DNA of 64,000 nucleotides. It comes from Candidatus Saccharibacteria bacterium oral taxon 488 (lineage in GTDB: Bacteria; Patescibacteriota; Saccharimonadia; Saccharimonadales; Saccharimonadaceae). The stretch covers positions 744,001-808,000 of the forward strand of contig CP039999.1 in NCBI GenBank assembly GCA_013099195.1. Reading direction: 5' to 3'. Numbering within the stretch: the stretch's first letter is position 1; every line of letters begins with the position of its first letter. The notes under the pieces were generated by a model that saw nothing but the letters and a program-made list of their open reading frames with translations, ran no database searches and was not told the DNA's origin. The position numbers were made by a program, and so were the translations under genes. Positions 1 to 64,000 of this stretch are shown piece by piece.

Positions 1-290
1 ATATTCGCCAGCACGAGGTTCGTGAACGCTACACTGATGAGATTTTCATGCATGCTGACGAGATATATTGGCTGCCGACGTACTTGACCCGCGAAGACCC
101 GAACCTGCCGGTGCTGACACCGGAGGAATTAACGCGCCAATTGACGACGGACAAGGTACATCTCGCGCAGCTGGATGAGGCGTTGTGGCAGGTAATTGAG
201 CAGCAACGAGCACGCGGTGCGCTGGTACTCGGTATGGGCGCCGGGACAATCGACGGGTGGCTGCGCGAGCAGTTAGGCCGCAGCGCTTGA
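1..290 (+). CDS. Mur ligase C-terminal fragment, probably UDP-N-acetylmuramate--L-alanine ligase (partial)
   Basis: The reading frame is open from the left edge (first full codon at base 3) to the TGA ending at 290, so only the C-terminal ~95 residues are visible. The segment ADEIYWLPTYLTRE followed by GALVLGMGAGTIDGWLREQL matches the closing domain of MurC-type ligases: an aDe..l.piY.arE strand, then a G.G.id......L end. A preceding H/R-rich stretch (RQHEVRERYTDEIF) corresponds to the F.PHr..R motif. MurC adds L-alanine to UDP-MurNAc with ATP in the cytoplasm, the first step of the peptidoglycan stem peptide. The family assignment to Mur ligases is fairly firm; the choice of MurC over Mpl or another Mur ligase is inference because the catalytic domain lies outside the window. 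Confidence 0.6.
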   Translation, partial: IRQHEVRERYTDEIFMHADEIYWLPTYLTREDPNLPVLTPEELTRQLTTDKVHLAQLDEALWQVIEQQRARGALVLGMGAGTIDGWLREQLGRSA

Positions 291-301
291 TCACGGTTCG
301 C

Positions 302-961
302 CTACTCGTCAGACTCACCACCAAGCGCCGCCCGGATATCGTCATACGAAAATCCTTGACGGGCTAGATACACCATAAATTTCTGCTGATTGCCGGCGTA
401 TTTGTGGCGTTTTTTAGCGATAATTTTTCGCAGCTCCTCGTCATCGGAGCGGATATTTTCGCTGATTAGTTGCTCTATCGTCTCGCGCTCAATCCCCTTT
501 TGCGCTAGTTCCAATTTTAGCCGCCTGACACTGGTGCCTTTTTGCATAAATCGATGCTCCAGCCAAAAGCGGGCAAACTTTTCATCATCGAGGTACTGTT
601 TCTCGATCAGCCGCGCCAGCACCCGCTCGGTAATTTCTGGTTTCACGCCTGGACGCTCGGTAATTTTGCCAGTCTTTGGCGAGCGCTTTTTGGTTGGCCT
701 GGTTTTACGCCACAAATAATCGCGCATTTCTTTAACCGAGCGCGGCCGCGTCAAGCAATACTCCATGGCCCGGGCGTACAACTTACCAAACTGGCTCTCG
801 TCCTCTAGCGCCGTCAGTTCTTCGTCAGTATATTCGCGCCCGACCTTCAGCCCCAGCTCGCCCACCTGAAAGACGTCGAGGCTAAAGCGATACTCGCCAT
901 CAACACTCACGTTAACGCGGTTTTTGTCGCGAATCTGAAGCGAGATGTCAGTGATTTTCAT
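302..961 (-). CDS. recX: Regulatory protein RecX
   Basis: 219 residues. It has the RecX layout: a beta-rich N-terminal ~60 residues, then three-helix repeats with the family pattern ...A..YCLTRPRSVKEMRDYLWRK..., ...VLARLIEKQYLDDEKFARFW and ...LKLELAQKGIERETIEQLI. RecX binds inside the RecA filament groove and limits recombinase activity. Its presence one gene away from recA on the same strand fits, although a 2H phosphoesterase gene lies between them. A TATAAT at 968-973 ends 6 nt before the ATG and no Shine-Dalgarno is present, so I infer a leaderless transcript and independent expression. A basic insert (KKRSPKTGK) around residues 91-99 is unusual but does not break the fold. Confidence 0.9.
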   Translation of the reverse strand: MKITDISLQIRDKNRVNVSVDGEYRFSLDVFQVGELGLKVGREYTDEELTALEDESQFGKLYARAMEYCLTRPRSVKEMRDYLWRKTRPTKKRSPKTGKITERPGVKPEITERVLARLIEKQYLDDEKFARFWLEHRFMQKGTSVRRLKLELAQKGIERETIEQLISENIRSDDEELRKIIAKKRHKYAGNQQKFMVYLARQGFSYDDIRAALGGESDE

Positions 962-967
962 GAAGCT

Positions 968-973
968 ATTATA
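968..973 (-). promoter_or_regulatory. -10 element of recX, leaderless
   Basis: TATAAT on the minus strand, 6 nt before the recX ATG. The expected transcription start coincides with the start codon. Confidence 0.6.
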
Positions 974-1008
974 GCGCGAAGGCGGCGGGCTCGCTACTAG
1001 CAGGGACT

Positions 1009-1532
1009 CTACTCAACCACCTCAACAACCTTACCATGCACGCCGTTGTAGCAAGCAGCGGCACGTGGCTCGATGATAACCGGTAGTTGCCCTGGAATAG
1101 CGCTCATATTAACGTCGTCCAGCGTACCGGCCTCGACGCAACCAAGCGTGATGTGCGGGCGGAACCCATCAACATCCAACCCTGGGTGAATACCATCCAA
1201 TGCCGCGAGTAATTGCTGGCGCGCCTCAACCATCCAGGTAGTTTTCTGCGTGCGTAGCTCCACCCAAACACAGTTGCCTGCTTTATCTGGCAGGAAATTA
1301 ACTCCATCAAGCACCAACTTATCGAGGACGGGTAGCGCCGCAGCAGCTGCTTTGAGACGTGGCATATCCTGCTCAGTCACATTAATCAGTGTCACGTGTG
1401 GGATAAACTCACCAAAGTCAAGGTTCATTTTTTCTGACAACTCGCGAAGATATGCGTTTTGCTCATCATCAAAGACGAGGCTGACTGACGCCATATGTTT
1501 TTCGACTGGATATGCGGTTTCTGCTGCGCGCA

Positions 1533-1533
<1 letters not shown>
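1009..1533 (-). CDS. 2H phosphoesterase superfamily protein (2'-5' RNA ligase / cyclic phosphodiesterase-like)
   Basis: 174 residues with two H-x-T motifs, HVTL near residue 46 and HITLG near residue 128. These are the paired catalytic motifs of the 2H phosphoesterase fold (LigT/ThpR, CPDase). Family members act on 2'-5' or 2',3'-cyclic phosphate bonds in RNA or nucleotides; the substrate here cannot be read from sequence. Its ATG shares an A with the recA stop (TAATG), with AAGGAG just upstream inside the end of recA, so it is probably translated from the recA message by coupling. No signal peptide or membrane segment is seen, so it is cytoplasmic. A RecA-coupled 2H protein is not a combination I recognise as standard. 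Confidence 0.75.
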
Positions 1534-2603
<1,070 letters not shown>

Positions 2604-2677
2604 ACCTCTCCCTCCGTTATCTTATGTTGTATAGTATACCATAAATCAAGCGCCTACCGCGAGCGGTGAAACTTTGC

Positions 2678-2683
2678 TATAAT
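2678..2683 (+). promoter_or_regulatory. -10 element of the pilin-like gene, leaderless
   Basis: TATAAT followed by 7 nt and ATG at 2691. This hexamer overlaps an earlier in-frame ATG at 2682, which therefore cannot be on the transcript. The start at 2691 is preferred. Confidence 0.6.
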
Positions 2684-2690
2684 GGACAAT

Positions 2691-3083
2691 ATGAAACGAC
2701 AAGCAGGCTTTACGGTGATTGAGGTGCTGGTGGCGATTATATTTCTCGGCGTGGCCACGGCGGTGGCGTTCACCCAGCTGGTGACGATCCAACGCGAGCA
2801 CCAAAACGACCGGAAAAAAACCGCTATTAATGCCGTGCATTATAGCCTCGAAGAAGCCTATTACAAGCAGCACGGCTCTTATCCGGAAAAAATTACCGAC
2901 GAGACACTACCGACCATGGATAAGGAGCTACTCAAAGATCCGGGTGGTAAAAAGCTGGGCGACAATGGCAGCGCCTATCGCTACGAGCCAACAAACTGTA
3001 CCGGCGGTAAATGCAAATCATATTCGCTCAGAGCCATGCTTGATGGTGAGACAGATTTCGTCAAAGACAGCCGCCATAAATAG
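2691..3083 (+). CDS. Type IV pilin-like protein with N-methylation motif
   Basis: 130 residues from the ATG at 2691. It opens with MKRQAGFTVIEVLVAIIFLG, a classic class III prepilin peptide: a short basic leader, cleavage at G^F, Glu at position +5 and a hydrophobic stretch that serves both as export signal and pilus-core helix. The globular part contains a Cys pair in NCTGGKC that could form a disulphide. Pilins and pseudopilins are processed by prepilin peptidase and assembled by a type IV pilus machine, none of which is in this window. Saccharibacteria are known to use type IV pili for motility and host contact, so a role at the surface is plausible; which pilin this is cannot be told. It is divergent from recA. 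Confidence 0.8.
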   Translation: MKRQAGFTVIEVLVAIIFLGVATAVAFTQLVTIQREHQNDRKKTAINAVHYSLEEAYYKQHGSYPEKITDETLPTMDKELLKDPGGKKLGDNGSAYRYEPTNCTGGKCKSYSLRAMLDGETDFVKDSRHK

Positions 3084-3099
3084 CTAAATCGTAGCCAAA

Positions 3100-3957
3100 C
3101 TAATCGTAACAGACTGGCCGGCCGTTTTTGAAGGCTTCAATGGCGTTGTTAAGGATGGCCACTTGGTGCTTGGGATTGGCCACGTAATGAAAAATATAGG
3201 TCGTCTCCTCACCCTCAGTACTGAGGCGAATTGTGCCGTAGTTAAAGATCGTCTGGGCGATGCCGGCCTGGAAAAAGCTGGCGTCCTCGATGCTACCGAG
3301 GCTGACTGTCTGCTCGTGCCGAACGAAGAGGCTCTGTTGGATTTCCTGGATGACGCTTTCATTAGTCATGAAAAAATGATTTTGTAGATACACCCACAGG
3401 GTGATCGCGCCGCCAAGCACCACCAAAGCAACGAGCAGCAGCGCAATACCCAGTACTGCTCCCGGATTCACCGCCGGAAACAGCGGAATATTGGCAGTTA
3501 ACGACGAGAACGAGGCCGCAAATACCAGCAGTACCACGACCAACAGGAGGGTGATGGCTGTAGGAATAACCATGCCGATCGGGTGGCGCTTGATGTCGAG
3601 GATGACATACTCGCCCTCGCTGAGATTGAGCTGCGGATAATCACGAACGGACTGGTCGTGACGCGCCTTGGTCTCTGGGCTAACTGCGGGAACGGTCGGC
3701 TCAAGCGGCCGCGCAGCATGAACAACATTTGGTTCGTTAGCGTATTGGGCACGAATCTGTGGATTGAAGTTTTGCCCCTCAATCATCTCTGGCTGGATGG
3801 TGACGTGCGAGGCTGGCTGTGGCTCAATCGGCGGCGCGGTCGTCGCCGGTGGCGGTGTCGCGGCGGCCGGCGGATGGTGATACAGCGGCCGACCGTCAGA
3901 ATCATACGCAACCGGCTGGGTATAATCAGGCTCAGGGTTAGTCTGGTTCGGATTCAT
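3100..3957 (-). CDS. Membrane protein with bacterial PH domain
   Basis: 285 residues. Residues 1 to ~110 are Pro/Ala/Gln rich and look disordered (many PP runs, PPATTAPPIEPQP). Two hydrophobic helices follow (GMVIPTAITLLLVVVLLVFA and PGAVLGIALLLVALVVLGGA). After them comes a C-terminal domain with FMTNESVIQEIQQSLFVRHEQTVSLGSIEDASF...GTIRLSTEGEE, the pattern of the YdbS/YdbT-type bacterial PH domain (DUF304). Function in the family is not well defined; it is a membrane-anchored soluble domain. TATACT at 3965-3970 ends 7 nt before the ATG and no ribosome binding site is seen, so it is probably leaderless. It converges with the pilin-like gene with only 16 nt between stops. Confidence 0.8.
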   Translation of the reverse strand: MNPNQTNPEPDYTQPVAYDSDGRPLYHHPPAAATPPPATTAPPIEPQPASHVTIQPEMIEGQNFNPQIRAQYANEPNVVHAARPLEPTVPAVSPETKARHDQSVRDYPQLNLSEGEYVILDIKRHPIGMVIPTAITLLLVVVLLVFAASFSSLTANIPLFPAVNPGAVLGIALLLVALVVLGGAITLWVYLQNHFFMTNESVIQEIQQSLFVRHEQTVSLGSIEDASFFQAGIAQTIFNYGTIRLSTEGEETTYIFHYVANPKHQVAILNNAIEAFKNGRPVCYD

Positions 3958-3984
3958 TAGTTCTAGTATAGCATATCGGCCGGA

Positions 3985-5010
3985 TTATGCGACGTCACGG
4001 GCATGTTTTGTCCGATTGTTATGGCGTGGATTACGTTGCGCCACCCGCCGCAGATCCTCGTGCGCATCAAACTCATCAACAATCTTATGTCCCAAGATCC
4101 GCTCAATCACGTCCTCCAGGCTGACGATACCAACCGTCTCGCGAAACTCATTCACCACGATGAACAAGTGATGCCGCACTCGCAAAAACGCCGCCAGCGC
4201 GTGCTGCAATGTCTGATCCTCGCGGATATAATACACCTTTTTCTCCATGACGGTTCGTGCCCGCTTGCTCGTCGACGAACGGTTAATTGTCAACAGATCC
4301 TGAATGTATAGCATCCCTACCACATGATCAATATCGCCCTTGGTCACCGGAAAGCGGCTATGTCCGGTCTTGTGCAGCGCATCCAATACCAGCGGCCCCA
4401 ATACCTCATCCTGATCCACCGTATCAATCACGCTACGCGGCGTCATCACTTCCTTGACCGGCACCGCATCAAACGACAGCACGCCAATGACCATCTTTTT
4501 CTCATCCTCGCTAAGCGCCTCACCCGCCTGCTCGACCATAGTGACGAGCTCTTCTTTTGACTCAATATCATAGCCGTCATTGGGCATTGGCGCCACCGAG
4601 CGAATCATTGCAAATAACATCGGAAACTTCTCAATCAGCGCTAAAATTCGCCCCTCATACCGCTCGTAAAGCCGCTGGGAATATTGCTGCCATAGTGAAA
4701 TCCGCGCCAGTGCTCCTATCTCCAGTGCGATCACCAGCGAGATAATAATGCCCAGTAGCCAATGAAACAACTCCACACCAATGACACTGAGCGTCACCAG
4801 CAGCACCGCTGCAATCACCCGCTGCAATGAGAAAATATCCCGCATCAGCGCATGTCGCTTTAACAAATGGCGCGCATCCTGATCACCGCGGCGCGCTCGC
4901 CGCTGCAGCTCAAACTTACTGTGTGACGAGGCCTGCGGATGAACGCCCATGACTATTACGAGCAATATCAGCACTATCACATACAGCATTCCTAGCAAAA
5001 TATCGCTCAT
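3985..5010 (-). CDS. CNNM/CorC-type membrane protein with CBS pair
   Basis: 341 residues from the inner ATG at 5010. N-terminal hydrophobic helices (residues ~4-25 and ~65-105) are followed by a linker and a CBS pair starting at VKEVMTPRSVIDTVDQDE and continuing through GHSRFPVTKGDIDHVVGMLY and FIVVNEFRETVGIVSLEDVIERILG. This is the hallmark of the hemolysin-C/CorC/CNNM group, linked to Mg2+ or Co2+ homeostasis with CBS domains binding adenine nucleotides. The N-terminal membrane part is shorter than a full DUF21 domain. The C-terminal CorC_HlyC domain is missing, since the protein ends about 20 residues after the second CBS. The start at 5010 is chosen because TACAAT (5018-5023) sits 7 nt before it and overlaps the earlier ATG at 5019. 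Confidence 0.8.
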   Translation of the reverse strand: MSDILLGMLYVIVLILLVIVMGVHPQASSHSKFELQRRARRGDQDARHLLKRHALMRDIFSLQRVIAAVLLVTLSVIGVELFHWLLGIIISLVIALEIGALARISLWQQYSQRLYERYEGRILALIEKFPMLFAMIRSVAPMPNDGYDIESKEELVTMVEQAGEALSEDEKKMVIGVLSFDAVPVKEVMTPRSVIDTVDQDEVLGPLVLDALHKTGHSRFPVTKGDIDHVVGMLYIQDLLTINRSSTSKRARTVMEKKVYYIREDQTLQHALAAFLRVRHHLFIVVNEFRETVGIVSLEDVIERILGHKIVDEFDAHEDLRRVAQRNPRHNNRTKHARDVA

Positions 5011-5017
5011 GCTGTTC

Positions 5018-5023
5018 ATTGTA
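5018..5023 (-). promoter_or_regulatory. -10 element of the CNNM/CBS gene, decides its start
   Basis: TACAAT on the minus strand, 7 nt before ATG at 5010. The longer reading frame starting at 5019 would begin inside this hexamer. Confidence 0.45.
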
Positions 5024-5035
5024 TACTTTTTATGC

Positions 5036-5041
5036 TATAAT
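5036..5041 (+). promoter_or_regulatory. -10 element of the DsbA-like gene, with leader
   Basis: TATAAT followed by a ~20-nt leader holding GGAGGA at 5057-5062 before the ATG at 5066. This is a normal leadered gene, 12 bp from the divergent leaderless promoter. Confidence 0.6.
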
Positions 5042-5065
5042 AGCCAGAGTTAATTTGGAGGAACT

Positions 5066-5767
5066 ATGAACGGAAAAACCTGGGCTATCTTTGCAATCGT
5101 TGTCGCGGCTGTCGTCGGCGGTATGATTTATCTGTCAACACAAAATCGCTTGAATGTTAGTGATATCTCGCGCGACGCCGCCCTGCGCGTTATGCCAGCC
5201 GAAGCACGCACTGGCGACATCGGTGAGCACACTATCGGCAACACCAATGGCAAAGTCTTGATGATCGAATACGGCGACTACCAGTGCCCAGGCTGCCGCA
5301 CTGCTGCACCAGAAGCCAAGCGCGTGGCCGAGAAATACAAGGATCACGTCGCGCTGGTCTTTCGTAATTATCCGATCCCGTCGCTCCATCCAAACGCCCG
5401 AGCGGCAGCGGCGGTCGCCGAGGCAGCTGGGCTGCAGGGCAAGTTCTGGGAAATGCACGACCTACTCTACACCAACCAAGGCGCGTGGAGTAATGCCCGC
5501 GCCAAAGAACGCACCGACGTCTTCAGTGGCTACGCTAAGCAGCTGGGGCTGAATGTTGATAAATTCAATGCTGACCTAGCCGGTAGCGCTGTCACAAAGA
5601 AAATTGACTTTGATGTGGCGGTCGGGCGACAGTTACAAATTGATGGCACACCAACCTTTTTCATCAATGGCAACAAGCTCAACCTCAGTGACGCTAGCTC
5701 TATCGAAAATGCTGTCAAAGACGCCCTGAAAAAAGCCGGCGTCGCAGTCGATGAAGCAAAAAAATAA
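5066..5767 (+). CDS. Secreted/membrane-anchored DsbA-like thiol oxidoreductase (CPGC)
   Basis: 233 residues. An N-terminal hydrophobic segment (residues ~5-24) acts as signal anchor. The thioredoxin-fold domain follows with the active site CPGC at residues 74-77 in IEYGDYQCPGC. A cis-proline motif IDGTPTFFING near residue 190 and the helical insert typical of DsbA_2/DsbG-like proteins are present. It should form or shuffle disulphides in exported proteins outside the membrane. A second DsbA-like protein lies at 47195-47911. GGAGGA 4 nt before the ATG is the ribosome binding site. A perfect 12-bp hairpin with T tract follows the stop. Confidence 0.88.
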   Translation: MNGKTWAIFAIVVAAVVGGMIYLSTQNRLNVSDISRDAALRVMPAEARTGDIGEHTIGNTNGKVLMIEYGDYQCPGCRTAAPEAKRVAEKYKDHVALVFRNYPIPSLHPNARAAAAVAEAAGLQGKFWEMHDLLYTNQGAWSNARAKERTDVFSGYAKQLGLNVDKFNADLAGSAVTKKIDFDVAVGRQLQIDGTPTFFINGNKLNLSDASSIENAVKDALKKAGVAVDEAKK

Positions 5768-5804
5768 CATCAAATTGATCAAAAGCATTAACTAGTGTCC
5801 AGGT

Positions 5805-5837
5805 AAAAATCACCCCGGTGCCTGTGGGGTGATTTTT
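5805..5837. terminator. Rho-independent terminator, bidirectional
   Basis: AAAAATCACCCC at 5805-5816 pairs perfectly with GGGGTGATTTTT at 5826-5837 around a 9-nt loop. The flanking A and T runs make it work for the DsbA-like gene on the plus strand and for the tiny unit at 5866-5961 on the minus strand. Confidence 0.85.
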
Positions 5838-5865
5838 ATGCCGTCCCTTTTTAGGACATGCGCAC

Positions 5866-5961
5866 TTATTGTGCTATGTATGTTTGCCATTTGGCAGGCA
5901 CCACATCCACTGCGACCTTCTTGCGCCGACTGGTCGACACAACATTGATTGCTATTGGCAT
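5866..5961 (-). CDS. Candidate 31-residue basic small protein, unknown function
   Basis: The ATG at 5961 is preceded by a textbook AAAGGAG (5972-5978) with a 10-nt spacer. The frame encodes 31 residues starting MPIAINVVSTSRRKKVAVDV and ending in TAA. It is basic (SRRKK) with no hydrophobic segment or cysteine. A promoter-like TTGACG-17-TATCAT at 6065-6093 lies ~100 nt upstream, and the bidirectional terminator at 5805-5837 lies just downstream. Together they form a complete small transcription unit between the DsbA-like gene and corA. I do not recognise the product. Alternatives are an RNA gene with an incidental ORF, or a leader peptide. The translation signals are the main support; codon statistics on 31 codons cannot settle it. 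Confidence 0.45.
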   Translation of the reverse strand: MPIAINVVSTSRRKKVAVDVVPAKWQTYIAQ

Positions 5962-6064
5962 GTGTTTCGTACTCCTTTGTACTAGTGCAGCCTCACGCGC
6001 TTCGACCTTTATTGCCCACTTTATTTATAAGCAGCGACATGCTTCGGCGCGAGACACATCAGCC

Positions 6065-6093
6065 ATGATAGCAAAGACTGATACGAACGTCAA
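6065..6093 (-). promoter_or_regulatory. Promoter of the small minus-strand unit
   Basis: TTGACG (6088-6093), a 17-nt spacer and TATCAT (6065-6070) on the minus strand. The start would be near 6058, giving a ~95-nt leader before the 31-aa ORF. Confidence 0.5.
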
Positions 6094-6130
6094 GCCAGGT
6101 CTACCTCTGATCTGACCCCTGATATCAGCC

Positions 6131-7051
6131 TCAAAACAGGCGCAACCGCTTGGCGAAGATGTACACAATGCCGATGAGCAGCACCGTAAACCCGGTAATC
6201 ACCGGATAGGCCCACGCCTCACCTTGAAACGGTAAGGTAATATTCATGCCGTACATACCGTAAAACACATTCGGGATGGCCAGGAGAATAGTGATGGCGG
6301 TCAAGACTTTCATTCGCTGGTTGAGGACATTGTTGGCGATGGTTGAATAGGCGTTCTGGATGCTGGTGATGGTCTGGCTGTTGGCGGCGACCATGACGAG
6401 TAATTGCTTGACGTGCAGTACCAGATCACCCAGCGCCTCGAGGTCGCGCACTGTGAATAGGCTGCGGCGATTGAGCACTAATTGGCCGAGCACACTCGCT
6501 AACCCCTCGAGGCTAGAGTGAAATTCGTTGAGGCTATCTTCGATGGCTACAAACTCGATAAAGTCAGCGTTTTTCACCTCGTGGCGCGACAGCCGGTGTC
6601 GGGCGGCAGCGATATTACCAGCAAGGTCATGAATCTGTTGTTCGTACGCAGCCACCACGCAAGCGATGGTCGCTGCGAGGAGGGCGCCGGGCTTGTCGGT
6701 CGTGGTTGTGAGAAACGGCTCGGCGGCTTGTGGCGAGAAATTATTGGCAGGATTAATCGTTACAAACTGGGTTTTCGACACAGCAGCCAGCAGCGGTGCG
6801 GTCTTTATAGCATCGTCCCGAACCAACGGCAGCCGCACAAAGACATACTCAATGCCGCCGCTATATTCCATCCGCGGTAGTTCGCGCACATCGGCCGCGT
6901 CACGGACGATATTTTCGTCAAGGCCAAACTGCTCGGCCAATTCATCTGGACATAGCGTACCACTGACATGTGCCCACACGCCACGATGAAACTGATGTGT
7001 CTGTCCTAACGAATCGCTCGAACATCGCCGCTCAAAGTAGCCCACCGTCAT
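6131..7051 (-). CDS. CorA-family magnesium transporter-like protein
   Basis: 306 residues from ATG at 7051. A mixed N-terminal domain, a long helical stalk (residues ~125-240) and two C-terminal membrane helices are present. The signature YGMYGMN sits between the helices (FYGMYGMNITLPF), the CorA GMN selectivity motif. CorA forms pentamers in the membrane and conducts Mg2+ (some members Co2+ or Zn2+). A second, distantly similar copy is at 14447-15355. The start is placed at 7051, not at an upstream in-frame ATG at 7087, because TATAAT (7058-7063) lies 6 nt upstream and no ribosome binding site precedes either ATG. Confidence 0.9.
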   Translation of the reverse strand: MTVGYFERRCSSDSLGQTHQFHRGVWAHVSGTLCPDELAEQFGLDENIVRDAADVRELPRMEYSGGIEYVFVRLPLVRDDAIKTAPLLAAVSKTQFVTINPANNFSPQAAEPFLTTTTDKPGALLAATIACVVAAYEQQIHDLAGNIAAARHRLSRHEVKNADFIEFVAIEDSLNEFHSSLEGLASVLGQLVLNRRSLFTVRDLEALGDLVLHVKQLLVMVAANSQTITSIQNAYSTIANNVLNQRMKVLTAITILLAIPNVFYGMYGMNITLPFQGEAWAYPVITGFTVLLIGIVYIFAKRLRLF

Positions 7052-7057
7052 GAGAAA

Positions 7058-7063
7058 ATTATA
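7058..7063 (-). promoter_or_regulatory. -10 element of the first corA-like gene, decides its start
   Basis: TATAAT on the minus strand, 6 nt before ATG 7051. It lies inside the longer frame that starts at 7087. Confidence 0.6.
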
Positions 7064-7087
7064 CCCCAAAAAATACCACTCTGGCAA

Positions 7088-8740
7088 TTAGCCGCGCAGT
7101 CGCTTTTCCCTGACCGGCATTACCGCAATCATCGCAACAACCATCAGCCCTGAACTGATCAAAAATACCTGATGCAGCCCATCGGCAAATGCGTGGAGAA
7201 TGACATTGGTAAATTCCTCCTGCTGCTGGCTGAACTGCTGTTTTGCCTGAGCTTGAGCTGGTGCTGGTAGCCGCTCAAACCCTTGAGCCGCCGCCCGAGC
7301 GATCGTCTCTTTTTGAGCATTCAGCCGCAGCAGTACGTCAGCATTCAGCTCACCAGACAGCATCTGCTGGGCAGCTGGTGAGCGCTGTAGGCTCTGAATA
7401 TATGGCAGTTGGTGCGGATCACCGACATGGGCTAGGATGCCAGCGGTCAATACACCCGAGAATACCGCCGCACCAATTGTCGAACCCAGCCCACGAAATA
7501 GCTGCACACTGGACGTCGCCGCACCGAGGTCTTTTTGCATAAACTCGTTCTGCACCGCCAAGGTCAAGATCGGCATCGCCGCGCCGAATCCAAGCCCAAC
7601 AAATACCGCCACGATAGCTTCGTGCCAATATGGCGATTCTGGCTGTAGAATTGTTAGCACGGCGACACCGACCGCCGTTAGCCCAAAACCGGCCACTATC
7701 CAGCGTTTATATGCACCGGTTTTAGCAACCAGCCGACCGATAGTTATCGAGCTTGTTATACTGCCTGCCACCATCGGTAGCAGCATCAGCCCAGCCTGCG
7801 AGGCAGTGGCGCCAAACACCTGCTGGTTAAACTGTGTTAGATATAAAATTGCCCCCATAAAGGCCGCGCCAAACAGGCTAGCCGCCGCCATAATCAAACT
7901 ATATGTCCGATTGGCAAAGAACCGTAGCGGTAGGATCGGCTGCTTAGCTCGCCGCTCAATGAGAACAAAACTCAGCGCCGCCAGCGCCGATACCGTCAGC
8001 AACACGCCCTGAATGAGCGCTAGGCTGACACCACTCTCGATTAGTCCCTTAAAGATCATCTCTGTGTTGTCTACCGCCAGCACCAGTGTCGCCAGAGCAA
8101 TGGTGATAAACAGCGCGCCGAGGTAATCGGGCTTGTGCGTGCGGTCATGCTTGATCTGCGGGCAGTAGCGAATGATGAGTACGGTAGCGATCACGCCGAT
8201 CGGCACATTGATCAAGAACGTCCAGCGCCAATCACTGACCATGCCAAACAGCGACACACCATCTGTCAGCCAACCACCGATTAACGGCCCGGCTACTGAA
8301 CTCATCCCAAAGACTGCACCAAACAGTCCTTGCCATTTACTACGTTCCTTTGGCGGAAAGAGGTCGCCGACAATGGTAAAGGCGTTTGCAGTGATAATAC
8401 CGCCGCCGATGCCCTGCAGCGCCCGCCACGCAATCAGCCACTCGACCGTCGGCGCCAGGCCACTCAGCAGCGAGCCGATGGTAAAGATACTCACCCCGGC
8501 GAGCAGTAGCGGCTTGCGGCCATACATGTCGCTCAACTTACCAGCCAGCGGCACGGTCACCGTGGTGGTCAACATGTAAGCAGTCACGATGAAGCCAAGC
8601 GACGAAAAGCTATTAAATTCCTTGACAATCGCCGCCAGCGCCGTCGAGACAATCGTTTGATCCAGCGCCACCAAAAACAGTGCGCTCATCACCGCACTCA
8701 TGACGATTAATTTATTTCTGATCGATAATTCGTGTAGCAT
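7088..8740 (-). CDS. DHA2-family MFS drug exporter (EmrB/QacA type)
   Basis: 550 residues with about 14 hydrophobic helices. Motifs of the DHA2 drug:H+ antiporter group are seen: LDQTIVSTALAAI in helix 1, the loop motif GKLSDMYGRKPLL (motif A) and WRALQGIGGGII (motif B region). WRWTFLINVPIG marks the start of helix 6. The C-terminal extramembrane stretch (residues ~440-515) is Ala/Gln rich. It probably exports hydrophobic or cationic compounds using the proton gradient. The start has an AAAGG ribosome binding site. A 22-bp near-perfect palindrome about 70 bp upstream looks like an operator, so expression is probably induced by substrate through a repressor encoded elsewhere. A 36-nt gap separates its stop from the corA start downstream. 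Confidence 0.92.
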   Translation of the reverse strand: MLHELSIRNKLIVMSAVMSALFLVALDQTIVSTALAAIVKEFNSFSSLGFIVTAYMLTTTVTVPLAGKLSDMYGRKPLLLAGVSIFTIGSLLSGLAPTVEWLIAWRALQGIGGGIITANAFTIVGDLFPPKERSKWQGLFGAVFGMSSVAGPLIGGWLTDGVSLFGMVSDWRWTFLINVPIGVIATVLIIRYCPQIKHDRTHKPDYLGALFITIALATLVLAVDNTEMIFKGLIESGVSLALIQGVLLTVSALAALSFVLIERRAKQPILPLRFFANRTYSLIMAAASLFGAAFMGAILYLTQFNQQVFGATASQAGLMLLPMVAGSITSSITIGRLVAKTGAYKRWIVAGFGLTAVGVAVLTILQPESPYWHEAIVAVFVGLGFGAAMPILTLAVQNEFMQKDLGAATSSVQLFRGLGSTIGAAVFSGVLTAGILAHVGDPHQLPYIQSLQRSPAAQQMLSGELNADVLLRLNAQKETIARAAAQGFERLPAPAQAQAKQQFSQQQEEFTNVILHAFADGLHQVFLISSGLMVVAMIAVMPVREKRLRG

Positions 8741-8809
8741 TGTTACCTTTCATGTTATTCAAGTATCAGTAGCCCATAAATGTAAGAACTCTCAACTACC
8801 CAGTATGAT

Positions 8810-8831
8810 TTACACCTGCACCCAAGTGTAA
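8810..8831. promoter_or_regulatory. Palindromic operator upstream of the MFS exporter
   Basis: Arms TTACACCTG (8810-8818) and CAAGTGTAA (8823-8831) are inverted copies with one mismatch around a 4-bp centre. On the exporter strand an AT-rich -10-like region (TAAAATATTACA) overlaps the left arm. This is typical of TetR, MarR or MerR-type control of efflux pumps; no regulator gene is adjacent. Confidence 0.55.
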
Positions 8832-8872
8832 TATTTTACGCCGGATGGGCGGTTGGTGTCAAGAAGCAGTCA

Positions 8873-8889
8873 GGCAGACAGAATCTGCC
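8873..8889 (-). terminator. Weak hairpin after lysK
   Basis: GGCAGA (8873-8878) pairs with TCTGCC (8884-8889). On the minus strand a T-containing but interrupted tract follows, so termination is only a possibility. Confidence 0.25.
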
Positions 8890-8913
8890 CCCAACCCAGC
8901 CTTGCCAAAACTC

Positions 8914-10440
8914 TTACTTCACCAGCTGTAGTCGCTCAACCAGCCAGTCTCTTGGCAGGATCGACAAGAACCAGCCAGCACGCGGGCCGGAATCTTTGCC
9001 AATGAGCACGCGGTAGATGGTGGTGAAGAGTTCCCGCGGCGACAGTAAACCGCTTTCCTTGTAGGTGTAAATTGCTTGATGAAACCAATTACCATCAGCC
9101 TCAGCCGGCGCCCCGGCGATGTCGTCAGCTAATCGCCGCAGGTATTCTTTTTGTTCTGGCGAAAACTCATCGGGACGCACCTCGTCCGCCAGGCGAAACT
9201 TCAATGACTCAGGCGCCCACTTTTCCAGCCACCGACTGACATAGCCTAGTTCCGTAATAATCACCGTCTCTTCCTCATCGACGATGCGGGCATATTCCGG
9301 ACTGCGCCGCAAAATTTCTACCGTTTTTGCCGTGTCGCACAGCGCTGCTTGGTATGAAATGACGAGATGCGAGAATGGAATTGAGCTGACTGCTGGCTGA
9401 TCTAGCCCGTCAGTACACAAGAATAATAGCTGTTCGTCGAGCTCATTTTGTGGATGCTGCTTCATCGCCGCGAAGTCGTCAACCAGCCGCACCAGGCTAT
9501 CGGTCTCGTCAAAATACAGCCGCTTGGCCGGCGAATACCGGAGCATGAAATAGCGCACCACTTCAGGCGGCAACATATCGACGACATCGTGCGCATTCAC
9601 GCCGGTGCCTTTGCTGGCGCTCATCTTTTTGGTATCACCAGTGCGATTAATAAAGTCGTACGGCACCGGTACTGGCGCATCAATGTTATAAACCTCGCGG
9701 GCGATCCGCTTACCGGTATCATACGAGCCGCCCTTCGTGGCGTGATCACGACCGAACGGCTCAACATCAACCCCGAGCAACCACCACCGCCCCGGCCAGT
9801 CCAGTCGCCAGTCCAGCTTCACCTGCCCGTCGTCATACCGAACTGTGTGCTCCGAGTCATCGTGGCTACGATAGGTGATCGTTTTAGCATCGCTATCCAT
9901 GCTGATGAACCGGCGATTTTTCAGCCGACCATGCTCCATGATCTGAATTGGCGACCACTGGTCATCCAGCTGCCGGCCCGATACCTCCTGGATGGCCGAC
10001 TTGGCTTTGCCAATGCGTTTCAGTGAGCGCTCGATGGCCGGCACAAAAAACCCGCTCCGATACTTATCGCTAGCATAGATCACGTCCATGGTGACGCCAA
10101 TTTTATCAGCACTGTCAAGAAATGGCTTCAGGCAAAAATCCCCCCACGAACCGTACCGATCATCTGGCGAGGGCACCGTGCAGAGCGGCATACCCAAGTA
10201 CTGCTCGTAACTAGCTGGCAAATTAACCGGTACTTTACGAAAGGCGTCCAGGTTATCCGAAACGTGAACGTGGCGCGCCCGAATGCCTGCTTGCTTCAGC
10301 GCCCGCACTACGGCGTCAGCGATAACGATTTCGCGCAAATGCCCCACATGATACACCCCCGACGGTGACGCACCCGAAGAAACGAGTACCTCTTTATCTA
10401 CACTTTGAAACTGATCTACGATATCATCAAGCCACTTCAT
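8914..10440 (-). CDS. lysK: Class I lysyl-tRNA synthetase
   Basis: 508 residues. It has the class I Rossmann fold with HVGH at residues 31-34 (HIGH motif, preceded by SSGASPSG) and KMSAS at 272-276 (KKMSASKG). This matches the archaeal-type class I LysRS, which charges tRNA-Lys with lysine using ATP and is unrelated to the common class II LysS. The length is normal and both catalytic motifs are intact. TATAAT (10448-10453) ends 7 nt before the ATG with no ribosome binding site, so the transcript is probably leaderless. It diverges from a hypothetical gene with only 17 bp between the start codons. The C-terminal ~150 residues are helical, as expected for anticodon recognition. Confidence 0.93.
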   Translation of the reverse strand: MKWLDDIVDQFQSVDKEVLVSSGASPSGVYHVGHLREIVIADAVVRALKQAGIRARHVHVSDNLDAFRKVPVNLPASYEQYLGMPLCTVPSPDDRYGSWGDFCLKPFLDSADKIGVTMDVIYASDKYRSGFFVPAIERSLKRIGKAKSAIQEVSGRQLDDQWSPIQIMEHGRLKNRRFISMDSDAKTITYRSHDDSEHTVRYDDGQVKLDWRLDWPGRWWLLGVDVEPFGRDHATKGGSYDTGKRIAREVYNIDAPVPVPYDFINRTGDTKKMSASKGTGVNAHDVVDMLPPEVVRYFMLRYSPAKRLYFDETDSLVRLVDDFAAMKQHPQNELDEQLLFLCTDGLDQPAVSSIPFSHLVISYQAALCDTAKTVEILRRSPEYARIVDEEETVIITELGYVSRWLEKWAPESLKFRLADEVRPDEFSPEQKEYLRRLADDIAGAPAEADGNWFHQAIYTYKESGLLSPRELFTTIYRVLIGKDSGPRAGWFLSILPRDWLVERLQLVK

Positions 10441-10446
10441 ATGTGC

Positions 10447-10453
10447 TATTATA
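10447..10453. promoter_or_regulatory. Overlapping symmetric -10 elements between lysK and the gene at 10458
   Basis: The 7-mer TATTATA reads TATTAT on the plus strand (5 nt before ATG 10458) and TATAAT on the minus strand (7 nt before the lysK ATG at 10440). One AT-rich core could serve both directions. Confidence 0.5.
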
Positions 10454-10457
10454 CATC

Positions 10458-10999
10458 ATGAATATTATTCTGCACATTAGCCCAACCATTCGCCTTATGA
10501 ATATTCAAAAAGCAGTTATCTTATTCGAGAAGATCCGCGACTTGCCATACGGAACAAGTGGTAATAATGGGAGGTGGTCATGCTACCAAAAATGCGTGTA
10601 TTTACAGCGAGAATTACAAAAAGTTGACATAGCAAGCCAGTTGTTAATTGGCGTATTTAATTGGCAGGATTTACCAATACCTGATCGTATTCTTAAACTA
10701 CGTCAATGTCGAAACGAGCGACACGTTATGCTTCGTGTATTTATTAATGGATCAGTCTGCGACATTGACCCATCAGTTGATAACAAACTCGTATCAATTT
10801 TACCAATATCTCAATGGGATGGAATTTCGAGTACGATAACTATGGCACCGCTCAAACATCTGCGAATCTACCAACCACATTCCCTACACGAGCGTATTTC
10901 ATCGCGATTGCGACATCAATTCTTCGGTTGTAATCCTGAGAAGTTTTACACTGAACTCGATTCGTGGCTAACAGCATATAGAACTAAGTCTGGATTAAC
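10458..10999 (+). CDS. Hypothetical protein with possible transglutaminase-like Cys-His-Asp set
   Basis: About 180 residues from ATG 10458 (MNIILHISPT); the stop is the TAA just before position 11007. I do not recognise a named family. A Cys pair in SCYQKC (residues 42 and 46), His89 in ERHVMLRV and Asp102/Asp104 in CDIDPSVD occur in the order and spacing seen in transglutaminase-like cysteine enzymes. The stretch QLLIGVFNWQDLPIPDRIL reads like a conserved core. The function is therefore only suggested. There is no signal peptide or membrane segment. A later in-frame ATG at 10497 is an alternative start. It is divergent from lysK and shares its promoter core. Confidence 0.55.
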
Positions 11000-11046
11000 A
11001 GAATAAGAGCAGGAATGGTAGCTACCCTACCGCCAACTCTCAAATT

Positions 11047-12165
11047 TCATTCCCACCGAAACAGCTTAATCGCAGCGACATAGATAACGAGAGTCCAGGC
11101 GGCGACAGCACCGATTTGCGGCAGGGCCTCGATAAAACTGGCATGCTCAGTCATGATCAAACGGAAACCATCAGTAATCGGCGTCATCGGGATAAACTGG
11201 GCGGCACCGCGTAACCACTCTGGGAACATGTACAGCGGGAAGAATGCACCAGACAAGAACATCATCGGGAAAGAAAGTAAGTTGCTCAGCGGTGCGGACT
11301 GATTTTCATTCTTTGCCCAGCCGCCGATCAACAGGCCCAAGCCTACCATCATAAAGGCCGCCAGCACCGCCATAAGGACAAAGAGCCCCCAATCGCCGCG
11401 CATATTAAATTGGAACATCAACATGCCAACGACAACCATCATAGTCAGGCTAAGCAGCGAAATAATCGTGTAGTGAATCGCCATAGAAATAATCAGCTGA
11501 CCCGAGGTAAACGGCGCCGCGCGCAGTCGGCGGTAGGAGCCACGCTGCTTTTCGGCCGGCATCTGGTTGGCTAGACCAAAGATGCCCATACTCATTAAAC
11601 TAAATGCCAGCAGTCCAGTAAAGGTATAGTCAAATGGTTTCAACCGCTCGTCGCCGACCGCTTTACCGGCAGCCTTGAGCGGCGCTTCTGGCTGACCCAA
11701 ATGCTTGTTTATTTCATTGGCAATCTGATTCATCACTGCTGTCAAGGCGCTACCAGTTTGCTCGGAACCTTTGGCGTACAGAACGTTGATTGTACCAGTC
11801 GGGCGAGCATCTCTGCCCTCACCCTTCACTTCGCCAAAATCACTTGGCAGTTCAATGACGCCGTTCAATTCCGAACGCTTCATCTTCTCACGGGCCTCGT
11901 CCATATCCTTGACGTCTTTGATCCTAAGAATCGAATCTTTGGCATTGTCTTTGACGCCTTTGACGAAATTTTTAGCAAATTCCGTCTGCGAATTATTGAT
12001 AATCGCAATGTCAAAGCTGGTCGATTGATTATTAAAAATCGAACCGAATACCAACAAAAAGATGAGCGGAAACAGGAAGGTAAAGAACAGCGACATTTTA
12101 TCGCGGATGAAACGTTTTTGTTGGGCGCGCACTTGCCCGAATACACCAGTCCAATATTTTTTCAT
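11047..12165 (-). CDS. ABC-2 type transporter permease
   Basis: 372 residues. One N-terminal helix (FFTFLFPLIFLLVFGSIF) is followed by a large extracytoplasmic domain (residues ~50-180, with NVLYAKGSEQTGSAL) and five further helices in the C-terminal half, the ABC2_membrane_3 layout. The EKQRGSYRRLRAAPFTSGQLI coupling segment is well conserved with drug and polysaccharide exporters such as YbhR/YhfS types. It starts one base after the stop of the ATPase gene upstream, so both are made from one message. It would form a membrane exporter with that ATPase; the substrate is unknown. Confidence 0.85.
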   Translation of the reverse strand: MKKYWTGVFGQVRAQQKRFIRDKMSLFFTFLFPLIFLLVFGSIFNNQSTSFDIAIINNSQTEFAKNFVKGVKDNAKDSILRIKDVKDMDEAREKMKRSELNGVIELPSDFGEVKGEGRDARPTGTINVLYAKGSEQTGSALTAVMNQIANEINKHLGQPEAPLKAAGKAVGDERLKPFDYTFTGLLAFSLMSMGIFGLANQMPAEKQRGSYRRLRAAPFTSGQLIISMAIHYTIISLLSLTMMVVVGMLMFQFNMRGDWGLFVLMAVLAAFMMVGLGLLIGGWAKNENQSAPLSNLLSFPMMFLSGAFFPLYMFPEWLRGAAQFIPMTPITDGFRLIMTEHASFIEALPQIGAVAAWTLVIYVAAIKLFRWE

Positions 12166-12166
12166 A

Positions 12167-12931
12167 CTAATCCCGAATCGCCTTTCCTGTTAAATCAATA
12201 AATACGTCCTCTAGGTTCGCTTGCTCGACGACTTGCTTTTTCTTGAAACCGCGCGCCAGCAGCTGCTGGATCAGATTATGCGGCGTGTCAATGGTGATGA
12301 TTTTACCATTGTCCATAATCGCCAAGCGATCGCACAGCAATTCAGCCTCGTCCATGTAATGAGTTGTCAGCACGACAGTAATACCTTCATCGCGAATCTC
12401 TTTAATCAAATCCCAGAGATTGCGGCGAGCCTGCGGATCCAGCCCAGTGGTCGGCTCATCGAGAAATAGCACCGTCGGGTTATTGACCAGCGTCGAAGCG
12501 ATAGCGAAGCGTTGCTTTTGCCCGCCTGAGAGCTGCTCGACATAGCTTTTGGCTTTGTCGGTCAACTGCACCTTGGCGAGTAGTGCGTCGGCGTCAACCG
12601 TCTGGCCATACAGGCTAGCAAACATTTTCAATTGTTCGCGCAGGGTCAGCTTGTCGTAAAACGTTGTCGATTGTAGCTGGATGCCGATGATGTTTTTAAT
12701 GTGCTTCGGCTGCTTAGCAACATCAATCCCGTCGATAGTCGCCGTACCGCCGTCAATCGGCCGGAGCGCCTCCAGCATCTCTAGCGTCGTCGTCTTGCCG
12801 GCACCGTTGGGACCGAGGATACCAAAGATCTCGCCTTTCTTGACCTCAAACGACACGCCATCAACAACATTTTTGCCGCTATAGGTCTTGACGAGTTGGT
12901 CAACTGTTATGATTGGTTCAGGTTGAGCCAT
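12167..12931 (-). CDS. ABC transporter ATPase (ABC-2 / DrrA type)
   Basis: 254 residues with all nucleotide-binding motifs: Walker A GPNGAGKT near residue 38, Q-loop with IQLQ, signature LSGGQKQRF near residue 134, Walker B VLFLDEPTTGLD and H-loop TTHYMDEAE. The C-terminal tail carries ANLEDVFIDLTGKAIRD, typical of drug and antibiotic exporter ATPases in the DrrA/CcmA group. It powers the permease encoded directly downstream. An AAAGGAG ribosome binding site precedes the ATG, and a TATACA element lies about 35 nt upstream, so this operon has a leader. Confidence 0.93.
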   Translation of the reverse strand: MAQPEPIITVDQLVKTYSGKNVVDGVSFEVKKGEIFGILGPNGAGKTTTLEMLEALRPIDGGTATIDGIDVAKQPKHIKNIIGIQLQSTTFYDKLTLREQLKMFASLYGQTVDADALLAKVQLTDKAKSYVEQLSGGQKQRFAIASTLVNNPTVLFLDEPTTGLDPQARRNLWDLIKEIRDEGITVVLTTHYMDEAELLCDRLAIMDNGKIITIDTPHNLIQQLLARGFKKKQVVEQANLEDVFIDLTGKAIRD

Positions 12932-13077
12932 GTATAACTCCTTTCCGCGCTCTATTTCAGCACTGTATACCTTAAATGATAGAGTGACTCCCTGCCAAGC
13001 TATCTATTATCTAGTAATTATAGCACTCCAGGCGGGCGATGCAACCGAGGGATCTAGCCAAGCCGATACGATACCGC

Positions 13078-13083
13078 TATACT
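13078..13083 (+). promoter_or_regulatory. -10 element of the CHAP-domain gene, decides its start
   Basis: TATACT followed by 6 nt and ATG 13090. An upstream in-frame ATG at 13039 would lie before the expected transcription start. Confidence 0.6.
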
Positions 13084-13089
13084 AGCTAT

Positions 13090-13746
13090 ATGCCAAAGAA
13101 ACCCGAACTCTCTATCACGCGGCCGCAGAGTCGTCTCAGGAAACGATACGTATTTGCGCTGGTGCTGATACCATTGATCGCTGTTTGTATCAGTCTCGGC
13201 GTGCTGTACTGGCCAAAGATTGCTCATAAACTTCATTCGCTAAGGGTCGCCAGTAGCGTCGATCCGTCACGCGGCGAGGCGACATTCCCGCAGATTGATA
13301 CCATAAATTTACACCCAACCCGGCAAAAAATTATCAGCCTCGCCAAAACTGAATTCGAAGCACAGTCCGCTGGCACCAAGTTCAGCCAGGGCGTCCGTGA
13401 AGCTTGGTGCGCTGACTTTGTGAGTTGGGTCATGCAGCAGGCGAACGCGCCATTAAAGAATCCGCACACTGGTGGCTGGCGCATTCCAGGAACGTTTACC
13501 TTGCGTGAATATTACGAAGCAGCCGGTCGATTCAAGCCCGTCACCTCTGGCTATCAACCGCGTCCAGGTGATGTGGCAATTTATCGTGGCTCGCCGGTGT
13601 TTGGCGACCATACGAATATTGTCCTCAAAAATAACGACGGCGTTCTGACCACTGTTGGCGGTAATGAAATGAACCGTATCCGCGTATTCACCAACCACGA
13701 TAAGCGCTACGATGGGCTGCTGGGATATGGCGTGCTAGCAGAATAA
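13090..13746 (+). CDS. Membrane-anchored CHAP-domain peptidoglycan hydrolase
   Basis: 218 residues from ATG 13090. A basic start is followed by one hydrophobic helix (residues ~20-41, VFALVLIPLIAVCISLGVLY), placing the rest outside the cell. The CHAP domain has the catalytic Cys107 in REAWCADFVSW, His174 in GDHTNIVLK and a polar third residue in TTVGGNEMNR, with GDVAIYRG before the His. CHAP enzymes cut peptidoglycan as amidases or endopeptidases. In an epibiont such an enzyme could act on its own wall or on a host wall; sequence alone does not decide. An isolated gene with its own leaderless promoter. Confidence 0.85.
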   Translation: MPKKPELSITRPQSRLRKRYVFALVLIPLIAVCISLGVLYWPKIAHKLHSLRVASSVDPSRGEATFPQIDTINLHPTRQKIISLAKTEFEAQSAGTKFSQGVREAWCADFVSWVMQQANAPLKNPHTGGWRIPGTFTLREYYEAAGRFKPVTSGYQPRPGDVAIYRGSPVFGDHTNIVLKNNDGVLTTVGGNEMNRIRVFTNHDKRYDGLLGYGVLAE

Positions 13747-13816
13747 TAAAAACCCAGAACTAACACCCAATTACAATTATAATATCGCACCTAACCGAGT
13801 AGCCGCAGTAGCGACA

Positions 13817-14389
13817 TTACGCCGCGTGACTTGCCGCTAGCAAAAACGCCACCAATGCATCGGGCTGCTGCTCAGCCAGCCACGTTACGGCGTCAACGAT
13901 AGCGTCCTTGTTTGTGCCACCATTTTTGAGCTCCTCGAGGAGGCGTTTGACCGTCCGCTGCGTCTGACCATCATACCGATCGAGGCGCATCGCCTGAGTA
14001 ACTTGCTTGACCTGCTCGTCGCTGAGCGCAACGTAGGGCGAGACCACTTCGTGCGCATGCTTGGGACTGCGCTTGGCGGCTTCGGCTTTGCGTTGGAGGT
14101 TTTCGAGGCCTTCAATCGTCGCCCGCATCAAGGCCTCCGCCTCGTCCATACCACGCTGATAGGCCTGAGCAAATTCCTCAGAATTATCCCCGCCCTCGGA
14201 AACAATTGCCGGCAAAAACTCGATCCGCATCACTCGGTGCATATAGGCGTCGCCCATTTCCTCACCGGTCGCCATCACCTCACTCCACCAGGCGACAAAC
14301 CGCGAATTCTCAGGATCGTGCAGCTCGCGCATAGCCGGCAGCTGCGCTAATTTATCCTTAAAAAAGTGAATCAGTTTTTTGATATCCAT
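13817..14389 (-). CDS. Conserved-looking hypothetical protein, helical
   Basis: 190 residues with no family that I recognise. It is predicted mostly helical and charged, with no membrane segment, signal peptide or cysteine pattern. Aromatic positions cluster near residues 33-35 (FVAWWSEVM). The C-terminal ~60 residues (LSDEQVKQVTQAMRLDRYDGQTQRTVKRLLEELKNGG...) read like an ANTAR- or EF-like helical bundle without key residues. Coding is supported by the long frame, codon usage like its neighbours and a TATAAT at 14398-14403, 8 nt before the ATG. It sits between the CHAP gene and the second corA-like gene, in the same direction as the latter. No function is proposed. Confidence 0.6.
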   Translation of the reverse strand: MDIKKLIHFFKDKLAQLPAMRELHDPENSRFVAWWSEVMATGEEMGDAYMHRVMRIEFLPAIVSEGGDNSEEFAQAYQRGMDEAEALMRATIEGLENLQRKAEAAKRSPKHAHEVVSPYVALSDEQVKQVTQAMRLDRYDGQTQRTVKRLLEELKNGGTNKDAIVDAVTWLAEQQPDALVAFLLAASHAA

Positions 14390-14446
14390 GTCGCTTTATT
14401 ATACCCGAAAATAACGGCAAGCACAAGCGCCATCCCGCCGAGGATC

Positions 14447-15355
14447 TCAGCGCCGCTTCAAGAAATAATAGCCAATCGCCAGTGCCGCCAGCGCGCTACC
14501 GCCGATAACCACCCAAAAGGTCACCGGGCTCTCTGCAGCCGGCAAAGGCACATTCATGCCATACAGCCCGGCCACCATCGTCGGGATAGTCAGCGCCACC
14601 GTGATCACCGTTAGCAATCGAATTGTCTCATTCAACCGAGTATCCATCACCGCCCGGTAGCTATCACGCACATTGGTGATGGTTCGCAGCAGCGATTTAC
14701 AACGGCTAATTACCTGCTCGAGGTCGATGGAAATATCTTCGACGTCATCCTTGTCATCATCCTTGAGTCGCAAGCTGCGATTGGCAATCAACCGCTCAAT
14801 CGCCCAGTTCATCGGCAGCAAGGCATCCAGGTAGTCATTTAACTTGCGCTCATATTCGGTCAAGGTGACGATATCACGCGCCCGCAAAGTGTGAATATCG
14901 TCAGTCGCCGCCCGCATTTGGCGATTGATGGTCGCCACCCGCCGCTGGTACTGACTTGATACCGCCTCGATCATCGCCACCACCAGTTCAATCCGCCGCG
15001 ATGTCCGCACCCGCGTCTTATCGATAAACGGCTGCCACAGCCGACCCAAGCTATCGCGCGACAATGTCACCACATACTCTTTGTGAATGCCGAACAAAAT
15101 TGGCGTAGTAAAATCATTAAAATCATCATCCGTATCCGGTAGCCGGGCGATCAAGTACGTCCACTCATCATCAAACTCAATACGCGGCACCTCATGCGGG
15201 TCGAGCGCGTCACTAATCATATCCTCATCCATCCCCAGCGTCAGCAGCTCGGACACTTCCTCTTCGGTTGGCCGTTCGCAGCGCAGCCAACTGCCGCTAC
15301 GCAATGTCTGAATCGGTGCGATCGCCTCGCCTGTTGAATGCAGGTATTCTATCAT
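14447..15355 (-). CDS. CorA-family transporter-like protein (second copy)
   Basis: 302 residues from ATG 15355. It has the CorA plan: a mixed N-terminal domain (with PHEVPRIEFDDEWTYLIARL), a long helical stalk with ETIRLLTVITVALTIP leading to the first membrane helix, then the GMN motif in GLYGMNVPLP, a final helix and a basic end (KRR). It should be a divalent cation channel, probably Mg2+. It is only distantly similar to the copy at 6131-7051, so this is old paralogy rather than recent duplication. The start is moved from the ATG at 15373 to 15355 because TATACT (15362-15367) overlaps the upstream codons and lies 6 nt before 15355. Confidence 0.9.
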   Translation of the reverse strand: MIEYLHSTGEAIAPIQTLRSGSWLRCERPTEEEVSELLTLGMDEDMISDALDPHEVPRIEFDDEWTYLIARLPDTDDDFNDFTTPILFGIHKEYVVTLSRDSLGRLWQPFIDKTRVRTSRRIELVVAMIEAVSSQYQRRVATINRQMRAATDDIHTLRARDIVTLTEYERKLNDYLDALLPMNWAIERLIANRSLRLKDDDKDDVEDISIDLEQVISRCKSLLRTITNVRDSYRAVMDTRLNETIRLLTVITVALTIPTMVAGLYGMNVPLPAAESPVTFWVVIGGSALAALAIGYYFLKRR

Positions 15356-15361
15356 GTACTC

Positions 15362-15367
15362 AGTATA
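15362..15367 (-). promoter_or_regulatory. -10 element of the second corA-like gene, decides its start
   Basis: TATACT on the minus strand, 6 nt before ATG 15355 and inside the longer frame from 15373. Confidence 0.6.
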
Positions 15368-15427
15368 GCTCATTTGAAATATTTTGGTACCGGTTAGATG
15401 ACAATAAGCTTGCGGAGGACATCATCA

Positions 15428-15462
15428 AAAACCACCAGCCGAGCTACCCGACTGGTGGTTTT
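15428..15462 (-). terminator. Rho-independent terminator of the arc operon
   Basis: An 11-bp perfect stem (AAAACCACCAG at 15428-15438 with CTGGTGGTTTT at 15452-15462). Read on the minus strand it ends in TTTTT, about 20 nt after the arcC stop. Confidence 0.85.
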
Positions 15463-15483
15463 GAGTGTTTATTTATATGAGCA

Positions 15484-16437
15484 CTAACTCTTGATGCGCG
15501 TACCAGCAGCACCGTTGATAGCGTCAGCGGTTTTTTCGAGCGAGGTGATGATCGCCGTACGCCCCGAAGCGCCGGCCACAAAACTTAACGCCGCCTGGGT
15601 TTTTGGTAGCATTGAGCCAGCCGCAAACTGCCCAGCATCAATATGCTGCTGCAGCTCCTCGGCTGATACTTCGCCAAGCGCCTGCTCCGTCGGCTGACCA
15701 AAATTGACCTTAGCTGCATCAACCGAGGTTAGGATCAATAGTGTGTCCGCCCCGAGTGTGTCCGCCAGTTTGGCCGCACCAAAATCTTTGTCAATCACCG
15801 CCGCCACGCCACTCAATTGACCCGATGCGTCACGCAGCACCGGGATGCCGCCGCCGCCAGTCGAGACCACCAACACGCCAGCGTCAACCAGCGCCTTGAT
15901 AACCGGAGCCTCAACAATCTCCTGAGGCTTTGGTGATGGCACAACGCGCCGCCAGCCACGACCCGAGTCTTCACGCACCGTATAGCCACGCTCGGCCTGT
16001 ACTTTCCTGGCCTCTTCTTCCGAATAGAATGGCCCGATCGGCTTGGTTGGATTTTGAAATGCTGGATCAGCCTGATCAACCACCGTCTGGGTAACGATGC
16101 TCGCTGCATACTTATCATGCACACCACGAGTTGCCAGCGCATCGTGGATTGCTTGCTGCAGCCAAAAACCAATTAGCCCCTGGCTCATCGCACCAGAATC
16201 TTCCAGCGGTAAGCTCGGCACCGCCTCGGTGTTAATCGCTTCCTCGTGTAGGACAATGTTACCGACCTGCGGGCCATTGCCGTGGACAATGGCTACACGG
16301 TGGCCAGCTTGAATCAGCGGCAGGAGCTGGGCAATGGTCTCGTCAGCCACTCGCTGCTGCGCCTGAGACGAGGCCTCGCCCTGACGTTGCAGGGCGTTAC
16401 CTCCAAGCGCGACGACAATAGTTCGCTGCTGATTCAT
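15484..16437 (-). CDS. arcC: Carbamate kinase
   Basis: 317 residues. It begins IVVALGGNALQRQG, with HGNGPQVGNI and STGGGGIPVL, the amino-acid-kinase fold motifs specific to carbamate kinase. It transfers phosphate from carbamoyl phosphate to ADP, the ATP-yielding last step of the arginine deiminase pathway, in the cytoplasm. Its ATG shares an A with the arcD stop (TAATG), so it is translated from the arc message. The length and all key motifs are normal. It is the last gene before the terminator at 15428-15462. Confidence 0.95.
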   Translation of the reverse strand: MNQQRTIVVALGGNALQRQGEASSQAQQRVADETIAQLLPLIQAGHRVAIVHGNGPQVGNIVLHEEAINTEAVPSLPLEDSGAMSQGLIGFWLQQAIHDALATRGVHDKYAASIVTQTVVDQADPAFQNPTKPIGPFYSEEEARKVQAERGYTVREDSGRGWRRVVPSPKPQEIVEAPVIKALVDAGVLVVSTGGGGIPVLRDASGQLSGVAAVIDKDFGAAKLADTLGADTLLILTSVDAAKVNFGQPTEQALGEVSAEELQQHIDAGQFAAGSMLPKTQAALSFVAGASGRTAIITSLEKTADAINGAAGTRIKS

Positions 16438-17990
16438 TAAGCAATGGCTCCGTATACCGTGATAGCTACGAGGCTAATTATCGCAAAGACCACCATGATT
16501 GGCATCGAGCGCTTCAACCATGCACGGTACGACACGCCGGCTAGGGCCAGACCACCCATCAATGAAGCAATGGTTGGGGCCATCATATTCAACAGACCCG
16601 ATGCCGCGGCAAATGCGACAACGATGATCTCCTTGCTGGAGCCGACTAGATCAGCCACCGGCGCAATGACTGGCATAGTTGCCGCCGCTAGACCTGATGA
16701 TGACGGAATGATAAAGCTCATCGGCAAGTAGAAGATATAGGCGAGAATACCAACAAAGCTACCCGCACCCTTCAGTGCAGATTCACCCCAGCTAATGATC
16801 GTGTCTTGGATCGCACCATTCTGCATCACCACGCCAACACCAGCTGCCACTGCAATGATCAGTGCCACACTCAGTAGATCGGCTGTACCCTTCAGGAAGG
16901 TGTCAACAACGAAGACTTCCTCTTTCTTGAATTGGCGATAATAAATCGCTGCGATGACTAAGGTTGACAACAGAAACAGGGTCGAGATCTCGTTGAAGTA
17001 CCACTCACCAAATGGCAAGACATGATCAAGACCCAAGATAGCACCAACGACCGGTAGCCCTGCAAACCATTTATGGATATCGGCGAACAGTGTGATCCCC
17101 CAGTTGCCCCACGGGATAAGCGAGATGATCATCAGTAGGAAAGTGACGCCAAAGACCGCCATCACTGCTTTACGCGGACCGGTAAATTCTGGCACGTTGC
17201 TCATATCAAGTGCGGTGGTGGCTGGCTTGTAGCGAACATCATCTTTATACTTACCAGCCTTTACCTTTGACGCGTATCGCATGGTGAACACGATAGCCGC
17301 GATCAAACAGAGCAGTAAAATTATTGATTGGAGACCCAACACATTACCGAGTGGCACGTCAGCCGACTTGGCAGCGATACCAGTCGAAAATGGATTCAAG
17401 GTCGAGCCAAGCACACCGACGCCACCACCGAGCACGATCACCATCACCGCGGTCATGGCGTTGTAGCCAGCCGCCATCATGATCGGCACCACCAGCGCAT
17501 AAAACGCCACTGCCTCTTCCTGCATGCCGTAGGTGGTACCACCGATAGCGAAGAACGTCATGAGAATTGGGATAAGCCATTTCTCCTTGCCCTTCATCTT
17601 GCGCAGCATGGCACCAAGCGTCGCATCCAGCGCACCAGTCTTCATCGTCACCCCGAGGAAGCCACCGAGGATCAACACGAAGACGATGACGTCGAGCTTC
17701 TCACTCATGCCCTTGATCGGTGCAAGTGCTGCATCCCACAAACCTTGGCGGGAATCAGTGGTTGTCTCGGTGCCGTCATCGGCTTTTTTAGTAGTGACTT
17801 TATCAGTCTGTTTATACGTACCAGCGATGCGCACTGTCTTTTCCGCATCATTTGGATCTGGTTTTGTGTTGTACACACCAGACGGGATAATCCACGTTAG
17901 GACTGCCATCAAGGCAATCACCACAAACAGCACGGTAAAGGCTGAGGGCGAGCGCAGCTTTTTCTTAATTTTTTTCATTTTTTCTACCAT
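16437..17990 (-). CDS. arcD: Arginine/ornithine antiporter of the YfcC/ArcD2 family
   Basis: About 517 residues with roughly 12 membrane helices. The start ...SPSAFTVLFVVIALMAVLTWIIPSGVY and the segments GTTYGMQEEAVAFYALVVP and IPSSSGLAAATMPVIAP identify the YfcC/DcuC-like (ion transporter superfamily) carriers used as arginine-ornithine exchangers in arc operons. It would bring in arginine and export ornithine across the cytoplasmic membrane. I place the start at ATG 17990 because AAAGGAGG sits 8 nt upstream of it. A longer frame begins at 18023 directly after the arcB stop, but its only site is the one inside this frame. Substrate specificity is inferred from the operon. Confidence 0.85.
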   Translation of the reverse strand: MVEKMKKIKKKLRSPSAFTVLFVVIALMAVLTWIIPSGVYNTKPDPNDAEKTVRIAGTYKQTDKVTTKKADDGTETTTDSRQGLWDAALAPIKGMSEKLDVIVFVLILGGFLGVTMKTGALDATLGAMLRKMKGKEKWLIPILMTFFAIGGTTYGMQEEAVAFYALVVPIMMAAGYNAMTAVMVIVLGGGVGVLGSTLNPFSTGIAAKSADVPLGNVLGLQSIILLLCLIAAIVFTMRYASKVKAGKYKDDVRYKPATTALDMSNVPEFTGPRKAVMAVFGVTFLLMIISLIPWGNWGITLFADIHKWFAGLPVVGAILGLDHVLPFGEWYFNEISTLFLLSTLVIAAIYYRQFKKEEVFVVDTFLKGTADLLSVALIIAVAAGVGVVMQNGAIQDTIISWGESALKGAGSFVGILAYIFYLPMSFIIPSSSGLAAATMPVIAPVADLVGSSKEIIVVAFAAASGLLNMMAPTIASLMGGLALAGVSYRAWLKRSMPIMVVFAIISLVAITVYGAIA

Positions 17991-18023
17991 GTCCGGAGCC
18001 TCCTTTACTCCTGTATTAGACAT

Positions 18024-19013
18024 CTACAGCGTCAAAGCGATAACCGCCTTGATGGTATGCATACGATTCTCCGCCTGGTCAAAGACGATCGAATTTGGCG
18101 AGCGGAAGACGTCATCCGTCACCTCCATCGCCTCTAGCCCGAAATCATCCCTGATGTGCTGGCCGGTCGTGGTCAACGCATCATGAAAGGCCGGCAAGCA
18201 GTGCATGAACTTGACCTCAGGATTGCCAGTAAGGTTCAGCATGTCGCGATTAACCTGGAAGTGACGCAGCTGATTGATGCGCTCAGCGAACTTATCCTCT
18301 TCGCCCATCGACACCCAGACATCGGTGTAAACGACATCGGCACCGCGCAGGGCTTCCTCAAAATTATCAGTGATAGTAATCCGCCCGTGGTTCTGGTGCG
18401 CCAGCTCATGCGCGTGATGGACGAGGCCCTCTTCAGGGAACAATTCACGCGGCGCTAAAATCCGAAAGTCCAGCCCCATGATGGCCGAGCCGAGCAGCAA
18501 ACTATTAGCCATGTTGTTGCGGCCATCGCCGACAAACACCAGCTTGACGCCGTGCAGCCGACCAAGGTGCTCCTCGATAGTCATAAAGTCGGCTAGAATC
18601 TGCGTTGGGTGGAACTTATCAGTCAATCCGTTCCACACCGGCACGCCGGCGTGCTTCGCTAGATCTTCTACCGTTTTGTGCGCAAAACCACGAAACTCAA
18701 TACCATCAAACATCCGGCCCAGCACCTTGGCGGTATCCTCGACTGTCTCTTTCTTGCCAAGCTGAATATCGTCCTTACCGAGATACTCCGGCGCGATACC
18801 GAGGTCGTTAGCTGCCACCGTAAAGGCGCAGCGCGTCCTGGTCGAGGTCTTCTCAAACAATAACGCAATATTCTTGCCCTCATGAATCCGATGCGGCGTA
18901 CCAGCGTACTTCATCCGCTTATATTCATTCGCCGTCGTTAGTAGCAACCGAATGTCACCCGCGGTAAAATCACCCAGTGTTAGGAATGATCGCCCCTTCA
19001 AACTTTGTGCCAT
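18024..19013 (-). CDS. arcB: Ornithine carbamoyltransferase, catabolic
   Basis: 329 residues. The carbamoyl-phosphate site [12 protein letters not shown] (STRT motif) near residue 55, the HPTQ motif in [17 protein letters not shown] and the ornithine loop [10 protein letters not shown] (HCLP) are all intact. In this operon it runs in the catabolic direction, splitting citrulline with phosphate into ornithine and carbamoyl phosphate. It starts immediately after the arcA stop (TAA then ATG) with GGGAGG upstream inside arcA, so the two are coupled. No arginine biosynthesis genes are nearby, which supports the catabolic reading. Confidence 0.95.
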
Positions 19014-20249
19014 TTATACATCCTCCCGTACCAGCGGCATACTCATACAGCGCGGACCGCCGCGGCCGCGGCCAAGCTCAGCACCACTGACTTCTATAAC
19101 TTCAACGCCGTGCTCGCGCAGTTTTTGGTTGGTCACATAGTTGCGGTCATAGGTTACCACCACGCCCGGCGCAATCGCCAAGGTATTCGAGCCGTCATTC
19201 CACTGCTCACGAGCCGCCGCAATTGGATCACCGCCGCCACATTCGATCAGGGTAACACTCGGCAGCCCCAAGGCCACCCGCAAGACATGCTCGAGATCCG
19301 TCTCGTGCGTAATGCGTGGGAACGGCTGTCCCTCGACCTTTTCCAATACGAAACAATTCATCTTGCCGCCGCGATCGCGGATTTCCGGATGAATAGTAAA
19401 CTTGTCCCGATCAATCATCGTAAACACCGTGTCCAGGTGCATAAAGGCGTGCGACTTTGGAATTTCCATGGCAACGACCTTCTTAAAGCCAGAACCAGCA
19501 AACAGTTTCGTCGCCATCTTTTCAATCGCCTCAGCCGTGGTGCGCTCCGATACGCCGATGGCCATCACTTCACTGCTCAACACTAGCTCATCGCCACCTT
19601 CAATTGAGAACTTTTCGTGGCGATCATACCACACCGGTACATTCTTGCCGGCAAACCGTGGATGATGATCAATGATGTAGCGCATGAATAGCGACTCACG
19701 ACGACGCGCCGGCCAGTGCATCTTGTTGATCGTCAGACCATGACCGATGGTTGCAGCCGGGTCGCGGGTAAAGTACAGATTTGGCATCGGATCGAGATAG
19801 AATGGATAGTGATTTTTCTCGATCATATTATGCAATTGCTGGTGCTGGTCTGGCGGCAGCGTAATCTCGTCCTTGCGCACACCGGCCATAATTTTACGCA
19901 CCATCGCGTTCGTTGGTAGGTCTAGCAGGAACTGGCGCAGCACCCTGGTGACGCGGCGTGACCCTTGCTTCGAATTTGCCAACATTTCATCAACAAACTG
20001 CTCGCGTAATTGATCAGTATATAGCGCCTCGGTCACCAGCTGATCGAGATACAACACCTCGACACCGTGATCACGCAATACCTGAGCAAACGCATCATGC
20101 TCCTTTTGGGCGACCTGCAAATACGGAATGTCGTCAAACAGCAGATCAGTCAAGTAGTCTGGTGTTAAGTTTTCTAATTCTTCGCCCGGACGATGCAACA
20201 GCACCGCCTTAAGTCGGCCAATTTCTGATGTAATATGTAATGGATCCAT
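19014..20249 (-). CDS. arcA: Arginine deiminase
   Basis: 411 residues, standard length. It has the guanidino-modifying enzyme fold with [13 protein letters not shown] near residue 160, [22 protein letters not shown], and the nucleophile Cys401 in [12 protein letters not shown]. It converts arginine to citrulline and ammonia in the cytoplasm, and is the first gene of the arc operon. Upstream is a purine-rich ribosome binding site (AAAGGGGATGGGGG) and a TATATT -10-like box ~35 nt before the ATG. I saw no clear ArgR site. In host-associated Saccharibacteria this pathway is known to supply ATP and raise pH. Confidence 0.96.
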
Positions 20250-20335
20250 ACCCCCATCCCCTTTTTGTTTATGGTTATACTAACAATATAGCATATACGC
20301 CCAAGAACACAAGCATCACTTAGCGAGCCGGTGAA

Positions 20336-21364
20336 TTACCGCCTACGAGGCCAAACTGCATCAATAATCGTATACGGCAAACGCCGGTATCGCCACCAGC
20401 TAACTAATGTCACCCCAAGCCAGCCAATGACAATAGGCATACCGGCCCTAGGCCCCAGTATAATGCCATACATGAACAAGCCAATATACCCCAATCGCAG
20501 CAGATACATTGTCAATCGATGAGGCCAAGAACGTTCACGATCATCCAATGATATTCCCGTCATCCAGCCGCCAATCGTTTGCCCACCCATCATGAGCGGC
20601 ATGATCAGCTGGACTACTAACTCACCGCCAGCGAGAATACCATATGACAGTCCCGCAATAGTATTTCCCGCCAAACCCGGCATCGTGATATACAATATAA
20701 TACCGATGCACGTCCTCACTACAAGCACCACAACCACATCAAGTATAAATGCCACTAATCGCCGCACTAGGCCCGGCTGTGTTGTCACGGTCTCGCCATG
20801 CTTTACATTGCGCAGATCTGGTAGCAACCGACCACACCAATAGCCGACCAAAGCACCTCCGGTATTGAGCAACAAGTCATCAACATCAAACAGCCTATAA
20901 CTACATGGATACAAGCCAAACGCACCCGTTAGCTGGGTCACTTCAATCGTTAGTGATAGAGCGAGTCCTAATAGTACAACCATGTACCAGCGTACAGGGT
21001 ACATCACTCGTAAAAACATACCGAACGGCATAAAAAAGACTATATTCATCACTACCTGTAGAACAGCCCGCAACCCTTCAGCCTGTATGTCCATAATTGA
21101 TGCGAGCGGATGTAGTTGTGGTGAGACTGCATGATGCGCACAGAACCATGCTGTATTATCTGGCATCGGATAGAGCGTAAACGCCACGAGTCCCAGTGCA
21201 TACAATACAACCAGATACACCATGACCATCCTGCCGACTACTAGCCGTCGTAATCGCATATACTGTACAACGAGCAGCGGAAATGTCAAGAGCAGTGCAG
21301 CAAATGGCCAGAATGATATCGCCAGCTGAAATGACGAGGAGAATGTAGTAAAAAACGCTGTCAT
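20336..21364 (-). CDS. VanZ-like membrane protein fused to an RDD domain
   Basis: 342 residues. The N-terminal ~200 residues hold five or six helices with the VanZ signature LGLVAFTLYPMPDNTAW, NIVFFMPFGMFLRVMYP and SLTIEVTQL.GAFGLYPCSYRLFDVDDLLLNTGGALVGYWCG. The C-terminal ~130 residues (RRLVAFILDVVVVLVVRTCIGI...GGQTIGGWMTGISLDD) form an RDD domain with three helices. VanZ proteins are associated with glycopeptide tolerance or envelope maintenance, but the biochemical role is unclear. The VanZ-RDD fusion is known in Gram-positives. On the minus strand TTGACG-17-CATAAT stands just before the gene, so the leader is absent or only a few nucleotides. Confidence 0.82.
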   Translation of the reverse strand: MTAFFTTFSSSFQLAISFWPFAALLLTFPLLVVQYMRLRRLVVGRMVMVYLVVLYALGLVAFTLYPMPDNTAWFCAHHAVSPQLHPLASIMDIQAEGLRAVLQVVMNIVFFMPFGMFLRVMYPVRWYMVVLLGLALSLTIEVTQLTGAFGLYPCSYRLFDVDDLLLNTGGALVGYWCGRLLPDLRNVKHGETVTTQPGLVRRLVAFILDVVVVLVVRTCIGIILYITMPGLAGNTIAGLSYGILAGGELVVQLIMPLMMGGQTIGGWMTGISLDDRERSWPHRLTMYLLRLGYIGLFMYGIILGPRAGMPIVIGWLGVTLVSWWRYRRLPYTIIDAVWPRRR

Positions 21365-21409
21365 ACTTTTACTATTATGCAGGAAAAATTAGCTATCGTC
21401 AAATATGCC

Positions 21410-22027
21410 TCATTCTCGAATGATCGCCAAGGATGCCTCGACTATCAGCCGAGCCAGATGGTACTTCAGCCATTCATCGACCGCCCGCGCGGCACCCGGC
21501 AAGGCTTCATTGGCGTAATCATCAACAATGATGGTTGCCGTTTCCTGAAATTTGCCGTCACACACACGAAACGAATCGGCAATTGACTCATAAAAATCAC
21601 CGTCAAAAAAGGCGAAGATAATGCTTTCTGGCACATCCTCAGAGGTAAAATCGGCAAACCAACCTTTGTGAATAATCGGCAGTTTTAGTCCTGCTTTCTT
21701 AAAATTCTGGACGAAGGTTTTACGCGGCGCCAAGAGTTCACCCGCCTTGAACTGCTCACCCGCAGCGCTGGCGTCGGCTTGGGTTTTTTCTGGCAAGCCC
21801 ATAAACGAATCGTAAACATGAAACTCACCGGTAAAATCATAGGCGTCCAGTAGCCGCCGAATAAACAAACTCGTCGTGCCGACATAACAGCCAAACTCCA
21901 CAATATTGCCTGCCACGCCGCTTCGCAGCACCTTTTCCAATTCTCGCAACAAGATGCCGAGTTCTTTGGTATCAACTTGGTCGGAAATGATGGGATGTCT
22001 GGCGAGGAGTTGGTCAACTTTATTCAT
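21410..22027 (-). CDS. TylF/MycF-like O-methyltransferase
   Basis: 205 residues. A SAM-binding glycine motif in NIVEFGCYVGTTSLFIRRLL (residues ~41-60) is followed by FHVYDSFMGLPEK, a typical TylF/MycF element (acidic end of beta 2 and the FxGLP loop). The acidic metal-binding pair is in FAFFDGDFYESIADSF and IIVDDYANE. Members methylate sugar or other hydroxyls in a metal-dependent way; the substrate is unknown. TATAAT (22034-22039) ends 6 nt before the ATG, so it has its own leaderless promoter. It points away from the neighbouring RiPP-type genes, so joint function is not supported. Confidence 0.8.
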   Translation of the reverse strand: MNKVDQLLARHPIISDQVDTKELGILLRELEKVLRSGVAGNIVEFGCYVGTTSLFIRRLLDAYDFTGEFHVYDSFMGLPEKTQADASAAGEQFKAGELLAPRKTFVQNFKKAGLKLPIIHKGWFADFTSEDVPESIIFAFFDGDFYESIADSFRVCDGKFQETATIIVDDYANEALPGAARAVDEWLKYHLARLIVEASLAIIRE

Positions 22028-22055
22028 AACGTCATTATAAATAACCTCCGGAGTA

Positions 22056-22082
22056 TTGACAAATAATCGATATATATATGCT
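22056..22082 (+). promoter_or_regulatory. Possible promoter of the graspetide-type locus
   Basis: TTGACA (22056-22061) and TATGCT (22077-22082) with a 15-nt spacer, shorter than ideal. The start would be near 22089, giving a ~58-nt leader that contains CAGGAG 7 nt before the ATG at 22147. Confidence 0.35.
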
Positions 22083-22146
22083 GAAACAAGCGTCGAGAAT
22101 TTCTAAACGCGTTCTTTACCATCATCTATTCGTTCAGGAGTAGACC

Positions 22147-23133
22147 ATGACTACAATTCTCATACTGACCAATTCTCTGGACAACCCTCATGTTGAGGCA
22201 GTGAGCCAATATATTGACTCAGAAAGCAATCGGATCATACGGATTGATACAGATCTTTTAATCCAAGGGCAATGTAGTATCTCTTTTGACTATTCAAACG
22301 GTAGTATACTATACAAGCAACTGGGAGAAATTACAGATCTTCGTAGTATTGATAGCGTATGGTACAGAAAGCCGTTCGGGTTCAGTCAAACCTACGGATT
22401 CCTTGAGAGTATCCAGGATCCAGTTCAAAGGTCTATCGTAGACAAAGAGATACATGATGTATTGAATGGTCTGTGTTTTCTGCTACGCGACAAGTTTTGG
22501 ATTAATCACCCTAGCTCCATTCATACAGCTAGGATTAAGCCATACCAATTGTCGATTGCAAAGCGTATTGGGCCGCCAATGCCCGACACACTGATTACAT
22601 CAGATCCAGACGCAGCTCGCCAGTTCTGTCTAGAAGCGCCAACCGTATTCAAACCGGTATCTGTATCTAGCCTAGATCTTGACGATACAGGCTACATGAT
22701 AGAAACCACGCTCATGACAGATGAGCTGATAGACTCCTTGGGATTGATCAAATCACAACCGATCATTCTGCAAAGGTTTATCAGAAAAACAAGTGAGTTA
22801 CGGGTCACTTGTATCGGAAAACAGATCTTCGTTGCCCGTCAGATTCCACAAGAGAAAACCTCCAGCACGGTAGACTGGAGATCTCTACAAGATTCTGGCA
22901 GTCGATACGTGATCGACTACGTCCTTCCCGAAGACATTGAGCGGAAGGTTCGTTCTCTGCTGACTTCGCTAGGTCTTGGTTTTGCTGCAATTGATTTCGC
23001 GATAGACGAAATCGGAGATCTGCATTTCCTTGAAGCAAACCCAAATGGCCAGTGGCTCGGTTACACCGATGAAATAGGCCTACCGGCAGCCGCACACATG
23101 GCGTGCTGCCTGGTGGAAAAAAGTCTACTCTGA
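22147..23133 (+). CDS. ATP-grasp RiPP maturase (MvdD/graspetide-type)
   Basis: 328 residues. The N-terminal region holds DSVWYRKPFGF (residues 70-80), like the WyRrP segment of MvdC/MvdD and SAV_5884-type maturases. The ATP-grasp part has FKP (Lys169), PIILQRFIRKTSELRVTCIG (hinge and Arg219), FAAIDFAID (Asp283) and the metal-binding FLEANPNGQW (residues 294-303) with EIGLPAAAHMA after it. Such enzymes use ATP to link Asp/Glu side chains to Ser/Thr/Lys side chains in a precursor peptide, giving ester or amide macrocycles. A 36-aa ORF with a strong ribosome binding site follows 20 nt downstream, exactly where the precursor is expected. No dedicated exporter or protease is adjacent. Base and codon use differ from flanking genes, so transfer is possible, perhaps from an actinobacterial host. 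Confidence 0.85.
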   Translation: MTTILILTNSLDNPHVEAVSQYIDSESNRIIRIDTDLLIQGQCSISFDYSNGSILYKQLGEITDLRSIDSVWYRKPFGFSQTYGFLESIQDPVQRSIVDKEIHDVLNGLCFLLRDKFWINHPSSIHTARIKPYQLSIAKRIGPPMPDTLITSDPDAARQFCLEAPTVFKPVSVSSLDLDDTGYMIETTLMTDELIDSLGLIKSQPIILQRFIRKTSELRVTCIGKQIFVARQIPQEKTSSTVDWRSLQDSGSRYVIDYVLPEDIERKVRSLLTSLGLGFAAIDFAIDEIGDLHFLEANPNGQWLGYTDEIGLPAAAHMACCLVEKSLL

Positions 23134-23153
23134 CAATCGAAAGGAGGTGAAGC

Positions 23154-23264
23154 ATGAACAACGCCGAGATCTTTTCCGCGAAAGTTGCCACGATCGTTGA
23201 TTCGGAGGTCGACTCGTCGACCTTCCTGACCCGATCCGGCAAGCCCAAGACGACGGACGACTAG
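23154..23264 (+). CDS. Candidate graspetide precursor peptide, 36 aa
   Basis: The ATG at 23154 is preceded by AAGGAGGTGA (23141-23150), the strongest Shine-Dalgarno in the window, 20 nt after the maturase stop. The peptide starts MNNAEIFSAKVATIVD and ends TFLTRSGKPKTTDD. The C-terminal part is rich in Thr/Ser (21, 22, 23, 26, 28, 33, 34), Lys (30, 32) and Asp (35, 36), the donors and acceptors joined by ATP-grasp maturases. The N-terminal half would be the leader. It resembles neither the microviridin TxKxPSD core nor a PFFARFL leader, so it would be a distinct class. The codons are strongly G/C-ended compared with the AT-rich gene that follows. The product and its linkages are inferred from context, not shown. 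Confidence 0.72.
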   Translation: MNNAEIFSAKVATIVDSEVDSSTFLTRSGKPKTTDD

Positions 23265-23276
23265 TCCCACGTCACA

Positions 23277-23310
23277 CCCCGTGCCCTTGTGTTTTTGCAA
23301 GGGCACGGGG
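23277..23310 (+). terminator. Strong GC-rich hairpin after the precursor gene
   Basis: A perfect 13-bp stem (CCCCGTGCCCTTG with CAAGGGCACGGGG) around an 8-nt loop. No T tract follows, so it may act as a terminator, an mRNA stabiliser or both. Confidence 0.6.
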
Positions 23311-23331
23311 TAACCTATCAAAGAGTATATT

Positions 23332-24066
23332 ATGAACAAGCACAAAATCATCAAAACATTCTTGCCGAAACAATTAGACATAAAACACCTCGATCTCCTG
23401 CTACCTGCCTTACAAAAGTCAAACCTAATTGTTTATGGTGAAATTCACGGCATAAAAGAAAATGCCAATATCGTCTATACCTTGGTTAAAAAAACTTGCA
23501 TACAACGATTGGCCATTGAAGCTAGCCCTACTGTGTTTGACTTCATCAATTCAGTAAAGATCAATTCTTATGATTTTTCCTTAGTTGATGAAGACCTTTT
23601 TGACTTAAGCGTTCTATCTCTTGAGATGATAAAAACGATAGCAATTCTTCTGCAGCAAAATCAACTTAAAGAGCTCGTTTTTATTGATACATTTTTTGAC
23701 AATTTAGATGAGGATGCCATCATACCACCAAGCCCGCAAGAACGAGAAGAGCAGCTAGCTAAAAATATCCTCGGAATTGACGGCTCTCTACCAACATTAT
23801 GTATTATGGGACAATGGCATACGCAGCCCAAAGTTGTTACAGATGGCGAAACACGGCATGAATCAGCGTTATATCGCTTGAGAAAAACAAAACCAAATGT
23901 GCCGTTTATTCACAACATCTACCGACAAGGACAGCTATTTAATGATGGAAAAATAATTGAATTACCAGACAACCCAGCAGTGTCGTCTTGTTACGAGATT
24001 GTCCAGAAAACCGATATTGATTTTGACCTTCACGTACCCGAAGCGACAAAAATATCACTATGCTAA
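23332..24066 (+). CDS. Hypothetical protein, possibly ChaN/TraB-Tiki-like
   Basis: 244 residues. IVYGEIHGIKENANIVYTL near residue 34, LAIEASPTVFDF near residue 60 and CIMGQWHTQPKVV near residue 160 give a Gly-Glu-x-His, then Glu, then Gly-x-x-His order. This resembles the GEx(H)..., E and G.H motifs of the erythromycin-esterase/ChaN/TraB-Tiki fold. Those families bind haem or act as metal proteases or esterases; no function can be assigned here. The gene is clearly richer in A and T than the ones before and after, which suggests transfer. It follows the graspetide-type locus after a hairpin, so co-transcription is uncertain. There is no signal peptide. AAAGAG lies before the ATG as a weak ribosome binding site. 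Confidence 0.55.
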   Translation: MNKHKIIKTFLPKQLDIKHLDLLLPALQKSNLIVYGEIHGIKENANIVYTLVKKTCIQRLAIEASPTVFDFINSVKINSYDFSLVDEDLFDLSVLSLEMIKTIAILLQQNQLKELVFIDTFFDNLDEDAIIPPSPQEREEQLAKNILGIDGSLPTLCIMGQWHTQPKVVTDGETRHESALYRLRKTKPNVPFIHNIYRQGQLFNDGKIIELPDNPAVSSCYEIVQKTDIDFDLHVPEATKISLC

Positions 24067-24069
24067 AAT
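24064..24069 (+). promoter_or_regulatory. -10 element of the PEBP gene, overlapping the upstream stop codon
   Basis: TAAAAT, 6 nt before ATG 24076. Its first three bases are the stop codon of the preceding gene. Confidence 0.5.
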
Positions 24070-24075
24070 CATAGC

Positions 24076-24537
24076 ATGAAAATAACCAGCCCAGCCTTCA
24101 CTGAAAACGCTAAAATACCAAAAATTTATTCCAAGCTCGGCGGTAATCAACGCCCGCCGCTCGAGATCAGCGACGTACCGGCAAATACCAAAAGCCTGGT
24201 GATCATTTGCCACGACCCTGATGCGCCTGGGCGCGATGGATTTTACCATTGGACGGTTTGGAATTTACCAACCAAAACCACTGAAATCACCAGCGAATCA
24301 CTACCCGCGGGCGCCGTCGAAGGGATGACCAGTTGGGGTCGGCCTGGCTGGGGCGGGCCGCAACCACCGTTTGGCACGCACCGCTACCAATTTTATGTGT
24401 ACGCGCTGGACACGACGTTAGATTTACCAGACAGCACCAAGCCCAGAGAGCTCATCGCCGCTCTCACGCCGCATATCATCGATCAGGCCGTATTGACTGG
24501 AAAGTTTGGCGTGTTGGATATTTTGCGGCGGGATTAA
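24076..24537 (+). CDS. YbhB/YbcL family Raf kinase inhibitor-like protein (PEBP fold)
   Basis: 153 residues covering the whole family. MKITSPAFTENAKIPKIYSK opens the domain. The ligand pocket residues are in ICHDPDAPGRDGFYHWTVWNLP (D-P-D-A-P and H-W), and GGPQPPFGTHRYQFYVYALD is the second conserved motif. PEBP-fold proteins bind phosphate-containing ligands; the bacterial members have no settled role. Cytoplasmic, with no signal peptide. The leaderless promoter sits across the upstream stop codon. Confidence 0.93.
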   Translation: MKITSPAFTENAKIPKIYSKLGGNQRPPLEISDVPANTKSLVIICHDPDAPGRDGFYHWTVWNLPTKTTEITSESLPAGAVEGMTSWGRPGWGGPQPPFGTHRYQFYVYALDTTLDLPDSTKPRELIAALTPHIIDQAVLTGKFGVLDILRRD

Positions 24538-24616
24538 GCACCACTTTCTCTGGGCGAAAGTCTACAGACTATTAAACGACACCGCCAATCCTATTCTGTC
24601 ATCTATATTTTTTAAT

Positions 24617-27163
24617 TTATAACAGTTCAAGCACTAGGTTAATATACATTAACGAGATACTTTCTTCGTGCATGATTTTTAAGAAAGAAGTCTTATCAGT
24701 GCACACAGGACTTTCTTGATCAATTAAGATAAGCGCTCTCAGATTACTATTTTCGTGAATTATTTTTGCTAAACTACAATCAATCCCCGCTCTAATAAGA
24801 GCAATTTTAAAGTCATTATCAGTACCATACTTTATACGTTTATAAAACGACTCATTGACTACACCAAAATCATTCAATATCTCAAGAAATGGAATAATAT
24901 AATGGTCAACATTATCAAGATTCTCCTTAGCTAAAGCAGCCGCATAACTTGGCATCAAATTTTGAGTCTGCTGCTGAAATATATGATATTTATTCCACGA
25001 TCCAGTCTTGCCATCGACACCACAACTTCCTATATCGCCAACATATACTGGATTTCCGATTTTACCGCGCCACATAAAAACAGACCTTGCAATCAACGTA
25101 GAAAAGCTGGCTTCATTATTAGCTTTTTCGTCAATAATTCTTATATAAATATCCCTTATAGATGGCTCTGTGTATAGTAAATATATCCAATTCCCATACT
25201 TATGCTTATCGATCCTGAGACCTGTCTGATATGTCACCTCAAGAAAAACACTAATAATCGTATTTAATAACTTATTACCATCATCAATTATTTGAGTGTT
25301 CAAGAGATGCTCCATCTTTTTAGAGATGATTTGTTCATATTTCACAATATCAAATATTTTCACGTTATGGGCATAACACTTAGTACCTAGCTCAGTTTGC
25401 GCCAATAATGGCTTTGAGTTGTTAATTTGCGAATACATGGCTTCTCTTGTTTTATCTATATTTGCAAGTATGTTAACTTCATCGGCAATTCTATATTCCT
25501 TATCGCTTCCTTTATAAGAAGCAAGGAGCGGGTTATTGATACTGTCCTCAACTACAACCCCCTCCTTGGCATGCTCCGATAAGAATTTACTAGCATTTGC
25601 CCTCTTCTCCATATAATCATCATTTTTAATTATATATATTTCTGGTGTTAATAGTTCCATTCTTGGGTTTGTAAAATCAAAGATTATGTTATAACGGCCC
25701 ACCCTGCCCACTAAATTTCTGAAATCAGGAACGTCCAAGCACCTAGCCCCCTTGGAATAGTTCATTAAAAATAATTTACTTGCAGGAATATTCACGCCTT
25801 CGAGTAATGTGCTCGTAGTAACAATAAATCTAATCTCAGGAATATTACGATACAAGAACTCTACATGCTCCTTAATAGTGTCCGGTATCTTACCGTGACT
25901 GATAACTATGCCGCGTTTAACGAGCTTTATTAGATTATAGAAAGGATGAACATAGCTTGATAGGATATTACATGCATCATCAATTATAACTTGACTTTCA
26001 GGGCTGTATTTAATTTCTGGCGTCCTAGCAGCTAACGCATCGGCAAGTTTTTCAACTCCGCTTGGCTTATTAACATAAATAATATTTTTATCCCCACCTC
26101 TACTAAATAATATTTGGTAATAGTCTGTAGACGATTCAGTTATTTCGTAAAATTTTGCCGTAAACTGATCAAACAACTCTAAACATTGACTATTATTATC
26201 CCAAAGAAAATAACGTGGTATTTTCATATACTCAGTAATTTCTCTTGATTGTATATTTTTTGAATTATGTTTATCATTTATAAGACATAGACTTGACCTT
26301 GGGTCTACAATAAAAGGAGAGTAGTAATCAATGGCCACACTTGATTTTCTATTACTAGCGATTATGATTGCCCTCGAGAGAGTTAAGAATCTATCCTCAT
26401 CTTTAAATAAATTATGAGATTCATCAATAAATAGATAATCTATTATTAGCTCATTATGTTTCGCCAATAATGCCATTAGTCGCTCCTGTGTTAACACAGC
26501 AATAAATTGGCTATGCTTGTATTTTTTAACATACATGTCAGGATGAGTTATAACATCAGTTCGACTTCCTTTTTTGTTCAAAACCATTGATACTGTTTGA
26601 TTTATCAATGATTTAGTGGGAACAACTATACAAACAGACAAACCACTATTGAACTTTTCAATAGCTTTAGACACCATCAAATGAGACTTACCATAAGAGG
26701 TTGGCGCAACGACAGCAAGATTAGAAACATTTCTGACACTACGACTTAGTCTAAATTGTTGCTCTGATTTGTAATACTCTTCCTTATATGATTCTGCCAA
26801 CGCCTTATTAAATAGACTGTTCACGTCGTCCTCCACAGCCTCTAATTCTGTAGTATAACTATCGTGAGCTTGTATGAGCATAAGTACAGGATAGTATCGT
26901 AATAAGCTAGCAAAATGAGATAATGCATAAAAATTATTACTAAGAAGCCCGTAATTTAGGGCTATTGAATATGCCATTTTTTGCACATCCTCATCACCAT
27001 AAAGTGAAAAATAATTTAAGATTCTATATATAAATTGCGTCTCATCCTGAGCTAGATGCTGTCTCAACATTATTTTTCTGTATACTTTAGCAAATAAGAA
27101 ATTATGATCCTCAGCTTTCCTTGTTAATGCTGATCTTAAAGAGCTAAGAGTGATCTTGTACAT
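24617..27163 (-). CDS. hamB: HamB helicase of a Hachiman anti-phage system
   Basis: 848 residues from ATG 27163. A superfamily 2 helicase: Walker A APTSYGKS at residues 153-160, DEAH-type box DESH at 247-250, motif STLLEGVNIPASKLFL near 451-466 and motif VI NLVGRVGR at 483-490. A long N-terminal helical region (1-145) and ~350 C-terminal residues without recognised motifs match the HamB layout. In Hachiman, HamB surveys DNA and controls the HamA nuclease, which then degrades DNA. The ATG shares an A with the hamA stop (TGATG) and has AAGGAGG upstream inside hamA. The pair is strongly AT-rich relative to flanking genes, which marks a transferred island. Confidence 0.85.
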   Translation of the reverse strand: MYKITLSSLRSALTRKAEDHNFLFAKVYRKIMLRQHLAQDETQFIYRILNYFSLYGDEDVQKMAYSIALNYGLLSNNFYALSHFASLLRYYPVLMLIQAHDSYTTELEAVEDDVNSLFNKALAESYKEEYYKSEQQFRLSRSVRNVSNLAVVAPTSYGKSHLMVSKAIEKFNSGLSVCIVVPTKSLINQTVSMVLNKKGSRTDVITHPDMYVKKYKHSQFIAVLTQERLMALLAKHNELIIDYLFIDESHNLFKDEDRFLTLSRAIIIASNRKSSVAIDYYSPFIVDPRSSLCLINDKHNSKNIQSREITEYMKIPRYFLWDNNSQCLELFDQFTAKFYEITESSTDYYQILFSRGGDKNIIYVNKPSGVEKLADALAARTPEIKYSPESQVIIDDACNILSSYVHPFYNLIKLVKRGIVISHGKIPDTIKEHVEFLYRNIPEIRFIVTTSTLLEGVNIPASKLFLMNYSKGARCLDVPDFRNLVGRVGRYNIIFDFTNPRMELLTPEIYIIKNDDYMEKRANASKFLSEHAKEGVVVEDSINNPLLASYKGSDKEYRIADEVNILANIDKTREAMYSQINNSKPLLAQTELGTKCYAHNVKIFDIVKYEQIISKKMEHLLNTQIIDDGNKLLNTIISVFLEVTYQTGLRIDKHKYGNWIYLLYTEPSIRDIYIRIIDEKANNEASFSTLIARSVFMWRGKIGNPVYVGDIGSCGVDGKTGSWNKYHIFQQQTQNLMPSYAAALAKENLDNVDHYIIPFLEILNDFGVVNESFYKRIKYGTDNDFKIALIRAGIDCSLAKIIHENSNLRALILIDQESPVCTDKTSFLKIMHEESISLMYINLVLELL

Positions 27164-27987
27164 CAAACCCCTCCTTCAGCCCCTAAGAAATCAATAATAT
27201 CATCGAATAGTTTACGATGAATACAAATAATTATAAAATTATCAAAACACCCTGTATTCTTTATACTATCAATTTTCTTAATAACATCTTTCGTGTCTGT
27301 TATATTATAAGCAAAATCTCCAAAATTAACCGCCATAAGAATTGCGTTACGGTTAGTCCCCTCCCGTTGATAAACCATATTTCTACTGTTAGACAGTAAC
27401 TTGGTTAACTCTATTTTTTTCTCCGACGCAAATATTACCGCCACCTCTGCCTTAGCAGCCTCCCATCTATATCGAGTGGATGCCTGTCCTTCCGACATAA
27501 TATTATCAAAGTAGTTCTTAAGGCCCTTGCTCGCCCTATTAATTAGCTCTTCGCGATTAGTTTTTTCAACTAACCCAGATTTTACCTCGCCATACCATAT
27601 TTTTTTACAGTCCTTGTCATAAAAATTTAAATCAAAACCTGGCTTTATATTCCGATTTTGAAGTGCAAATATTCTACTCATGCTTTCAGCTGAAAAATCT
27701 AAATAGTTTGAAGCTAGAATATGCATCAATAACTCACCAATAACCCCGTACTTGCCTTCTTCGTCTTTACGACTCATTAGATTTTCATACATCTGCCTAC
27801 AAGCAGCTTGGTAGGTATATTCATCAGGCTCAATAGCAATAGGCTCTGTGCCATAGCAGACCTCTGCCAATTTAACCCTTATCATTTCTTTAAGGTCTTC
27901 AAAATGATGATCATTAATATTTAGTATTCTATACTTCACATGACCGTATTCATCTTTCACACACAATATATCGTCAGATAAAGACAT
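27163..27987 (-). CDS. hamA: HamA effector nuclease of a Hachiman system (DUF1837)
   Basis: 274 residues. The C-terminal part carries a PD-(D/E)xK-type site: Glu85 in GVIGELLMHIL, Asp119 in KPGFDLNFYD, and Glu134-x-Lys136 in WYGEVKSG. This is the order seen in DUF1837/HamA. HamA is the effector; it is held by the HamB helicase and released or activated on phage infection to degrade DNA. The reading frame is intact with all catalytic residues, so the system looks functional. TATACT (27995-28000) ends 7 nt before the ATG and no ribosome binding site is visible, so the operon is probably leaderless. It is followed directly by hamB with a one-base overlap. Confidence 0.85.
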   Translation of the reverse strand: MSLSDDILCVKDEYGHVKYRILNINDHHFEDLKEMIRVKLAEVCYGTEPIAIEPDEYTYQAACRQMYENLMSRKDEEGKYGVIGELLMHILASNYLDFSAESMSRIFALQNRNIKPGFDLNFYDKDCKKIWYGEVKSGLVEKTNREELINRASKGLKNYFDNIMSEGQASTRYRWEAAKAEVAVIFASEKKIELTKLLSNSRNMVYQREGTNRNAILMAVNFGDFAYNITDTKDVIKKIDSIKNTGCFDNFIIICIHRKLFDDIIDFLGAEGGV

Positions 27988-27994
27988 TCTACTG

Positions 27995-28000
27995 AGTATA
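27995..28000 (-). promoter_or_regulatory. -10 element of the Hachiman operon, leaderless
   Basis: TATACT on the minus strand, 7 nt before the hamA ATG, embedded in an AT-rich intergenic stretch (28001-28109) with no other feature that I can see. Confidence 0.55.
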
Positions 28001-28109
28001 CTCCATATATAATCTTTTTATCTAAAATAAAAGATTTAATTCAATTATATGACTTATTATATCATTTTAGTGATTAGTACAACTGAATGCTAACTTTGTC
28101 AGCGCACAA

Positions 28110-30107
28110 TCACTCAGCAAACTGACTATTATAAAGCTCAGCATAAAAACCGCCTTGCTTCAGCAGTTCATCATGCTTGCCCTGCTCGATGATGTTGCCG
28201 TCGCGGACGACCAAGATTAGATCAGCGTCGCGGATGGTACTCAGCCGATGGGCGATGACGAAGCTAGTTTTGCCTTGTATCAACTTGTCCATGGCTTTTT
28301 GGATGAGCACTTCAGTGCGGGTGTCGACCGAGCTGGTAGCTTCGTCCAAAATCAGCATCGGCGTGCACGCCAGCATCGCCCGGGAGATCGTCAGCAGCTG
28401 CTTCTCGCCCTGTGAAATGTTCGCGGCTTCCTCGCCCAGTATCATGTCATAACCGCCCGGCAGCGACCGCACGAAGTGATCAACATGCGCCTCCTTGGCG
28501 GTGGCGACCATCTCTTCTTCGCTGGCTGTTGGATTGCCGTAGAGCAAATTTTGGCGAATCGTGCCGTTAAACAACCAAGTGTCCTGCAACACCATACCAA
28601 ACATTTGCCGCACATCGCTGCGCTTCATCTGGGCTATGTTCACGCCGTCAATTTTGATAGCGCCGCTGTTAATTTCGTAAAATCGCATCAGTAAATTGAC
28701 CAAGGTGGTTTTGCCCGCACCCGTCGGACCGACAATCGCCACGCGCTGGCCGGGCTTGATGTGCGCCGACAGACCTTTGATGATGGTTTGGTCAGGCTTG
28801 TAGCCAAAGACTACGTTGTCAAATTCGACTTCGCCCTTGACGTGCGCCAATTTCACCAAATCCTTGCCCTCCGCCTGTTCTTCCGGCTCGTCCAAAAATT
28901 CAAACACCCGCTCGGCCGCCGCCGCTGTTGATTGCAAGATGTTGGCGATGTTGGCGACCTGCACCAGCGGCTGGTTGAATTGGTCGATGTACTGGATGAA
29001 TGCTTGAATGTCGCCAATTTTCAGCCGGCCTTCAATCGCCAGCCAACCGCCCAAAATCGCCATGACGACGTAACCGATATTGCCGATGAAATTCATGATC
29101 GGATAAATCAGCCCCGACAAAAATTGGGCTTTCCAGGCGCTTTCCTGCAACTGATTGTTAATCCGCGAAAACTTAGCCAGCGACTTTTTCTGGCCGTTGA
29201 ACACACGCATCACCTGATGGCCACCGTACATTTCTTCGATGTGGCCGTTCAATTCTCCCAGCTGCGTTTGCTGGCGAAGGAATTGCTTTTGCGAGCTTTT
29301 GGCGATCAGCGTGATTACGCCGCCAGCCAACGGCAGCACCAGCAGCGCCACCAGCGACATTTGCCAGCTGATGGAAAACATCATCACCAAAATTCCCAGC
29401 ACCATCACTGTCGAGGAGACGATTTGCGATAGGCTTTGATTGAGCGTCTGGCTGATAGTATCGACGTCGTTGGTAACGCGACTGAGCACTTCGCCGTAGG
29501 TTTGCTTGTCAAAATAACTCAGCGGCAGGCGGTTGATTTTCTCGGACAATTGCCGGCGCATCCTGAAAGTAACTGTCTGCGTCACTTGGGTCATCAGCCA
29601 GGTTTGGATGTAGCGGAAAATGGCACTGAGTATATATAAGCCGATCAGCAAACTAACGACCTGCCAAATAGCCTCAAAGTGGAATTCTGGACGCCGGCTG
29701 AGATCCAGCTTTTTGATGGTATCAAGCTGGTTTGATGGAATTTGGCTTTCAATTTCCGACTTGTTCGGCAAGCGTTTCAGGACATCAGCACCAGTCGTGC
29801 CAGCTGGCAGCGAAGCACCATTTGGCAGCTTGCTGGTAATGGTTTCGTACGCTTTCATGCTGACATAATCTTCGACGATTTGGTTGGTGGCGCCGCCCAA
29901 AATTTTCGGACTGGCAATCGCAAACATTGTGCTACCGACTGCGAAAATCGCCACCATGAGCATGTGCCAGCGAAACTCTGCCAAATATTTGGCCAACTTC
30001 TTGACCGTGCCCTTGAAATCTTTGGCTTTTTCACCCGCGCCCATACCGCCGCCCATTGGACCGCCCATCTTCACTGGCTGGCGTTTTTTCATGCTTTGCT
30101 GAGCCAT
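28110..30107 (-). CDS. ABC exporter half-transporter, subunit B
   Basis: 665 residues: a basic, Gly/Met-rich start (~35 residues), six membrane helices with a ~70-residue insert after the first helix (residues ~75-150), then the ATPase. Walker A GPTGAGKTT, signature ISQGEKQLL, Walker B MLILDEATSSVD and H-loop AHRLSTIRDADL are complete. It overlaps the upstream half-transporter by one base (TAATG), so the two most likely form a heterodimer like LmrCD/BmrCD/TmrAB. Substrate unknown; the family exports drugs, lipids or peptides. The signature Q in ISQGE replaces the usual LSGGQ but is common in this subfamily and is still functional. Confidence 0.92.
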   Translation of the reverse strand: MAQQSMKKRQPVKMGGPMGGGMGAGEKAKDFKGTVKKLAKYLAEFRWHMLMVAIFAVGSTMFAIASPKILGGATNQIVEDYVSMKAYETITSKLPNGASLPAGTTGADVLKRLPNKSEIESQIPSNQLDTIKKLDLSRRPEFHFEAIWQVVSLLIGLYILSAIFRYIQTWLMTQVTQTVTFRMRRQLSEKINRLPLSYFDKQTYGEVLSRVTNDVDTISQTLNQSLSQIVSSTVMVLGILVMMFSISWQMSLVALLVLPLAGGVITLIAKSSQKQFLRQQTQLGELNGHIEEMYGGHQVMRVFNGQKKSLAKFSRINNQLQESAWKAQFLSGLIYPIMNFIGNIGYVVMAILGGWLAIEGRLKIGDIQAFIQYIDQFNQPLVQVANIANILQSTAAAAERVFEFLDEPEEQAEGKDLVKLAHVKGEVEFDNVVFGYKPDQTIIKGLSAHIKPGQRVAIVGPTGAGKTTLVNLLMRFYEINSGAIKIDGVNIAQMKRSDVRQMFGMVLQDTWLFNGTIRQNLLYGNPTASEEEMVATAKEAHVDHFVRSLPGGYDMILGEEAANISQGEKQLLTISRAMLACTPMLILDEATSSVDTRTEVLIQKAMDKLIQGKTSFVIAHRLSTIRDADLILVVRDGNIIEQGKHDELLKQGGFYAELYNSQFAE

Positions 30108-31870
30108 TACGCCGCTCCTTTCGCGGTCGTCGCCGACATCTTCTGCAGGTCATCTTCCGAAAGCTGGGAGACGGCGATTTCTTGATAGACTTGGCAATCT
30201 TTCATCAATTCCTGGTGCGTGCCTTGGCCGACAATTTTACCTTCGTCCAGCACGATGATTTTGTCAGCGTTCATGATGGTGTTGATGCGCTGACCGACGA
30301 TCAGCACGGTTTTATGTTTGGTTTCTTTGGCCAGTGCCGAGCGTAATTTAGCGTCAGTCTTGAAATCCAGCGCCGAAAACGAATCGTCAAAAATGTAGAC
30401 ATTCGGCTCAACAGCAATCGCCCGAGCAATCGACAAACGCTGCCGCTGACCGCCGGAAACATTGCTGCCGCCTTGAGCGATTTCATTTTTGTAGCCGTTT
30501 TTCAGCTCACTGATGAATTCGGTGGCTTGAGCAATTTTAGCGGATTTTTCAACCAATTCTTGGCTGGCTTTGGCGTTGCCGTACTTGATATTACTGGCAA
30601 TGGTGCCGCTAAACAGCACGCCCTTTTGCGGCACATAACCGATTTGATCGTACAATTCTTCCAGTTTGAGCTGGCGAATATCCATGCCATCCAGCAAAAT
30701 TTGTCCCGCCGACACATCATAAAAGCGCGGAATCAAATTAATCAACGTTGATTTGCCGGAGCCAGTGCTGCCAATGAACGCTGTGGTTTGCCCTGGTTCG
30801 GCTGTAAAATTGATATTAGAGAGCACTGGCAGATCAGCGTCTGGATAAGCAAAAGTGACGTCTTTAAATTCAATTTTACCAGTAGCGTCATTTGGCAATT
30901 GCTGCGGCGACGGCGGATCGACAATTGACGGCAGTGTGTCCAACACCTCGCCCACCCGCTTTACCGACACGGCCGCCCGCGGCACCATAATAAACACCAT
31001 TGACAGCAGCAAGAAAGAAATAATCACCTGCATGGCGTATTCCAAAAACGCCATCATATTACCAATTTGTAGATTGCCGCTACTAATCAAATGCGCGCCG
31101 AACCAGACAATCGCCACGCTAGAAAAGTTCATCACCAGCGTCATGATTGGGTCGAGCAGCATCATCAAGCGATTAACAAATAAGTTCATCTTATTCAACT
31201 CAGTGTTGGCTTGCTGGAATTTTTTCTGCTCAATTTTTTCATTATGAAACGCCCGGATGACCTTCAAACCCACCAAGTTTTCACGCGTCACCAGATTTAG
31301 TTTGTCCACCAGCGTTTGCAATTTCTTGAACCGAGGCACAGCAATGACAAACAACACAGCAATGACCACCAGCAGCACCGACACCGCCAGCGCAATGATC
31401 CAGCTCAAATCTGGCGCGTTGTGAACGGCTTTTTGCAGACCGCCGACCGCCATAATTGGCGCCAGTAAAGCCATGCGCAGCAGCAGAATTGACGTCATTT
31501 GAATTTGCTGAATATCATTGGTCGATCGGGTAATTAGCGAGGCGGTCGAAAATTTATTAAAATCCGCCAGCGCAAAACTCTCGACCCGCTCAAATAGTTC
31601 CATTCGTAGTTTCTGCGCCGCACCAGTGGCAATCCGGGAGGCCAAAAATCCTATGATAATTGAGCACAGTCCGCCCGCCGCCGTCACCAAAATCATCGCT
31701 AGTCCGTTGCGCCAAATCGCTGGCATATCTTGCTTGATGATGCCGTTATTGACGATTTCCGACATCTTGTCGGGCAGCCACAAATTCGCCATGACCATAG
31801 CGTAGGTAAAACCGACCAAGATGATAAACATCAGCCAGTAGCCACTAAAAATCCGTAAAATATGTTTCAT
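30107..31870 (-). CDS. ABC exporter half-transporter, subunit A
   Basis: 587 residues with six membrane helices and a C-terminal ATPase: Walker A GSTGSGKSTL, signature VSGGQRQRLSIARA, Walker B VYIFDDSFSALD and a degenerate H-loop (IVGQRINTI, with Gln in place of the switch His). The acidic residue after Walker B is Asp rather than Glu (FDDS). These changes are typical of the non-catalytic site partner in heterodimeric exporters, which supports pairing with the next gene. TATAAT with a ~35-nt leader and an AAAGGAAT-like ribosome binding site precede the ATG. Confidence 0.92.
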   Translation of the reverse strand: MKHILRIFSGYWLMFIILVGFTYAMVMANLWLPDKMSEIVNNGIIKQDMPAIWRNGLAMILVTAAGGLCSIIIGFLASRIATGAAQKLRMELFERVESFALADFNKFSTASLITRSTNDIQQIQMTSILLLRMALLAPIMAVGGLQKAVHNAPDLSWIIALAVSVLLVVIAVLFVIAVPRFKKLQTLVDKLNLVTRENLVGLKVIRAFHNEKIEQKKFQQANTELNKMNLFVNRLMMLLDPIMTLVMNFSSVAIVWFGAHLISSGNLQIGNMMAFLEYAMQVIISFLLLSMVFIMVPRAAVSVKRVGEVLDTLPSIVDPPSPQQLPNDATGKIEFKDVTFAYPDADLPVLSNINFTAEPGQTTAFIGSTGSGKSTLINLIPRFYDVSAGQILLDGMDIRQLKLEELYDQIGYVPQKGVLFSGTIASNIKYGNAKASQELVEKSAKIAQATEFISELKNGYKNEIAQGGSNVSGGQRQRLSIARAIAVEPNVYIFDDSFSALDFKTDAKLRSALAKETKHKTVLIVGQRINTIMNADKIIVLDEGKIVGQGTHQELMKDCQVYQEIAVSQLSEDDLQKMSATTAKGAA

Positions 31871-31970
31871 TTTATTCCTTTACCACCCAAAGCCAACTTC
31901 TATTATAACACTAAGCGGCGGCCCAGCTCCACTCTGGCGGACGGTGATTGGACAAAATCACCCGCTCGGC

Positions 31971-31976
31971 TTATAC
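31971..31976 (+). promoter_or_regulatory. -10 element of tRNA-Pro
   Basis: TATACT, 12 nt before the tRNA 5' end, with a TTGGAC about 18 nt further upstream. GGTGATT and AATCACC, which form an inverted repeat, flank the -35 region. Confidence 0.5.
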
Positions 31977-31988
31977 TATTTTTAGCGT

Positions 31989-32065
31989 CGGGGTGTGGCG
32001 CAGCTCGGTAGCGCGCACCGTTCGGGACGGTGAGGTCGCTGGTTCAAATCCAGTCACCCCGACCA
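31989..32065 (+). tRNA. tRNA-Pro (anticodon CGG), CCA encoded
   Basis: 77 nt including an encoded CCA. The acceptor stem CGGGGTG pairs with CACCCCG (32055-32061). The D arm has GCGCAGCTCGGTAGCGC, the anticodon arm CACCG-TTCGGGA-CGGTG places CGG at the anticodon, and the T arm has the standard GGTTCAAATCC. This reads proline codon CCG. The mature 3' end runs straight into the leader of a Nudix gene with no terminator between, so the primary transcript may carry both. Confidence 0.95.
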
Positions 32066-32132
32066 TGAAATTATTTGAAGCGCATGTTCACCACCTAGAA
32101 CCTCTGGCGATCACAAAAGCAAAGGAGGTTAT

Positions 32133-32600
32133 ATGCAGCGACGAGTTAACGTACGCGGAATTATTATCAGCGATCAGGGCGAGATTTTTTGCCAGAAATT
32201 AACCGCAAATAACGGCACGGGGCGAGAGTTTTGGTGTGCACCGGGCGGCGGTTTGGAGCTTGGCGAGAGTCTGCTGGATGGCCTAACGCGCGAGATGATT
32301 GAGGAAACTGGCGTCAAGCCAACCATTGGCAAGCTATTATTCATCCAACAATTTACCGACACCAACCCCTCGTCTAAACACGGCGTTACTGAGCAGCTCG
32401 AGTTTTTCTTCTCCATCACCAACTGGCAAGATTACCGGCACATCGACCTGGAGCAAACATCGCACGGCGTCGAGGAAGTGGCGGAGTGCGGCTTTGTCGA
32501 TCCAAAAACCACGCGGATTTTACCAGGTTACCTAACGGAGGTTGACCTCAACTGGCTGGTTAATGAGTCGACCGACGTTCAGATGATGAGTGAATTGTAA
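32133..32600 (+). CDS. Nudix hydrolase
   Basis: 155 residues. A complete Nudix box, G39-x5-E45-x7-REMIEETGV (R53, E54, E57, E58, G60), binds the divalent metal and cleaves nucleoside-diphosphate-linked substrates. The preceding EFWCAPGGGLELGE and the Nterm MQRRVNVRGIIISDQGEIF give the MutT-like fold. Substrate not determinable. AAAGGAGG directly before the ATG is a strong ribosome binding site. The gene lies 67 nt after tRNA-Pro with no promoter or terminator that I can see, suggesting co-transcription and release by tRNA 3' processing. Cytoplasmic. Confidence 0.9.
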   Translation: MQRRVNVRGIIISDQGEIFCQKLTANNGTGREFWCAPGGGLELGESLLDGLTREMIEETGVKPTIGKLLFIQQFTDTNPSSKHGVTEQLEFFFSITNWQDYRHIDLEQTSHGVEEVAECGFVDPKTTRILPGYLTEVDLNWLVNESTDVQMMSEL

Positions 32601-32701
32601 CAATCCCACCAAGACTATTTACCAAAGATTTTGCTATAGTCAGTTTTCGGATAATCTATCGTGCTTAACGTACCATTTTTAGCTAACACCCCAATAATTT
32701 G

Positions 32702-33620
32702 CTACATATAGTCGCGCTGTAGGGTGGTTATTGCATGAACAGCCGCCTCCTTAAGTGCGGGTGAATTTTCACTCGCAGACACCACTTCTCGGTAACTGCC
32801 CAGACATTTTTCTAATAGCTTCCACCTATCGGCTGGAGACTGGTTGAGCTGATTCGCCAAAACTGATATAGCGTCAATAAGTAACGACCGGAGGTCACCT
32901 TGAACTGATCTATTAATATATCCTTGCGCGCGAAAAATATCCTCACCGTGATCAACTTGCTCAACATAACCACGAAAACTTCTCGCATATTCAAAGTCAA
33001 TATAGCGAGTCGCTGAATTATCACCATCAGAACCCGACAGCCGGACAAGATTACGCATAAAGGCATCCTTGTGAGCAATATGTATTTTATGCAACGCAGA
33101 TAATGCCAAAAGAGCATCCATTAAATGCTGTTTGATATTCTCTGAGCTCATTTCACGCCATGCAAGACCCTCAAAGTTGACCGCTTTTATCGAATCGAGT
33201 CATGATCCATGCCGAACGGTACTTGGAACCACTGGGCTTCCCTGCTATCATAAGTGCTTGAACTGAGAAGGGGGCCAGTCCCTGCGTACTAACATACTGG
33301 GTCATGGCGACCTCGGCAAGAGCAGTTGTCAACGGAAGCCGCTTAATAGCAAACTCTTCCTTGGAGCCACTAACTGTTTTCACATCTACAGTAAATGCTC
33401 CGTTACGAGACGAGCCTTCACGTGATAAATCTCTGTGTGGCTCAGCTGTAGTGACAGGGGGAAAGTTCGGTGTAACATACAGCAATGGTTTATTGCCTAA
33501 ATCAAGCTCTGGATAAAACTCCCTGGACATATGATCAACTTGCTCTGACATGTCAGGCAAAGACGGCCTTCTAGTTGTCTCGACCAGAAGGCGACATGCT
33601 GCTCCACGCTCGGTATCCAT
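32702..33620 (-). pseudogene. Kinase-fold (aminoglycoside phosphotransferase-like) gene broken by a +1 frameshift
   Basis: Two consecutive frames form one kinase-like protein. The upstream part (33620-33171) contains the N lobe with FAIKRLPL (Lys), AEVAMTQYV (Glu) and a hinge at AWIMTRF. The downstream part (ending 32702) contains the catalytic loop IAHKDAFMRNLV (H.D....N) and the metal motif YIDFEYA. The frames join around AAAA on the minus strand (plus T4 at 33185-33188): removing one A restores TRFDKAVNFEGLAWREM continuously, for ~305 residues. The total length of 919 nt is 3n+1, as expected. This may be a true inactivation or an assembly indel. TATAAC lies 6 nt before the ATG at 33620. 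The substrate is unknown. Confidence 0.7.
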
Positions 33621-33667
33621 ATTTGTGTTATAACATAAAATTATTATTTTGAAAATAGCTATACATA

Positions 33668-34279
33668 CTACCGCATGGCCCGAATCATCTGCCTCAGCTG
33701 CTCAACCGCCCGAGCACGGCGTTCCCTTGTCCAATAAGTATCAGGCGTAGCCTTTTCGCCGTCAGCGGTAGTTTCTTGGAGGAAATGACCGACGACACGG
33801 CCGTCTTTTAGTGCCGTCACATCAGGAACATACACTCGCGGTTGTCCGTTCTCGTCGGTGCGAAGATGCGGCTTTAGTTTCTCAACCAATTTTTTGTAGG
33901 TAGCATCATTGGTTTCGCGGGCATGGCGAATGTCGAGATAGTAAATCTTGTCTAACCTTTCGGCCTTAGCGGCTTCATCGACAATCGGTGCCAGCCGCTG
34001 ACACCACGGGCACTGCTGAAAACCAAGGAAAATCAAGCCGCTACCTGATTCAAATTTCTCCAAAACCTCGCCAGCCGCAGCAAAGACGAAGCGATTGTCA
34101 TCAGCCACCCGGGAGTAAGCGGTCTTGAAGCGAGCGGCGTCTGAGGACTGCGGTGACGGAGGTGTCTGCGGGTGCGACCACATATACCAACCGCATATGA
34201 CGATAGCAATAATACCAACAAAACCGATGGCCAAACACAGCCGTTTGTTCTGGCGTTTGGCTAGCTTGGTATGTTTCAT
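33668..34279 (-). CDS. Membrane-anchored thioredoxin-fold protein with CPWC site
   Basis: 203 residues from ATG 34279. A basic start and one hydrophobic helix (residues ~13-33) anchor it with the domain outside. The active site CPWC (90-93) sits in LIFLGFQQCPWCQRLAP, like the thioredoxin-fold proteins annotated as bacteriocin transport accessory or Trx-like TlpA relatives. The later part has DENGQPRVYVPDVTAL (cis-Pro region). It probably reduces or exchanges disulphides at the outer face. It is the last gene of the amino-acid ABC importer operon: GGGAGG lies just before the ATG at the end of the ATPase gene. I prefer 34279 over an in-frame ATG at 34294 for that reason. Confidence 0.78.
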   Translation of the reverse strand: MKHTKLAKRQNKRLCLAIGFVGIIAIVICGWYMWSHPQTPPSPQSSDAARFKTAYSRVADDNRFVFAAAGEVLEKFESGSGLIFLGFQQCPWCQRLAPIVDEAAKAERLDKIYYLDIRHARETNDATYKKLVEKLKPHLRTDENGQPRVYVPDVTALKDGRVVGHFLQETTADGEKATPDTYWTRERRARAVEQLRQMIRAMR

Positions 34280-34290
34280 CTGGACCTCCC

Positions 34291-35070
34291 TCATTTCCCT
34301 TTGACACCAAAAAACTTCCGTGCTCGCTCGGTCACCGGATGATCCATCACCTGTTCTGGCGGCCCATTTTCGATGATCTCACCCTTGTCCAGGAAAATCA
34401 TCCGCGTAGCCACTTCGCGCGCAAACTTCATTTCATGCGTGACGATGACCATGGTCATACCTTTGGCGGCAACCTCACGAATCACATCCAACACTTCGCC
34501 GATCATCTCTGGATCAAGCGCCGAGGTTGGCTCATCAAACAACATGATGTCCGGCTCCATAGCGAGGGCTCTCGCGATGGCCACGCGCTGCTTTTGTCCG
34601 CCTGAGAGCTGCGAAGGAAAGGCCCCGGCTTTGTCCGCCAGCCCCACGTCCGCGAGCAATTTCTTTGCCAGGCGCGTCGCCGCCCGGTCAGACAATTTGC
34701 GCAGTTTCCGCGGCGCTAGTTTGATGTTATCCAGCACGCTCAAGTTTGGGAACAGATTGAACGATTGAAACACCATGCCAACTTTTTGGCGCAAAGCGTT
34801 CAGATCGACTTTCGGCGCTGTTGTTTCCACGCCGTCGATGATAATGCGCCCACCGGTCGGCATCTCCAGTAAATTCAAGCAGCGCAAAAAGGTTGATTTG
34901 CCTGAGCCACTCGAACCAACAACCACCACCACTTCGCCTTCATAAATTTCAACATCAATATCCCTGAGCACGCGGTTACTACCAAACTGTTTTTTGAGGT
35001 TAGCCACCGTGATAATTGCTGGGTGCTCAATGCTCGGTTGCGCCACTTCCTTCACCTTATTCACTGCCAT
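34291..35070 (-). CDS. Polar amino-acid ABC transporter ATPase
   Basis: 259 residues. Walker [12 protein letters not shown]-loop [11 protein letters not shown], signature [18 protein letters not shown], Walker [16 protein letters not shown] and H-loop [11 protein letters not shown] match the GlnQ/HisP family closely. It energises uptake of a polar amino acid, the third gene of the operon. The start overlaps the permease end by 14 nt and has GAGGAG upstream. A ~20-residue N-terminal extension ([12 protein letters not shown]) precedes the usual start of the domain. The thioredoxin-like protein follows. Confidence 0.95.
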
Positions 35071-35719
35071 CTTTTAGTCTCCTCTCTACTCGGGTCATCA
35101 CACGGGTAAATATGGCGGTCAACGCCAAGTACATCACCGCTGCAGCAAACAAGGACTGAAACGCCGTAGCGGTTTGAAAACGAATATTATCGGCGCCGCG
35201 CATGATGTCATTCAGCCCAATCCAGCCGACGACTGAAGTTTCTTTCAACAGAGCGATGAATTCGCTAATCAGCGCCGGCAACGAATTTTTGAGCGCTTGT
35301 GGCAAAATCACCAGACGCATGGCCTGCCAGCGGCTAAAGCCCAGCGAACGAGCTGCTTCCATTTGCCCCTTGTCGACACTTTCGATACCACCGCGGATGA
35401 TCTCGCCAATGTACGCACCACTATTGATACCAAAGGCAATGGCTGCCACAAAAATCTTCGGCATAAACTGGTACGAGCCAAAGACGACGTAGTACATAAT
35501 CAACAGCTGAACCAGAAGCGGCGTGCCCCGAATGATGTCGACATAAATCTTGCCAATCCAGTTGAGCGGTTTGATCGTCGAGGTACGAAGCAGCGCTACC
35601 ACGAGGCCAATGATTGTACCGAGGAGTAATGATAGGACTGTTAGCACCAAGGTTACCTCTAGACCGTGCCACAAATACAGCCATCGACCATCGCCGAAGA
35701 TTACTTCCAGGAAATTCAC
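35057..35719 (-). CDS. Polar amino-acid ABC transporter permease
   Basis: 220 residues with five membrane helices, the His/Glu/Gln permease family. The EAA loop reads [33 protein letters not shown], and the N-terminal [21 protein letters not shown] is typical. It starts with GTG in a 4-nt overlap with the substrate-binding gene (GTGA), so it is translationally coupled. It forms the membrane channel for the substrate-binding protein and ATPase encoded in the same operon. Confidence 0.95.
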
Positions 35720-36540
35720 GATTCAAGCTCCTTTTTCTTCATCGACTCAAGTGCTGCGACACCAAAATGCTTGCGGACGAGATTGTCATATCGGCCGTCC
35801 TTTTTCATCTCCGCCAACACTCGGTTAATTTTTTCCAGCAAGTCGTGATTATTATTTTTGATGGCAATCGCATAGTGCTCGCTTGATAACTCACCCGGCA
35901 AAATCTCTAAGTTCGGAAAGCCCGCCGTGTACTGAGCAGCCGGCGCATCATCCAAAATAACCGCCTCGACGCCACCAGCATTTAACTCCGTCAATACACT
36001 TGGTGCGGTTGGAAATTGCGACACCTTAGCGCCGACAATCTTCCTGGCCAGCGTATCACCCGTCGTACCCAACTGCACACCAATCTTCTTGCCCGTCAGC
36101 TGATACCTATTGCGAATGGGGCTACCCTTTTTGACAATAATCCGCTGCGAGGCGGAATAATACGGCTCGGAAAACAGCGCATTTTTGGCGCGCTCTGGCG
36201 TCACCGACATACCAGCCACCGCCATGTCAATTTGCCCTGATTCCAATGCTGGCAGCAATCCGTCAAACGACATGTCTTCAATCTTTAGCTTCTTGTTCAT
36301 ACTGCGGGCAATTTCCTTCGCCAAATCAACATCAAAACCAACAACTTCATTACCCTGCTTGTACTCAAACGGCTTGAACCCGGCATTGGTACCCATCACC
36401 AATACGTCATCACTCTTGCCAAACCCGCCTTCGCGCTGCAAAATGTCAAACGCCATAAAGCCAATCAACGCCACAAACAGCCCCAGGCCTATCCACCAAC
36501 TAACACCAAACCCCCGATGATGCGCTTTCGTTCTGTTCAT
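35716..36540 (-). CDS. Extracellular solute-binding protein, family 3 (polar amino acids)
   Basis: 274 residues. An N-terminal helix (residues ~14-32) anchors it as an uncleaved signal anchor; there is no lipobox Cys. The binding domain begins [32 protein letters not shown] and contains [18 protein letters not shown] and [14 protein letters not shown], the signature of glutamine/histidine/cystine-binding proteins. It captures an amino acid for the permease and ATPase. TATACT (36549-36554) ends 8 nt before the ATG with no ribosome binding site, a probable leaderless operon start. The ligand is not readable from sequence; the thioredoxin-like gene in the operon would fit cystine, but that is inference. 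Confidence 0.92.
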
Positions 36541-36612
36541 GCTTATTTAGTATACGCGCTTTGAAAAGAAATGATAAGCCCCCAAACAGCCCACGTACCC
36601 AGACAAACGTTG

Positions 36613-36618
36613 TATAAT
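36613..36618 (+). promoter_or_regulatory. -10 element of the sulfatase gene, decides its start
   Basis: TATAAT, 6 nt before ATG 36625. A longer frame from 36571 would start upstream of this promoter. Confidence 0.65.
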
Positions 36619-36624
36619 ATCATT

Positions 36625-38145
36625 ATGAGCACCTCTCCGTCTGGCCGCGGCGCCAACAACCGCATTATCATTCGCGTGGCTATCGTCTTGCTATTACTAT
36701 GTAGCGCTGTTTTCTTTGTCGCTAGCCGTTATAAAATTGTGCAATTTCGTGACGCCAAGATTGACGAGATTTTATTCTATTTCAAGAACGGCCTGGCGGG
36801 TGGGCAGTCTAGCAGCTTTGCCTCAGCCGTCTGGGAAAATATCCCCTACGTCATTGGGCTGCTCATCATTTTGCTACTGCCAATCATCCTCAAACTACGT
36901 TGGAAAAAACGACCGCTCCGCTTACGCCACCAAGCGTATTACGCGGGCGGCCTATTCATGATCAGCCTAGCGCTGTTAGTTCAAAGTTTCAGCATCCCCG
37001 CCTACGTCATCGCCCTCGCCCAGTCGTCAAAGATCTATGATCAGCATTATGTCGATCCGCGCGGCGTCAAATTGACGTTTCCTAGTACCAAACGCAACTT
37101 AATTTATGTCTACGTCGAGTCGCTGGAAAATACGCCCGCCGCCAAAGCCAATGGCGGCATGAGCGACAAATCAGTCATTCCGGAGTTAGAGAAATTGGCA
37201 CTGACTAACACCTCATTTTCACACCGACCCTCAGGTCTCGGCGGCGCCCTGCCTGCACACGGTACCACTTGGACGGTAGCCGGCATGACCGCTCAATCCG
37301 CCGGCGTGCCGCTCAAAGACGGCGGGGTGTTCGGTGACCGCGACCGCAACGGTATGGGTGATTTTAATAAATTCTTGCCGGGCGCTTATACCCTCGGGCA
37401 GGTGCTTGAAAAGGCTGGCTACAACCAATCATTCCTCATGGGCTCAAACAAAGCCTTCGGCGGCCGCGATAAATTACTGGAGCAACACGGCGATTACCAC
37501 ATTATTGATCTTACCTACGCCCAAAAACATGGGTTAGTCCCACAGGATTACAAGGTATGGTGGGGCTACGAAGACAAAAAGCTTTTTCAATTTGCCCGCG
37601 ACGAGGCCACTCGTCTCAGCAAGTCCGACAAGCCATTCAACCTGCAAATGCTGACCGTTGACACGCACTTCACCGATGGCTGGATGGATAAAGATGTTTG
37701 CAAGGAGCAATTTGAGGCGAAATACGACAATGTTCATGCCTGCGCCTCCAAACAAATCGCGTCCTTCGTCGAGTGGGTCAAGCAACAGCCATTTTACGCC
37801 AATACCACCATCATCATTAGCGGCGACCACCTCGGCATGCAGACGCCATATTACGAAGAAAAGATTGCCGGTGCTCCCTACCAACGAACTGTCTATAACG
37901 CCTTCATCAACCCCGCCGTCCAGCCAACTCGCGCCACTAACCGCCAATTCGCTGCCTTTGACATGTATCCGTCGACCCTGGCGGCACTGGGCGTGACGGT
38001 GGACGGCGACCGTATGGGGCTGGGTACTAATTTGTTCTCAAATCGCCAGACACTGGTTGAACAATTTGGTGGTATTGACCAGCTCAATACTGAACTCAGC
38101 AAGCGCTCAACTTACTACGAGCGGCGGATCTTGAGCAGTTCATAA
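36625..38145 (+). CDS. LtaS/MdoB-like sulfatase-fold phosphoglycerol transferase
   Basis: 506 residues from ATG 36625. Several N-terminal membrane helices (residues ~10-150) are followed by an extracellular sulfatase-fold domain. Key motifs are NLIYVYVESLENT (metal-binding Glu), HGTTWTVAGMTAQSAG (nucleophile Thr region), SFLMGSNKAFGGRDK, LTVDTHFTDGW and IIISGDHLGM (metal-binding Asp and His). LtaS-type enzymes transfer glycerol phosphate from phosphatidylglycerol onto a lipid anchor to make lipoteichoic acid-like polymers; MdoB-like relatives modify glucans. It suggests an envelope polymer with phosphoglycerol groups. Which polymer is not known. It points convergently at galE. Confidence 0.87.
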   Translation: MSTSPSGRGANNRIIIRVAIVLLLLCSAVFFVASRYKIVQFRDAKIDEILFYFKNGLAGGQSSSFASAVWENIPYVIGLLIILLLPIILKLRWKKRPLRLRHQAYYAGGLFMISLALLVQSFSIPAYVIALAQSSKIYDQHYVDPRGVKLTFPSTKRNLIYVYVESLENTPAAKANGGMSDKSVIPELEKLALTNTSFSHRPSGLGGALPAHGTTWTVAGMTAQSAGVPLKDGGVFGDRDRNGMGDFNKFLPGAYTLGQVLEKAGYNQSFLMGSNKAFGGRDKLLEQHGDYHIIDLTYAQKHGLVPQDYKVWWGYEDKKLFQFARDEATRLSKSDKPFNLQMLTVDTHFTDGWMDKDVCKEQFEAKYDNVHACASKQIASFVEWVKQQPFYANTTIIISGDHLGMQTPYYEEKIAGAPYQRTVYNAFINPAVQPTRATNRQFAAFDMYPSTLAALGVTVDGDRMGLGTNLFSNRQTLVEQFGGIDQLNTELSKRSTYYERRILSSS

Positions 38146-38163
38146 ATAAACGTCTCGCCTACA

Positions 38164-38193
38164 TAAAAATCCGACGAGTCGCCCCGCCGGATT
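38164..38193 (-). terminator. Rho-independent terminator of galE
   Basis: On the minus strand AATCCGGCG pairs with CGTCGGATT (one G-U pair, 8-nt loop) and is followed by TTTTTATG. It starts ~20 nt after the galE stop. The plus-strand version lacks a T tract. Confidence 0.6.
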
Positions 38194-38213
38194 GAATAGG
38201 TATGTCAAGAGAA

Positions 38214-39227
38214 TCACGTCTCGTAACCGTTCGGATTATTGCTCTGCCAATTCCAGGCATCGCGGCAAGCATCCTCAATCGTCAATTCTGCCCGCCAGCC
38301 CAGCTCTGCCCCTGCCAAACTCGGGTCAGCATAGCACGCGGCGATGTCGCCCGGTCGGCGCGGCGTGATTTGGTATGGGACGTCCCGGCCCGACGCTGTT
38401 TCAAATGCTTTCACCAACTCCAACACCGACGTACCGCGGCCAGTACCGATATTATACACCTTATATTCATCCGGCTCGCCCAAATGTTCCAACGCCGCCA
38501 CGTGTGCCCGCGCCAAATCAACCACGTGAATATAATCGCGCACACCCGTGCCATCCGGTGTGTCATAATCGTCGCCAAACACACTCAAATGGTCGCGCTT
38601 GCCGACTGCCACTTGCGACACAAACGGCAGCAAATTATTCGGAATGCCCGACGGATCTTCACCAATGCGGCCGCTCGGATGAGCGCCGACGGGATTGAAG
38701 TAGCGCAGCGAGGTAAACTGCCAGCCCTGCTTGGTTACCGCCACATCGCGCAGAATGTGCTCGATCATCAGCTTGGTCTGACCGTACGGATTAGTCGCCG
38801 ACAGCGGCATATCCTCGGTAATCGGCAGCCGCGCCGGGTCGCCGTACACTGTTGCCGAGCTAGAAAAGACCAGCTTTTTCACATCAAATTCCTGCATGAC
38901 ATCCAGCAGTGTCAAGGTGCTCTCCAAATTGTTCTGATAATAGAGCAGCGCCTTTTCCACCGACTCGCCGACAGCTTTCAAGCCCGCAAAATGAATCGCT
39001 GCGTCAATTGCCTCAGACTTAAATAACTCCGCCAGCCGCGTCCGATCACGTAAGTCAAACTCATAAAACGGCACCGACTGGCCGGTAATTTCCTCAACCC
39101 GCCGCAAACTCTCGGCAGATGAATTTGATAAGTTATCAACCACCACCACGCCGTGACCCGACGCCAGCAGTTCAATGATAGTGTGGCTGCCGATATATCC
39201 AGCGCCGCCAGTAACGAGAATGTTCAT
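38214..39227 (-). CDS. galE: UDP-glucose 4-epimerase
   Basis: 337 residues, standard length for GalE. The NAD-binding GGAGYIGS is at residues 7-14, the catalytic SSSATVYG and YGQTK (Tyr-x3-Lys) are intact, and YFNPVGAHPSG and GTGVRDYIHVVDLARAH are conserved. It interconverts UDP-glucose and UDP-galactose in the cytoplasm and so supplies sugar nucleotides for envelope polysaccharide. AAAGGGG lies before the ATG and TATAAT on the minus strand lies at 39259-39264, giving a ~25-nt leader. The same AT core serves the divergent gene at 39269. Confidence 0.95.
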   Translation of the reverse strand: MNILVTGGAGYIGSHTIIELLASGHGVVVVDNLSNSSAESLRRVEEITGQSVPFYEFDLRDRTRLAELFKSEAIDAAIHFAGLKAVGESVEKALLYYQNNLESTLTLLDVMQEFDVKKLVFSSSATVYGDPARLPITEDMPLSATNPYGQTKLMIEHILRDVAVTKQGWQFTSLRYFNPVGAHPSGRIGEDPSGIPNNLLPFVSQVAVGKRDHLSVFGDDYDTPDGTGVRDYIHVVDLARAHVAALEHLGEPDEYKVYNIGTGRGTSVLELVKAFETASGRDVPYQITPRRPGDIAACYADPSLAGAELGWRAELTIEDACRDAWNWQSNNPNGYET

Positions 39228-39254
39228 GAAGTACCCCTTTCGCTATGATTCTAG

Positions 39255-39264
39255 TATTATTATA
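39255..39264. promoter_or_regulatory. Overlapping symmetric -10 elements between galE and the nucleotidyltransferase gene
   Basis: TATTATTATA contains TATAAT for galE on the minus strand (39259-39264) and TATTAT copies for the plus strand, 5-8 nt before ATG 39269. This is the second case of a shared symmetric core. Confidence 0.45.
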
Positions 39265-39268
39265 TCAG

Positions 39269-40018
39269 ATGCACACTGTAACCATCCCGCCAGACCTACT
39301 CGCAGCACTGAACCATAATCCATACATTAACGAGCTGTATGTTTTCGGTTCGCGAGCTGTATTTGATGATGACCAATTTTCCGACATTGACCTTACAGCC
39401 ATAACTAATTATCCAGAGGTTGCCGAAGATTATACGCACAAGACTCTTGATAATCAATTTAGTATCATTGCGACATATACTATTGCTCAGAATAATCACG
39501 AAGTTGCTCGTTCGTTTTTCCTAAGCGGCATGAGCTTGTTTCATAAAATTGACATCGGCTTTTTATTACCTGATAAAACTAAATTATTTCCAAATTCAAC
39601 ATTAATTTTCCAAAACGACCACACAGACCAGCCCGCCAAAGAATCCGGCAAAATATGGACAGAATCAGATGAGCAGCACAATTATCTGGATGTGTTAATG
39701 GGCTCGTTGCGCTATGTTAAGTATCAGTATCGCCAGGAACATTGGTCGGCATATAAATGCTACCGCGGGTTTATCGAGCAGTTAGCCCAGTCGCAAATAA
39801 CAGGTCGGTTATCGACAGATAAATATAAGGAATTAGACAAGAAACATAACGATGAAATCTTAGGTCTGTTCTTTTCTGGCGATATTCACGCTAAAGAGCA
39901 AAAATATTATGAGTTTATAAAAGAATTGATTAGTGAGAAGCAGCTCTTGCCGGAATTTAGTGACGAGGTTTTGAAAGTTTGGAAAGAATATCTGGGCATA
40001 TCGCGCTCATTTCACTAA
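39269..40018 (+). CDS. Nucleotidyltransferase-domain protein
   Basis: 249 residues from ATG 39269. Near the N-terminus INELYVFGSRAVFDDDQFSDIDLTAI matches the GSxAxGxxxxxSDxDL motif of the minimal nucleotidyltransferase fold, with the two Asp metal ligands present. The rest is helical and resembles the all-alpha domain of aminoglycoside or kanamycin nucleotidyltransferases and related toxin-antitoxin NTases. A nucleotide is probably transferred to a small molecule or macromolecule; no partner is adjacent. A longer frame starts at 39245 but lies upstream of the -10. Its 3' end overlaps the convergent ASCH-like gene by 62 bp. Confidence 0.7.
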   Translation: MHTVTIPPDLLAALNHNPYINELYVFGSRAVFDDDQFSDIDLTAITNYPEVAEDYTHKTLDNQFSIIATYTIAQNNHEVARSFFLSGMSLFHKIDIGFLLPDKTKLFPNSTLIFQNDHTDQPAKESGKIWTESDEQHNYLDVLMGSLRYVKYQYRQEHWSAYKCYRGFIEQLAQSQITGRLSTDKYKELDKKHNDEILGLFFSGDIHAKEQKYYEFIKELISEKQLLPEFSDEVLKVWKEYLGISRSFH

Positions 40019-40439
40019 GCTGTGCTGCTAGGTCGCTATCAGGCCAAATATACCTGAAGTTTTGTGGCGGGCGAAATGCTGGCAGAACCTGACGTAACTG
40101 TGATAAAGAAATTGGCTGGTCGTAGCGCACCGACGCCAGTATCTCTAACGCGCCACACTGTTTCCGCCCCGCATAATAGCGCGAAAACCACTGCACGGCT
40201 TGCTCATCCGTATCATACCCAGTGAGCCGCATCAACTCATCCAGTGGGCAGCGCATGACACGTCCAACCCGAAATTCGCCGATAACCGCCCGGTCACCCC
40301 CCGACGAATAAACGACTACGGTTAGCTCATCGTCTTTGCTGTGGCGCGGCAAGGATTTACGAAATTCCCATCGCTTTTCACCACGAAAAATTTTCTCGGC
40401 ATAACGAGTTTGAATCGACATCAAAATATAACGACTCAT
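39957..40439 (-). CDS. ASCH/PUA-like domain protein
   Basis: 160 residues from ATG 40439. SRYILMSIQTRYAEKIFRGEKRWEFRKSLP is the typical opening of ASCH-type PUA-like domains (a strand, then a helix with G.K..E.R). VVVYSSGGDRAVIGEFRVGRV is the next conserved strand pair. ASCH proteins are thought to bind RNA or modified nucleotides. The C-terminal ~70 residues (QAVQWFSRYYAGRKQCGALEIL...) are less conserved. The start at 40439 is chosen because TATACT (40446-40451) is 6 nt upstream and overlaps the upstream part of the frame that begins at 40466. The gene overlaps the 3' end of the convergent NTase gene by 62 bp. Confidence 0.7.
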   Translation of the reverse strand: MSRYILMSIQTRYAEKIFRGEKRWEFRKSLPRHSKDDELTVVVYSSGGDRAVIGEFRVGRVMRCPLDELMRLTGYDTDEQAVQWFSRYYAGRKQCGALEILASVRYDQPISLSQLRQVLPAFRPPQNFRYIWPDSDLAAQLSEMSAICPDILSKLSKPRH

Positions 40440-40445
40440 ACCGAC

Positions 40446-40451
40446 AGTATA
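40446..40451 (-). promoter_or_regulatory. -10 element of the ASCH-like gene, decides its start
   Basis: TATACT on the minus strand, 6 nt before ATG 40439. Confidence 0.6.
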
Positions 40452-40479
40452 GGACAAGTTCAGCAATCGGTAAACTAAG

Positions 40480-40506
40480 TTAGCACTCTTGCACTGAGAG
40501 TGCTAA
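40480..40506. promoter_or_regulatory. CIRCE element (HrcA operator)
   Basis: A perfect TTAGCACTC-N9-GAGTGCTAA. It covers the -35 (TTGCAC, 40489-40494) of the clpB promoter. HrcA, encoded elsewhere, would repress the gene until heat stress. Confidence 0.95.
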
Positions 40507-40517
40507 TTTGCTATGAT
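40489..40517 (+). promoter_or_regulatory. clpB promoter
   Basis: TTGCAC (40489-40494), a 17-nt spacer and TATGAT (40512-40517), lying inside and just after the CIRCE element. The leader to ATG 40606 is ~80 nt. Confidence 0.7.
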
Positions 40518-40605
40518 AATTGTATCAATTATCCCCGCTCTGTCTCTTGCCGCGGCGTATCATAAATACGGACTTGGAAAAGCCCAAAAAATCAAAGGAG
40601 GACCT

Positions 40606-42747
40606 ATGCCACCAACTATGCAAGAAGAGCTTGAGCAGCCGCTGGAGAAATTCGGCACCGATATCACAGCACTCGCCAGGGAACATAAACTTGATCCGGT
40701 CATCGGGCGCGACGAGGAAATTCGCCGCACCATGCAAATCTTGAGCAGGCGCACCAAAAATAACCCGGTGCTGATCGGTGAACCGGGCGTCGGTAAAACC
40801 GCCATCGTCGAAGCCTTGGCACAGCGCATTGTCAAGGGCGACGTACCGGCATCGCTAAAGGACAAGCGGCTGATCTCTTTGGAAATCTCCAGTTTACTGG
40901 CCGGCGCTAGCTTTCGCGGCCAATTTGAAGAGCGCCTCAAAGCAATTTTGAAAGAAGTTGAGGAGGCCGCCGGCGAAATTATTTTGTTCGTTGATGAAAT
41001 TCACACCATGGTCGGCGCCGGCAAAACCGAAGGCAGCATGGACGCTGGCAATATGCTTAAACCCGCCCTAGCGCGCGGTAAACTACACATGATCGGTGCG
41101 ACGACGTTGGCGGAATATCGCCAGCATGTCGAGAAAGACGCGGCTCTGGAGCGGCGCTTTCAACCAGTCTATGTCGGCGAGCCGAGTTTTGACGATACCG
41201 TGGCGATTTTGCGCGGCCTGAAGGAAAAGTATGAAGTCCATCACGGCGTTAAAATCTCTGACGATGCCATCGTGGCGGCGGCACGGCTGTCCACCCGCTA
41301 TCTACCTGATCGCTTTTTGCCTGACAAGGCCGTTGACCTCCTGGATGAAGCCACCAGCGCCCTGAAGATGCAGCTAGAGAGCGTACCGATTGCCCTCGAT
41401 CGGCTGAATAATCGCCGCTTGCAGCTGGAAATTGAAGAAGCAGCGCTGAAAAAAGACAAATCCGACCACGCCAAAGCCCGCACAGAGGAAATTAAGCAAC
41501 AAATCGCCGACCTTCGGGCTCAGGCCGAGGTGATTGACAGTAAATGGCAGCACGAAAAAGACATTCTCCAGACCGTCAATACCGCCACTGAAAAAATGGA
41601 TAGTTTGCGCTCACAACTGGAAATCGCCGAGCGCGACGCGGATCTCGCCACCGCTAGCCGCATCAAATACGGCGACCTGCCAGAGCTAGAGAAAAAGCTG
41701 GCCGCCGCTCGCCAGGAACTGGCGGCTATCCCGCCGGCTGACCGCTTACTACGCGAAGAAGTCACGCCTGATGACATCGCCAGCGTGGTGGCGCGCTGGA
41801 CGGGCATCCCCGTCGAGCGACTGATTGAGACCGAATCCAGCAAACTAGCCAAATTAGAGGAACATATTAGCACCCAAGTGATTGGTCAAGACAAAGCCAT
41901 CGCCGCAATCGCCAGTGCTATTCGCCGTTCGCGCGCTGGCCTCAGTGATACCAACCGGCCAATCGGCTCCTTCCTCTTCCTTGGCCCCACCGGTGTGGGC
42001 AAAACAGAGGTAGCCCGCAGTCTGTGCCGCGAATTATTCGACGACGAACATGCCATGATCCGCATCGATATGAGTGAGTACATGGAGCGGCACGCCGTGG
42101 CCCGCCTGATTGGCTCGCCGCCAGGCTACGTCGGTTACGATCAGGGCGGCCAACTCACCGAAGCGGTCCGCCGCCGCCCTTACAGCGTGGTACTGTTTGA
42201 TGAAATCGAGAAGGCCCACCCCGATGTCTTTAACGTGCTTCTCCAGGTGCTCGACGATGGTCGCCTGACCGATGGCCAGGGGCGAACAGTCGATTTTTCG
42301 AACACGGTCATCATCATGACCAGCAATGTCGGCTCGCAAGCAATTATGGATTTTTCTGGCGACGATCTGTCGGCACTCGATAATCAGATGCTTGAGGTGC
42401 TCAGACAACATTTCCGTCCAGAGTTCCTCAACCGCATTGACGATATCGTTATTTTTGACCGCATTCGACCAGAAGCAATGCGAGCGATTGTCGACGTTCA
42501 GCTGAAACGCGTCGCCCGCCAAGTCAAAGACAGCCGCGACATCACGCTGGAATTTGACGATAGCGTCCGCGACATGCTGGCCCGCGATGGCTACGACCCG
42601 GCCTTTGGCGCCCGCCCGCTCAAGCGCTTGGTGCAAAAGCGTATTCTTGATCCGCTAGCACTGGAGCTGATTGACGGGCGAATTCATGATGGCATGGCAG
42701 TAAAAGTGAATATGATTAACGACCGCATGAAGTTCCAAAAACAATAA
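40606..42747 (+). CDS. clpB: ClpB-like AAA+ disaggregase lacking the N-domain
   Basis: 713 residues from ATG 40606, preceded by AAAGGAGG. Two AAA+ modules: Walker A GEPGVGKT at residues 58-65 with FVDEIHTM, and a second Walker A GPTGVGKT with [15 protein letters not shown], plus GSPPGYVGY (pore loop) and [11 protein letters not shown] middle coiled-coil insert (residues ~305-400) marks ClpB rather than ClpC/ClpA, though it seems shorter than in E. coli. The ~140-residue N-terminal repeat domain is absent: the protein begins right at [24 protein letters not shown]. ClpB rescues aggregated proteins with DnaK. Control by CIRCE places it in the HrcA heat-shock regulon. No LGF/IGF loop for ClpP binding was noticed. 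Confidence 0.93.
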
Positions 42748-42853
42748 TTAAGTTTCACCTATTTCCCTGATTAACACCTTCCATCGTCGTACAGCCGCAT
42801 TTGACTGCAAACGTCCGGAAGTCTCGTCTTGACTGAATCAATGCAGCGCAAGA

Positions 42854-42886
42854 AAAAGCGTCCCAGCCGCCAACTGGAACGCTTTT
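42854..42886. terminator. Bidirectional terminator between clpB and the FtsX-like gene
   Basis: AAAAGCGTCCCAG (42854-42866) pairs with CTGGAACGCTTTT (42874-42886) with one mismatch and a 7-nt loop, and has A and T runs on both sides. The rest of the 42748-42914 gap shows nothing else. Confidence 0.75.
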
Positions 42887-42914
42887 CGGTAGATTATCCT
42901 CGGACCGAGGCGCA

Positions 42915-45140
42915 CTACTCGGTTTGATTAGCCTCTGCCCGCGTTAACTTGTCAACCATCGGCAGAATTAGATAGATACCGATAATCGCTGCCGCCAAGC
43001 CAACACCAACGATGGCAAAGTACGTTGGTGTTAACACTGGCTTCAGCGTCGTCGAGAATGTGCTGGTAAACACCGCCCCCGTCCATACGCCAAGGCTACA
43101 CGACAGAATCGAGGTGATCAGCAGCGGCGCCACCGACTCAACCATCACCAGGCGCTTCAACTGACTGAGGCGCATACCGCCCAGCCGCAGCGTGTACAGC
43201 GAGCGGCGACGTTCCATCAGCCCGCCAATCGTCGAGACGATCAAGCTTGCCACCGCCACGAACAGCGTCACGCCGATACCGACATAGGCTAAGTCGGCAA
43301 ACTCGCGAATCGTTGGATTGATATGCGGCTTCTTGGCATCAGTACCGCTCACTGCATATGTCAGATCGTACTGATTAGCCTTCGCCGTCACCAAGGTACG
43401 CAGCTTCTCGATGTCATCGTCTGATTTCAATGTCACCAAATATTCTTTAGCGCCATTCGTATCAACCCGGTCATTAATCAGCGACACCTTTTTGACCACC
43501 GGCTTATCAAAATTCAGCAATGCAAATTGGTCGGGTTGAGCACTATTCGGACACGCGTGCTCGGTGTACATTGCCAAATCTTGGCAGCGAATTGCGTCGC
43601 CGTCGTTACGTGGATAGGTCGTCGCCACCGACGTGATGTAAGATTCTTGCTTTAGTTGCTCCGCCATATCACCTGGCAGCGAACGACCGATGACAATTGC
43701 CGTACCGCGCTTTAATTGCGAAAAGCCATTATCTTTGACAGCTTGAGCGTTTAAGCCTTCAATACCACTGGTCGCCGTTAAGTAAAAGCTGCCCGCAAAC
43801 AGCGCCAATACCACGCCGCTGATGCTGCGGAAAATTGTCCGCGAATGCACCGCCGTACGCTTACCAGCGATCAGCATCGAAGCGTTATTAGCCCAGCGCG
43901 CTGCCAACAGCGACAGTTTATTCGTCAGCCAGCCGCCAGCCAGAATCAGCCCGAACATCACCAGCAGCAGGGCTACCATCAGCAGCAACGTCGGCATGGC
44001 TGATTCTTTATTCTCCGCCAGCCAGTCTAACCCTGGCTTCGACGATAGCCACGCAAAGATCGCGATACCAGTTGCCGGCACCAGCGCCCGCCAAACACGT
44101 AACTTCTTCACCTTTTCAAGTGAACGCGACACGCCCAGCGGCGAAATTTGTGCTCGACGCATCCGTCGCCAGTTAACAAACATTGTCAGCCCCAGCGTCA
44201 ATCCGATAATCAGCGCGTATTGCGTACTGGTTAATGCTAAGTCACTAGGATTAAATCGCATGCCGTCCATCTTGAAAGCCTGTAGCGGCGCTTGCAGCAG
44301 CCAGAACGCGCCCAGCCCAATTAGTACACCCACCACCGACGCCAATAGCGATTCTAACATCAACACCAGCCCCACTTGCTGCTTAGTTGCGCCAATCAGC
44401 CGCAAGGCGGCATAGCGTTTCTCACGCTGCGCGGCGCCCAGTTGCGTTGCTACTGACACGAAAATGACAATTGGAAACAGCAGGATCGTCCCGCCGACAC
44501 CAAATACAATGATCGCTACCGGATCAAATACAGCGTTCGACTTCAATCCATTGGTATCCGTCCGATAGACATCGGCAAAGTATGACGGCTGTCCCTGAGA
44601 TTTGGTAAAAGCATCGCTCTCGGCCACTTCCTCGGCGCTCGCGCCACGTACCATCATCAATGCATCCGGGCTGGCAACATATTCGCTAGGAATTACGCCA
44701 AGGTATTTGGTATTTTTACCAAAACGTGCCAAGATATTGTCCTCTGGATGCTGAGCAACCGCATCGGCCAACGCTTTTGATAAGTAGTATTCACCAGGAC
44801 GCGGCGTTTTTAGCTTAGCAAACTGCGGCGATTTAGCTGTGCCGTACATTGAATAAGACTGGATGGACTGACCGCGCCATTTCGACGCATCGCCACGCCA
44901 GGTACCGCCAATTTTCAGCGGTTCAACGCCCTCAATCGGTTTTTGTTCAGCTGCACCGCGAGCCGCCTGATACGCCGCCGTATTAATTGCTAGCCCACTA
45001 GCGCGCCCCTTTATCCCGTTGATACCAGCCGTAAAGCAGCACACCAGCACGATCCCCAGCGCCACCGCCGCCGTGGTCAGGCCCAGACGCGCGAACGACT
45101 GGCGGCCAGACTTTTGTAATAACATCCAACTAACGCTCAT
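42915..45140 (-). CDS. FtsX/MacB-like ABC transporter permease
   Basis: 741 residues with about ten membrane helices in two FtsX-type blocks. Each holds the LR...GATKQQVGLVLMLESLLASVVGVLIG and RLGGMRLSQLKRLVMVESVAP motif that contacts the ATPase. A ~180-residue extracytoplasmic region follows helix 1 and another lies between the blocks (residues ~480-600). This is the long, bacitracin- or BceB-unlike permease class usually found in PadR-regulated ABC operons. It overlaps the ATPase gene by 4 nt (ATGA). It probably exports or removes a lipophilic or peptide compound from the membrane; the substrate is not known. Confidence 0.88.
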   Translation of the reverse strand: MSVSWMLLQKSGRQSFARLGLTTAAVALGIVLVCCFTAGINGIKGRASGLAINTAAYQAARGAAEQKPIEGVEPLKIGGTWRGDASKWRGQSIQSYSMYGTAKSPQFAKLKTPRPGEYYLSKALADAVAQHPEDNILARFGKNTKYLGVIPSEYVASPDALMMVRGASAEEVAESDAFTKSQGQPSYFADVYRTDTNGLKSNAVFDPVAIIVFGVGGTILLFPIVIFVSVATQLGAAQREKRYAALRLIGATKQQVGLVLMLESLLASVVGVLIGLGAFWLLQAPLQAFKMDGMRFNPSDLALTSTQYALIIGLTLGLTMFVNWRRMRRAQISPLGVSRSLEKVKKLRVWRALVPATGIAIFAWLSSKPGLDWLAENKESAMPTLLLMVALLLVMFGLILAGGWLTNKLSLLAARWANNASMLIAGKRTAVHSRTIFRSISGVVLALFAGSFYLTATSGIEGLNAQAVKDNGFSQLKRGTAIVIGRSLPGDMAEQLKQESYITSVATTYPRNDGDAIRCQDLAMYTEHACPNSAQPDQFALLNFDKPVVKKVSLINDRVDTNGAKEYLVTLKSDDDIEKLRTLVTAKANQYDLTYAVSGTDAKKPHINPTIREFADLAYVGIGVTLFVAVASLIVSTIGGLMERRRSLYTLRLGGMRLSQLKRLVMVESVAPLLITSILSCSLGVWTGAVFTSTFSTTLKPVLTPTYFAIVGVGLAAAIIGIYLILPMVDKLTRAEANQTE

Positions 45141-45865
45141 CGGATAATCCTCGCATTAGTTTTATTAAGTCTCGCCCGCATTGGATTTACCGCCGCCTCA
45201 GCACCAGAAATTTGCCCATCACGAACAATAATTTCCCGATCAGCATAAGCGGCAATCGTTGGCTCGTGCGTCACCATGATAACTGTCGTACCGTGGTCTT
45301 TGGCAGTTTTAATAAATAGCTCCATGACCTTTTCTGAGTTGAGACTATCTAATGAGCCAGTCGGCTCGTCAGCAAACAGCACTTTTGGCTCAATCACCAT
45401 CGCCCGAGCAATCGCTACGCGCTGCATTTGCCCGCCCGACAACTCACCGAGCATACTGTCAGCTTTACTCGCCAGCTCAACCTTATTCAGCCATGATTTC
45501 GCCTGTTGATAGGCCTCTTTGCGTTTGACGCCGTTGAGTAGCAGCGGCAATGCCACATTATCCAGCGCTGTCAGCTCCGGCACCAACTGCCCAAACTGAA
45601 AGACAAAACCAAAACTGGTGCGCCGCAATATGCTACGCTTATCGTCACCCATCTTATCAATCCGCTGGCCGTCGAAGTCGATCTCGCCGCCATCAACTTT
45701 GGTAATCGCTGCCAAGCTGTGTAGCAGTGTTGACTTACCAGAACCCGACGGACCCATAATCGCCAGTACTTCGCCCGCCTCGACATCCAAGCTAACACCG
45801 CGCAGCGCCTGCGTTTGCCCGAACGACTTTGTAATATTTTTAGCGCTAATTATTGGTTTGCTCAT
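45137..45865 (-). CDS. MacB-type ABC transporter ATPase
   Basis: 242 residues. Walker A GPSGSGKSTL, Q-loop FQFGQLVPELTALDNV, signature [15 protein letters not shown], Walker B VLFADEPTGSLDS and H-loop MVTHEPTIAAYADR match the LolD/MacB (MJ0796) family. It pairs with the FtsX-like permease encoded next. Its start lies inside the 3' end of padR (20-nt overlap) with AAAGGAGG upstream, so the three genes form one operon: padR, ATPase, permease. Confidence 0.95.
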   Translation of the reverse strand: MSKPIISAKNITKSFGQTQALRGVSLDVEAGEVLAIMGPSGSGKSTLLHSLAAITKVDGGEIDFDGQRIDKMGDDKRSILRRTSFGFVFQFGQLVPELTALDNVALPLLLNGVKRKEAYQQAKSWLNKVELASKADSMLGELSGGQMQRVAIARAMVIEPKVLFADEPTGSLDSLNSEKVMELFIKTAKDHGTTVIMVTHEPTIAAYADREIIVRDGQISGAEAAVNPMRARLNKTNARIIR

Positions 45866-46388
45866 GCAAAATTTCCTCCTTTAGCCGCGTTAACCGCGAA
45901 ATAGTTAATTCAATCCAGCGTAAATCCGCCTCCAAATGATACAGCGCGTGGTCGATCAGCAGCATATCCGATAAATTGCTGTCACGCCGCTGAGCTGTCA
46001 GCTCACGCATCCGTTGGATGTGCGCCTGCCGTTGGTTATCCAAATACGGTGACGCATCGCCATCCTTCAGAATAGCTAGCACTGCTTTGACATACATCGT
46101 CGCTTGCAGTTGCGGCGACGGCGCCTCTGGTGATTCCAGCCAAGCCTGCAAATCTTGCTTACCCTCGTCGGTAATTTCATACCGAACCCGATCCGGCCCG
46201 CCCGATTCGCTGGTATCAGTAATTTCTTTGACCTTGTTGTCGCGTTTGAGCCGCGCCAGAGTTGAATATATCTGACCGGTTAAAATTGGCTTGTCCTTAC
46301 CAAAATAGCCGTCATATTTTTTCTTTAACTCATAGCCATAATTTGACTCTTCCGCTAAAAAGCCTAACAGGGTATATTGAACGCTCAT
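45846..46388 (-). CDS. PadR-family transcriptional regulator
   Basis: 180 residues from ATG 46388. The winged helix reads MSVQYTLLGFLAEESNYGYELKKKYDGYFG...TGQIYSTLARLKRDNKV, and the wing SGGPDRVRYEITDEGKQDLQAWLESP is typical of PadR. A C-terminal helical domain provides dimerisation. It should repress its own operon with the exporter and respond to a substrate of that exporter. A perfect 17-bp palindrome at 46430-46446 and another TATACAC half site over its own -10 are good operator candidates. The leaderless start at 46388 is set by TATAGT (46395-46400), which excludes the longer frame from 46436. Confidence 0.9.
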   Translation of the reverse strand: MSVQYTLLGFLAEESNYGYELKKKYDGYFGKDKPILTGQIYSTLARLKRDNKVKEITDTSESGGPDRVRYEITDEGKQDLQAWLESPEAPSPQLQATMYVKAVLAILKDGDASPYLDNQRQAHIQRMRELTAQRRDSNLSDMLLIDHALYHLEADLRWIELTISRLTRLKEEILHEQTNN

Positions 46389-46394
46389 ACTCTT

Positions 46395-46400
46395 ACTATA
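46395..46400 (-). promoter_or_regulatory. -10 element of padR, decides its start
   Basis: TATAGT on the minus strand, 6 nt before ATG 46388. It overlaps a TATACAC half site at 46398-46404. Confidence 0.55.
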
Positions 46401-46429
46401 CACCCTATGTTTAGTTATTGCAAGAGTTT

Positions 46430-46446
46430 TATACACTCAGTGTATA
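46430..46446. promoter_or_regulatory. PadR operator candidate
   Basis: TATACACT-C-AGTGTATA, a perfect 8-bp inverted repeat near the -35 region of padR. The half site TATACAC recurs at 46398-46404 over the -10. Confidence 0.6.
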
Positions 46447-46577
46447 GTTTGTGTTGGCGACCAACTACCCGCTCTCTTGCTATACGATCTACCCCATCAC
46501 AGCCACCTCATTCCGTAGCCCGCCACCCAAACGCGAGTAGACTGCACCAGAATGCATACTATTATGCAATTTTGACG

Positions 46578-46583
46578 TATAAT
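46578..46583 (+). promoter_or_regulatory. -10 element of the CVPC membrane-protein operon, decides its start
   Basis: TATAAT, 6 nt before ATG 46590. Just upstream TGCATA-N4-TATGCA (46553-46568) is an inverted repeat near the -35 position, a possible operator. Confidence 0.6.
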
Positions 46584-46589
46584 GGATGC

Positions 46590-47198
46590 ATGGTTCAATT
46601 TTGCCGAGTGTATAATAAACGGCGCTCTGTCAAGTCGGCCGCGTTGGGGGTTAGTAAAATTCTCAGCTTACCACCCTACTTGCTACTGGCAATTATCTTA
46701 TTCGTGCTGTTTGCACTCATTATTTTCTTTGCCATCAACGCCAATTTTTATGGCCCGCTGATGATGTCGCGACTACCAATATTAGACAAAATCTCCCTTT
46801 TTGGAACCATGTTCATTGATATATTCAAACAGGGCTTCAGCTCGCTAAACGGCGCGCTACTGCTCATAGTGTCACTCCTCCAAGGACTGTCAATTACCGT
46901 CGTCATTTTCACTGTCAAGAAAAATAAGCGTAATGAACAGTCGGTCACTCGACAAGTCGGACTCAGCGGCTTGGCCTCCGTGGCTGCCGCTATCGGTTTG
47001 GGCTGCGTTCCTTGCGGCACGTCACTCATCCTGCCGCTCGTTGCCGTGTTCTTCTCAGGCGCCGCCACAGCCACTGCCGCCACTGTCGCCAGCACCCTCG
47101 TGCTGATCCTAGCCCTGCTATTAAGCCTCTTTTCACTCTACAAGTCTGGACAAATCGCCTTTATGTATACCGAATTAGCAAAACAGGGGGACATATGA
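46590..47198 (+). CDS. Multi-spanning membrane protein with CVPC motif, unknown family
   Basis: 202 residues from ATG 46590 with a basic N-terminus and about four membrane helices (residues ~30-50, 88-110, 128-160, 162-185). In the third hydrophobic region IGLGCVPCGTSLILPL carries a Cys-x-x-Cys (139-142) inside or at the edge of the membrane, as in CcdA/DsbD-like thiol carriers. I do not recognise the family by name. Its gene overlaps by 4 nt (ATGA) with a DsbA-like gene, which in turn is coupled to a polysaccharide deacetylase. A redox partner role for the DsbA-like protein is a reasonable inference. Confidence 0.6.
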   Translation: MVQFCRVYNKRRSVKSAALGVSKILSLPPYLLLAIILFVLFALIIFFAINANFYGPLMMSRLPILDKISLFGTMFIDIFKQGFSSLNGALLLIVSLLQGLSITVVIFTVKKNKRNEQSVTRQVGLSGLASVAAAIGLGCVPCGTSLILPLVAVFFSGAATATAATVASTLVLILALLLSLFSLYKSGQIAFMYTELAKQGDI

Positions 47199-47911
47199 AT
47201 CGACAAAAAACAGCCGGCATAGCACTCATTTGGGTCATCTTGGGGATTATGATCACGGGAATTGTAGCACTATTTATTTATGGTATTGTCAATCGCCCGC
47301 CAAATCGCCACATTGGTGACGGCAAGCCGTGGAACGAAAAGATGTCGCAAGGCTCTACTGAGGCCAAGCACGTATTCGTTGACTATACTGATTATTTCTG
47401 CTCATTCTGTGCCGAAGTTGAAGCGGCCACCAACGCTGATTTCTTCAAAAATGAGTATCTCAAATCAGGCAAAGTTCGCTACGAACACCGCGTGGTGACG
47501 CTGCTCAAAGAAGTTACCGACAACACAGAAACTGGCGCTCACGCTGCTTTTTGCGCCGCTGACCAAGACAAATATTGGCAATATACACACGACATCGTGC
47601 CACGCATCAAACGTGATTATTTTGACAAAGGCATTGGTGTGAAAAACGTTGCCGTACCGCAAAAAATTCCACCACTGCCGTTAGGCTACTTCCTGGCTTC
47701 TGCCAAACATGTTGGTATGGATGAGGCAACATTTACTGATTGTATGACCAAAAAACCTCACCAAAAAGAGATTGATGACAGCACCCAAAAAGCCCTTTCG
47801 CTTGGCGTGAGCGGTCTACCATACATGGTAGTCAATGACTATGTCGCCAGTGGATTTGCTGGTGGTGAAAGTGGCCTAAAAGCAATTTTGAAAGCTGGCG
47901 GAGTGAACTAA
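47195..47911 (+). CDS. Membrane-anchored DsbA-like oxidoreductase (CSFC)
   Basis: 238 residues from ATG 47195. One membrane helix (residues ~8-30) is followed by a DsbA/thioredoxin-like domain with the active site CSFC at 69-72 (VDYTDYFCSFC), a helical insert with extra Cys residues (FCAADQ, and DCMTKKP), and the cis-Pro loop GVSGLPYMVV. It acts outside the membrane on protein thiols. It is co-transcribed with the CVPC membrane protein (ATGA overlap) and the deacetylase (TAATG overlap). A different DsbA-like protein is at 5066. Confidence 0.85.
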   Translation: MNRQKTAGIALIWVILGIMITGIVALFIYGIVNRPPNRHIGDGKPWNEKMSQGSTEAKHVFVDYTDYFCSFCAEVEAATNADFFKNEYLKSGKVRYEHRVVTLLKEVTDNTETGAHAAFCAADQDKYWQYTHDIVPRIKRDYFDKGIGVKNVAVPQKIPPLPLGYFLASAKHVGMDEATFTDCMTKKPHQKEIDDSTQKALSLGVSGLPYMVVNDYVASGFAGGESGLKAILKAGGVN

Positions 47912-49422
47912 TGTCTGCCAAAAAAACGCAAACGAAATCTCAAAAATTATCAAAAGAACGACCGTCAACTCAGCCTCGTCGTGAGCCAAAAACCAGCACA
48001 GCTCCCCAAAGCACATCAAAACTAAGCGGTGTCTTATTCGCCATACTACTTTTGTTGGCGGTAGTCGCCATGGCGGCGTTATTTTATCTCCAATCCATAC
48101 AACCACCCGTCCAGCGCCCAACCGTTCTGGAAGATGAAAAATATTACTTCACCGACTCACGCTATGCTGGCATCCGCTCCAAGTTCGTAACGCGCGACAC
48201 CAAACACGAGAAAGTTTCAATTGAATATCCAATCACCAGCAATTCCAAAATCAACAAACTCATCGCCCGAGTAATCGACCGTGCTGACGGTGATTTCCGC
48301 CACACCGCCACTAACGCTCCGACATTCGACCGGCCAATGACAGAGACGATTAGTTATCAAGTTACGCATAATAATTCGACCGCTCTGTCGATGATCGTCA
48401 ATATTAAACAAGACATGCACGGCGCGCATCCGGTGTCACTAACGCATTTTTGGACGTTTGACAAGAAGTCTGGCGAGGTGATTGGCTTGGATAATTTGAC
48501 TGAAAAATCGGAGGAAGCCATCAAGGCAATCGTGGCAGCTGCCCGGCACGACGTCGCGCAAACCATCAAACAGCGCCACCAACCAGAAGCAAATCTTGAT
48601 GAGATGATCACCAAGGAGGCGTTGTCGAACTTCACCATCACTGATGATGGTAACACCTTGGCTTGGCCAATTGGACAGGCTTCGCTCTTACCGTCAGCCT
48701 ACGGCGAAATGACGATCAAAGTGCCGATCGCCGCCGTTGCCAAATATCTGCAAAATCCGACAGCCCGGAAGCTGGCTAACATCCCCAAGCCGCCCGAGCC
48801 AAAGCCAGCGCCTGCCGCACCGACAGCCGCAAACCCAGGTAAAGTGATCGCCTTGACGTTTGACGACGGGCCGGGACCATACACCGCACACCTACTGGAC
48901 ATCTTGGATCAGCATGGCGCTAAAGCGACATTTTTCTTGATCGGCAGCAAAGTCTCCGCGCAAGCCGATGTGCTGCGGCGCATGCACTCGCGCGGCCACC
49001 AACTGGGTAATCATTCGTGGTCGCACCCAGAGTTACCCAAGCTACCAGTTAACCAAATTGCCAGCGAAATCGACCGCACCAACGACGCCATTAAGCAAGC
49101 CACCGGCGTCACACCAACTGTTATGCGCCCGCCTTATGGTGCGGTCAACAGCGTCGTCTTGGAGCAGCTTCGCCTGCGCGGTATGTCGTCAATCTTATGG
49201 TCGGTCGACACCCGCGACTGGGCTGATCGCAATAGCAACATCGTCTGTTCGCGCGCCGTCGCTGGCGCCCACCCTGGAGCTATCATCTTGATGCACGACA
49301 TTCACCAAACGTCAGTCGGTGCCGTGCCGTGTATCCTTAGCGCGCTGAAACAGCAGGGGTATTCGTTTGTGACGGTGCGGGGGCTACTTGGCAATACCAC
49401 ACCGGGAGCTGGATATCCGTAG
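47911..49422 (+). CDS. Membrane-anchored polysaccharide deacetylase with DUF3298-like domain
   Basis: 503 residues. A disordered basic N-terminus and one membrane helix (41-61) are followed by a DUF3298/RsiV-like domain (residues ~90-285), a Pro/Ala linker and a C-terminal NodB domain. The catalytic motifs are LTFDDGPGPYT (Asp318, Asp319), HSWSHPEL (His368, His372), MRPPYGAVN and SVDTRDWADR, and the last motif IILMHDIHQTS is present. The PgdA/NodB class removes acetyl groups from peptidoglycan GlcNAc or similar glycans outside the cell, often giving lysozyme resistance. It shares an A with the DsbA-like stop (TAATG). Coupling to a thiol oxidoreductase is notable. Confidence 0.9.
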   Translation: MSAKKTQTKSQKLSKERPSTQPRREPKTSTAPQSTSKLSGVLFAILLLLAVVAMAALFYLQSIQPPVQRPTVLEDEKYYFTDSRYAGIRSKFVTRDTKHEKVSIEYPITSNSKINKLIARVIDRADGDFRHTATNAPTFDRPMTETISYQVTHNNSTALSMIVNIKQDMHGAHPVSLTHFWTFDKKSGEVIGLDNLTEKSEEAIKAIVAAARHDVAQTIKQRHQPEANLDEMITKEALSNFTITDDGNTLAWPIGQASLLPSAYGEMTIKVPIAAVAKYLQNPTARKLANIPKPPEPKPAPAAPTAANPGKVIALTFDDGPGPYTAHLLDILDQHGAKATFFLIGSKVSAQADVLRRMHSRGHQLGNHSWSHPELPKLPVNQIASEIDRTNDAIKQATGVTPTVMRPPYGAVNSVVLEQLRLRGMSSILWSVDTRDWADRNSNIVCSRAVAGAHPGAIILMHDIHQTSVGAVPCILSALKQQGYSFVTVRGLLGNTTPGAGYP

Positions 49423-49464
49423 AAAATTATAGCTGGGTGTTACGGCTGCTCGTTGCAGCGGCTA

Positions 49465-49692
49465 TTATGCCTTATCTACCTCAAAAACCTTATATTTCGA
49501 AGTTGCGCCGCGCACTAATTTTACCTTTGACGACGCCACACCAAAATGCTTCGCCAGTAATTTTACCGCCGCCAGATTCGCCCGCCCTTCAATGGCTGGC
49601 GCCTTGGTGTAAATAGTCAGCGAACCATCATCACCAACCACGACTTCTTCGCGGTGACGAGAGTTGGGCTTGAGGTGGACGGAGATTTTCAT
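49465..49692 (-). CDS. DUF167 (YggU-family) protein
   Basis: 75 residues spanning the whole small domain: MKISVHLKPNSRHREEV..., IYTKAPAIEGRANLAAVKLLAKHFGVASSKVKLVRGATSKYKVFEV. This is the YggU/DUF167 fold (a beta-alpha-beta layout with the conserved P..GkAN segment). The function in the family is unknown. It is preceded by TATGAT and a weak AGGA. It converges with the deacetylase. Confidence 0.9.
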   Translation of the reverse strand: MKISVHLKPNSRHREEVVVGDDGSLTIYTKAPAIEGRANLAAVKLLAKHFGVASSKVKLVRGATSKYKVFEVDKA

Positions 49693-49757
49693 GGTTAATA
49701 TCCTACCGGCTTTATCATATTACCTTTCCTTTAGTCCTATTATACCTCCCTATGACA

Positions 49758-49805
49758 AACTTTGCGTATTGTATTACCCCATGATGCAATAGGTAACGCA
49801 AAGTT
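49758..49805. promoter_or_regulatory. Inverted repeat upstream of the XRE regulator
   Basis: AACTTTGCGT (49758-49767) and its exact complement ACGCAAAGTT (49796-49805) are separated by 28 bp and lie between divergent genes, ~60 bp before ATG 49864. It could be a two-site operator for the HTH protein. Confidence 0.35.
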
Positions 49806-49863
49806 GCTCGCCAAGACACTAAAATTACGCTATGCTATTAGAAAATAAATGAAAGGGCACCAA

Positions 49864-50475
49864 ATGATTTTTGCAAAAAAACTTAAACAATTACGTCAAC
49901 AAGCCGATTGGTCACAAGAGCAACTAGCCGATCGACTCAACGTTACGCGACAAGCAGTTGCTAAATGGGAACGAGGTGCGGGCTTTCCAGACATAGACAA
50001 TATGCAAGCATTAGCAAAATTATTTAACACTAGCGTAGACGAGCTGCTCGACTACACACGAGCAGGATTAGCTTCGGCCATACGCGAACCACTTGATCTT
50101 GATGCCTACCCGACAGATACGAAAGGATATTCAGCATCCGATCTGGCAGTTGCAGACAAATTTGCCGACGCCGATCACATTGAATCGCTAAATCGCCACC
50201 GACGACTAACGTGGTGGCAAAAAATCATCGACTTTTTCGTAGGAGCTGGAACGCTTGATGTGGCTTTTTCCGGCGAGGCCATTGGACAACTTAAAGGCGA
50301 TAGACGCTACTATCTGGTTGAAAAATCTGGTCGCTCATGGATCGTCGAAGTTACAAAGACATATATTGAACGACGAGAATTAGCCGAGACATTCCCTCGC
50401 AAAGGATTGACGGTTGGTGATTATATGTATCGGCGAAGCGGGTTTGTTGTAGAGCCATCAAATAAACAACAATAG
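49864..50475 (+). CDS. XRE-family HTH transcriptional regulator
   Basis: 203 residues from ATG 49864 (GAAAGGG upstream; an in-frame ATG at 49849 lies across that site). A canonical XRE/Cro helix-turn-helix occupies residues 1-65 (KLKQLRQQADWSQEQLADRLNVTRQAVAKWERGAGFPDIDNMQALAKLFNTSVDEL). The rest (~130 residues) has no recognised ligand domain; it includes an aromatic-rich segment and RYYLVEKSGRSWIVEVTK. It may be autoregulated through the inverted repeat at 49758-49805. It converges with res, so control of the R-M operon is not implied by position. Confidence 0.8.
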   Translation: MIFAKKLKQLRQQADWSQEQLADRLNVTRQAVAKWERGAGFPDIDNMQALAKLFNTSVDELLDYTRAGLASAIREPLDLDAYPTDTKGYSASDLAVADKFADADHIESLNRHRRLTWWQKIIDFFVGAGTLDVAFSGEAIGQLKGDRRYYLVEKSGRSWIVEVTKTYIERRELAETFPRKGLTVGDYMYRRSGFVVEPSNKQQ

Positions 50476-50487
50476 ACATTCTCAGCA

Positions 50488-53232
50488 TTAGATATCTCTG
50501 ACCATAGTCAACGCTTGCCGCAAAATCCTCACTGGCGCCACGTATGGTACATCAATTTCCGCAAAATGCTGGCGGGCCGCAGTAATTTTACCTCGTTCAT
50601 TAGCGCTCAAGTGATTATCGTTAATATCATCCGACCCCTTCGTCTCGGCCACAAAGTAAATCCGCTCATCACCATCAAACGCCACTGCCCAATCTGGATT
50701 ATACTTGCCGACTGGCGTATCAATCTTAAACCAACCCGGTAGCTTGATATAAAACTTAACGTCAGCATTATCCTCTAGCGACTGCATGAATTCTCGCTCA
50801 ACTTCTGAATCAACCGCCACGTAATCGTAGATGGTTTTTGCCTGGTCTCCCACTGCAATTGCCCCGCTCTTCATCGCCGCATCATACAAGTATGCCTGTA
50901 GCTCACCATTCTCAAACAACGTCATGTCATAATACTCGCCTGTCCTGTGATATTTAACGCCATCAACTACCAAACGCTGCTTCACCCGATTAATCGCCCG
51001 AGCTGTTTCATCAATCACCTGCTGTGGATTAATAGCTACCTGCGCAAACATCCCCGCTTGATCAAGCACTTCAAATATCACCCGGCGAGTCATTTGTGTC
51101 TGACGCTGAATATCCGCTAATAAATTCGGCATCTTTACCTCAGCTTGGCGCACCGCATACGTGTTGAAACCAGTCTCGCGCACCATAAAGCCATTATCAT
51201 TACCCATGGAATCAATCAGTGTTTTTGTCTCAGCGATATTGGGTTTACTAATAGTGACCTGCGCTAATTCACTGGCCGCCTCCGTCACTAACTTGTCTGT
51301 ATCAATCGCCACCCGATAAGTCGTTTTATGCTTAATCTTATCCCATAGCTCCTCAAATGCTGGGTCAAGCGCCCGTGATTTCTGAAACCTAACAGGTCGC
51401 CGATCATCACGATTTTTGATTCGTCCACCGAAGCGAATGCCGGCCTCTTCCTCAATCTCCGTCTGAAGCTTGCGACTAAACTCTGCATAACTTTCGTTAG
51501 CTACTACCGTTAGTATGTTGACGCTATCATCATACACTCGTTGCCCATCAATATTAACCGGCAGACGCAGTCCTCGCCCGATTTCTTGGCGCTTTTTCAT
51601 CTGACTCGACGTTTCGTTAAGCGTGCAGATCTGAAATACATTAGGATTATCCCAGCCCTCGCGTAGTGCGGAGTGGCTAAAGATAAACCGTAGCGGCTCA
51701 TTTATATCCAGCAGTCTTTCTTTATCCTTCATGATTAAGGTATATGCTGTATCATCGTCCTTCGTCCGTCCACCCTCACCCTTGGTGTCACGAGAATCTT
51801 TCCATTGGCCATTCTTATCCGCCGCAAAATAGCCATCGTGCACCTCACTCGCCGACAAACCATCCATGACGCCAGCATATTTTGGTTTAGACGCCACCTT
51901 GGCGTACGCCTCCTCAAACCATTTGGCAAATTTACCCTTACTGACACCATTCGTCGTATATTCACGATAGTTCATGACTTTATCAATAAAGAATAGGCTC
52001 AGCACTTTGACACTACTACCCAGTCGACGCTGTTTATCAAAATGATCATCAATTGTCAGTTCAATCTGCCGCTTGATAATATCATCATGCAGGCTTTCAT
52101 CACGCTGACCAACATAAACTACCTTACCATTACTGAATTCGACGCAATCATCGCCGTGATTGATCGACTCGACATAGTAGCCGGCATAGGCTGAACGCCC
52201 CGTCTTCGCCTCTAAGTCATCGCCCGGAAAAGCCTTGATGATCTTGCGCTGCAAGCCATACTCATCACTCGCATCTACTTCAATTTTAGCAAACGAACGA
52301 GTCTTCGACTGGCGCTCTAGCGACAATACATTGATATACGCATCATTATAATTATCCTCACTCTGGACACTATGCACCTCGATCTTTTTGACCAAGCCTT
52401 TATCATAGGCATCGACCGGAGTCAGCCGATATAGCAAATTATATAAGTGCTTGTGAGTAGCACTGTAGCGCAACGTGCACAGCGGATTAAGGCTAGTAAT
52501 AGCATTCCGTCGTATGTCAGTCTCCATATTCTGCGGTTCGTCGAGAATAACTACCGGGTGGGTGGCTTTGATAAAGTCGAGCGGCCGACCATAATCGCTC
52601 TGCCGATTCATCACATTCTGCGCCTTGGCGAAGCTATCAATAGTAATCACCATGATCTGCAAGGTATCGTTCGTCGCAAACTCACGAGCCTGACCGGTCT
52701 TCTTGCTGTCCCAGACGTAGTAGTCCATCTCTGGCTTGTTGTAGAGATCGGCGAAGTGCTCCCTGGTAATCGCTAAATTCTTCAGCACGCCTTCACGAAT
52801 CGCCACGCTCGGCACCACGATTATAAACTTCTTCCAACCATAATGCTGGTGTAGCTCATGAATCGTCCGCAAGTACACATACGTTTTGCCCGTGCCGGTC
52901 TCCATCTCGATGGAGAAGTTCATGCCGTGTTTCAGAGATTTTTCGCCGATTTCTGGCGGAAAAGTCGCCGGAATGCTAAAGCCACCTTCTTTAGTCTCGC
53001 TTTTCTCGATACCATTCCTATCTTGGACTTTATGCATATTTTCGGCGATCTGCGTTGCATCCAACACCAAACTATTTCCCCTAGAAATCGTCGCTTCGAA
53101 GCTTGTCTGTCTACCCTGATCTATATGGTAATTCGCACCGTCACCACCTTTCGATTGCCCAGCGAAAATATCCACCACCGCCTGGATGGCGTCGAGTTGA
53201 TACTGCTGATTAGAGTCAAATTTTAGTTTCAT
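50488..53232 (-). CDS. res: Type III restriction enzyme Res subunit
   Basis: 914 residues from ATG 53232. Superfamily 2 translocase motifs: Walker A GTGKT (113-117) in FSIEMETGTGKTYVYLRTI, DEPQ (231-234) as motif II, FIFSHSALREGWDNPNV (motif V) and RQ-type motif VI in EIGRGLRLPV. The C-terminal nuclease reads NPDWAVAFDGDERIYFVAETKGSDD, a PD-(D/E)xK site with D, E and K. Type III Res acts with Mod to cut DNA distant from recognition sites. It is the last gene of the operon that starts with fic. Its start lies inside the 3' end of a small ORF, so translation may be coupled. Confidence 0.95.
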   Translation of the reverse strand: MKLKFDSNQQYQLDAIQAVVDIFAGQSKGGDGANYHIDQGRQTSFEATISRGNSLVLDATQIAENMHKVQDRNGIEKSETKEGGFSIPATFPPEIGEKSLKHGMNFSIEMETGTGKTYVYLRTIHELHQHYGWKKFIIVVPSVAIREGVLKNLAITREHFADLYNKPEMDYYVWDSKKTGQAREFATNDTLQIMVITIDSFAKAQNVMNRQSDYGRPLDFIKATHPVVILDEPQNMETDIRRNAITSLNPLCTLRYSATHKHLYNLLYRLTPVDAYDKGLVKKIEVHSVQSEDNYNDAYINVLSLERQSKTRSFAKIEVDASDEYGLQRKIIKAFPGDDLEAKTGRSAYAGYYVESINHGDDCVEFSNGKVVYVGQRDESLHDDIIKRQIELTIDDHFDKQRRLGSSVKVLSLFFIDKVMNYREYTTNGVSKGKFAKWFEEAYAKVASKPKYAGVMDGLSASEVHDGYFAADKNGQWKDSRDTKGEGGRTKDDDTAYTLIMKDKERLLDINEPLRFIFSHSALREGWDNPNVFQICTLNETSSQMKKRQEIGRGLRLPVNIDGQRVYDDSVNILTVVANESYAEFSRKLQTEIEEEAGIRFGGRIKNRDDRRPVRFQKSRALDPAFEELWDKIKHKTTYRVAIDTDKLVTEAASELAQVTISKPNIAETKTLIDSMGNDNGFMVRETGFNTYAVRQAEVKMPNLLADIQRQTQMTRRVIFEVLDQAGMFAQVAINPQQVIDETARAINRVKQRLVVDGVKYHRTGEYYDMTLFENGELQAYLYDAAMKSGAIAVGDQAKTIYDYVAVDSEVEREFMQSLEDNADVKFYIKLPGWFKIDTPVGKYNPDWAVAFDGDERIYFVAETKGSDDINDNHLSANERGKITAARQHFAEIDVPYVAPVRILRQALTMVRDI

Positions 53233-53422
53233 CAATAAATAACCCTTTTGAATTAAGAATATTACATATGTTTGACAATAAACAATTCTTCAAAGTATAA
53301 TTTACATAGGGACAATTTTGTTTCACGAAGACCTGTATCATTTGAAAGTTGGCTTCACGCCATCGAAGGGTATCCTTCTCAGAATGATATGGGTCTTTTT
53401 GAAATACAGAGCACCTAGTCAT
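53216..53422 (-). CDS. Candidate 68-aa small protein between DUF3800 and res
   Basis: A 68-codon frame begins at ATG 53422, five bases before the DUF3800 stop, and ends 17 nt inside res. It therefore fills the 180-nt space with overlaps at both ends, as expected for a coupled operon gene. The protein is basic with several Cys and aromatic residues and has no recognised motif. There is no clear ribosome binding site. It could be a chance frame in an AT-rich stretch; the position is the main support. Confidence 0.3.
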   Translation of the reverse strand: MTRCSVFQKDPYHSEKDTLRWREANFQMIQVFVKQNCPYVNYTLKNCLLSNICNILNSKGLFIDETKI

Positions 53423-54248
53423 TATTAACCACCCTGTTCTGCTTTGTAAGAGGGTTTTTCGGTCCATAATAATTCTGATAGTTCTCATATTTTGTCGTGT
53501 CATACAAATCCAAAATTAACGGGATTCTATCTTTCACAGCATCATAAAAACGCGTTTCTCCTTTTTCAAAAACTCGCTGCACCGTCCATAAAATATAATC
53601 TGTTATTGCCAGCACTGGCTCACTACTATACCTCTGGACATTAAATTTTATATCGGCCCTGTACTTATATCGACGTGTCTTTGCATGACGTTCATGCGCC
53701 TGCGATAGAGCAATTTCTAGATTATTATTTTTCGTACTACTTCCACGCTCCGCAATGTTAATAACTAACTTTTCGTAATTTCCCTTATCTTTCAACAGAT
53801 GAGAAAGCAAGTCAGCATAAAATTCTCTTTCCTGAGAGTGGTGTTTATTGACAAACCTCGTAAGCCGTTTACGCCCCACCACCATCTGTACAGAGAAATC
53901 TATACTCTCAAGCAAGAACATAAGGAACTTATACCGAAGCTCTGGCGGATCATCCTTGGCGTGCAAATAAAAACCGCCTTGATCTATGCGCTTTTTCACG
54001 CTAGGTATTTCGTTAAAATACGGATCACTCTCTATTTCTTTGCAAAATACCCTAATAAAACCACACACCTGCTCTAAATCTTGTTTGATATGCGCCATAC
54101 CTAATATAAATGTTCTAGAAATACCGTTGCTACCCAAAGGAGCTGGTGCTTTCCCCTTCAAGAAAAACGTCATGTCGCCCGCCTCATCAATGAAACGGTG
54201 ATAGGTATATGGCTTTAGGTTGTTTCTCTTTTTGTTAGATTCAATCAT
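53415..54248 (-). CDS. DUF3800 domain protein
   Basis: 277 residues. YTYHRFIDEAGDMTFF near the N-terminus carries the DEaG signature of DUF3800, a predicted RNase H-like (ribonuclease or nuclease) fold whose acidic residues bind metal. ITDYILWTVQRVFEKGETRFYDAVKDRI near the C-terminus is the usual closing motif (D...w...r). Such genes recur in defence islands and mobile elements. It sits inside the type III R-M operon, with an ATGA overlap with a 47-aa ORF upstream. It may act on host or phage RNA or DNA after infection; that is inference. Confidence 0.82.
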   Translation of the reverse strand: MIESNKKRNNLKPYTYHRFIDEAGDMTFFLKGKAPAPLGSNGISRTFILGMAHIKQDLEQVCGFIRVFCKEIESDPYFNEIPSVKKRIDQGGFYLHAKDDPPELRYKFLMFLLESIDFSVQMVVGRKRLTRFVNKHHSQEREFYADLLSHLLKDKGNYEKLVINIAERGSSTKNNNLEIALSQAHERHAKTRRYKYRADIKFNVQRYSSEPVLAITDYILWTVQRVFEKGETRFYDAVKDRIPLILDLYDTTKYENYQNYYGPKNPLTKQNRVVNND

Positions 54249-54388
54249 AACACCACTTCCACAGAATTCGGAAATCCCGAATTTTCTACATAGCTATTCG
54301 TAATTTCCGAACAACTGACTATTTCGTTAGTTGCCTGGTTTTTCCGGACAACTGAACAACTATCTCCATTTACAATAAACAACTTCAT
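54245..54388 (-). CDS. Candidate 47-aa small protein in the R-M operon
   Basis: A 47-codon frame from ATG 54388 to TGA 54245. It starts one base after the stop of the coiled-coil gene (TAG, G, ATG), with GGTGAATAGG upstream as a weak site, and overlaps the DUF3800 start by 4 nt (ATGA). It opens MKLFIVNGDSCSVVRKNQAT and has no membrane segment. Both junctions are typical of translationally coupled genes, which supports coding. The sequence contains two SCS-like Cys motifs but no known domain. Confidence 0.45.
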   Translation of the reverse strand: MKLFIVNGDSCSVVRKNQATNEIVSCSEITNSYVENSGFPNSVEVVL

Positions 54389-54389
54389 C

Positions 54390-55735
54390 CTATTCACCTA
54401 TTTCCTGTTTTGCAAGATCTTTTAAGTTATCAACCTCTTGGTGAATCTTTCCTACGGTTTGGTTTGTTTCGGCCGTTAATTTCAATATTTTATTACCTAC
54501 ACCGAAAGACCATCGCTCCTTTTTAGTCTCTATTGGCTCTTGATATATAGAGTTAAATGTACAAATTGCAAAATCGGTAATCTTTTTATCTCTATTTTGG
54601 TCAGATAATCCTTCAGTAGAACGTAGAAGAGTATTTAGCGATGTCTCGATAGAGTAGGTGCTTATAGCTTTGAATGCGTATTTCTCATACAAACGCCTTT
54701 CCTGAGAGTATTGATTCAACGAATATATAAAAGCGAAGGTTGTAGGTGTCAATATACTGAAACGCAACAAAAGCGCACTTAGGTTTACATCAAGAGAATG
54801 TTTCATGTTGTATCCCATTGGCACAATGAAGCATACAGCTAAAATTACAGTCGCTATAAGGGATATCGAAGATATTATCATCCATACTACAAACATCTTT
54901 CTAATCTGATTACGCCTCTCAACAAAGTAGTTGGCATGCGCACCTTTAGTTCCTATGTCAAATATTTCTTGTATTTTCTTTTCAAGCTCAGCACTTTCAT
55001 CATATTTATTCTGGATTTTTTGAGTTGTATTGTCCGCATTGCCTTTAAAATTCTCAATCTCCTTGATGTATTCGGCTGCATTATCACGAAAAATACGAAT
55101 TTCTTTGTACACAGTTTCTGCATTAGATTTAACAGCGACAATGTCGGATTTTAATTTAGTTGCTTGATCCAATATCGCCTGAAGGCCTGTTTCCTCGTCT
55201 GTAATTTTATTGTTGAGTTCGGTAAACTCAGTATATGCGGTCTCCATTTCTTCAATGCTCGACCGAACACTATTTAGGGATTCAGTGATTTTTTGAAGTT
55301 GTGCATCGGCGTTCACTTTTGATGCACTAATATTACCTTCCAATTCTTGTGCGGACTCCAATATCGCCTGAAGGCCTGTTTCCTCGTCTGTAATTTTATT
55401 GTTGAGTTCGGTAAACTCAGTATATGCGGTCTCCATTTCTTCAATGCTCGACCGAACACTATTTAGGGATTCAGTGATTTTTTGAAGTTGTGCATCGGCG
55501 TTCACTTTTGATGCACTAATATTACCTTCCAATTCTTGTGCGGACTCCAATATCGCCTGAAGGCCTGTTTCCTCGTCTGTAATTTTATTGTTGAGTTCGG
55601 TAGTTTGCTTTAGATACTCTTCAATTTGGACTTTTATATTTTTATATCATCGTGAGCTTTCTGAATGACATCTATCTTTGCTCGAGACACCATCAAAACC
55701 TCATTCAATTTTTTGCCGTAGTCACGTGTATTCAT
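54390..55735 (-). pseudogene. Coiled-coil membrane protein with exact tandem repeats, broken by a 1-nt frameshift
   Basis: The ATG at 55735 shares an A with the mod stop (TGATG) and begins MNTRDYGKKLNEVLMVSRAK, but the frame stops after 33 codons. Adding one A to the AAAAA run (plus T5, 55639-55643) restores a continuous ~448-residue protein; the 1346-nt length is 3n-1 as expected. The N-terminal ~300 residues form a long coiled coil with two exact 63-residue repeats and a partial third. Two membrane helices follow (FVVWMIISSISLIATVILAVCFIVP and LLRFSILTPTTFAFIYSL), then a ~110-residue C-terminal domain. I do not recognise the family. It may be a membrane accessory of the R-M system. Whether the break is real, a switch or an assembly error cannot be told. 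Confidence 0.6.
55169..55602. repeat. 189-bp exact tandem repeat (2 full copies plus partial third)
   Basis: The unit recurs at 55171, 55360 and 55549 with period 189 bp. Copies look identical base for base; the third is cut off near 55602. 189 bp is 63 codons, exactly nine heptads, so the coiled-coil register is kept. Confidence 0.9.
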
Positions 55736-57555
55736 CACACCACCTCCACCTCAACACCTTGCCGTTCGGCTTGCAAGAGCAGGTTTACTTTTAGATTTAT
55801 GTCGTCACCGAAGGATCGGTCGAGGAGGATGATGGATGAAGGTTTGGTGGCGAGGATGGCTGTAAATAGCTCCTCTGTTATGGAGTGCGCCAAACAAATA
55901 GCCAGCTTCTCGGAAGGGATAAAGCAGAAGTTATCGTGCTGCTCAATCTTCGCCAATGGTGAGATGCCTCGCTTGAGCAGGAGCTCGGTCAGCAGGTCAT
56001 CATCAGTTGTACCCTCCTCTAGCGGGTCAAGGTTAGCAAGTGCCTGCTGGCGAATCTCCTCTGGGTCAGAAACTAGCTCGTTCCACTGCTTGAAGTTGCT
56101 ATCATCCACCCGATATGCCCGAAAGCCAAGGTCAAGCGGAGTGTCACGAGAGGCGAGCTTGTCCGCCTGGTCAGTACTGATCTTGGCGCCCGCCCGACGG
56201 ATGCGCTCACGAGCAATGTCTGCGATGGTGCGGTAGCCAGCTTTATACGCCTCCGACTTCTCGTCAGTCAGCTCAGGCAGCTGCACACAAATCCAACGAC
56301 GATTGCCACCGTCTTCGGCGTTAAGCTCAGCAACAGCATGAGCGGTTGTACCCGAGCCAGAGAAAAAGTCGAGGATGATATCGTTGTTTTTACTCGATGT
56401 TGATAGTTTTAATAAGTGATTTATCAAAGAGACTGGTTTTGGGTTATCGAAAAATGAACCATCCATAATATTATCTACTTCAGCCTGTCCCGACTGGGTT
56501 GATCCGTGGTCCAGAAGTAAATTCGGATTGGCCGATGAAGTGTCCGTATCTTCGTGGGAATATATCTTTAGTTTTATTATTCCATCTTTAAGTATAAACC
56601 TATGGTTCGATTCAAGCTCACGCGCTTTCGCTTCACCAATCTGCCACCTCTTGCCTGGGCGGGGTGTTTGTCCTAGAATTTCAAACTTCATAGTCTCACG
56701 GTCGTAACCACCGGTACTTTTCTTCTCTATTATGGCCGTTCTATAACTACCCTCGTCATCACTATACGGATAACTTCTGTTGTCTTTTGAGAATATGCGC
56801 TGATTAAGCTTTGCTACTTCACTTCTTGCATAAACCAGCATATATTCAGTCAGTGCACTTATTTGCGACCCTGAAACATTCGTTGAAGTTCCCTTTTTTC
56901 TCCAAATCAACTGCGCTACAAAATTCTCCTCCCCGAATATCTCATTCATCACCAGACGGAGGTTGTGGACTTCGTTGTCGTCGATCGAGACGAAGATGAC
57001 GCCGTCTTGGCGGAGCAGGTTACGTGCCAGGAAGAGGCGTGGATACATCATATTCAGCCAGTTGCTGTGCTTATGCCCGCCGGTATTGGTACGCAGACCG
57101 TCATCCCGCACAACGTTACCCTCATCATCAGTGATGCCCGCCTCTGCCTCGTAGCTACGGCGTGTCTGCTTGAAGTCGTCATTGTAGATGAAATCATTGC
57201 CAGTGTTGTAGGGCGGATCGATATAGATCATCTTAACCTTGCCGTAATACGCCTTGTGCAAGATCTTCAGCGCCGCCAGATTGTCGCCCTCGATAAACAT
57301 ATTGCCCGTCGTATCCCAATCGACAGAATTCGCCCGGTCGGGGTGGAGCGTCTGGACGGTCTTCTCCTGGATAGTGGTGAAGACGTCGCTCTTACCCTTC
57401 CAGCCGAGCCCGTAGCGCTCACCCAAATCAACCGCCTCGCCCAGGGTCGCCTGGAGCTTCTGCCAGTCGATCTTGCCTTCGGTGACTACCTCGGGGAAGA
57501 GCTGCTGGAGTTTGTCAATTTGTTGTTGATGTATGTTATCGTTGTAGCCGTTCAT
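55735..57555 (-). CDS. mod: Type III DNA methyltransferase Mod subunit (adenine-specific)
   Basis: 606 residues. The beta-class N6-adenine methyltransferase order is seen: DPPYNTGNDFIYNDDF (catalytic DPPY at 113-116) comes first, and the SAM-binding motif DFFSGSGTTAHAVAELN comes later. VIFVSIDDNEVHNLR and RRWICVQLPEL are typical of type III Mod. It methylates adenine in an asymmetric site and gives specificity to Res. It begins 12 nt after the fic stop with AAAGAG upstream. The target-recognition region (residues ~200-370) contains a long Ser/Thr/Asp-rich insert. The target sequence is not predictable here. Confidence 0.93.
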   Translation of the reverse strand: MNGYNDNIHQQQIDKLQQLFPEVVTEGKIDWQKLQATLGEAVDLGERYGLGWKGKSDVFTTIQEKTVQTLHPDRANSVDWDTTGNMFIEGDNLAALKILHKAYYGKVKMIYIDPPYNTGNDFIYNDDFKQTRRSYEAEAGITDDEGNVVRDDGLRTNTGGHKHSNWLNMMYPRLFLARNLLRQDGVIFVSIDDNEVHNLRLVMNEIFGEENFVAQLIWRKKGTSTNVSGSQISALTEYMLVYARSEVAKLNQRIFSKDNRSYPYSDDEGSYRTAIIEKKSTGGYDRETMKFEILGQTPRPGKRWQIGEAKARELESNHRFILKDGIIKLKIYSHEDTDTSSANPNLLLDHGSTQSGQAEVDNIMDGSFFDNPKPVSLINHLLKLSTSSKNNDIILDFFSGSGTTAHAVAELNAEDGGNRRWICVQLPELTDEKSEAYKAGYRTIADIARERIRRAGAKISTDQADKLASRDTPLDLGFRAYRVDDSNFKQWNELVSDPEEIRQQALANLDPLEEGTTDDDLLTELLLKRGISPLAKIEQHDNFCFIPSEKLAICLAHSITEELFTAILATKPSSIILLDRSFGDDINLKVNLLLQAERQGVEVEVV

Positions 57556-57567
57556 CGTTTTTTCTCT

Positions 57568-58725
57568 TTATTCTGTTGCTTCATTTTTTACTACTAATAA
57601 ACCATTTCTATCCATAGCCAACAACACATCTCTTAATAAATAGTTATTAGCAAACCTCATAACGTACTTCTTTTGGTAGTCAGGATGAACCATGAGCAAT
57701 CCTTTGTCTCTCATATTCGTCAAAACACGAGACGTCTGCACCGCAGCAGAGGCGGTTGGTCCAAATAGGTGTCTTACGTCTTGTGCTTGAATTAGGTCTT
57801 TTTGCATGGCTATCTTTAAAATCTCATGCTCTTCTGCAGATATAAATTGACTATCAAGGGCGCTTTTTAATGCTGGCTCTATTATATTTGGCACAGCATA
57901 ATTACGATCTAATAGTTTATTCACCCTGACCATCTCACTAGCTATGCCCCGTGCGACATATAGACACCAATCCTCTAATGCTTCTTCCTTGCCAGAGTCT
58001 GCTGCAGCCAATTTATTATAGTATTCTTGACGATCCATACAAAAAATAGCCGAAGGATTTAAAATAGTCCGCATAGTTTTGTTGATAAATTTAGCCTTAA
58101 TAAGCATCGCATACGTGACAAGCCTTGCCGTTCTACCGTTTCCATTATCAAATGGGTGTATTGCGGCTAGTCGATGGTGTGCAAGAGCAATTTTGATAAT
58201 ATCCATTTTGTTATCATTATCATCAGCAATATAGTCGCATAACTCCTGAATAAGCCGGGGTATCTCTATATGATTTGGCGGCTCATGATCGCTTTTTTTA
58301 ATATGTACTGAGCAACTTCGCCAATCTCCAGGCCACTTACTACCATCGTGCTTTAAATCAGTAACAACTATTTTCTGAACTTCACGAATAAAGGAAGGAG
58401 TAATTTGTTGACTGTCATCTCCATCAAAAGTCTCTTCAATAAAATCTATCGCCTTCCTGATGTTGCGAAGCTCTTGAAGGTTTTCGTCGCTGGGCTTTTC
58501 ATCATTACTCAATGAATCCATGGCGGCACTAACCACCGTTGTACGATTACCTTCAATTCGAGCAGACGCGACACTTTCTAATATGTACATAATCTCTCTC
58601 AAATCAAAGAATAGCCATGGCGGAGTCGTGCCCCCTAAATGGGTATAGCGAATTTTCTCCAAATTAAATAGTTCACTCACCAATTCTGAGTTAAATGATG
58701 GGTTGATAGATTTAAGAGGATTCAT
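57568..58725 (-). CDS. Fic family protein (AMP transferase-like)
   Basis: 385 residues. The Fic motif HPFDNGNGR (190-198) is complete, and an inhibitory helix motif SARIEGN (54-60) occurs before the core (class II Fic, [S/T]xxxE[G/N]). The N-terminal ~60 residues precede it, and the C-terminal ~110 residues form a winged-helix-like domain (FGPTASAAVQTSRVLTNMRDKGLL). Such proteins transfer AMP from ATP to target proteins and are self-inhibited. It is the first gene of the R-M operon. TATAAT (58732-58737) ends 6 nt before the ATG with no ribosome binding site, so the whole operon would start leaderless. Confidence 0.92.
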   Translation of the reverse strand: MNPLKSINPSFNSELVSELFNLEKIRYTHLGGTTPPWLFFDLREIMYILESVASARIEGNRTTVVSAAMDSLSNDEKPSDENLQELRNIRKAIDFIEETFDGDDSQQITPSFIREVQKIVVTDLKHDGSKWPGDWRSCSVHIKKSDHEPPNHIEIPRLIQELCDYIADDNDNKMDIIKIALAHHRLAAIHPFDNGNGRTARLVTYAMLIKAKFINKTMRTILNPSAIFCMDRQEYYNKLAAADSGKEEALEDWCLYVARGIASEMVRVNKLLDRNYAVPNIIEPALKSALDSQFISAEEHEILKIAMQKDLIQAQDVRHLFGPTASAAVQTSRVLTNMRDKGLLMVHPDYQKKYVMRFANNYLLRDVLLAMDRNGLLVVKNEATE

Positions 58726-58731
58726 ACCTGC

Positions 58732-58737
58732 ATTATA
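58732..58737 (-). promoter_or_regulatory. -10 element of the fic-mod-res operon, leaderless
   Basis: TATAAT on the minus strand, 6 nt before the fic ATG. The rest of the 58726-58845 gap is AT-rich with a short GTTAA...TTAAC repeat and no gene. Confidence 0.6.
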
Positions 58738-58845
58738 TATGTTTGTTAAATTTCAGTCAACACTTTTTAACATTTTTCTCTCATATTAATCTGTTATATT
58801 CCATAGTCTGTTAATTTATTTCTTAACATTTTGTTATATAGTTAG

Positions 58846-59508
58846 TTACTGCTCATCCTTTTTATAGATAATGCTTACATAGTCAGTTTTCGTAACAATA
58901 ATATGATCATTAAGCGTAATACCGAGCAATTTTCCCGCTTCTGCTAGCCTATTCGTGACATCTTTATCAGCCTGACTCGCCTCCAAACTCCCGCTCGGAT
59001 GATTATGCGCCACGATGATGCTGGCCGCGCGGTCGGCGATGGCGTCGGCGAAGACCTCGCGCGGGTGTACTAGGCTGGCAGTCAGTGTGCCGATAGTCAC
59101 TACCCGCTTGGCGATCAAACGATTCGCACCATCCAGCGTCAGGCAAACAAAGTATTCCTGCTTTTTGTCGCGAATGTCGACCAGCAGCTCGACGACTTTT
59201 TCTGGGCTGTCAATGATTGGCTGGTCGCTATCCAGCAAATACCGCCGCGCCAGCTCCAAACTCGCCAGAATCACCGGAATTTTCGCATCACCCAAGCCAA
59301 CTACGCCATGCAGATCATCATACGAAACATCGCCGCCTTTTTGACGCACAATTTTCAGCACCTCGCGCGCAATTTTACCGACATCCGCCCGAGCATTGCC
59401 GCTGCCGATAATCGCCATCAACAATTCCAAGTCGCTCAGCCGCGCCGTACCATAGCGCGCCAATTTCTCGCGGGGACGATCCAACGGATGACGGTCAGAG
59501 ATTCTCAT
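58846..59508 (-). CDS. radC: RadC/JAB-domain protein
   Basis: 220 residues. The JAMM motif HNHPSGSLEASQAD gives His168, His170 and Asp181 as metal ligands, and the N-terminal helix-hairpin-helix region (LARYGTARLSDLELLMAIIGSG, VGKIAREVL) is typical of RadC (YicR). The biochemical role of RadC is uncertain; the name reflects an old DNA-repair assignment that has been withdrawn. It often lies near mobile or defence genes, as here. TATACT (59515-59520) ends 6 nt before the ATG. Confidence 0.9.
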   Translation of the reverse strand: MRISDRHPLDRPREKLARYGTARLSDLELLMAIIGSGNARADVGKIAREVLKIVRQKGGDVSYDDLHGVVGLGDAKIPVILASLELARRYLLDSDQPIIDSPEKVVELLVDIRDKKQEYFVCLTLDGANRLIAKRVVTIGTLTASLVHPREVFADAIADRAASIIVAHNHPSGSLEASQADKDVTNRLAEAGKLLGITLNDHIIVTKTDYVSIIYKKDEQ

Positions 59509-59514
59509 ATAGAC

Positions 59515-59520
59515 AGTATA
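59515..59520 (-). promoter_or_regulatory. -10 element of radC, leaderless
   Basis: TATACT on the minus strand, 6 nt before the ATG at 59508. Confidence 0.55.
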
Positions 59521-59563
59521 GCAAGCACCCCAACTAAGCTAAAGTGTCAGACCGCACACATAC

Positions 59564-61669
59564 CTACTGTTCAATCGGCTTTGTCAATTCAACATTGATA
59601 GAGATTTTATCAACATTAAACATCTCCGCCAGTTCGCGCATGAGCCGTATTTTTTGATTCGTATTTGTTGCTACGTCAACCACAAGCCCTGTGTCGTGAA
59701 TCTTTACGGAATTAAAAAATCTTTTAGAATCATTACTAATCCAATTTTTCGTCTTTTCGCTATTCATAATCTGATCAGTAAAATCAGGGTTCTCGTCGTA
59801 CAGATACTCACAATAGACGCCAAGAATTTGCGACCAGCTCGTTACTGGATAAGAATCGTCACCGATATAGAATATTTTTACCGCTGCGCCTGTAAAATCA
59901 ATATCGTCGAAAATATTAACTTTCGTGTCAAGTATTGGCGGTTCAAACGTACTTGTTGGCAGCGGCCAAATTTTAATTATTTTATCAATCCACCACTGCT
60001 GACGTTCCAGTATAGTCTTCTCATTCCAGGTACTATATTTAGCAACAGTCCTATTAATCTTAAGCGGGCTATCAGCAAACCCGTCTGGCATATCACGCTT
60101 TTCCCGGAAACTCTTGTTTGAATATTCAGAGTTATATCCCGTCAATGTCAAATTCGCTAGCCCATGCAAATATATGCCATGAATTTCATCGGCACGGTCA
60201 CCGAGCTCATCCCGCCAAGTATTGGTCATGGTTTGCGGCATAATATGTTCAATCGTTAGGTGTAGCTCTTTGTTATTAATCTGTTTCAGCAATGACACGT
60301 CCTTAGACTCATCGTCAACCGCAGTTAACAAATACATGACATTGGAAGAGCGCTGATTATAGGTAAAGTTTGCTTTTATCGCTGTTTCTATTTCATTATC
60401 TCGGGGCAATCGGATCTGCCTGTTTTTCGAAAGTACGGTATATTTCAGCACTTCAAGATATACGGCATTGTCCTGCTCAGCAATTGACAATATACTTCTG
60501 TGTAATCCGGCGAAATATTTACCTAAGCCTGTTGTCGATAAGTTGATAACGATACGCCGCGAAAAGTAGACGCGTAACACATCAAACACCTCAGCAATTT
60601 CATCATCAGACAAATGTCCATCTTGCCAATATTTCATGACTGATACAGCATACGGAAAGAATGCTTCAATTCTCAGATAGCGCATTGTAAATGCCACCGA
60701 ACTAAGTCTTGCAAATTCATTATTTTCGTCTATGCCAAACTTTAGAAAGCGATAATATTTTAGTATTCTCAAAATCTCGCCGTAAAATTCGTCAAGCGAT
60801 TCATATGACTGATCATCAGAAATATTATTAGAAAAAGCTTTTTTAAACTCTGGATACACCTTATCAGTATTCACGACCGATTGGTTCTTGGCAATCAAAT
60901 AGACACGGAAGAAGTCGGTGATGTCATCACGCTGCGGATCGGTTAGGTACGTTTCAATATACTGCCAATAACTAGTCAAAACATAATCTTGTTTTTCTGA
61001 AGTGCGCAACATTAACGAGAAGTTTCGGATTTTGTCGCCATCTGTCAATGGCTTGCCAGTTGAGTTAATACTTTCAAAAACTTTTTGTGGATTATCGTCA
61101 TCTTTGTCTAGAACAATCGTGACAATCTCGAAGTCATCAAGCGTATCAATATATTGTTCTAAATGATCACGATTTCTAAAGTAGTCGTAGAATTGGAGGT
61201 AGGATTTATACAAATTACTTTTCTTCTCATATTCTGTCAGTTCTGCCTGGCTAAATATTTTCTCAAATATTTTATTGTCGGTAGTTACCGCCCGAAGCTT
61301 AATCCGATTTTCCTCCGAATCATATTGTTTTGCATATCTGTTATATAAATATTCGTCCTTGATTTGCTCGGCTACCAGTCTAAGCTTTTCAGGTGACTCT
61401 AACGCTAAATGGTAAATTGCAGTGATCATCAGCAAAACTGTCGTCGCACGCTGCTGGCCATCGATAATAACGCTTCGGTTACCATCGTTTATATATACGA
61501 TACTGCCAAAATAGTGTTTCTTATCTCCACGCTTCACCTCTTCAAGGTCGTCTAAAAACATTTGGACATTATCGGCTGTCCAAGAATAAGGGCGTTGAAA
61601 ATTAGGTATCTCAAAGAATTTGTTTGGCGTATATAAGAATAATTTAATGTTAGTTTGCAGCGCTTTCAT
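59564..61669 (-). CDS. DUF262/DUF1524 protein (GmrSD-like type IV restriction or related)
   Basis: 701 residues. DUF262 (GmrS-like) N-terminal domain with IPNFQRPYSW (21-30), YFGSIVY and the nucleotide-site motif IIDGQQRATT (69-78), then a helical region. A DUF1524 HNH nuclease domain follows with HLTIEHIMPQTMTNTW and GLANLTLTGYNSEYSNKSFREKR (H, then N and the Cys-less zinc-free HNH pattern). A ~150-residue C-terminal part follows with no clear family. GmrSD enzymes cut modified phage DNA using NTP hydrolysis. Here both activities lie in one chain, a known fusion type. TATAAT (61677-61682) ends 7 nt before the ATG. Confidence 0.85.
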   Translation of the reverse strand: MKALQTNIKLFLYTPNKFFEIPNFQRPYSWTADNVQMFLDDLEEVKRGDKKHYFGSIVYINDGNRSVIIDGQQRATTVLLMITAIYHLALESPEKLRLVAEQIKDEYLYNRYAKQYDSEENRIKLRAVTTDNKIFEKIFSQAELTEYEKKSNLYKSYLQFYDYFRNRDHLEQYIDTLDDFEIVTIVLDKDDDNPQKVFESINSTGKPLTDGDKIRNFSLMLRTSEKQDYVLTSYWQYIETYLTDPQRDDITDFFRVYLIAKNQSVVNTDKVYPEFKKAFSNNISDDQSYESLDEFYGEILRILKYYRFLKFGIDENNEFARLSSVAFTMRYLRIEAFFPYAVSVMKYWQDGHLSDDEIAEVFDVLRVYFSRRIVINLSTTGLGKYFAGLHRSILSIAEQDNAVYLEVLKYTVLSKNRQIRLPRDNEIETAIKANFTYNQRSSNVMYLLTAVDDESKDVSLLKQINNKELHLTIEHIMPQTMTNTWRDELGDRADEIHGIYLHGLANLTLTGYNSEYSNKSFREKRDMPDGFADSPLKINRTVAKYSTWNEKTILERQQWWIDKIIKIWPLPTSTFEPPILDTKVNIFDDIDFTGAAVKIFYIGDDSYPVTSWSQILGVYCEYLYDENPDFTDQIMNSEKTKNWISNDSKRFFNSVKIHDTGLVVDVATNTNQKIRLMRELAEMFNVDKISINVELTKPIEQ

Positions 61670-61676
61670 ATATCTA

Positions 61677-61682
61677 ATTATA
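61677..61682 (-). promoter_or_regulatory. -10 element of the DUF262/DUF1524 gene, leaderless
   Basis: TATAAT on the minus strand, 7 nt before ATG 61669. Confidence 0.55.
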
Positions 61683-61717
61683 CTACTTCATTGCTGCTTC
61701 TTTAGGCGATGTGTTTA

Positions 61718-64000
61718 CTAAACTTTCACTGACTGTCGGCCGCGCACCACGCACATCGCCACTACAAACATGCCAACCAGCCGCGATACTAATGAGCTGT
61801 CGTCTGCACTTGATTGAGTTGTTGTCGTGAATTCTTCCTCCGGATTGAGCTGGCTGTCGTCCGGCCATAGGCCAGGGGATTGACAGCTTTTTACGACCAA
61901 AACATTGTCACTCACGGCACTCGTTTCGCTATTATAACCGTAACTGTCAACCGCGCTGTCAACCGCCAAATCATTCTGTTCGTCCACTTCAGATTCTACC
62001 GCCTCAGACACTTCAGTAGCAGTAAGTTCTTCTTGCTCTTCAGACAAATCGACGACTGATTCTATGCTGCTAGTATCCATAGTTATAGTTTCAACTTCAG
62101 CATCCAGGCGCAACAAATCACTTTTTTCCGATGTTTTTACAGTCATATTGTCACGCTCCTCGCGAGGCATGATGCGCTCCTCTAAAATTTCCACTGCTGG
62201 CTCATCCAGCTCGAAATCAGGTATTAGCTCAATAGCCGGCGAGGCAGGAATAACTATCTGCCCCTCTGGCTCATAATCATTGGTGATTTTAGGAACTGAT
62301 ACCGCCTTAGAATTGTCCAATTGCCCCGCGGAATCCATATCAACACCAATCTCGTCGTCTACAGAGAGTTTCAAATCATCGACTTCTTCACGCACCGTAG
62401 TTGCCTCCATTGGCAGCGCAATCGTCACCACTTCAGCCGAAGATACTCCCGGCTCTACTACTGGCGCTTGTTGTTCGACAAAAAACACCATATCCTCCTC
62501 AGCCCAAGCTTCGTTGTCCTCGCCATATTCAACGATATCTTGAGCTGATAATGACACAATCACCGGCTGATCAGGCTGCTCTTTCGCTGGAATTAATGCG
62601 GCCGCATTAACCATCTTTTCAGTAGATGTCTCGTTTGTTTCGTATTCCGCCGACACATTAACGGCGTCCTCTTGCTCCTGATATGGCGACACATTAGATG
62701 CGGTTGGAATTACATGCTTGGGCTGTTCGACATCAACGCCATCGGTCGATTCGACAAAATTATTATAATCCGGCGCCGCATCTATACTAATCTCGCTAGG
62801 TTGAGCGTCTGTTGATGCTTTCGTGCCAGAATTATCAATTGGTCCCGTGGTCGCAGATTCATCCACCTTTACCGCCTCAAACTGCGCTGCCAAGTGCTGC
62901 TGCTCGGAAACTGGCGTAGTACTTTCATCATTTTCTGCTGCTCGGCTCGGCTCAGAATTGGCCGATTCTGACCCTGTTATAACAAAAACTTTTTCTTTTT
63001 GGCGTTCAATTGATGGTGTTTTTACGCTTGACGGCGCAGTAGTTTCATCGCCATCATATGTATTTTCCACAACACTAGCAGCAACCTTATCCTCACTAGC
63101 CGTAGGGTAAACAGTTTCATTTTCCAGCGGATTGCAACTCTCATCACCAGTTTGAGTATCCTCGCTTACCCCCGGCGATGACGGCACAGTTTTCGTTTGC
63201 GTTTGGGTTGGTATGTCTGGAGATTGGAATACCGGCTGCTGGTTTTCTTTGTCTACTGCGTCAGAGATAATAGCAGAAGTCTGCTGTTTTATTTCTATCG
63301 ACGGACGATTTTCCTCTGTTGGTTCGGTAAACTGTTCCTTGCCAGATGTATTGACAGGCACTTCGCTAGCACTTTCTGGCCGAGATTCCCCGACATCTTT
63401 AATATCGTCAGCGATAGTTTCTGGAGCCATTTTTAATCCAAAGAATGGCGCTTCTGCCGCTTCAGTATCCATATCTTCGCCCGAAACTTCGACTGGCTTG
63501 CTAGTCGAAGCTTTACTTTCTTGTTCCTGCGGCGTGATCTTCTCAGTTGGCCCATCTGGCTTGTCGGCGCTAGTTTCAACCACTCTTGGACCATCAGCAA
63601 CTGGCAGTTCCTCACCATCAAAGTCGTCAGGTAAGGGCTGTGCCCAGACAATCTCGCCCGGCGCGTCGTCTTCTCGGAGTAATTGCTCTAGGGTGCTTAG
63701 CTGTTCCCCGGATTGAAGTTCAGTATTGCCTGCCATCATTGCGGCTTGACGCTCTTCACAAAATTGTCTGAGACCGCAGCCAATACAAGCAATCGTCCCA
63801 TACTTTTGACACTGCTCGGGATTGACTGGTGCTGATGTTTCTTTTGATTCGGGTTTGCTGTTTGTAACAGTATTGAGTTCTGCCTCACCGCTGGCCACCG
63901 CTACCAAATCAAACTGCTCAACACTATCAGCCACCGTTTCGCCAATGCCAGACGAAAAATCCTCACTGCTAGCACCGTCTCTTAGCGACGAAAATACGTC
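61718..64000 (-). CDS. Large acidic, low-complexity protein with an N-terminal Cys cluster (partial)
   Basis: The frame is open to the right edge, so the start is outside the window; at least 760 residues are visible. About 25 residues in from the edge-proximal GTG there is a cluster C-x7-C-x2-C-x5-C (CQKYGTIACIGCGLRQFC), a possible zinc or iron-sulphur site. The remaining ~650 residues are rich in Glu, Asp, Ser, Thr, Val and Pro without hydrophobic cores, so they are probably disordered. A short hydrophobic stretch (LVSRLVGMFVVAMCVV) near the C-terminus may be a membrane tail. I do not recognise the family. The downstream gene starts 49 nt away and has its own promoter. Confidence 0.6.
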   Translation of the reverse strand, partial: DVFSSLRDGASSEDFSSGIGETVADSVEQFDLVAVASGEAELNTVTNSKPESKETSAPVNPEQCQKYGTIACIGCGLRQFCEERQAAMMAGNTELQSGEQLSTLEQLLREDDAPGEIVWAQPLPDDFDGEELPVADGPRVVETSADKPDGPTEKITPQEQESKASTSKPVEVSGEDMDTEAAEAPFFGLKMAPETIADDIKDVGESRPESASEVPVNTSGKEQFTEPTEENRPSIEIKQQTSAIISDAVDKENQQPVFQSPDIPTQTQTKTVPSSPGVSEDTQTGDESCNPLENETVYPTASEDKVAASVVENTYDGDETTAPSSVKTPSIERQKEKVFVITGSESANSEPSRAAENDESTTPVSEQQHLAAQFEAVKVDESATTGPIDNSGTKASTDAQPSEISIDAAPDYNNFVESTDGVDVEQPKHVIPTASNVSPYQEQEDAVNVSAEYETNETSTEKMVNAAALIPAKEQPDQPVIVSLSAQDIVEYGEDNEAWAEEDMVFFVEQQAPVVEPGVSSAEVVTIALPMEATTVREEVDDLKLSVDDEIGVDMDSAGQLDNSKAVSVPKITNDYEPEGQIVIPASPAIELIPDFELDEPAVEILEERIMPREERDNMTVKTSEKSDLLRLDAEVETITMDTSSIESVVDLSEEQEELTATEVSEAVESEVDEQNDLAVDSAVDSYGYNSETSAVSDNVLVVKSCQSPGLWPDDSQLNPEEEFTTTTQSSADDSSLVSRLVGMFVVAMCVVRGRQSVKV

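Follow-up and report, generated by a model that had tools for sequence, protein, structure and literature searches.

A minimal two-gene graspetide-type locus, probably acquired, with an apparently undescribed precursor family in Patescibacteria DNA

Overview of the locus

The window (the whole stretch of DNA analysed, 64,000 nucleotides) contains a real, minimal graspetide locus, in which an ATP-grasp synthetase gene (the maturase) is followed by the gene of a short precursor peptide; the locus was probably acquired, its precursors form an apparently undescribed family and the group would be new within a known class. We consider it very likely that these two genes form a self-contained graspetide locus that came in by horizontal transfer and works by the mechanism proposed below. 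Four things can be read directly: the family of precursors, the fold of the maturase, the position of the precursor gene after the maturase gene in two organisms, and an empty site in two congeners. A guess made from one genome has become a testable family of 12 precursors that share a single leader and a single core. The features are as follows.

22066-23309, + strand: probable acquired cassette of about 1.25 kb, flanked by a TylF-like and a GExH-motif gene; absent in two congeners
22147-23133, + strand: graspetide-type ATP-grasp synthetase (maturase), 328 aa; Pfam, PDB profile matches and structure model
23140-23150, + strand: precursor ribosome binding site, AAAGGAGGTGA
23154-23264, + strand: precursor peptide gene, 36 aa; alignment with 11 relatives and synonymous divergence from Kibdelosporangium
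23166-23198, + strand: conserved leader, residues 5-15, EIFSAKVATIV (mostly ETFSARVATRV in the family); 12-row alignment
23223-23261, + strand: core, residues 24-36, FLTRSGKPKTTDD; 12-row alignment
23276-23311, + strand: hairpin closing the cassette, probable terminator; inverted repeat and folding energy
23332-24066, directly after the hairpin: GExH-motif gene (GEIHG, GQWH); resembles TraB/ChaN by eye only

The maturase

The maturase ORF carries all four motifs that the first-pass annotation had named for an ATP-grasp enzyme (WYRKP, Lys169, QRF and FLEANPNGQW), and Lys169 and Gln209, the Gln of QRF, occupy two of the five columns that do not vary in an alignment of 69 rows. Our Pfam search matched PF21068 at 45.8 bits (cut-off 27), the MvdD pre-ATP-grasp domain is present, and the maturase profile matched six PDB sequences, all of them graspetide-type ligases. 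The structure model (pLDDT 92.6) was closest to MdnC, AMdnB, CdnC, PruB (which we take to be a graspetide-type ligase), MdnB and PsnB, and the nine better structural entries were likewise graspetide-type ligases. By PF21068 and the structural matches, the enzyme is an ATP-grasp synthetase with an MvdD-type pre-ATP-grasp domain, as graspetide class membership demands.

No named NCBIfam maturase family was reached at its curated cut-off: TIGR04187 (SAV_5884-type, TgmB) was the best model at 191.2 bits (cut-off 350), and TIGR04185 (MvdC), TIGR04184 (MvdD) and TIGR04192 (grasp-with-spasm) scored 157.6 of 425, 147.4 of 475 and 94.5 of 230 bits, respectively; these low scores count against our best explanation. 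Taken over NCBIfam, Pfam, PDB profiles and structures, the HMM check suggested with the first-pass annotation grouped the maturase with graspetide synthetases and not with glutathione-synthase-like enzymes; on the NCBIfam scores, PDB profile matches and structural matches, we reject a glutathione-synthase or RimK-like identity. The enzyme might still be pictured as a peptide ligase (RimK-like or pheganomycin-PGM1-like) that attaches amino acids to the precursor, at its C-terminal carboxylate or its side-chain acids, and makes no rings. This reading is distinctly unlikely, given that the nine structures and six PDB profile matches are all graspetide-type ligases, that the pre-ATP-grasp domain is of the MvdD type, and that Thr, Cys/Ser and Lys are kept upstream of the acids in the core.

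The precursor gene and its family

The precursor ORF begins 20 nt after the maturase, and its position, as first annotated, was confirmed. Its ribosome binding site, which had been called the best in the window, has the longest anti-Shine-Dalgarno match among the 44 genes tested; AAAGGAGGTG was found once in the whole window. The codons of the locus had also been described as foreign. The precursor has a GC3 of 0.84 (mean 0.57), a value reached by 0.7% of the 4562 overlapping stretches of 37 codons in the 43 other genes; since the GC3 of the maturase is 0.45, the two cassette genes differ in codon make-up and the argument from codons is uneven.

In Kibdelosporangium aridum, whose maturase is 49% identical to that of the window, a 43-residue ORF ending SFLTRCGKPKKTDD lies 26 nt after the maturase, behind a GGAGGTGAT-type ribosome binding site, so that a precursor directly behind a maturase was seen in two organisms, the window's and Kibdelosporangium. 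The two precursors have 19 residues in common, of which 12, counting the start codon, are encoded differently, and within the core the codons differ at 8 of the 11 shared residues; this synonymous divergence, together with a BLASTP E value of 2e-9 in a single comparison, places their likeness beyond chance. A profile of both found 10 further precursors of 36-45 residues; for three of them, the longest contig is as long as that of a maturase match, which hints at a shared contig. The first-pass annotation would have been undone by relatives without a conserved short ORF after the maturase; one is present in Kibdelosporangium, as a member of a wider family. An ORF downstream of the locus in Kibdelosporangium (L001, 8049-8561) looks tyrosine recombinase-like by eye.

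A chance ORF might be suspected here, as the ORF is short, matched nothing in NCBIfam or Pfam, and the Kibdelosporangium precursor, used as the sole query, gave no homologues; the eleven aligned relatives and the synonymous divergence rule this reading out, and we give it practically no weight.

In the alignment of the 12 precursors, the leader (ExFSAxxA) has E5, F7, S8, A9 and A12 in every row and V11, T13 and V15 in 11, while the core, FLTR[C/S]GxPKxTDD, has F24, L25, T26, R27, G29, P31, K32, T34, D35 and D36 in all 12, each precursor ending in TDD. The stretch between leader and core differs in length and letters, and the family appears to have the usual build of leader, spacer and core. 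A precursor encoded with its synthetase, with a conserved leader and a core in which Ser/Thr/Lys precede Asp/Glu, was therefore found, as expected of the graspetide class. Judged from these sequences, the family is small, well conserved and present also in an actinobacterium.

Precursor searches of plasmids gave no match with the window's precursor and one weak match (E 4) with that of Kibdelosporangium; in viral contigs, one pattern search gave none and another gave 97 matches, none of them confirmed. Four core strings were absent from the literature searched (open-licence papers).

Borders of the cassette and neighbouring genes

In the congeners G491 (L067) and G507 (L068), the TylF-like and GExH-motif genes are direct neighbours and both flanks align, the aligned ends being 40 and 61 bp apart, compared with about 1.25 kb in the window; the other seven genomes of the genus gave partial flank matches in four cases and none in three. 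Because the matching site is empty in two congeners, insertion of 22066-23309 is the simplest reading, and the cassette was probably acquired, loss in both congeners being a less likely alternative. The empty site is better evidence of acquisition than the codons, and suggests that a minimal graspetide locus moved as a unit into a small genome. No direct repeat of at least 10 nt was found at both cassette edges, no copy of the hairpin arm with up to two mismatches was found in the window outside the hairpin, and the cassette DNA matched no plasmid.

The hairpin, first annotated as a perfect 13-bp stem, is indeed a perfect inverted repeat, but of 14 bp (23276-23289/23298-23311). It folds at -31.8 kcal/mol (z -6.0), with none of 200 shuffles as stable; it has no U-tract and was not listed by a terminator consensus scan. 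A strong hairpin also stands 3' of the Kibdelosporangium precursor. Two genes were read in the cassette, and neither is an exporter or a protease, in agreement with the first annotation. The TylF-like gene upstream matched PF05711, and a promoter-like site precedes it (22034-22062, - strand, 11/12), with its -35 element at the left edge of the cassette and a scan total below the shuffle average.

The GExH-motif gene could be taken for the leader protease of the system, as it lies directly 3' of the hairpin and Tiki/TraB genes are reported near graspetide synthetases of the Candidate Phyla Radiation (CPR), in branch 2 loci (PMC8939145, in excerpt). We regard this as highly improbable: the gene holds the same position in G491 and G507, neither of which has the cassette, it has no Pfam match, and its structure model (3 rows) reached a pLDDT of 35, the likeness to TraB being by eye only. 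Its presence in congeners that lack the cassette makes it an unlikely cassette part. The middle stretch of the gene is nearly identical to that of G491 and the ends are more diverged, suggesting recombination within it.

G491 and G507 also lack a second stretch, 24070-28105, and have the GExH-motif gene next to an ABC transporter; in the window, this stretch holds a PEBP-family gene, HamA (PF08878, 27.4 bits against a cut-off of 25) and a helicase resembling HamB, the last two being a predicted Hachiman-type defence pair. Further away, 53415-61669 has the look of a defence island, with a type III methyltransferase, a Fic protein (SoFic), a GmrSD-type nuclease and a DUF3800 protein. An arginine deiminase set occupies 15484-20249 (arcA, ornithine carbamoyltransferase, a YfcC-like antiporter below the cut-off, and arcC), which we take to be compatible with Saccharibacteria, the label used in the first-pass annotation.

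Distribution and phylogeny of the maturase

Among 105 genomes (41 + 64), the RecA of the window was nearest to those of G507 (94%) and G483 (92%). G507 and G011 share a GTDB family, and G011 was sampled from the phylum to which a Roizmanbacteria MAG belongs; this comparison supports Patescibacteria as the phylum of the window DNA. A quick tree of 94 maturase rows placed the window in a well-supported clade of 36 rows (SH-aLRT 100), together with Kibdelosporangium and sequences from metagenomes; the 24 remaining Patescibacteria rows, the 19 remaining Pseudonocardiaceae rows and the 2 Streptomyces tgmB rows all fell outside it.

Distribution was judged by E value, with Kibdelosporangium (1e-160) as the reference, in genome samples that overlap. 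The maturase profile, which matches Kibdelosporangium strongly, matched none of nine genomes in the genus of G507. Wider sampling gave 23 weaker matches in 379 genomes of the phylum (best 9e-63), 10 weaker matches in 394 genomes of the family of G011 (best 5e-46) and nine matches at 1e-30 or better in 392 genomes of its class (best 1.5e-48). With 5-7 candidates scored per genome, 390 genomes of the actinobacterial family gave 46 matches at 1e-40 or better, only Kibdelosporangium going beyond 6e-49, and in 306 genomes of the actinobacterial class only Kibdelosporangium reached 1e-60. No further match of Kibdelosporangium strength was thus found in these phylum, family, class and actinobacterial samples. 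Searches of plasmids and phages (tblastn) returned distant relatives only, in 84 plasmid and 2 phage records, all below 60% identity, and none of 12 candidates in viral contigs was confirmed. A Leptospira phage record carries a maturase relative that is 31% identical (L078, 1501-2469).

Inspection of 22 Patescibacteria loci (by script and by eye) showed a short PFG-motif ORF beside the maturase in six, upstream in L016, L017, L025, L026 and L069 and downstream in L027. A further graspetide-type locus from Patescibacteria, L006, has a downstream precursor-like ORF (1338-1466, - strand) with the leader PEVFAMLIATPV and a Thr/Asp-rich C-terminal part; a hairpin and a run of T come after it. Its PExF....AT leader resembles that of the window family and its core is different. 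None of 500 shuffles reached its local score against the P0083, P0086 and Kibdelosporangium precursors; for the window precursor and P0079, 20 and 63 of 500 shuffles scored as high, so that the kinship of the leaders is suggestive only.

Proposed chemistry

We infer ring formation, the ring partners, cleavage, export and a role from the sequences. The synthetase would bind the short leader ExFSAxxA of the 36-residue precursor encoded downstream and phosphorylate the two C-terminal Asp side chains (Asp35 and Asp36), each of which would then be linked to a nucleophile nearer the N-terminus. One or two rings would result, with 18 Da lost per ring; two would be the most, as there are only two Asp side chains. 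The calculated monoisotopic mass of the peptide is 3873.894 unmodified, 3855.884 with one ring and 3837.873 with two. In graspetides, an N-terminal Thr, Ser or Lys is usually joined to a C-terminal Asp or Glu (PMC12291112, in excerpt). The likeliest partners here may be Thr26 and residue 28, joined with D36 and D35 in a hairpin around the GKPK turn. The main alternative would be a Lys32-Asp36 lactam, whose K-x-x-x-D spacing resembles the KIVAD ring of corallotide (excerpt of PMC13097080). K30 and T33 are less likely partners because both vary among the 12 precursors. Four conserved nucleophiles face the two Asp side chains, which tells against this best explanation in that several ring patterns would be allowed. 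General cell enzymes are proposed for leader removal and export, since none was found in the cassette. At 36 residues with a 13-residue core, the modification should be easily assayed.

Position 28 is Cys in 11 of the 12 precursors and Ser only in that of the window, and P0077 is identical to the window peptide except for Cys28. Both residues have nucleophilic side chains, and such an exchange is what a ring-forming position might show, though it is no proof of one. The same exchange may be read as decay, with the unique Ser28 marking loss of function of the locus in the window strain, and the window copy could be drifting, as it differs here from the other 11, including the otherwise identical P0077. 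Against decay, both ORFs are open, the window precursor retains all the other residues that are invariant in the family, and Ser is itself an accepted graspetide nucleophile (PMC12291112, in excerpt); we consider it unlikely and prefer a working graspetide locus.

Natural thioester rings are possible in the Cys-bearing relatives. Thioesters are held possible with such enzymes in the setting of substituted nucleophiles (PMC12291112), and a 2026 paper terms thioester links made by these enzymes non-native (PMC13097080); since these excerpts describe substituted or non-native cases, a natural thioester graspetide would be new with respect to them. Our search of open-licence papers returned none on a macrothiolactone graspetide. 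A bolder and rather doubtful proposal is that the group, with its conserved Cys ring nucleophile, represents an encoded macrothiolactone, that the window copy has switched to Ser and an ester, and that the cassette has moved between Actinobacteria and a bacterium dependent on a host. The known hosts of Saccharibacteria belong to the phylum Actinobacteria; activity of the peptide on a host or a competitor is speculation. A conserved Cys with one Ser replacement poses a clear question, that of thioester or not.

Comparison with known graspetide systems

The microviridin and chryseoviridin enzymes (MdnB, MdnC, CdnC) share the fold of the window maturase and gave its best structural and PDB profile matches, and their precursors, like the window's, have an N-terminal leader and a C-terminal core. 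The window locus differs in having one synthetase with the precursor downstream, and its maturase scored below both the MvdC and MvdD cut-offs. The first-pass annotation had set the precursor apart from the microviridin type, and this was borne out: the microviridin core motif does not fit the window core, and none of the 12 precursors has the PFFARFL leader. PFFARFL is given as the microviridin leader motif in the excerpt of PMC8939145.

The SAV_5884-type (TgmB) model TIGR04187 was the closest in NCBIfam at 191 bits, below its cut-off of 350. In contrast to the window locus, two Streptomyces plasmid loci have tgmA upstream and a methyltransferase gene after it (tgmC in one), and the window maturase stands in a separate clade of the tree. 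Graspimiditides (fuscimiditide, ThfB), in which one synthetase makes a two-ring stem-loop, offer a fair model for the ring pattern (PMC12291112, in excerpt). Unlike them, none of the 12 precursors has RPFG, the leader motif of graspimiditides (group 13; excerpt of PMC13003496). A PIMT methyltransferase, which graspimiditide loci have nearby, was not read among the two genes of the window cassette.

Graspetide loci in candidate-phyla bacteria, with the idea of a role towards hosts or competitors, were published in 2022 (PMC8939145), so that the novelty first claimed for such a peptide has to be narrowed; the precursor group appears new. Among open-licence papers, none joined graspetides with Patescibacteria by name. 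CPR branches 1 and 2 of PMC8939145 are, like the window locus, candidate-phyla graspetide loci. The branch 1 core signature TxxxTx(6-10)Dx(1-4)D, which according to the excerpt holds for most but not all branch 1 cores, fits none of the 12 precursors. One precursor contains the Phhx(1,2)h leader pattern of the same source, outside its leader. To 24 graspetide groups PMC13097080 (in excerpt) adds 19, and groups 27 and 42 include candidate phyla. Group 27 resembles the window cassette in consisting of a synthetase and a precursor only and, compared by description only, may be identical with the precursor group described here.
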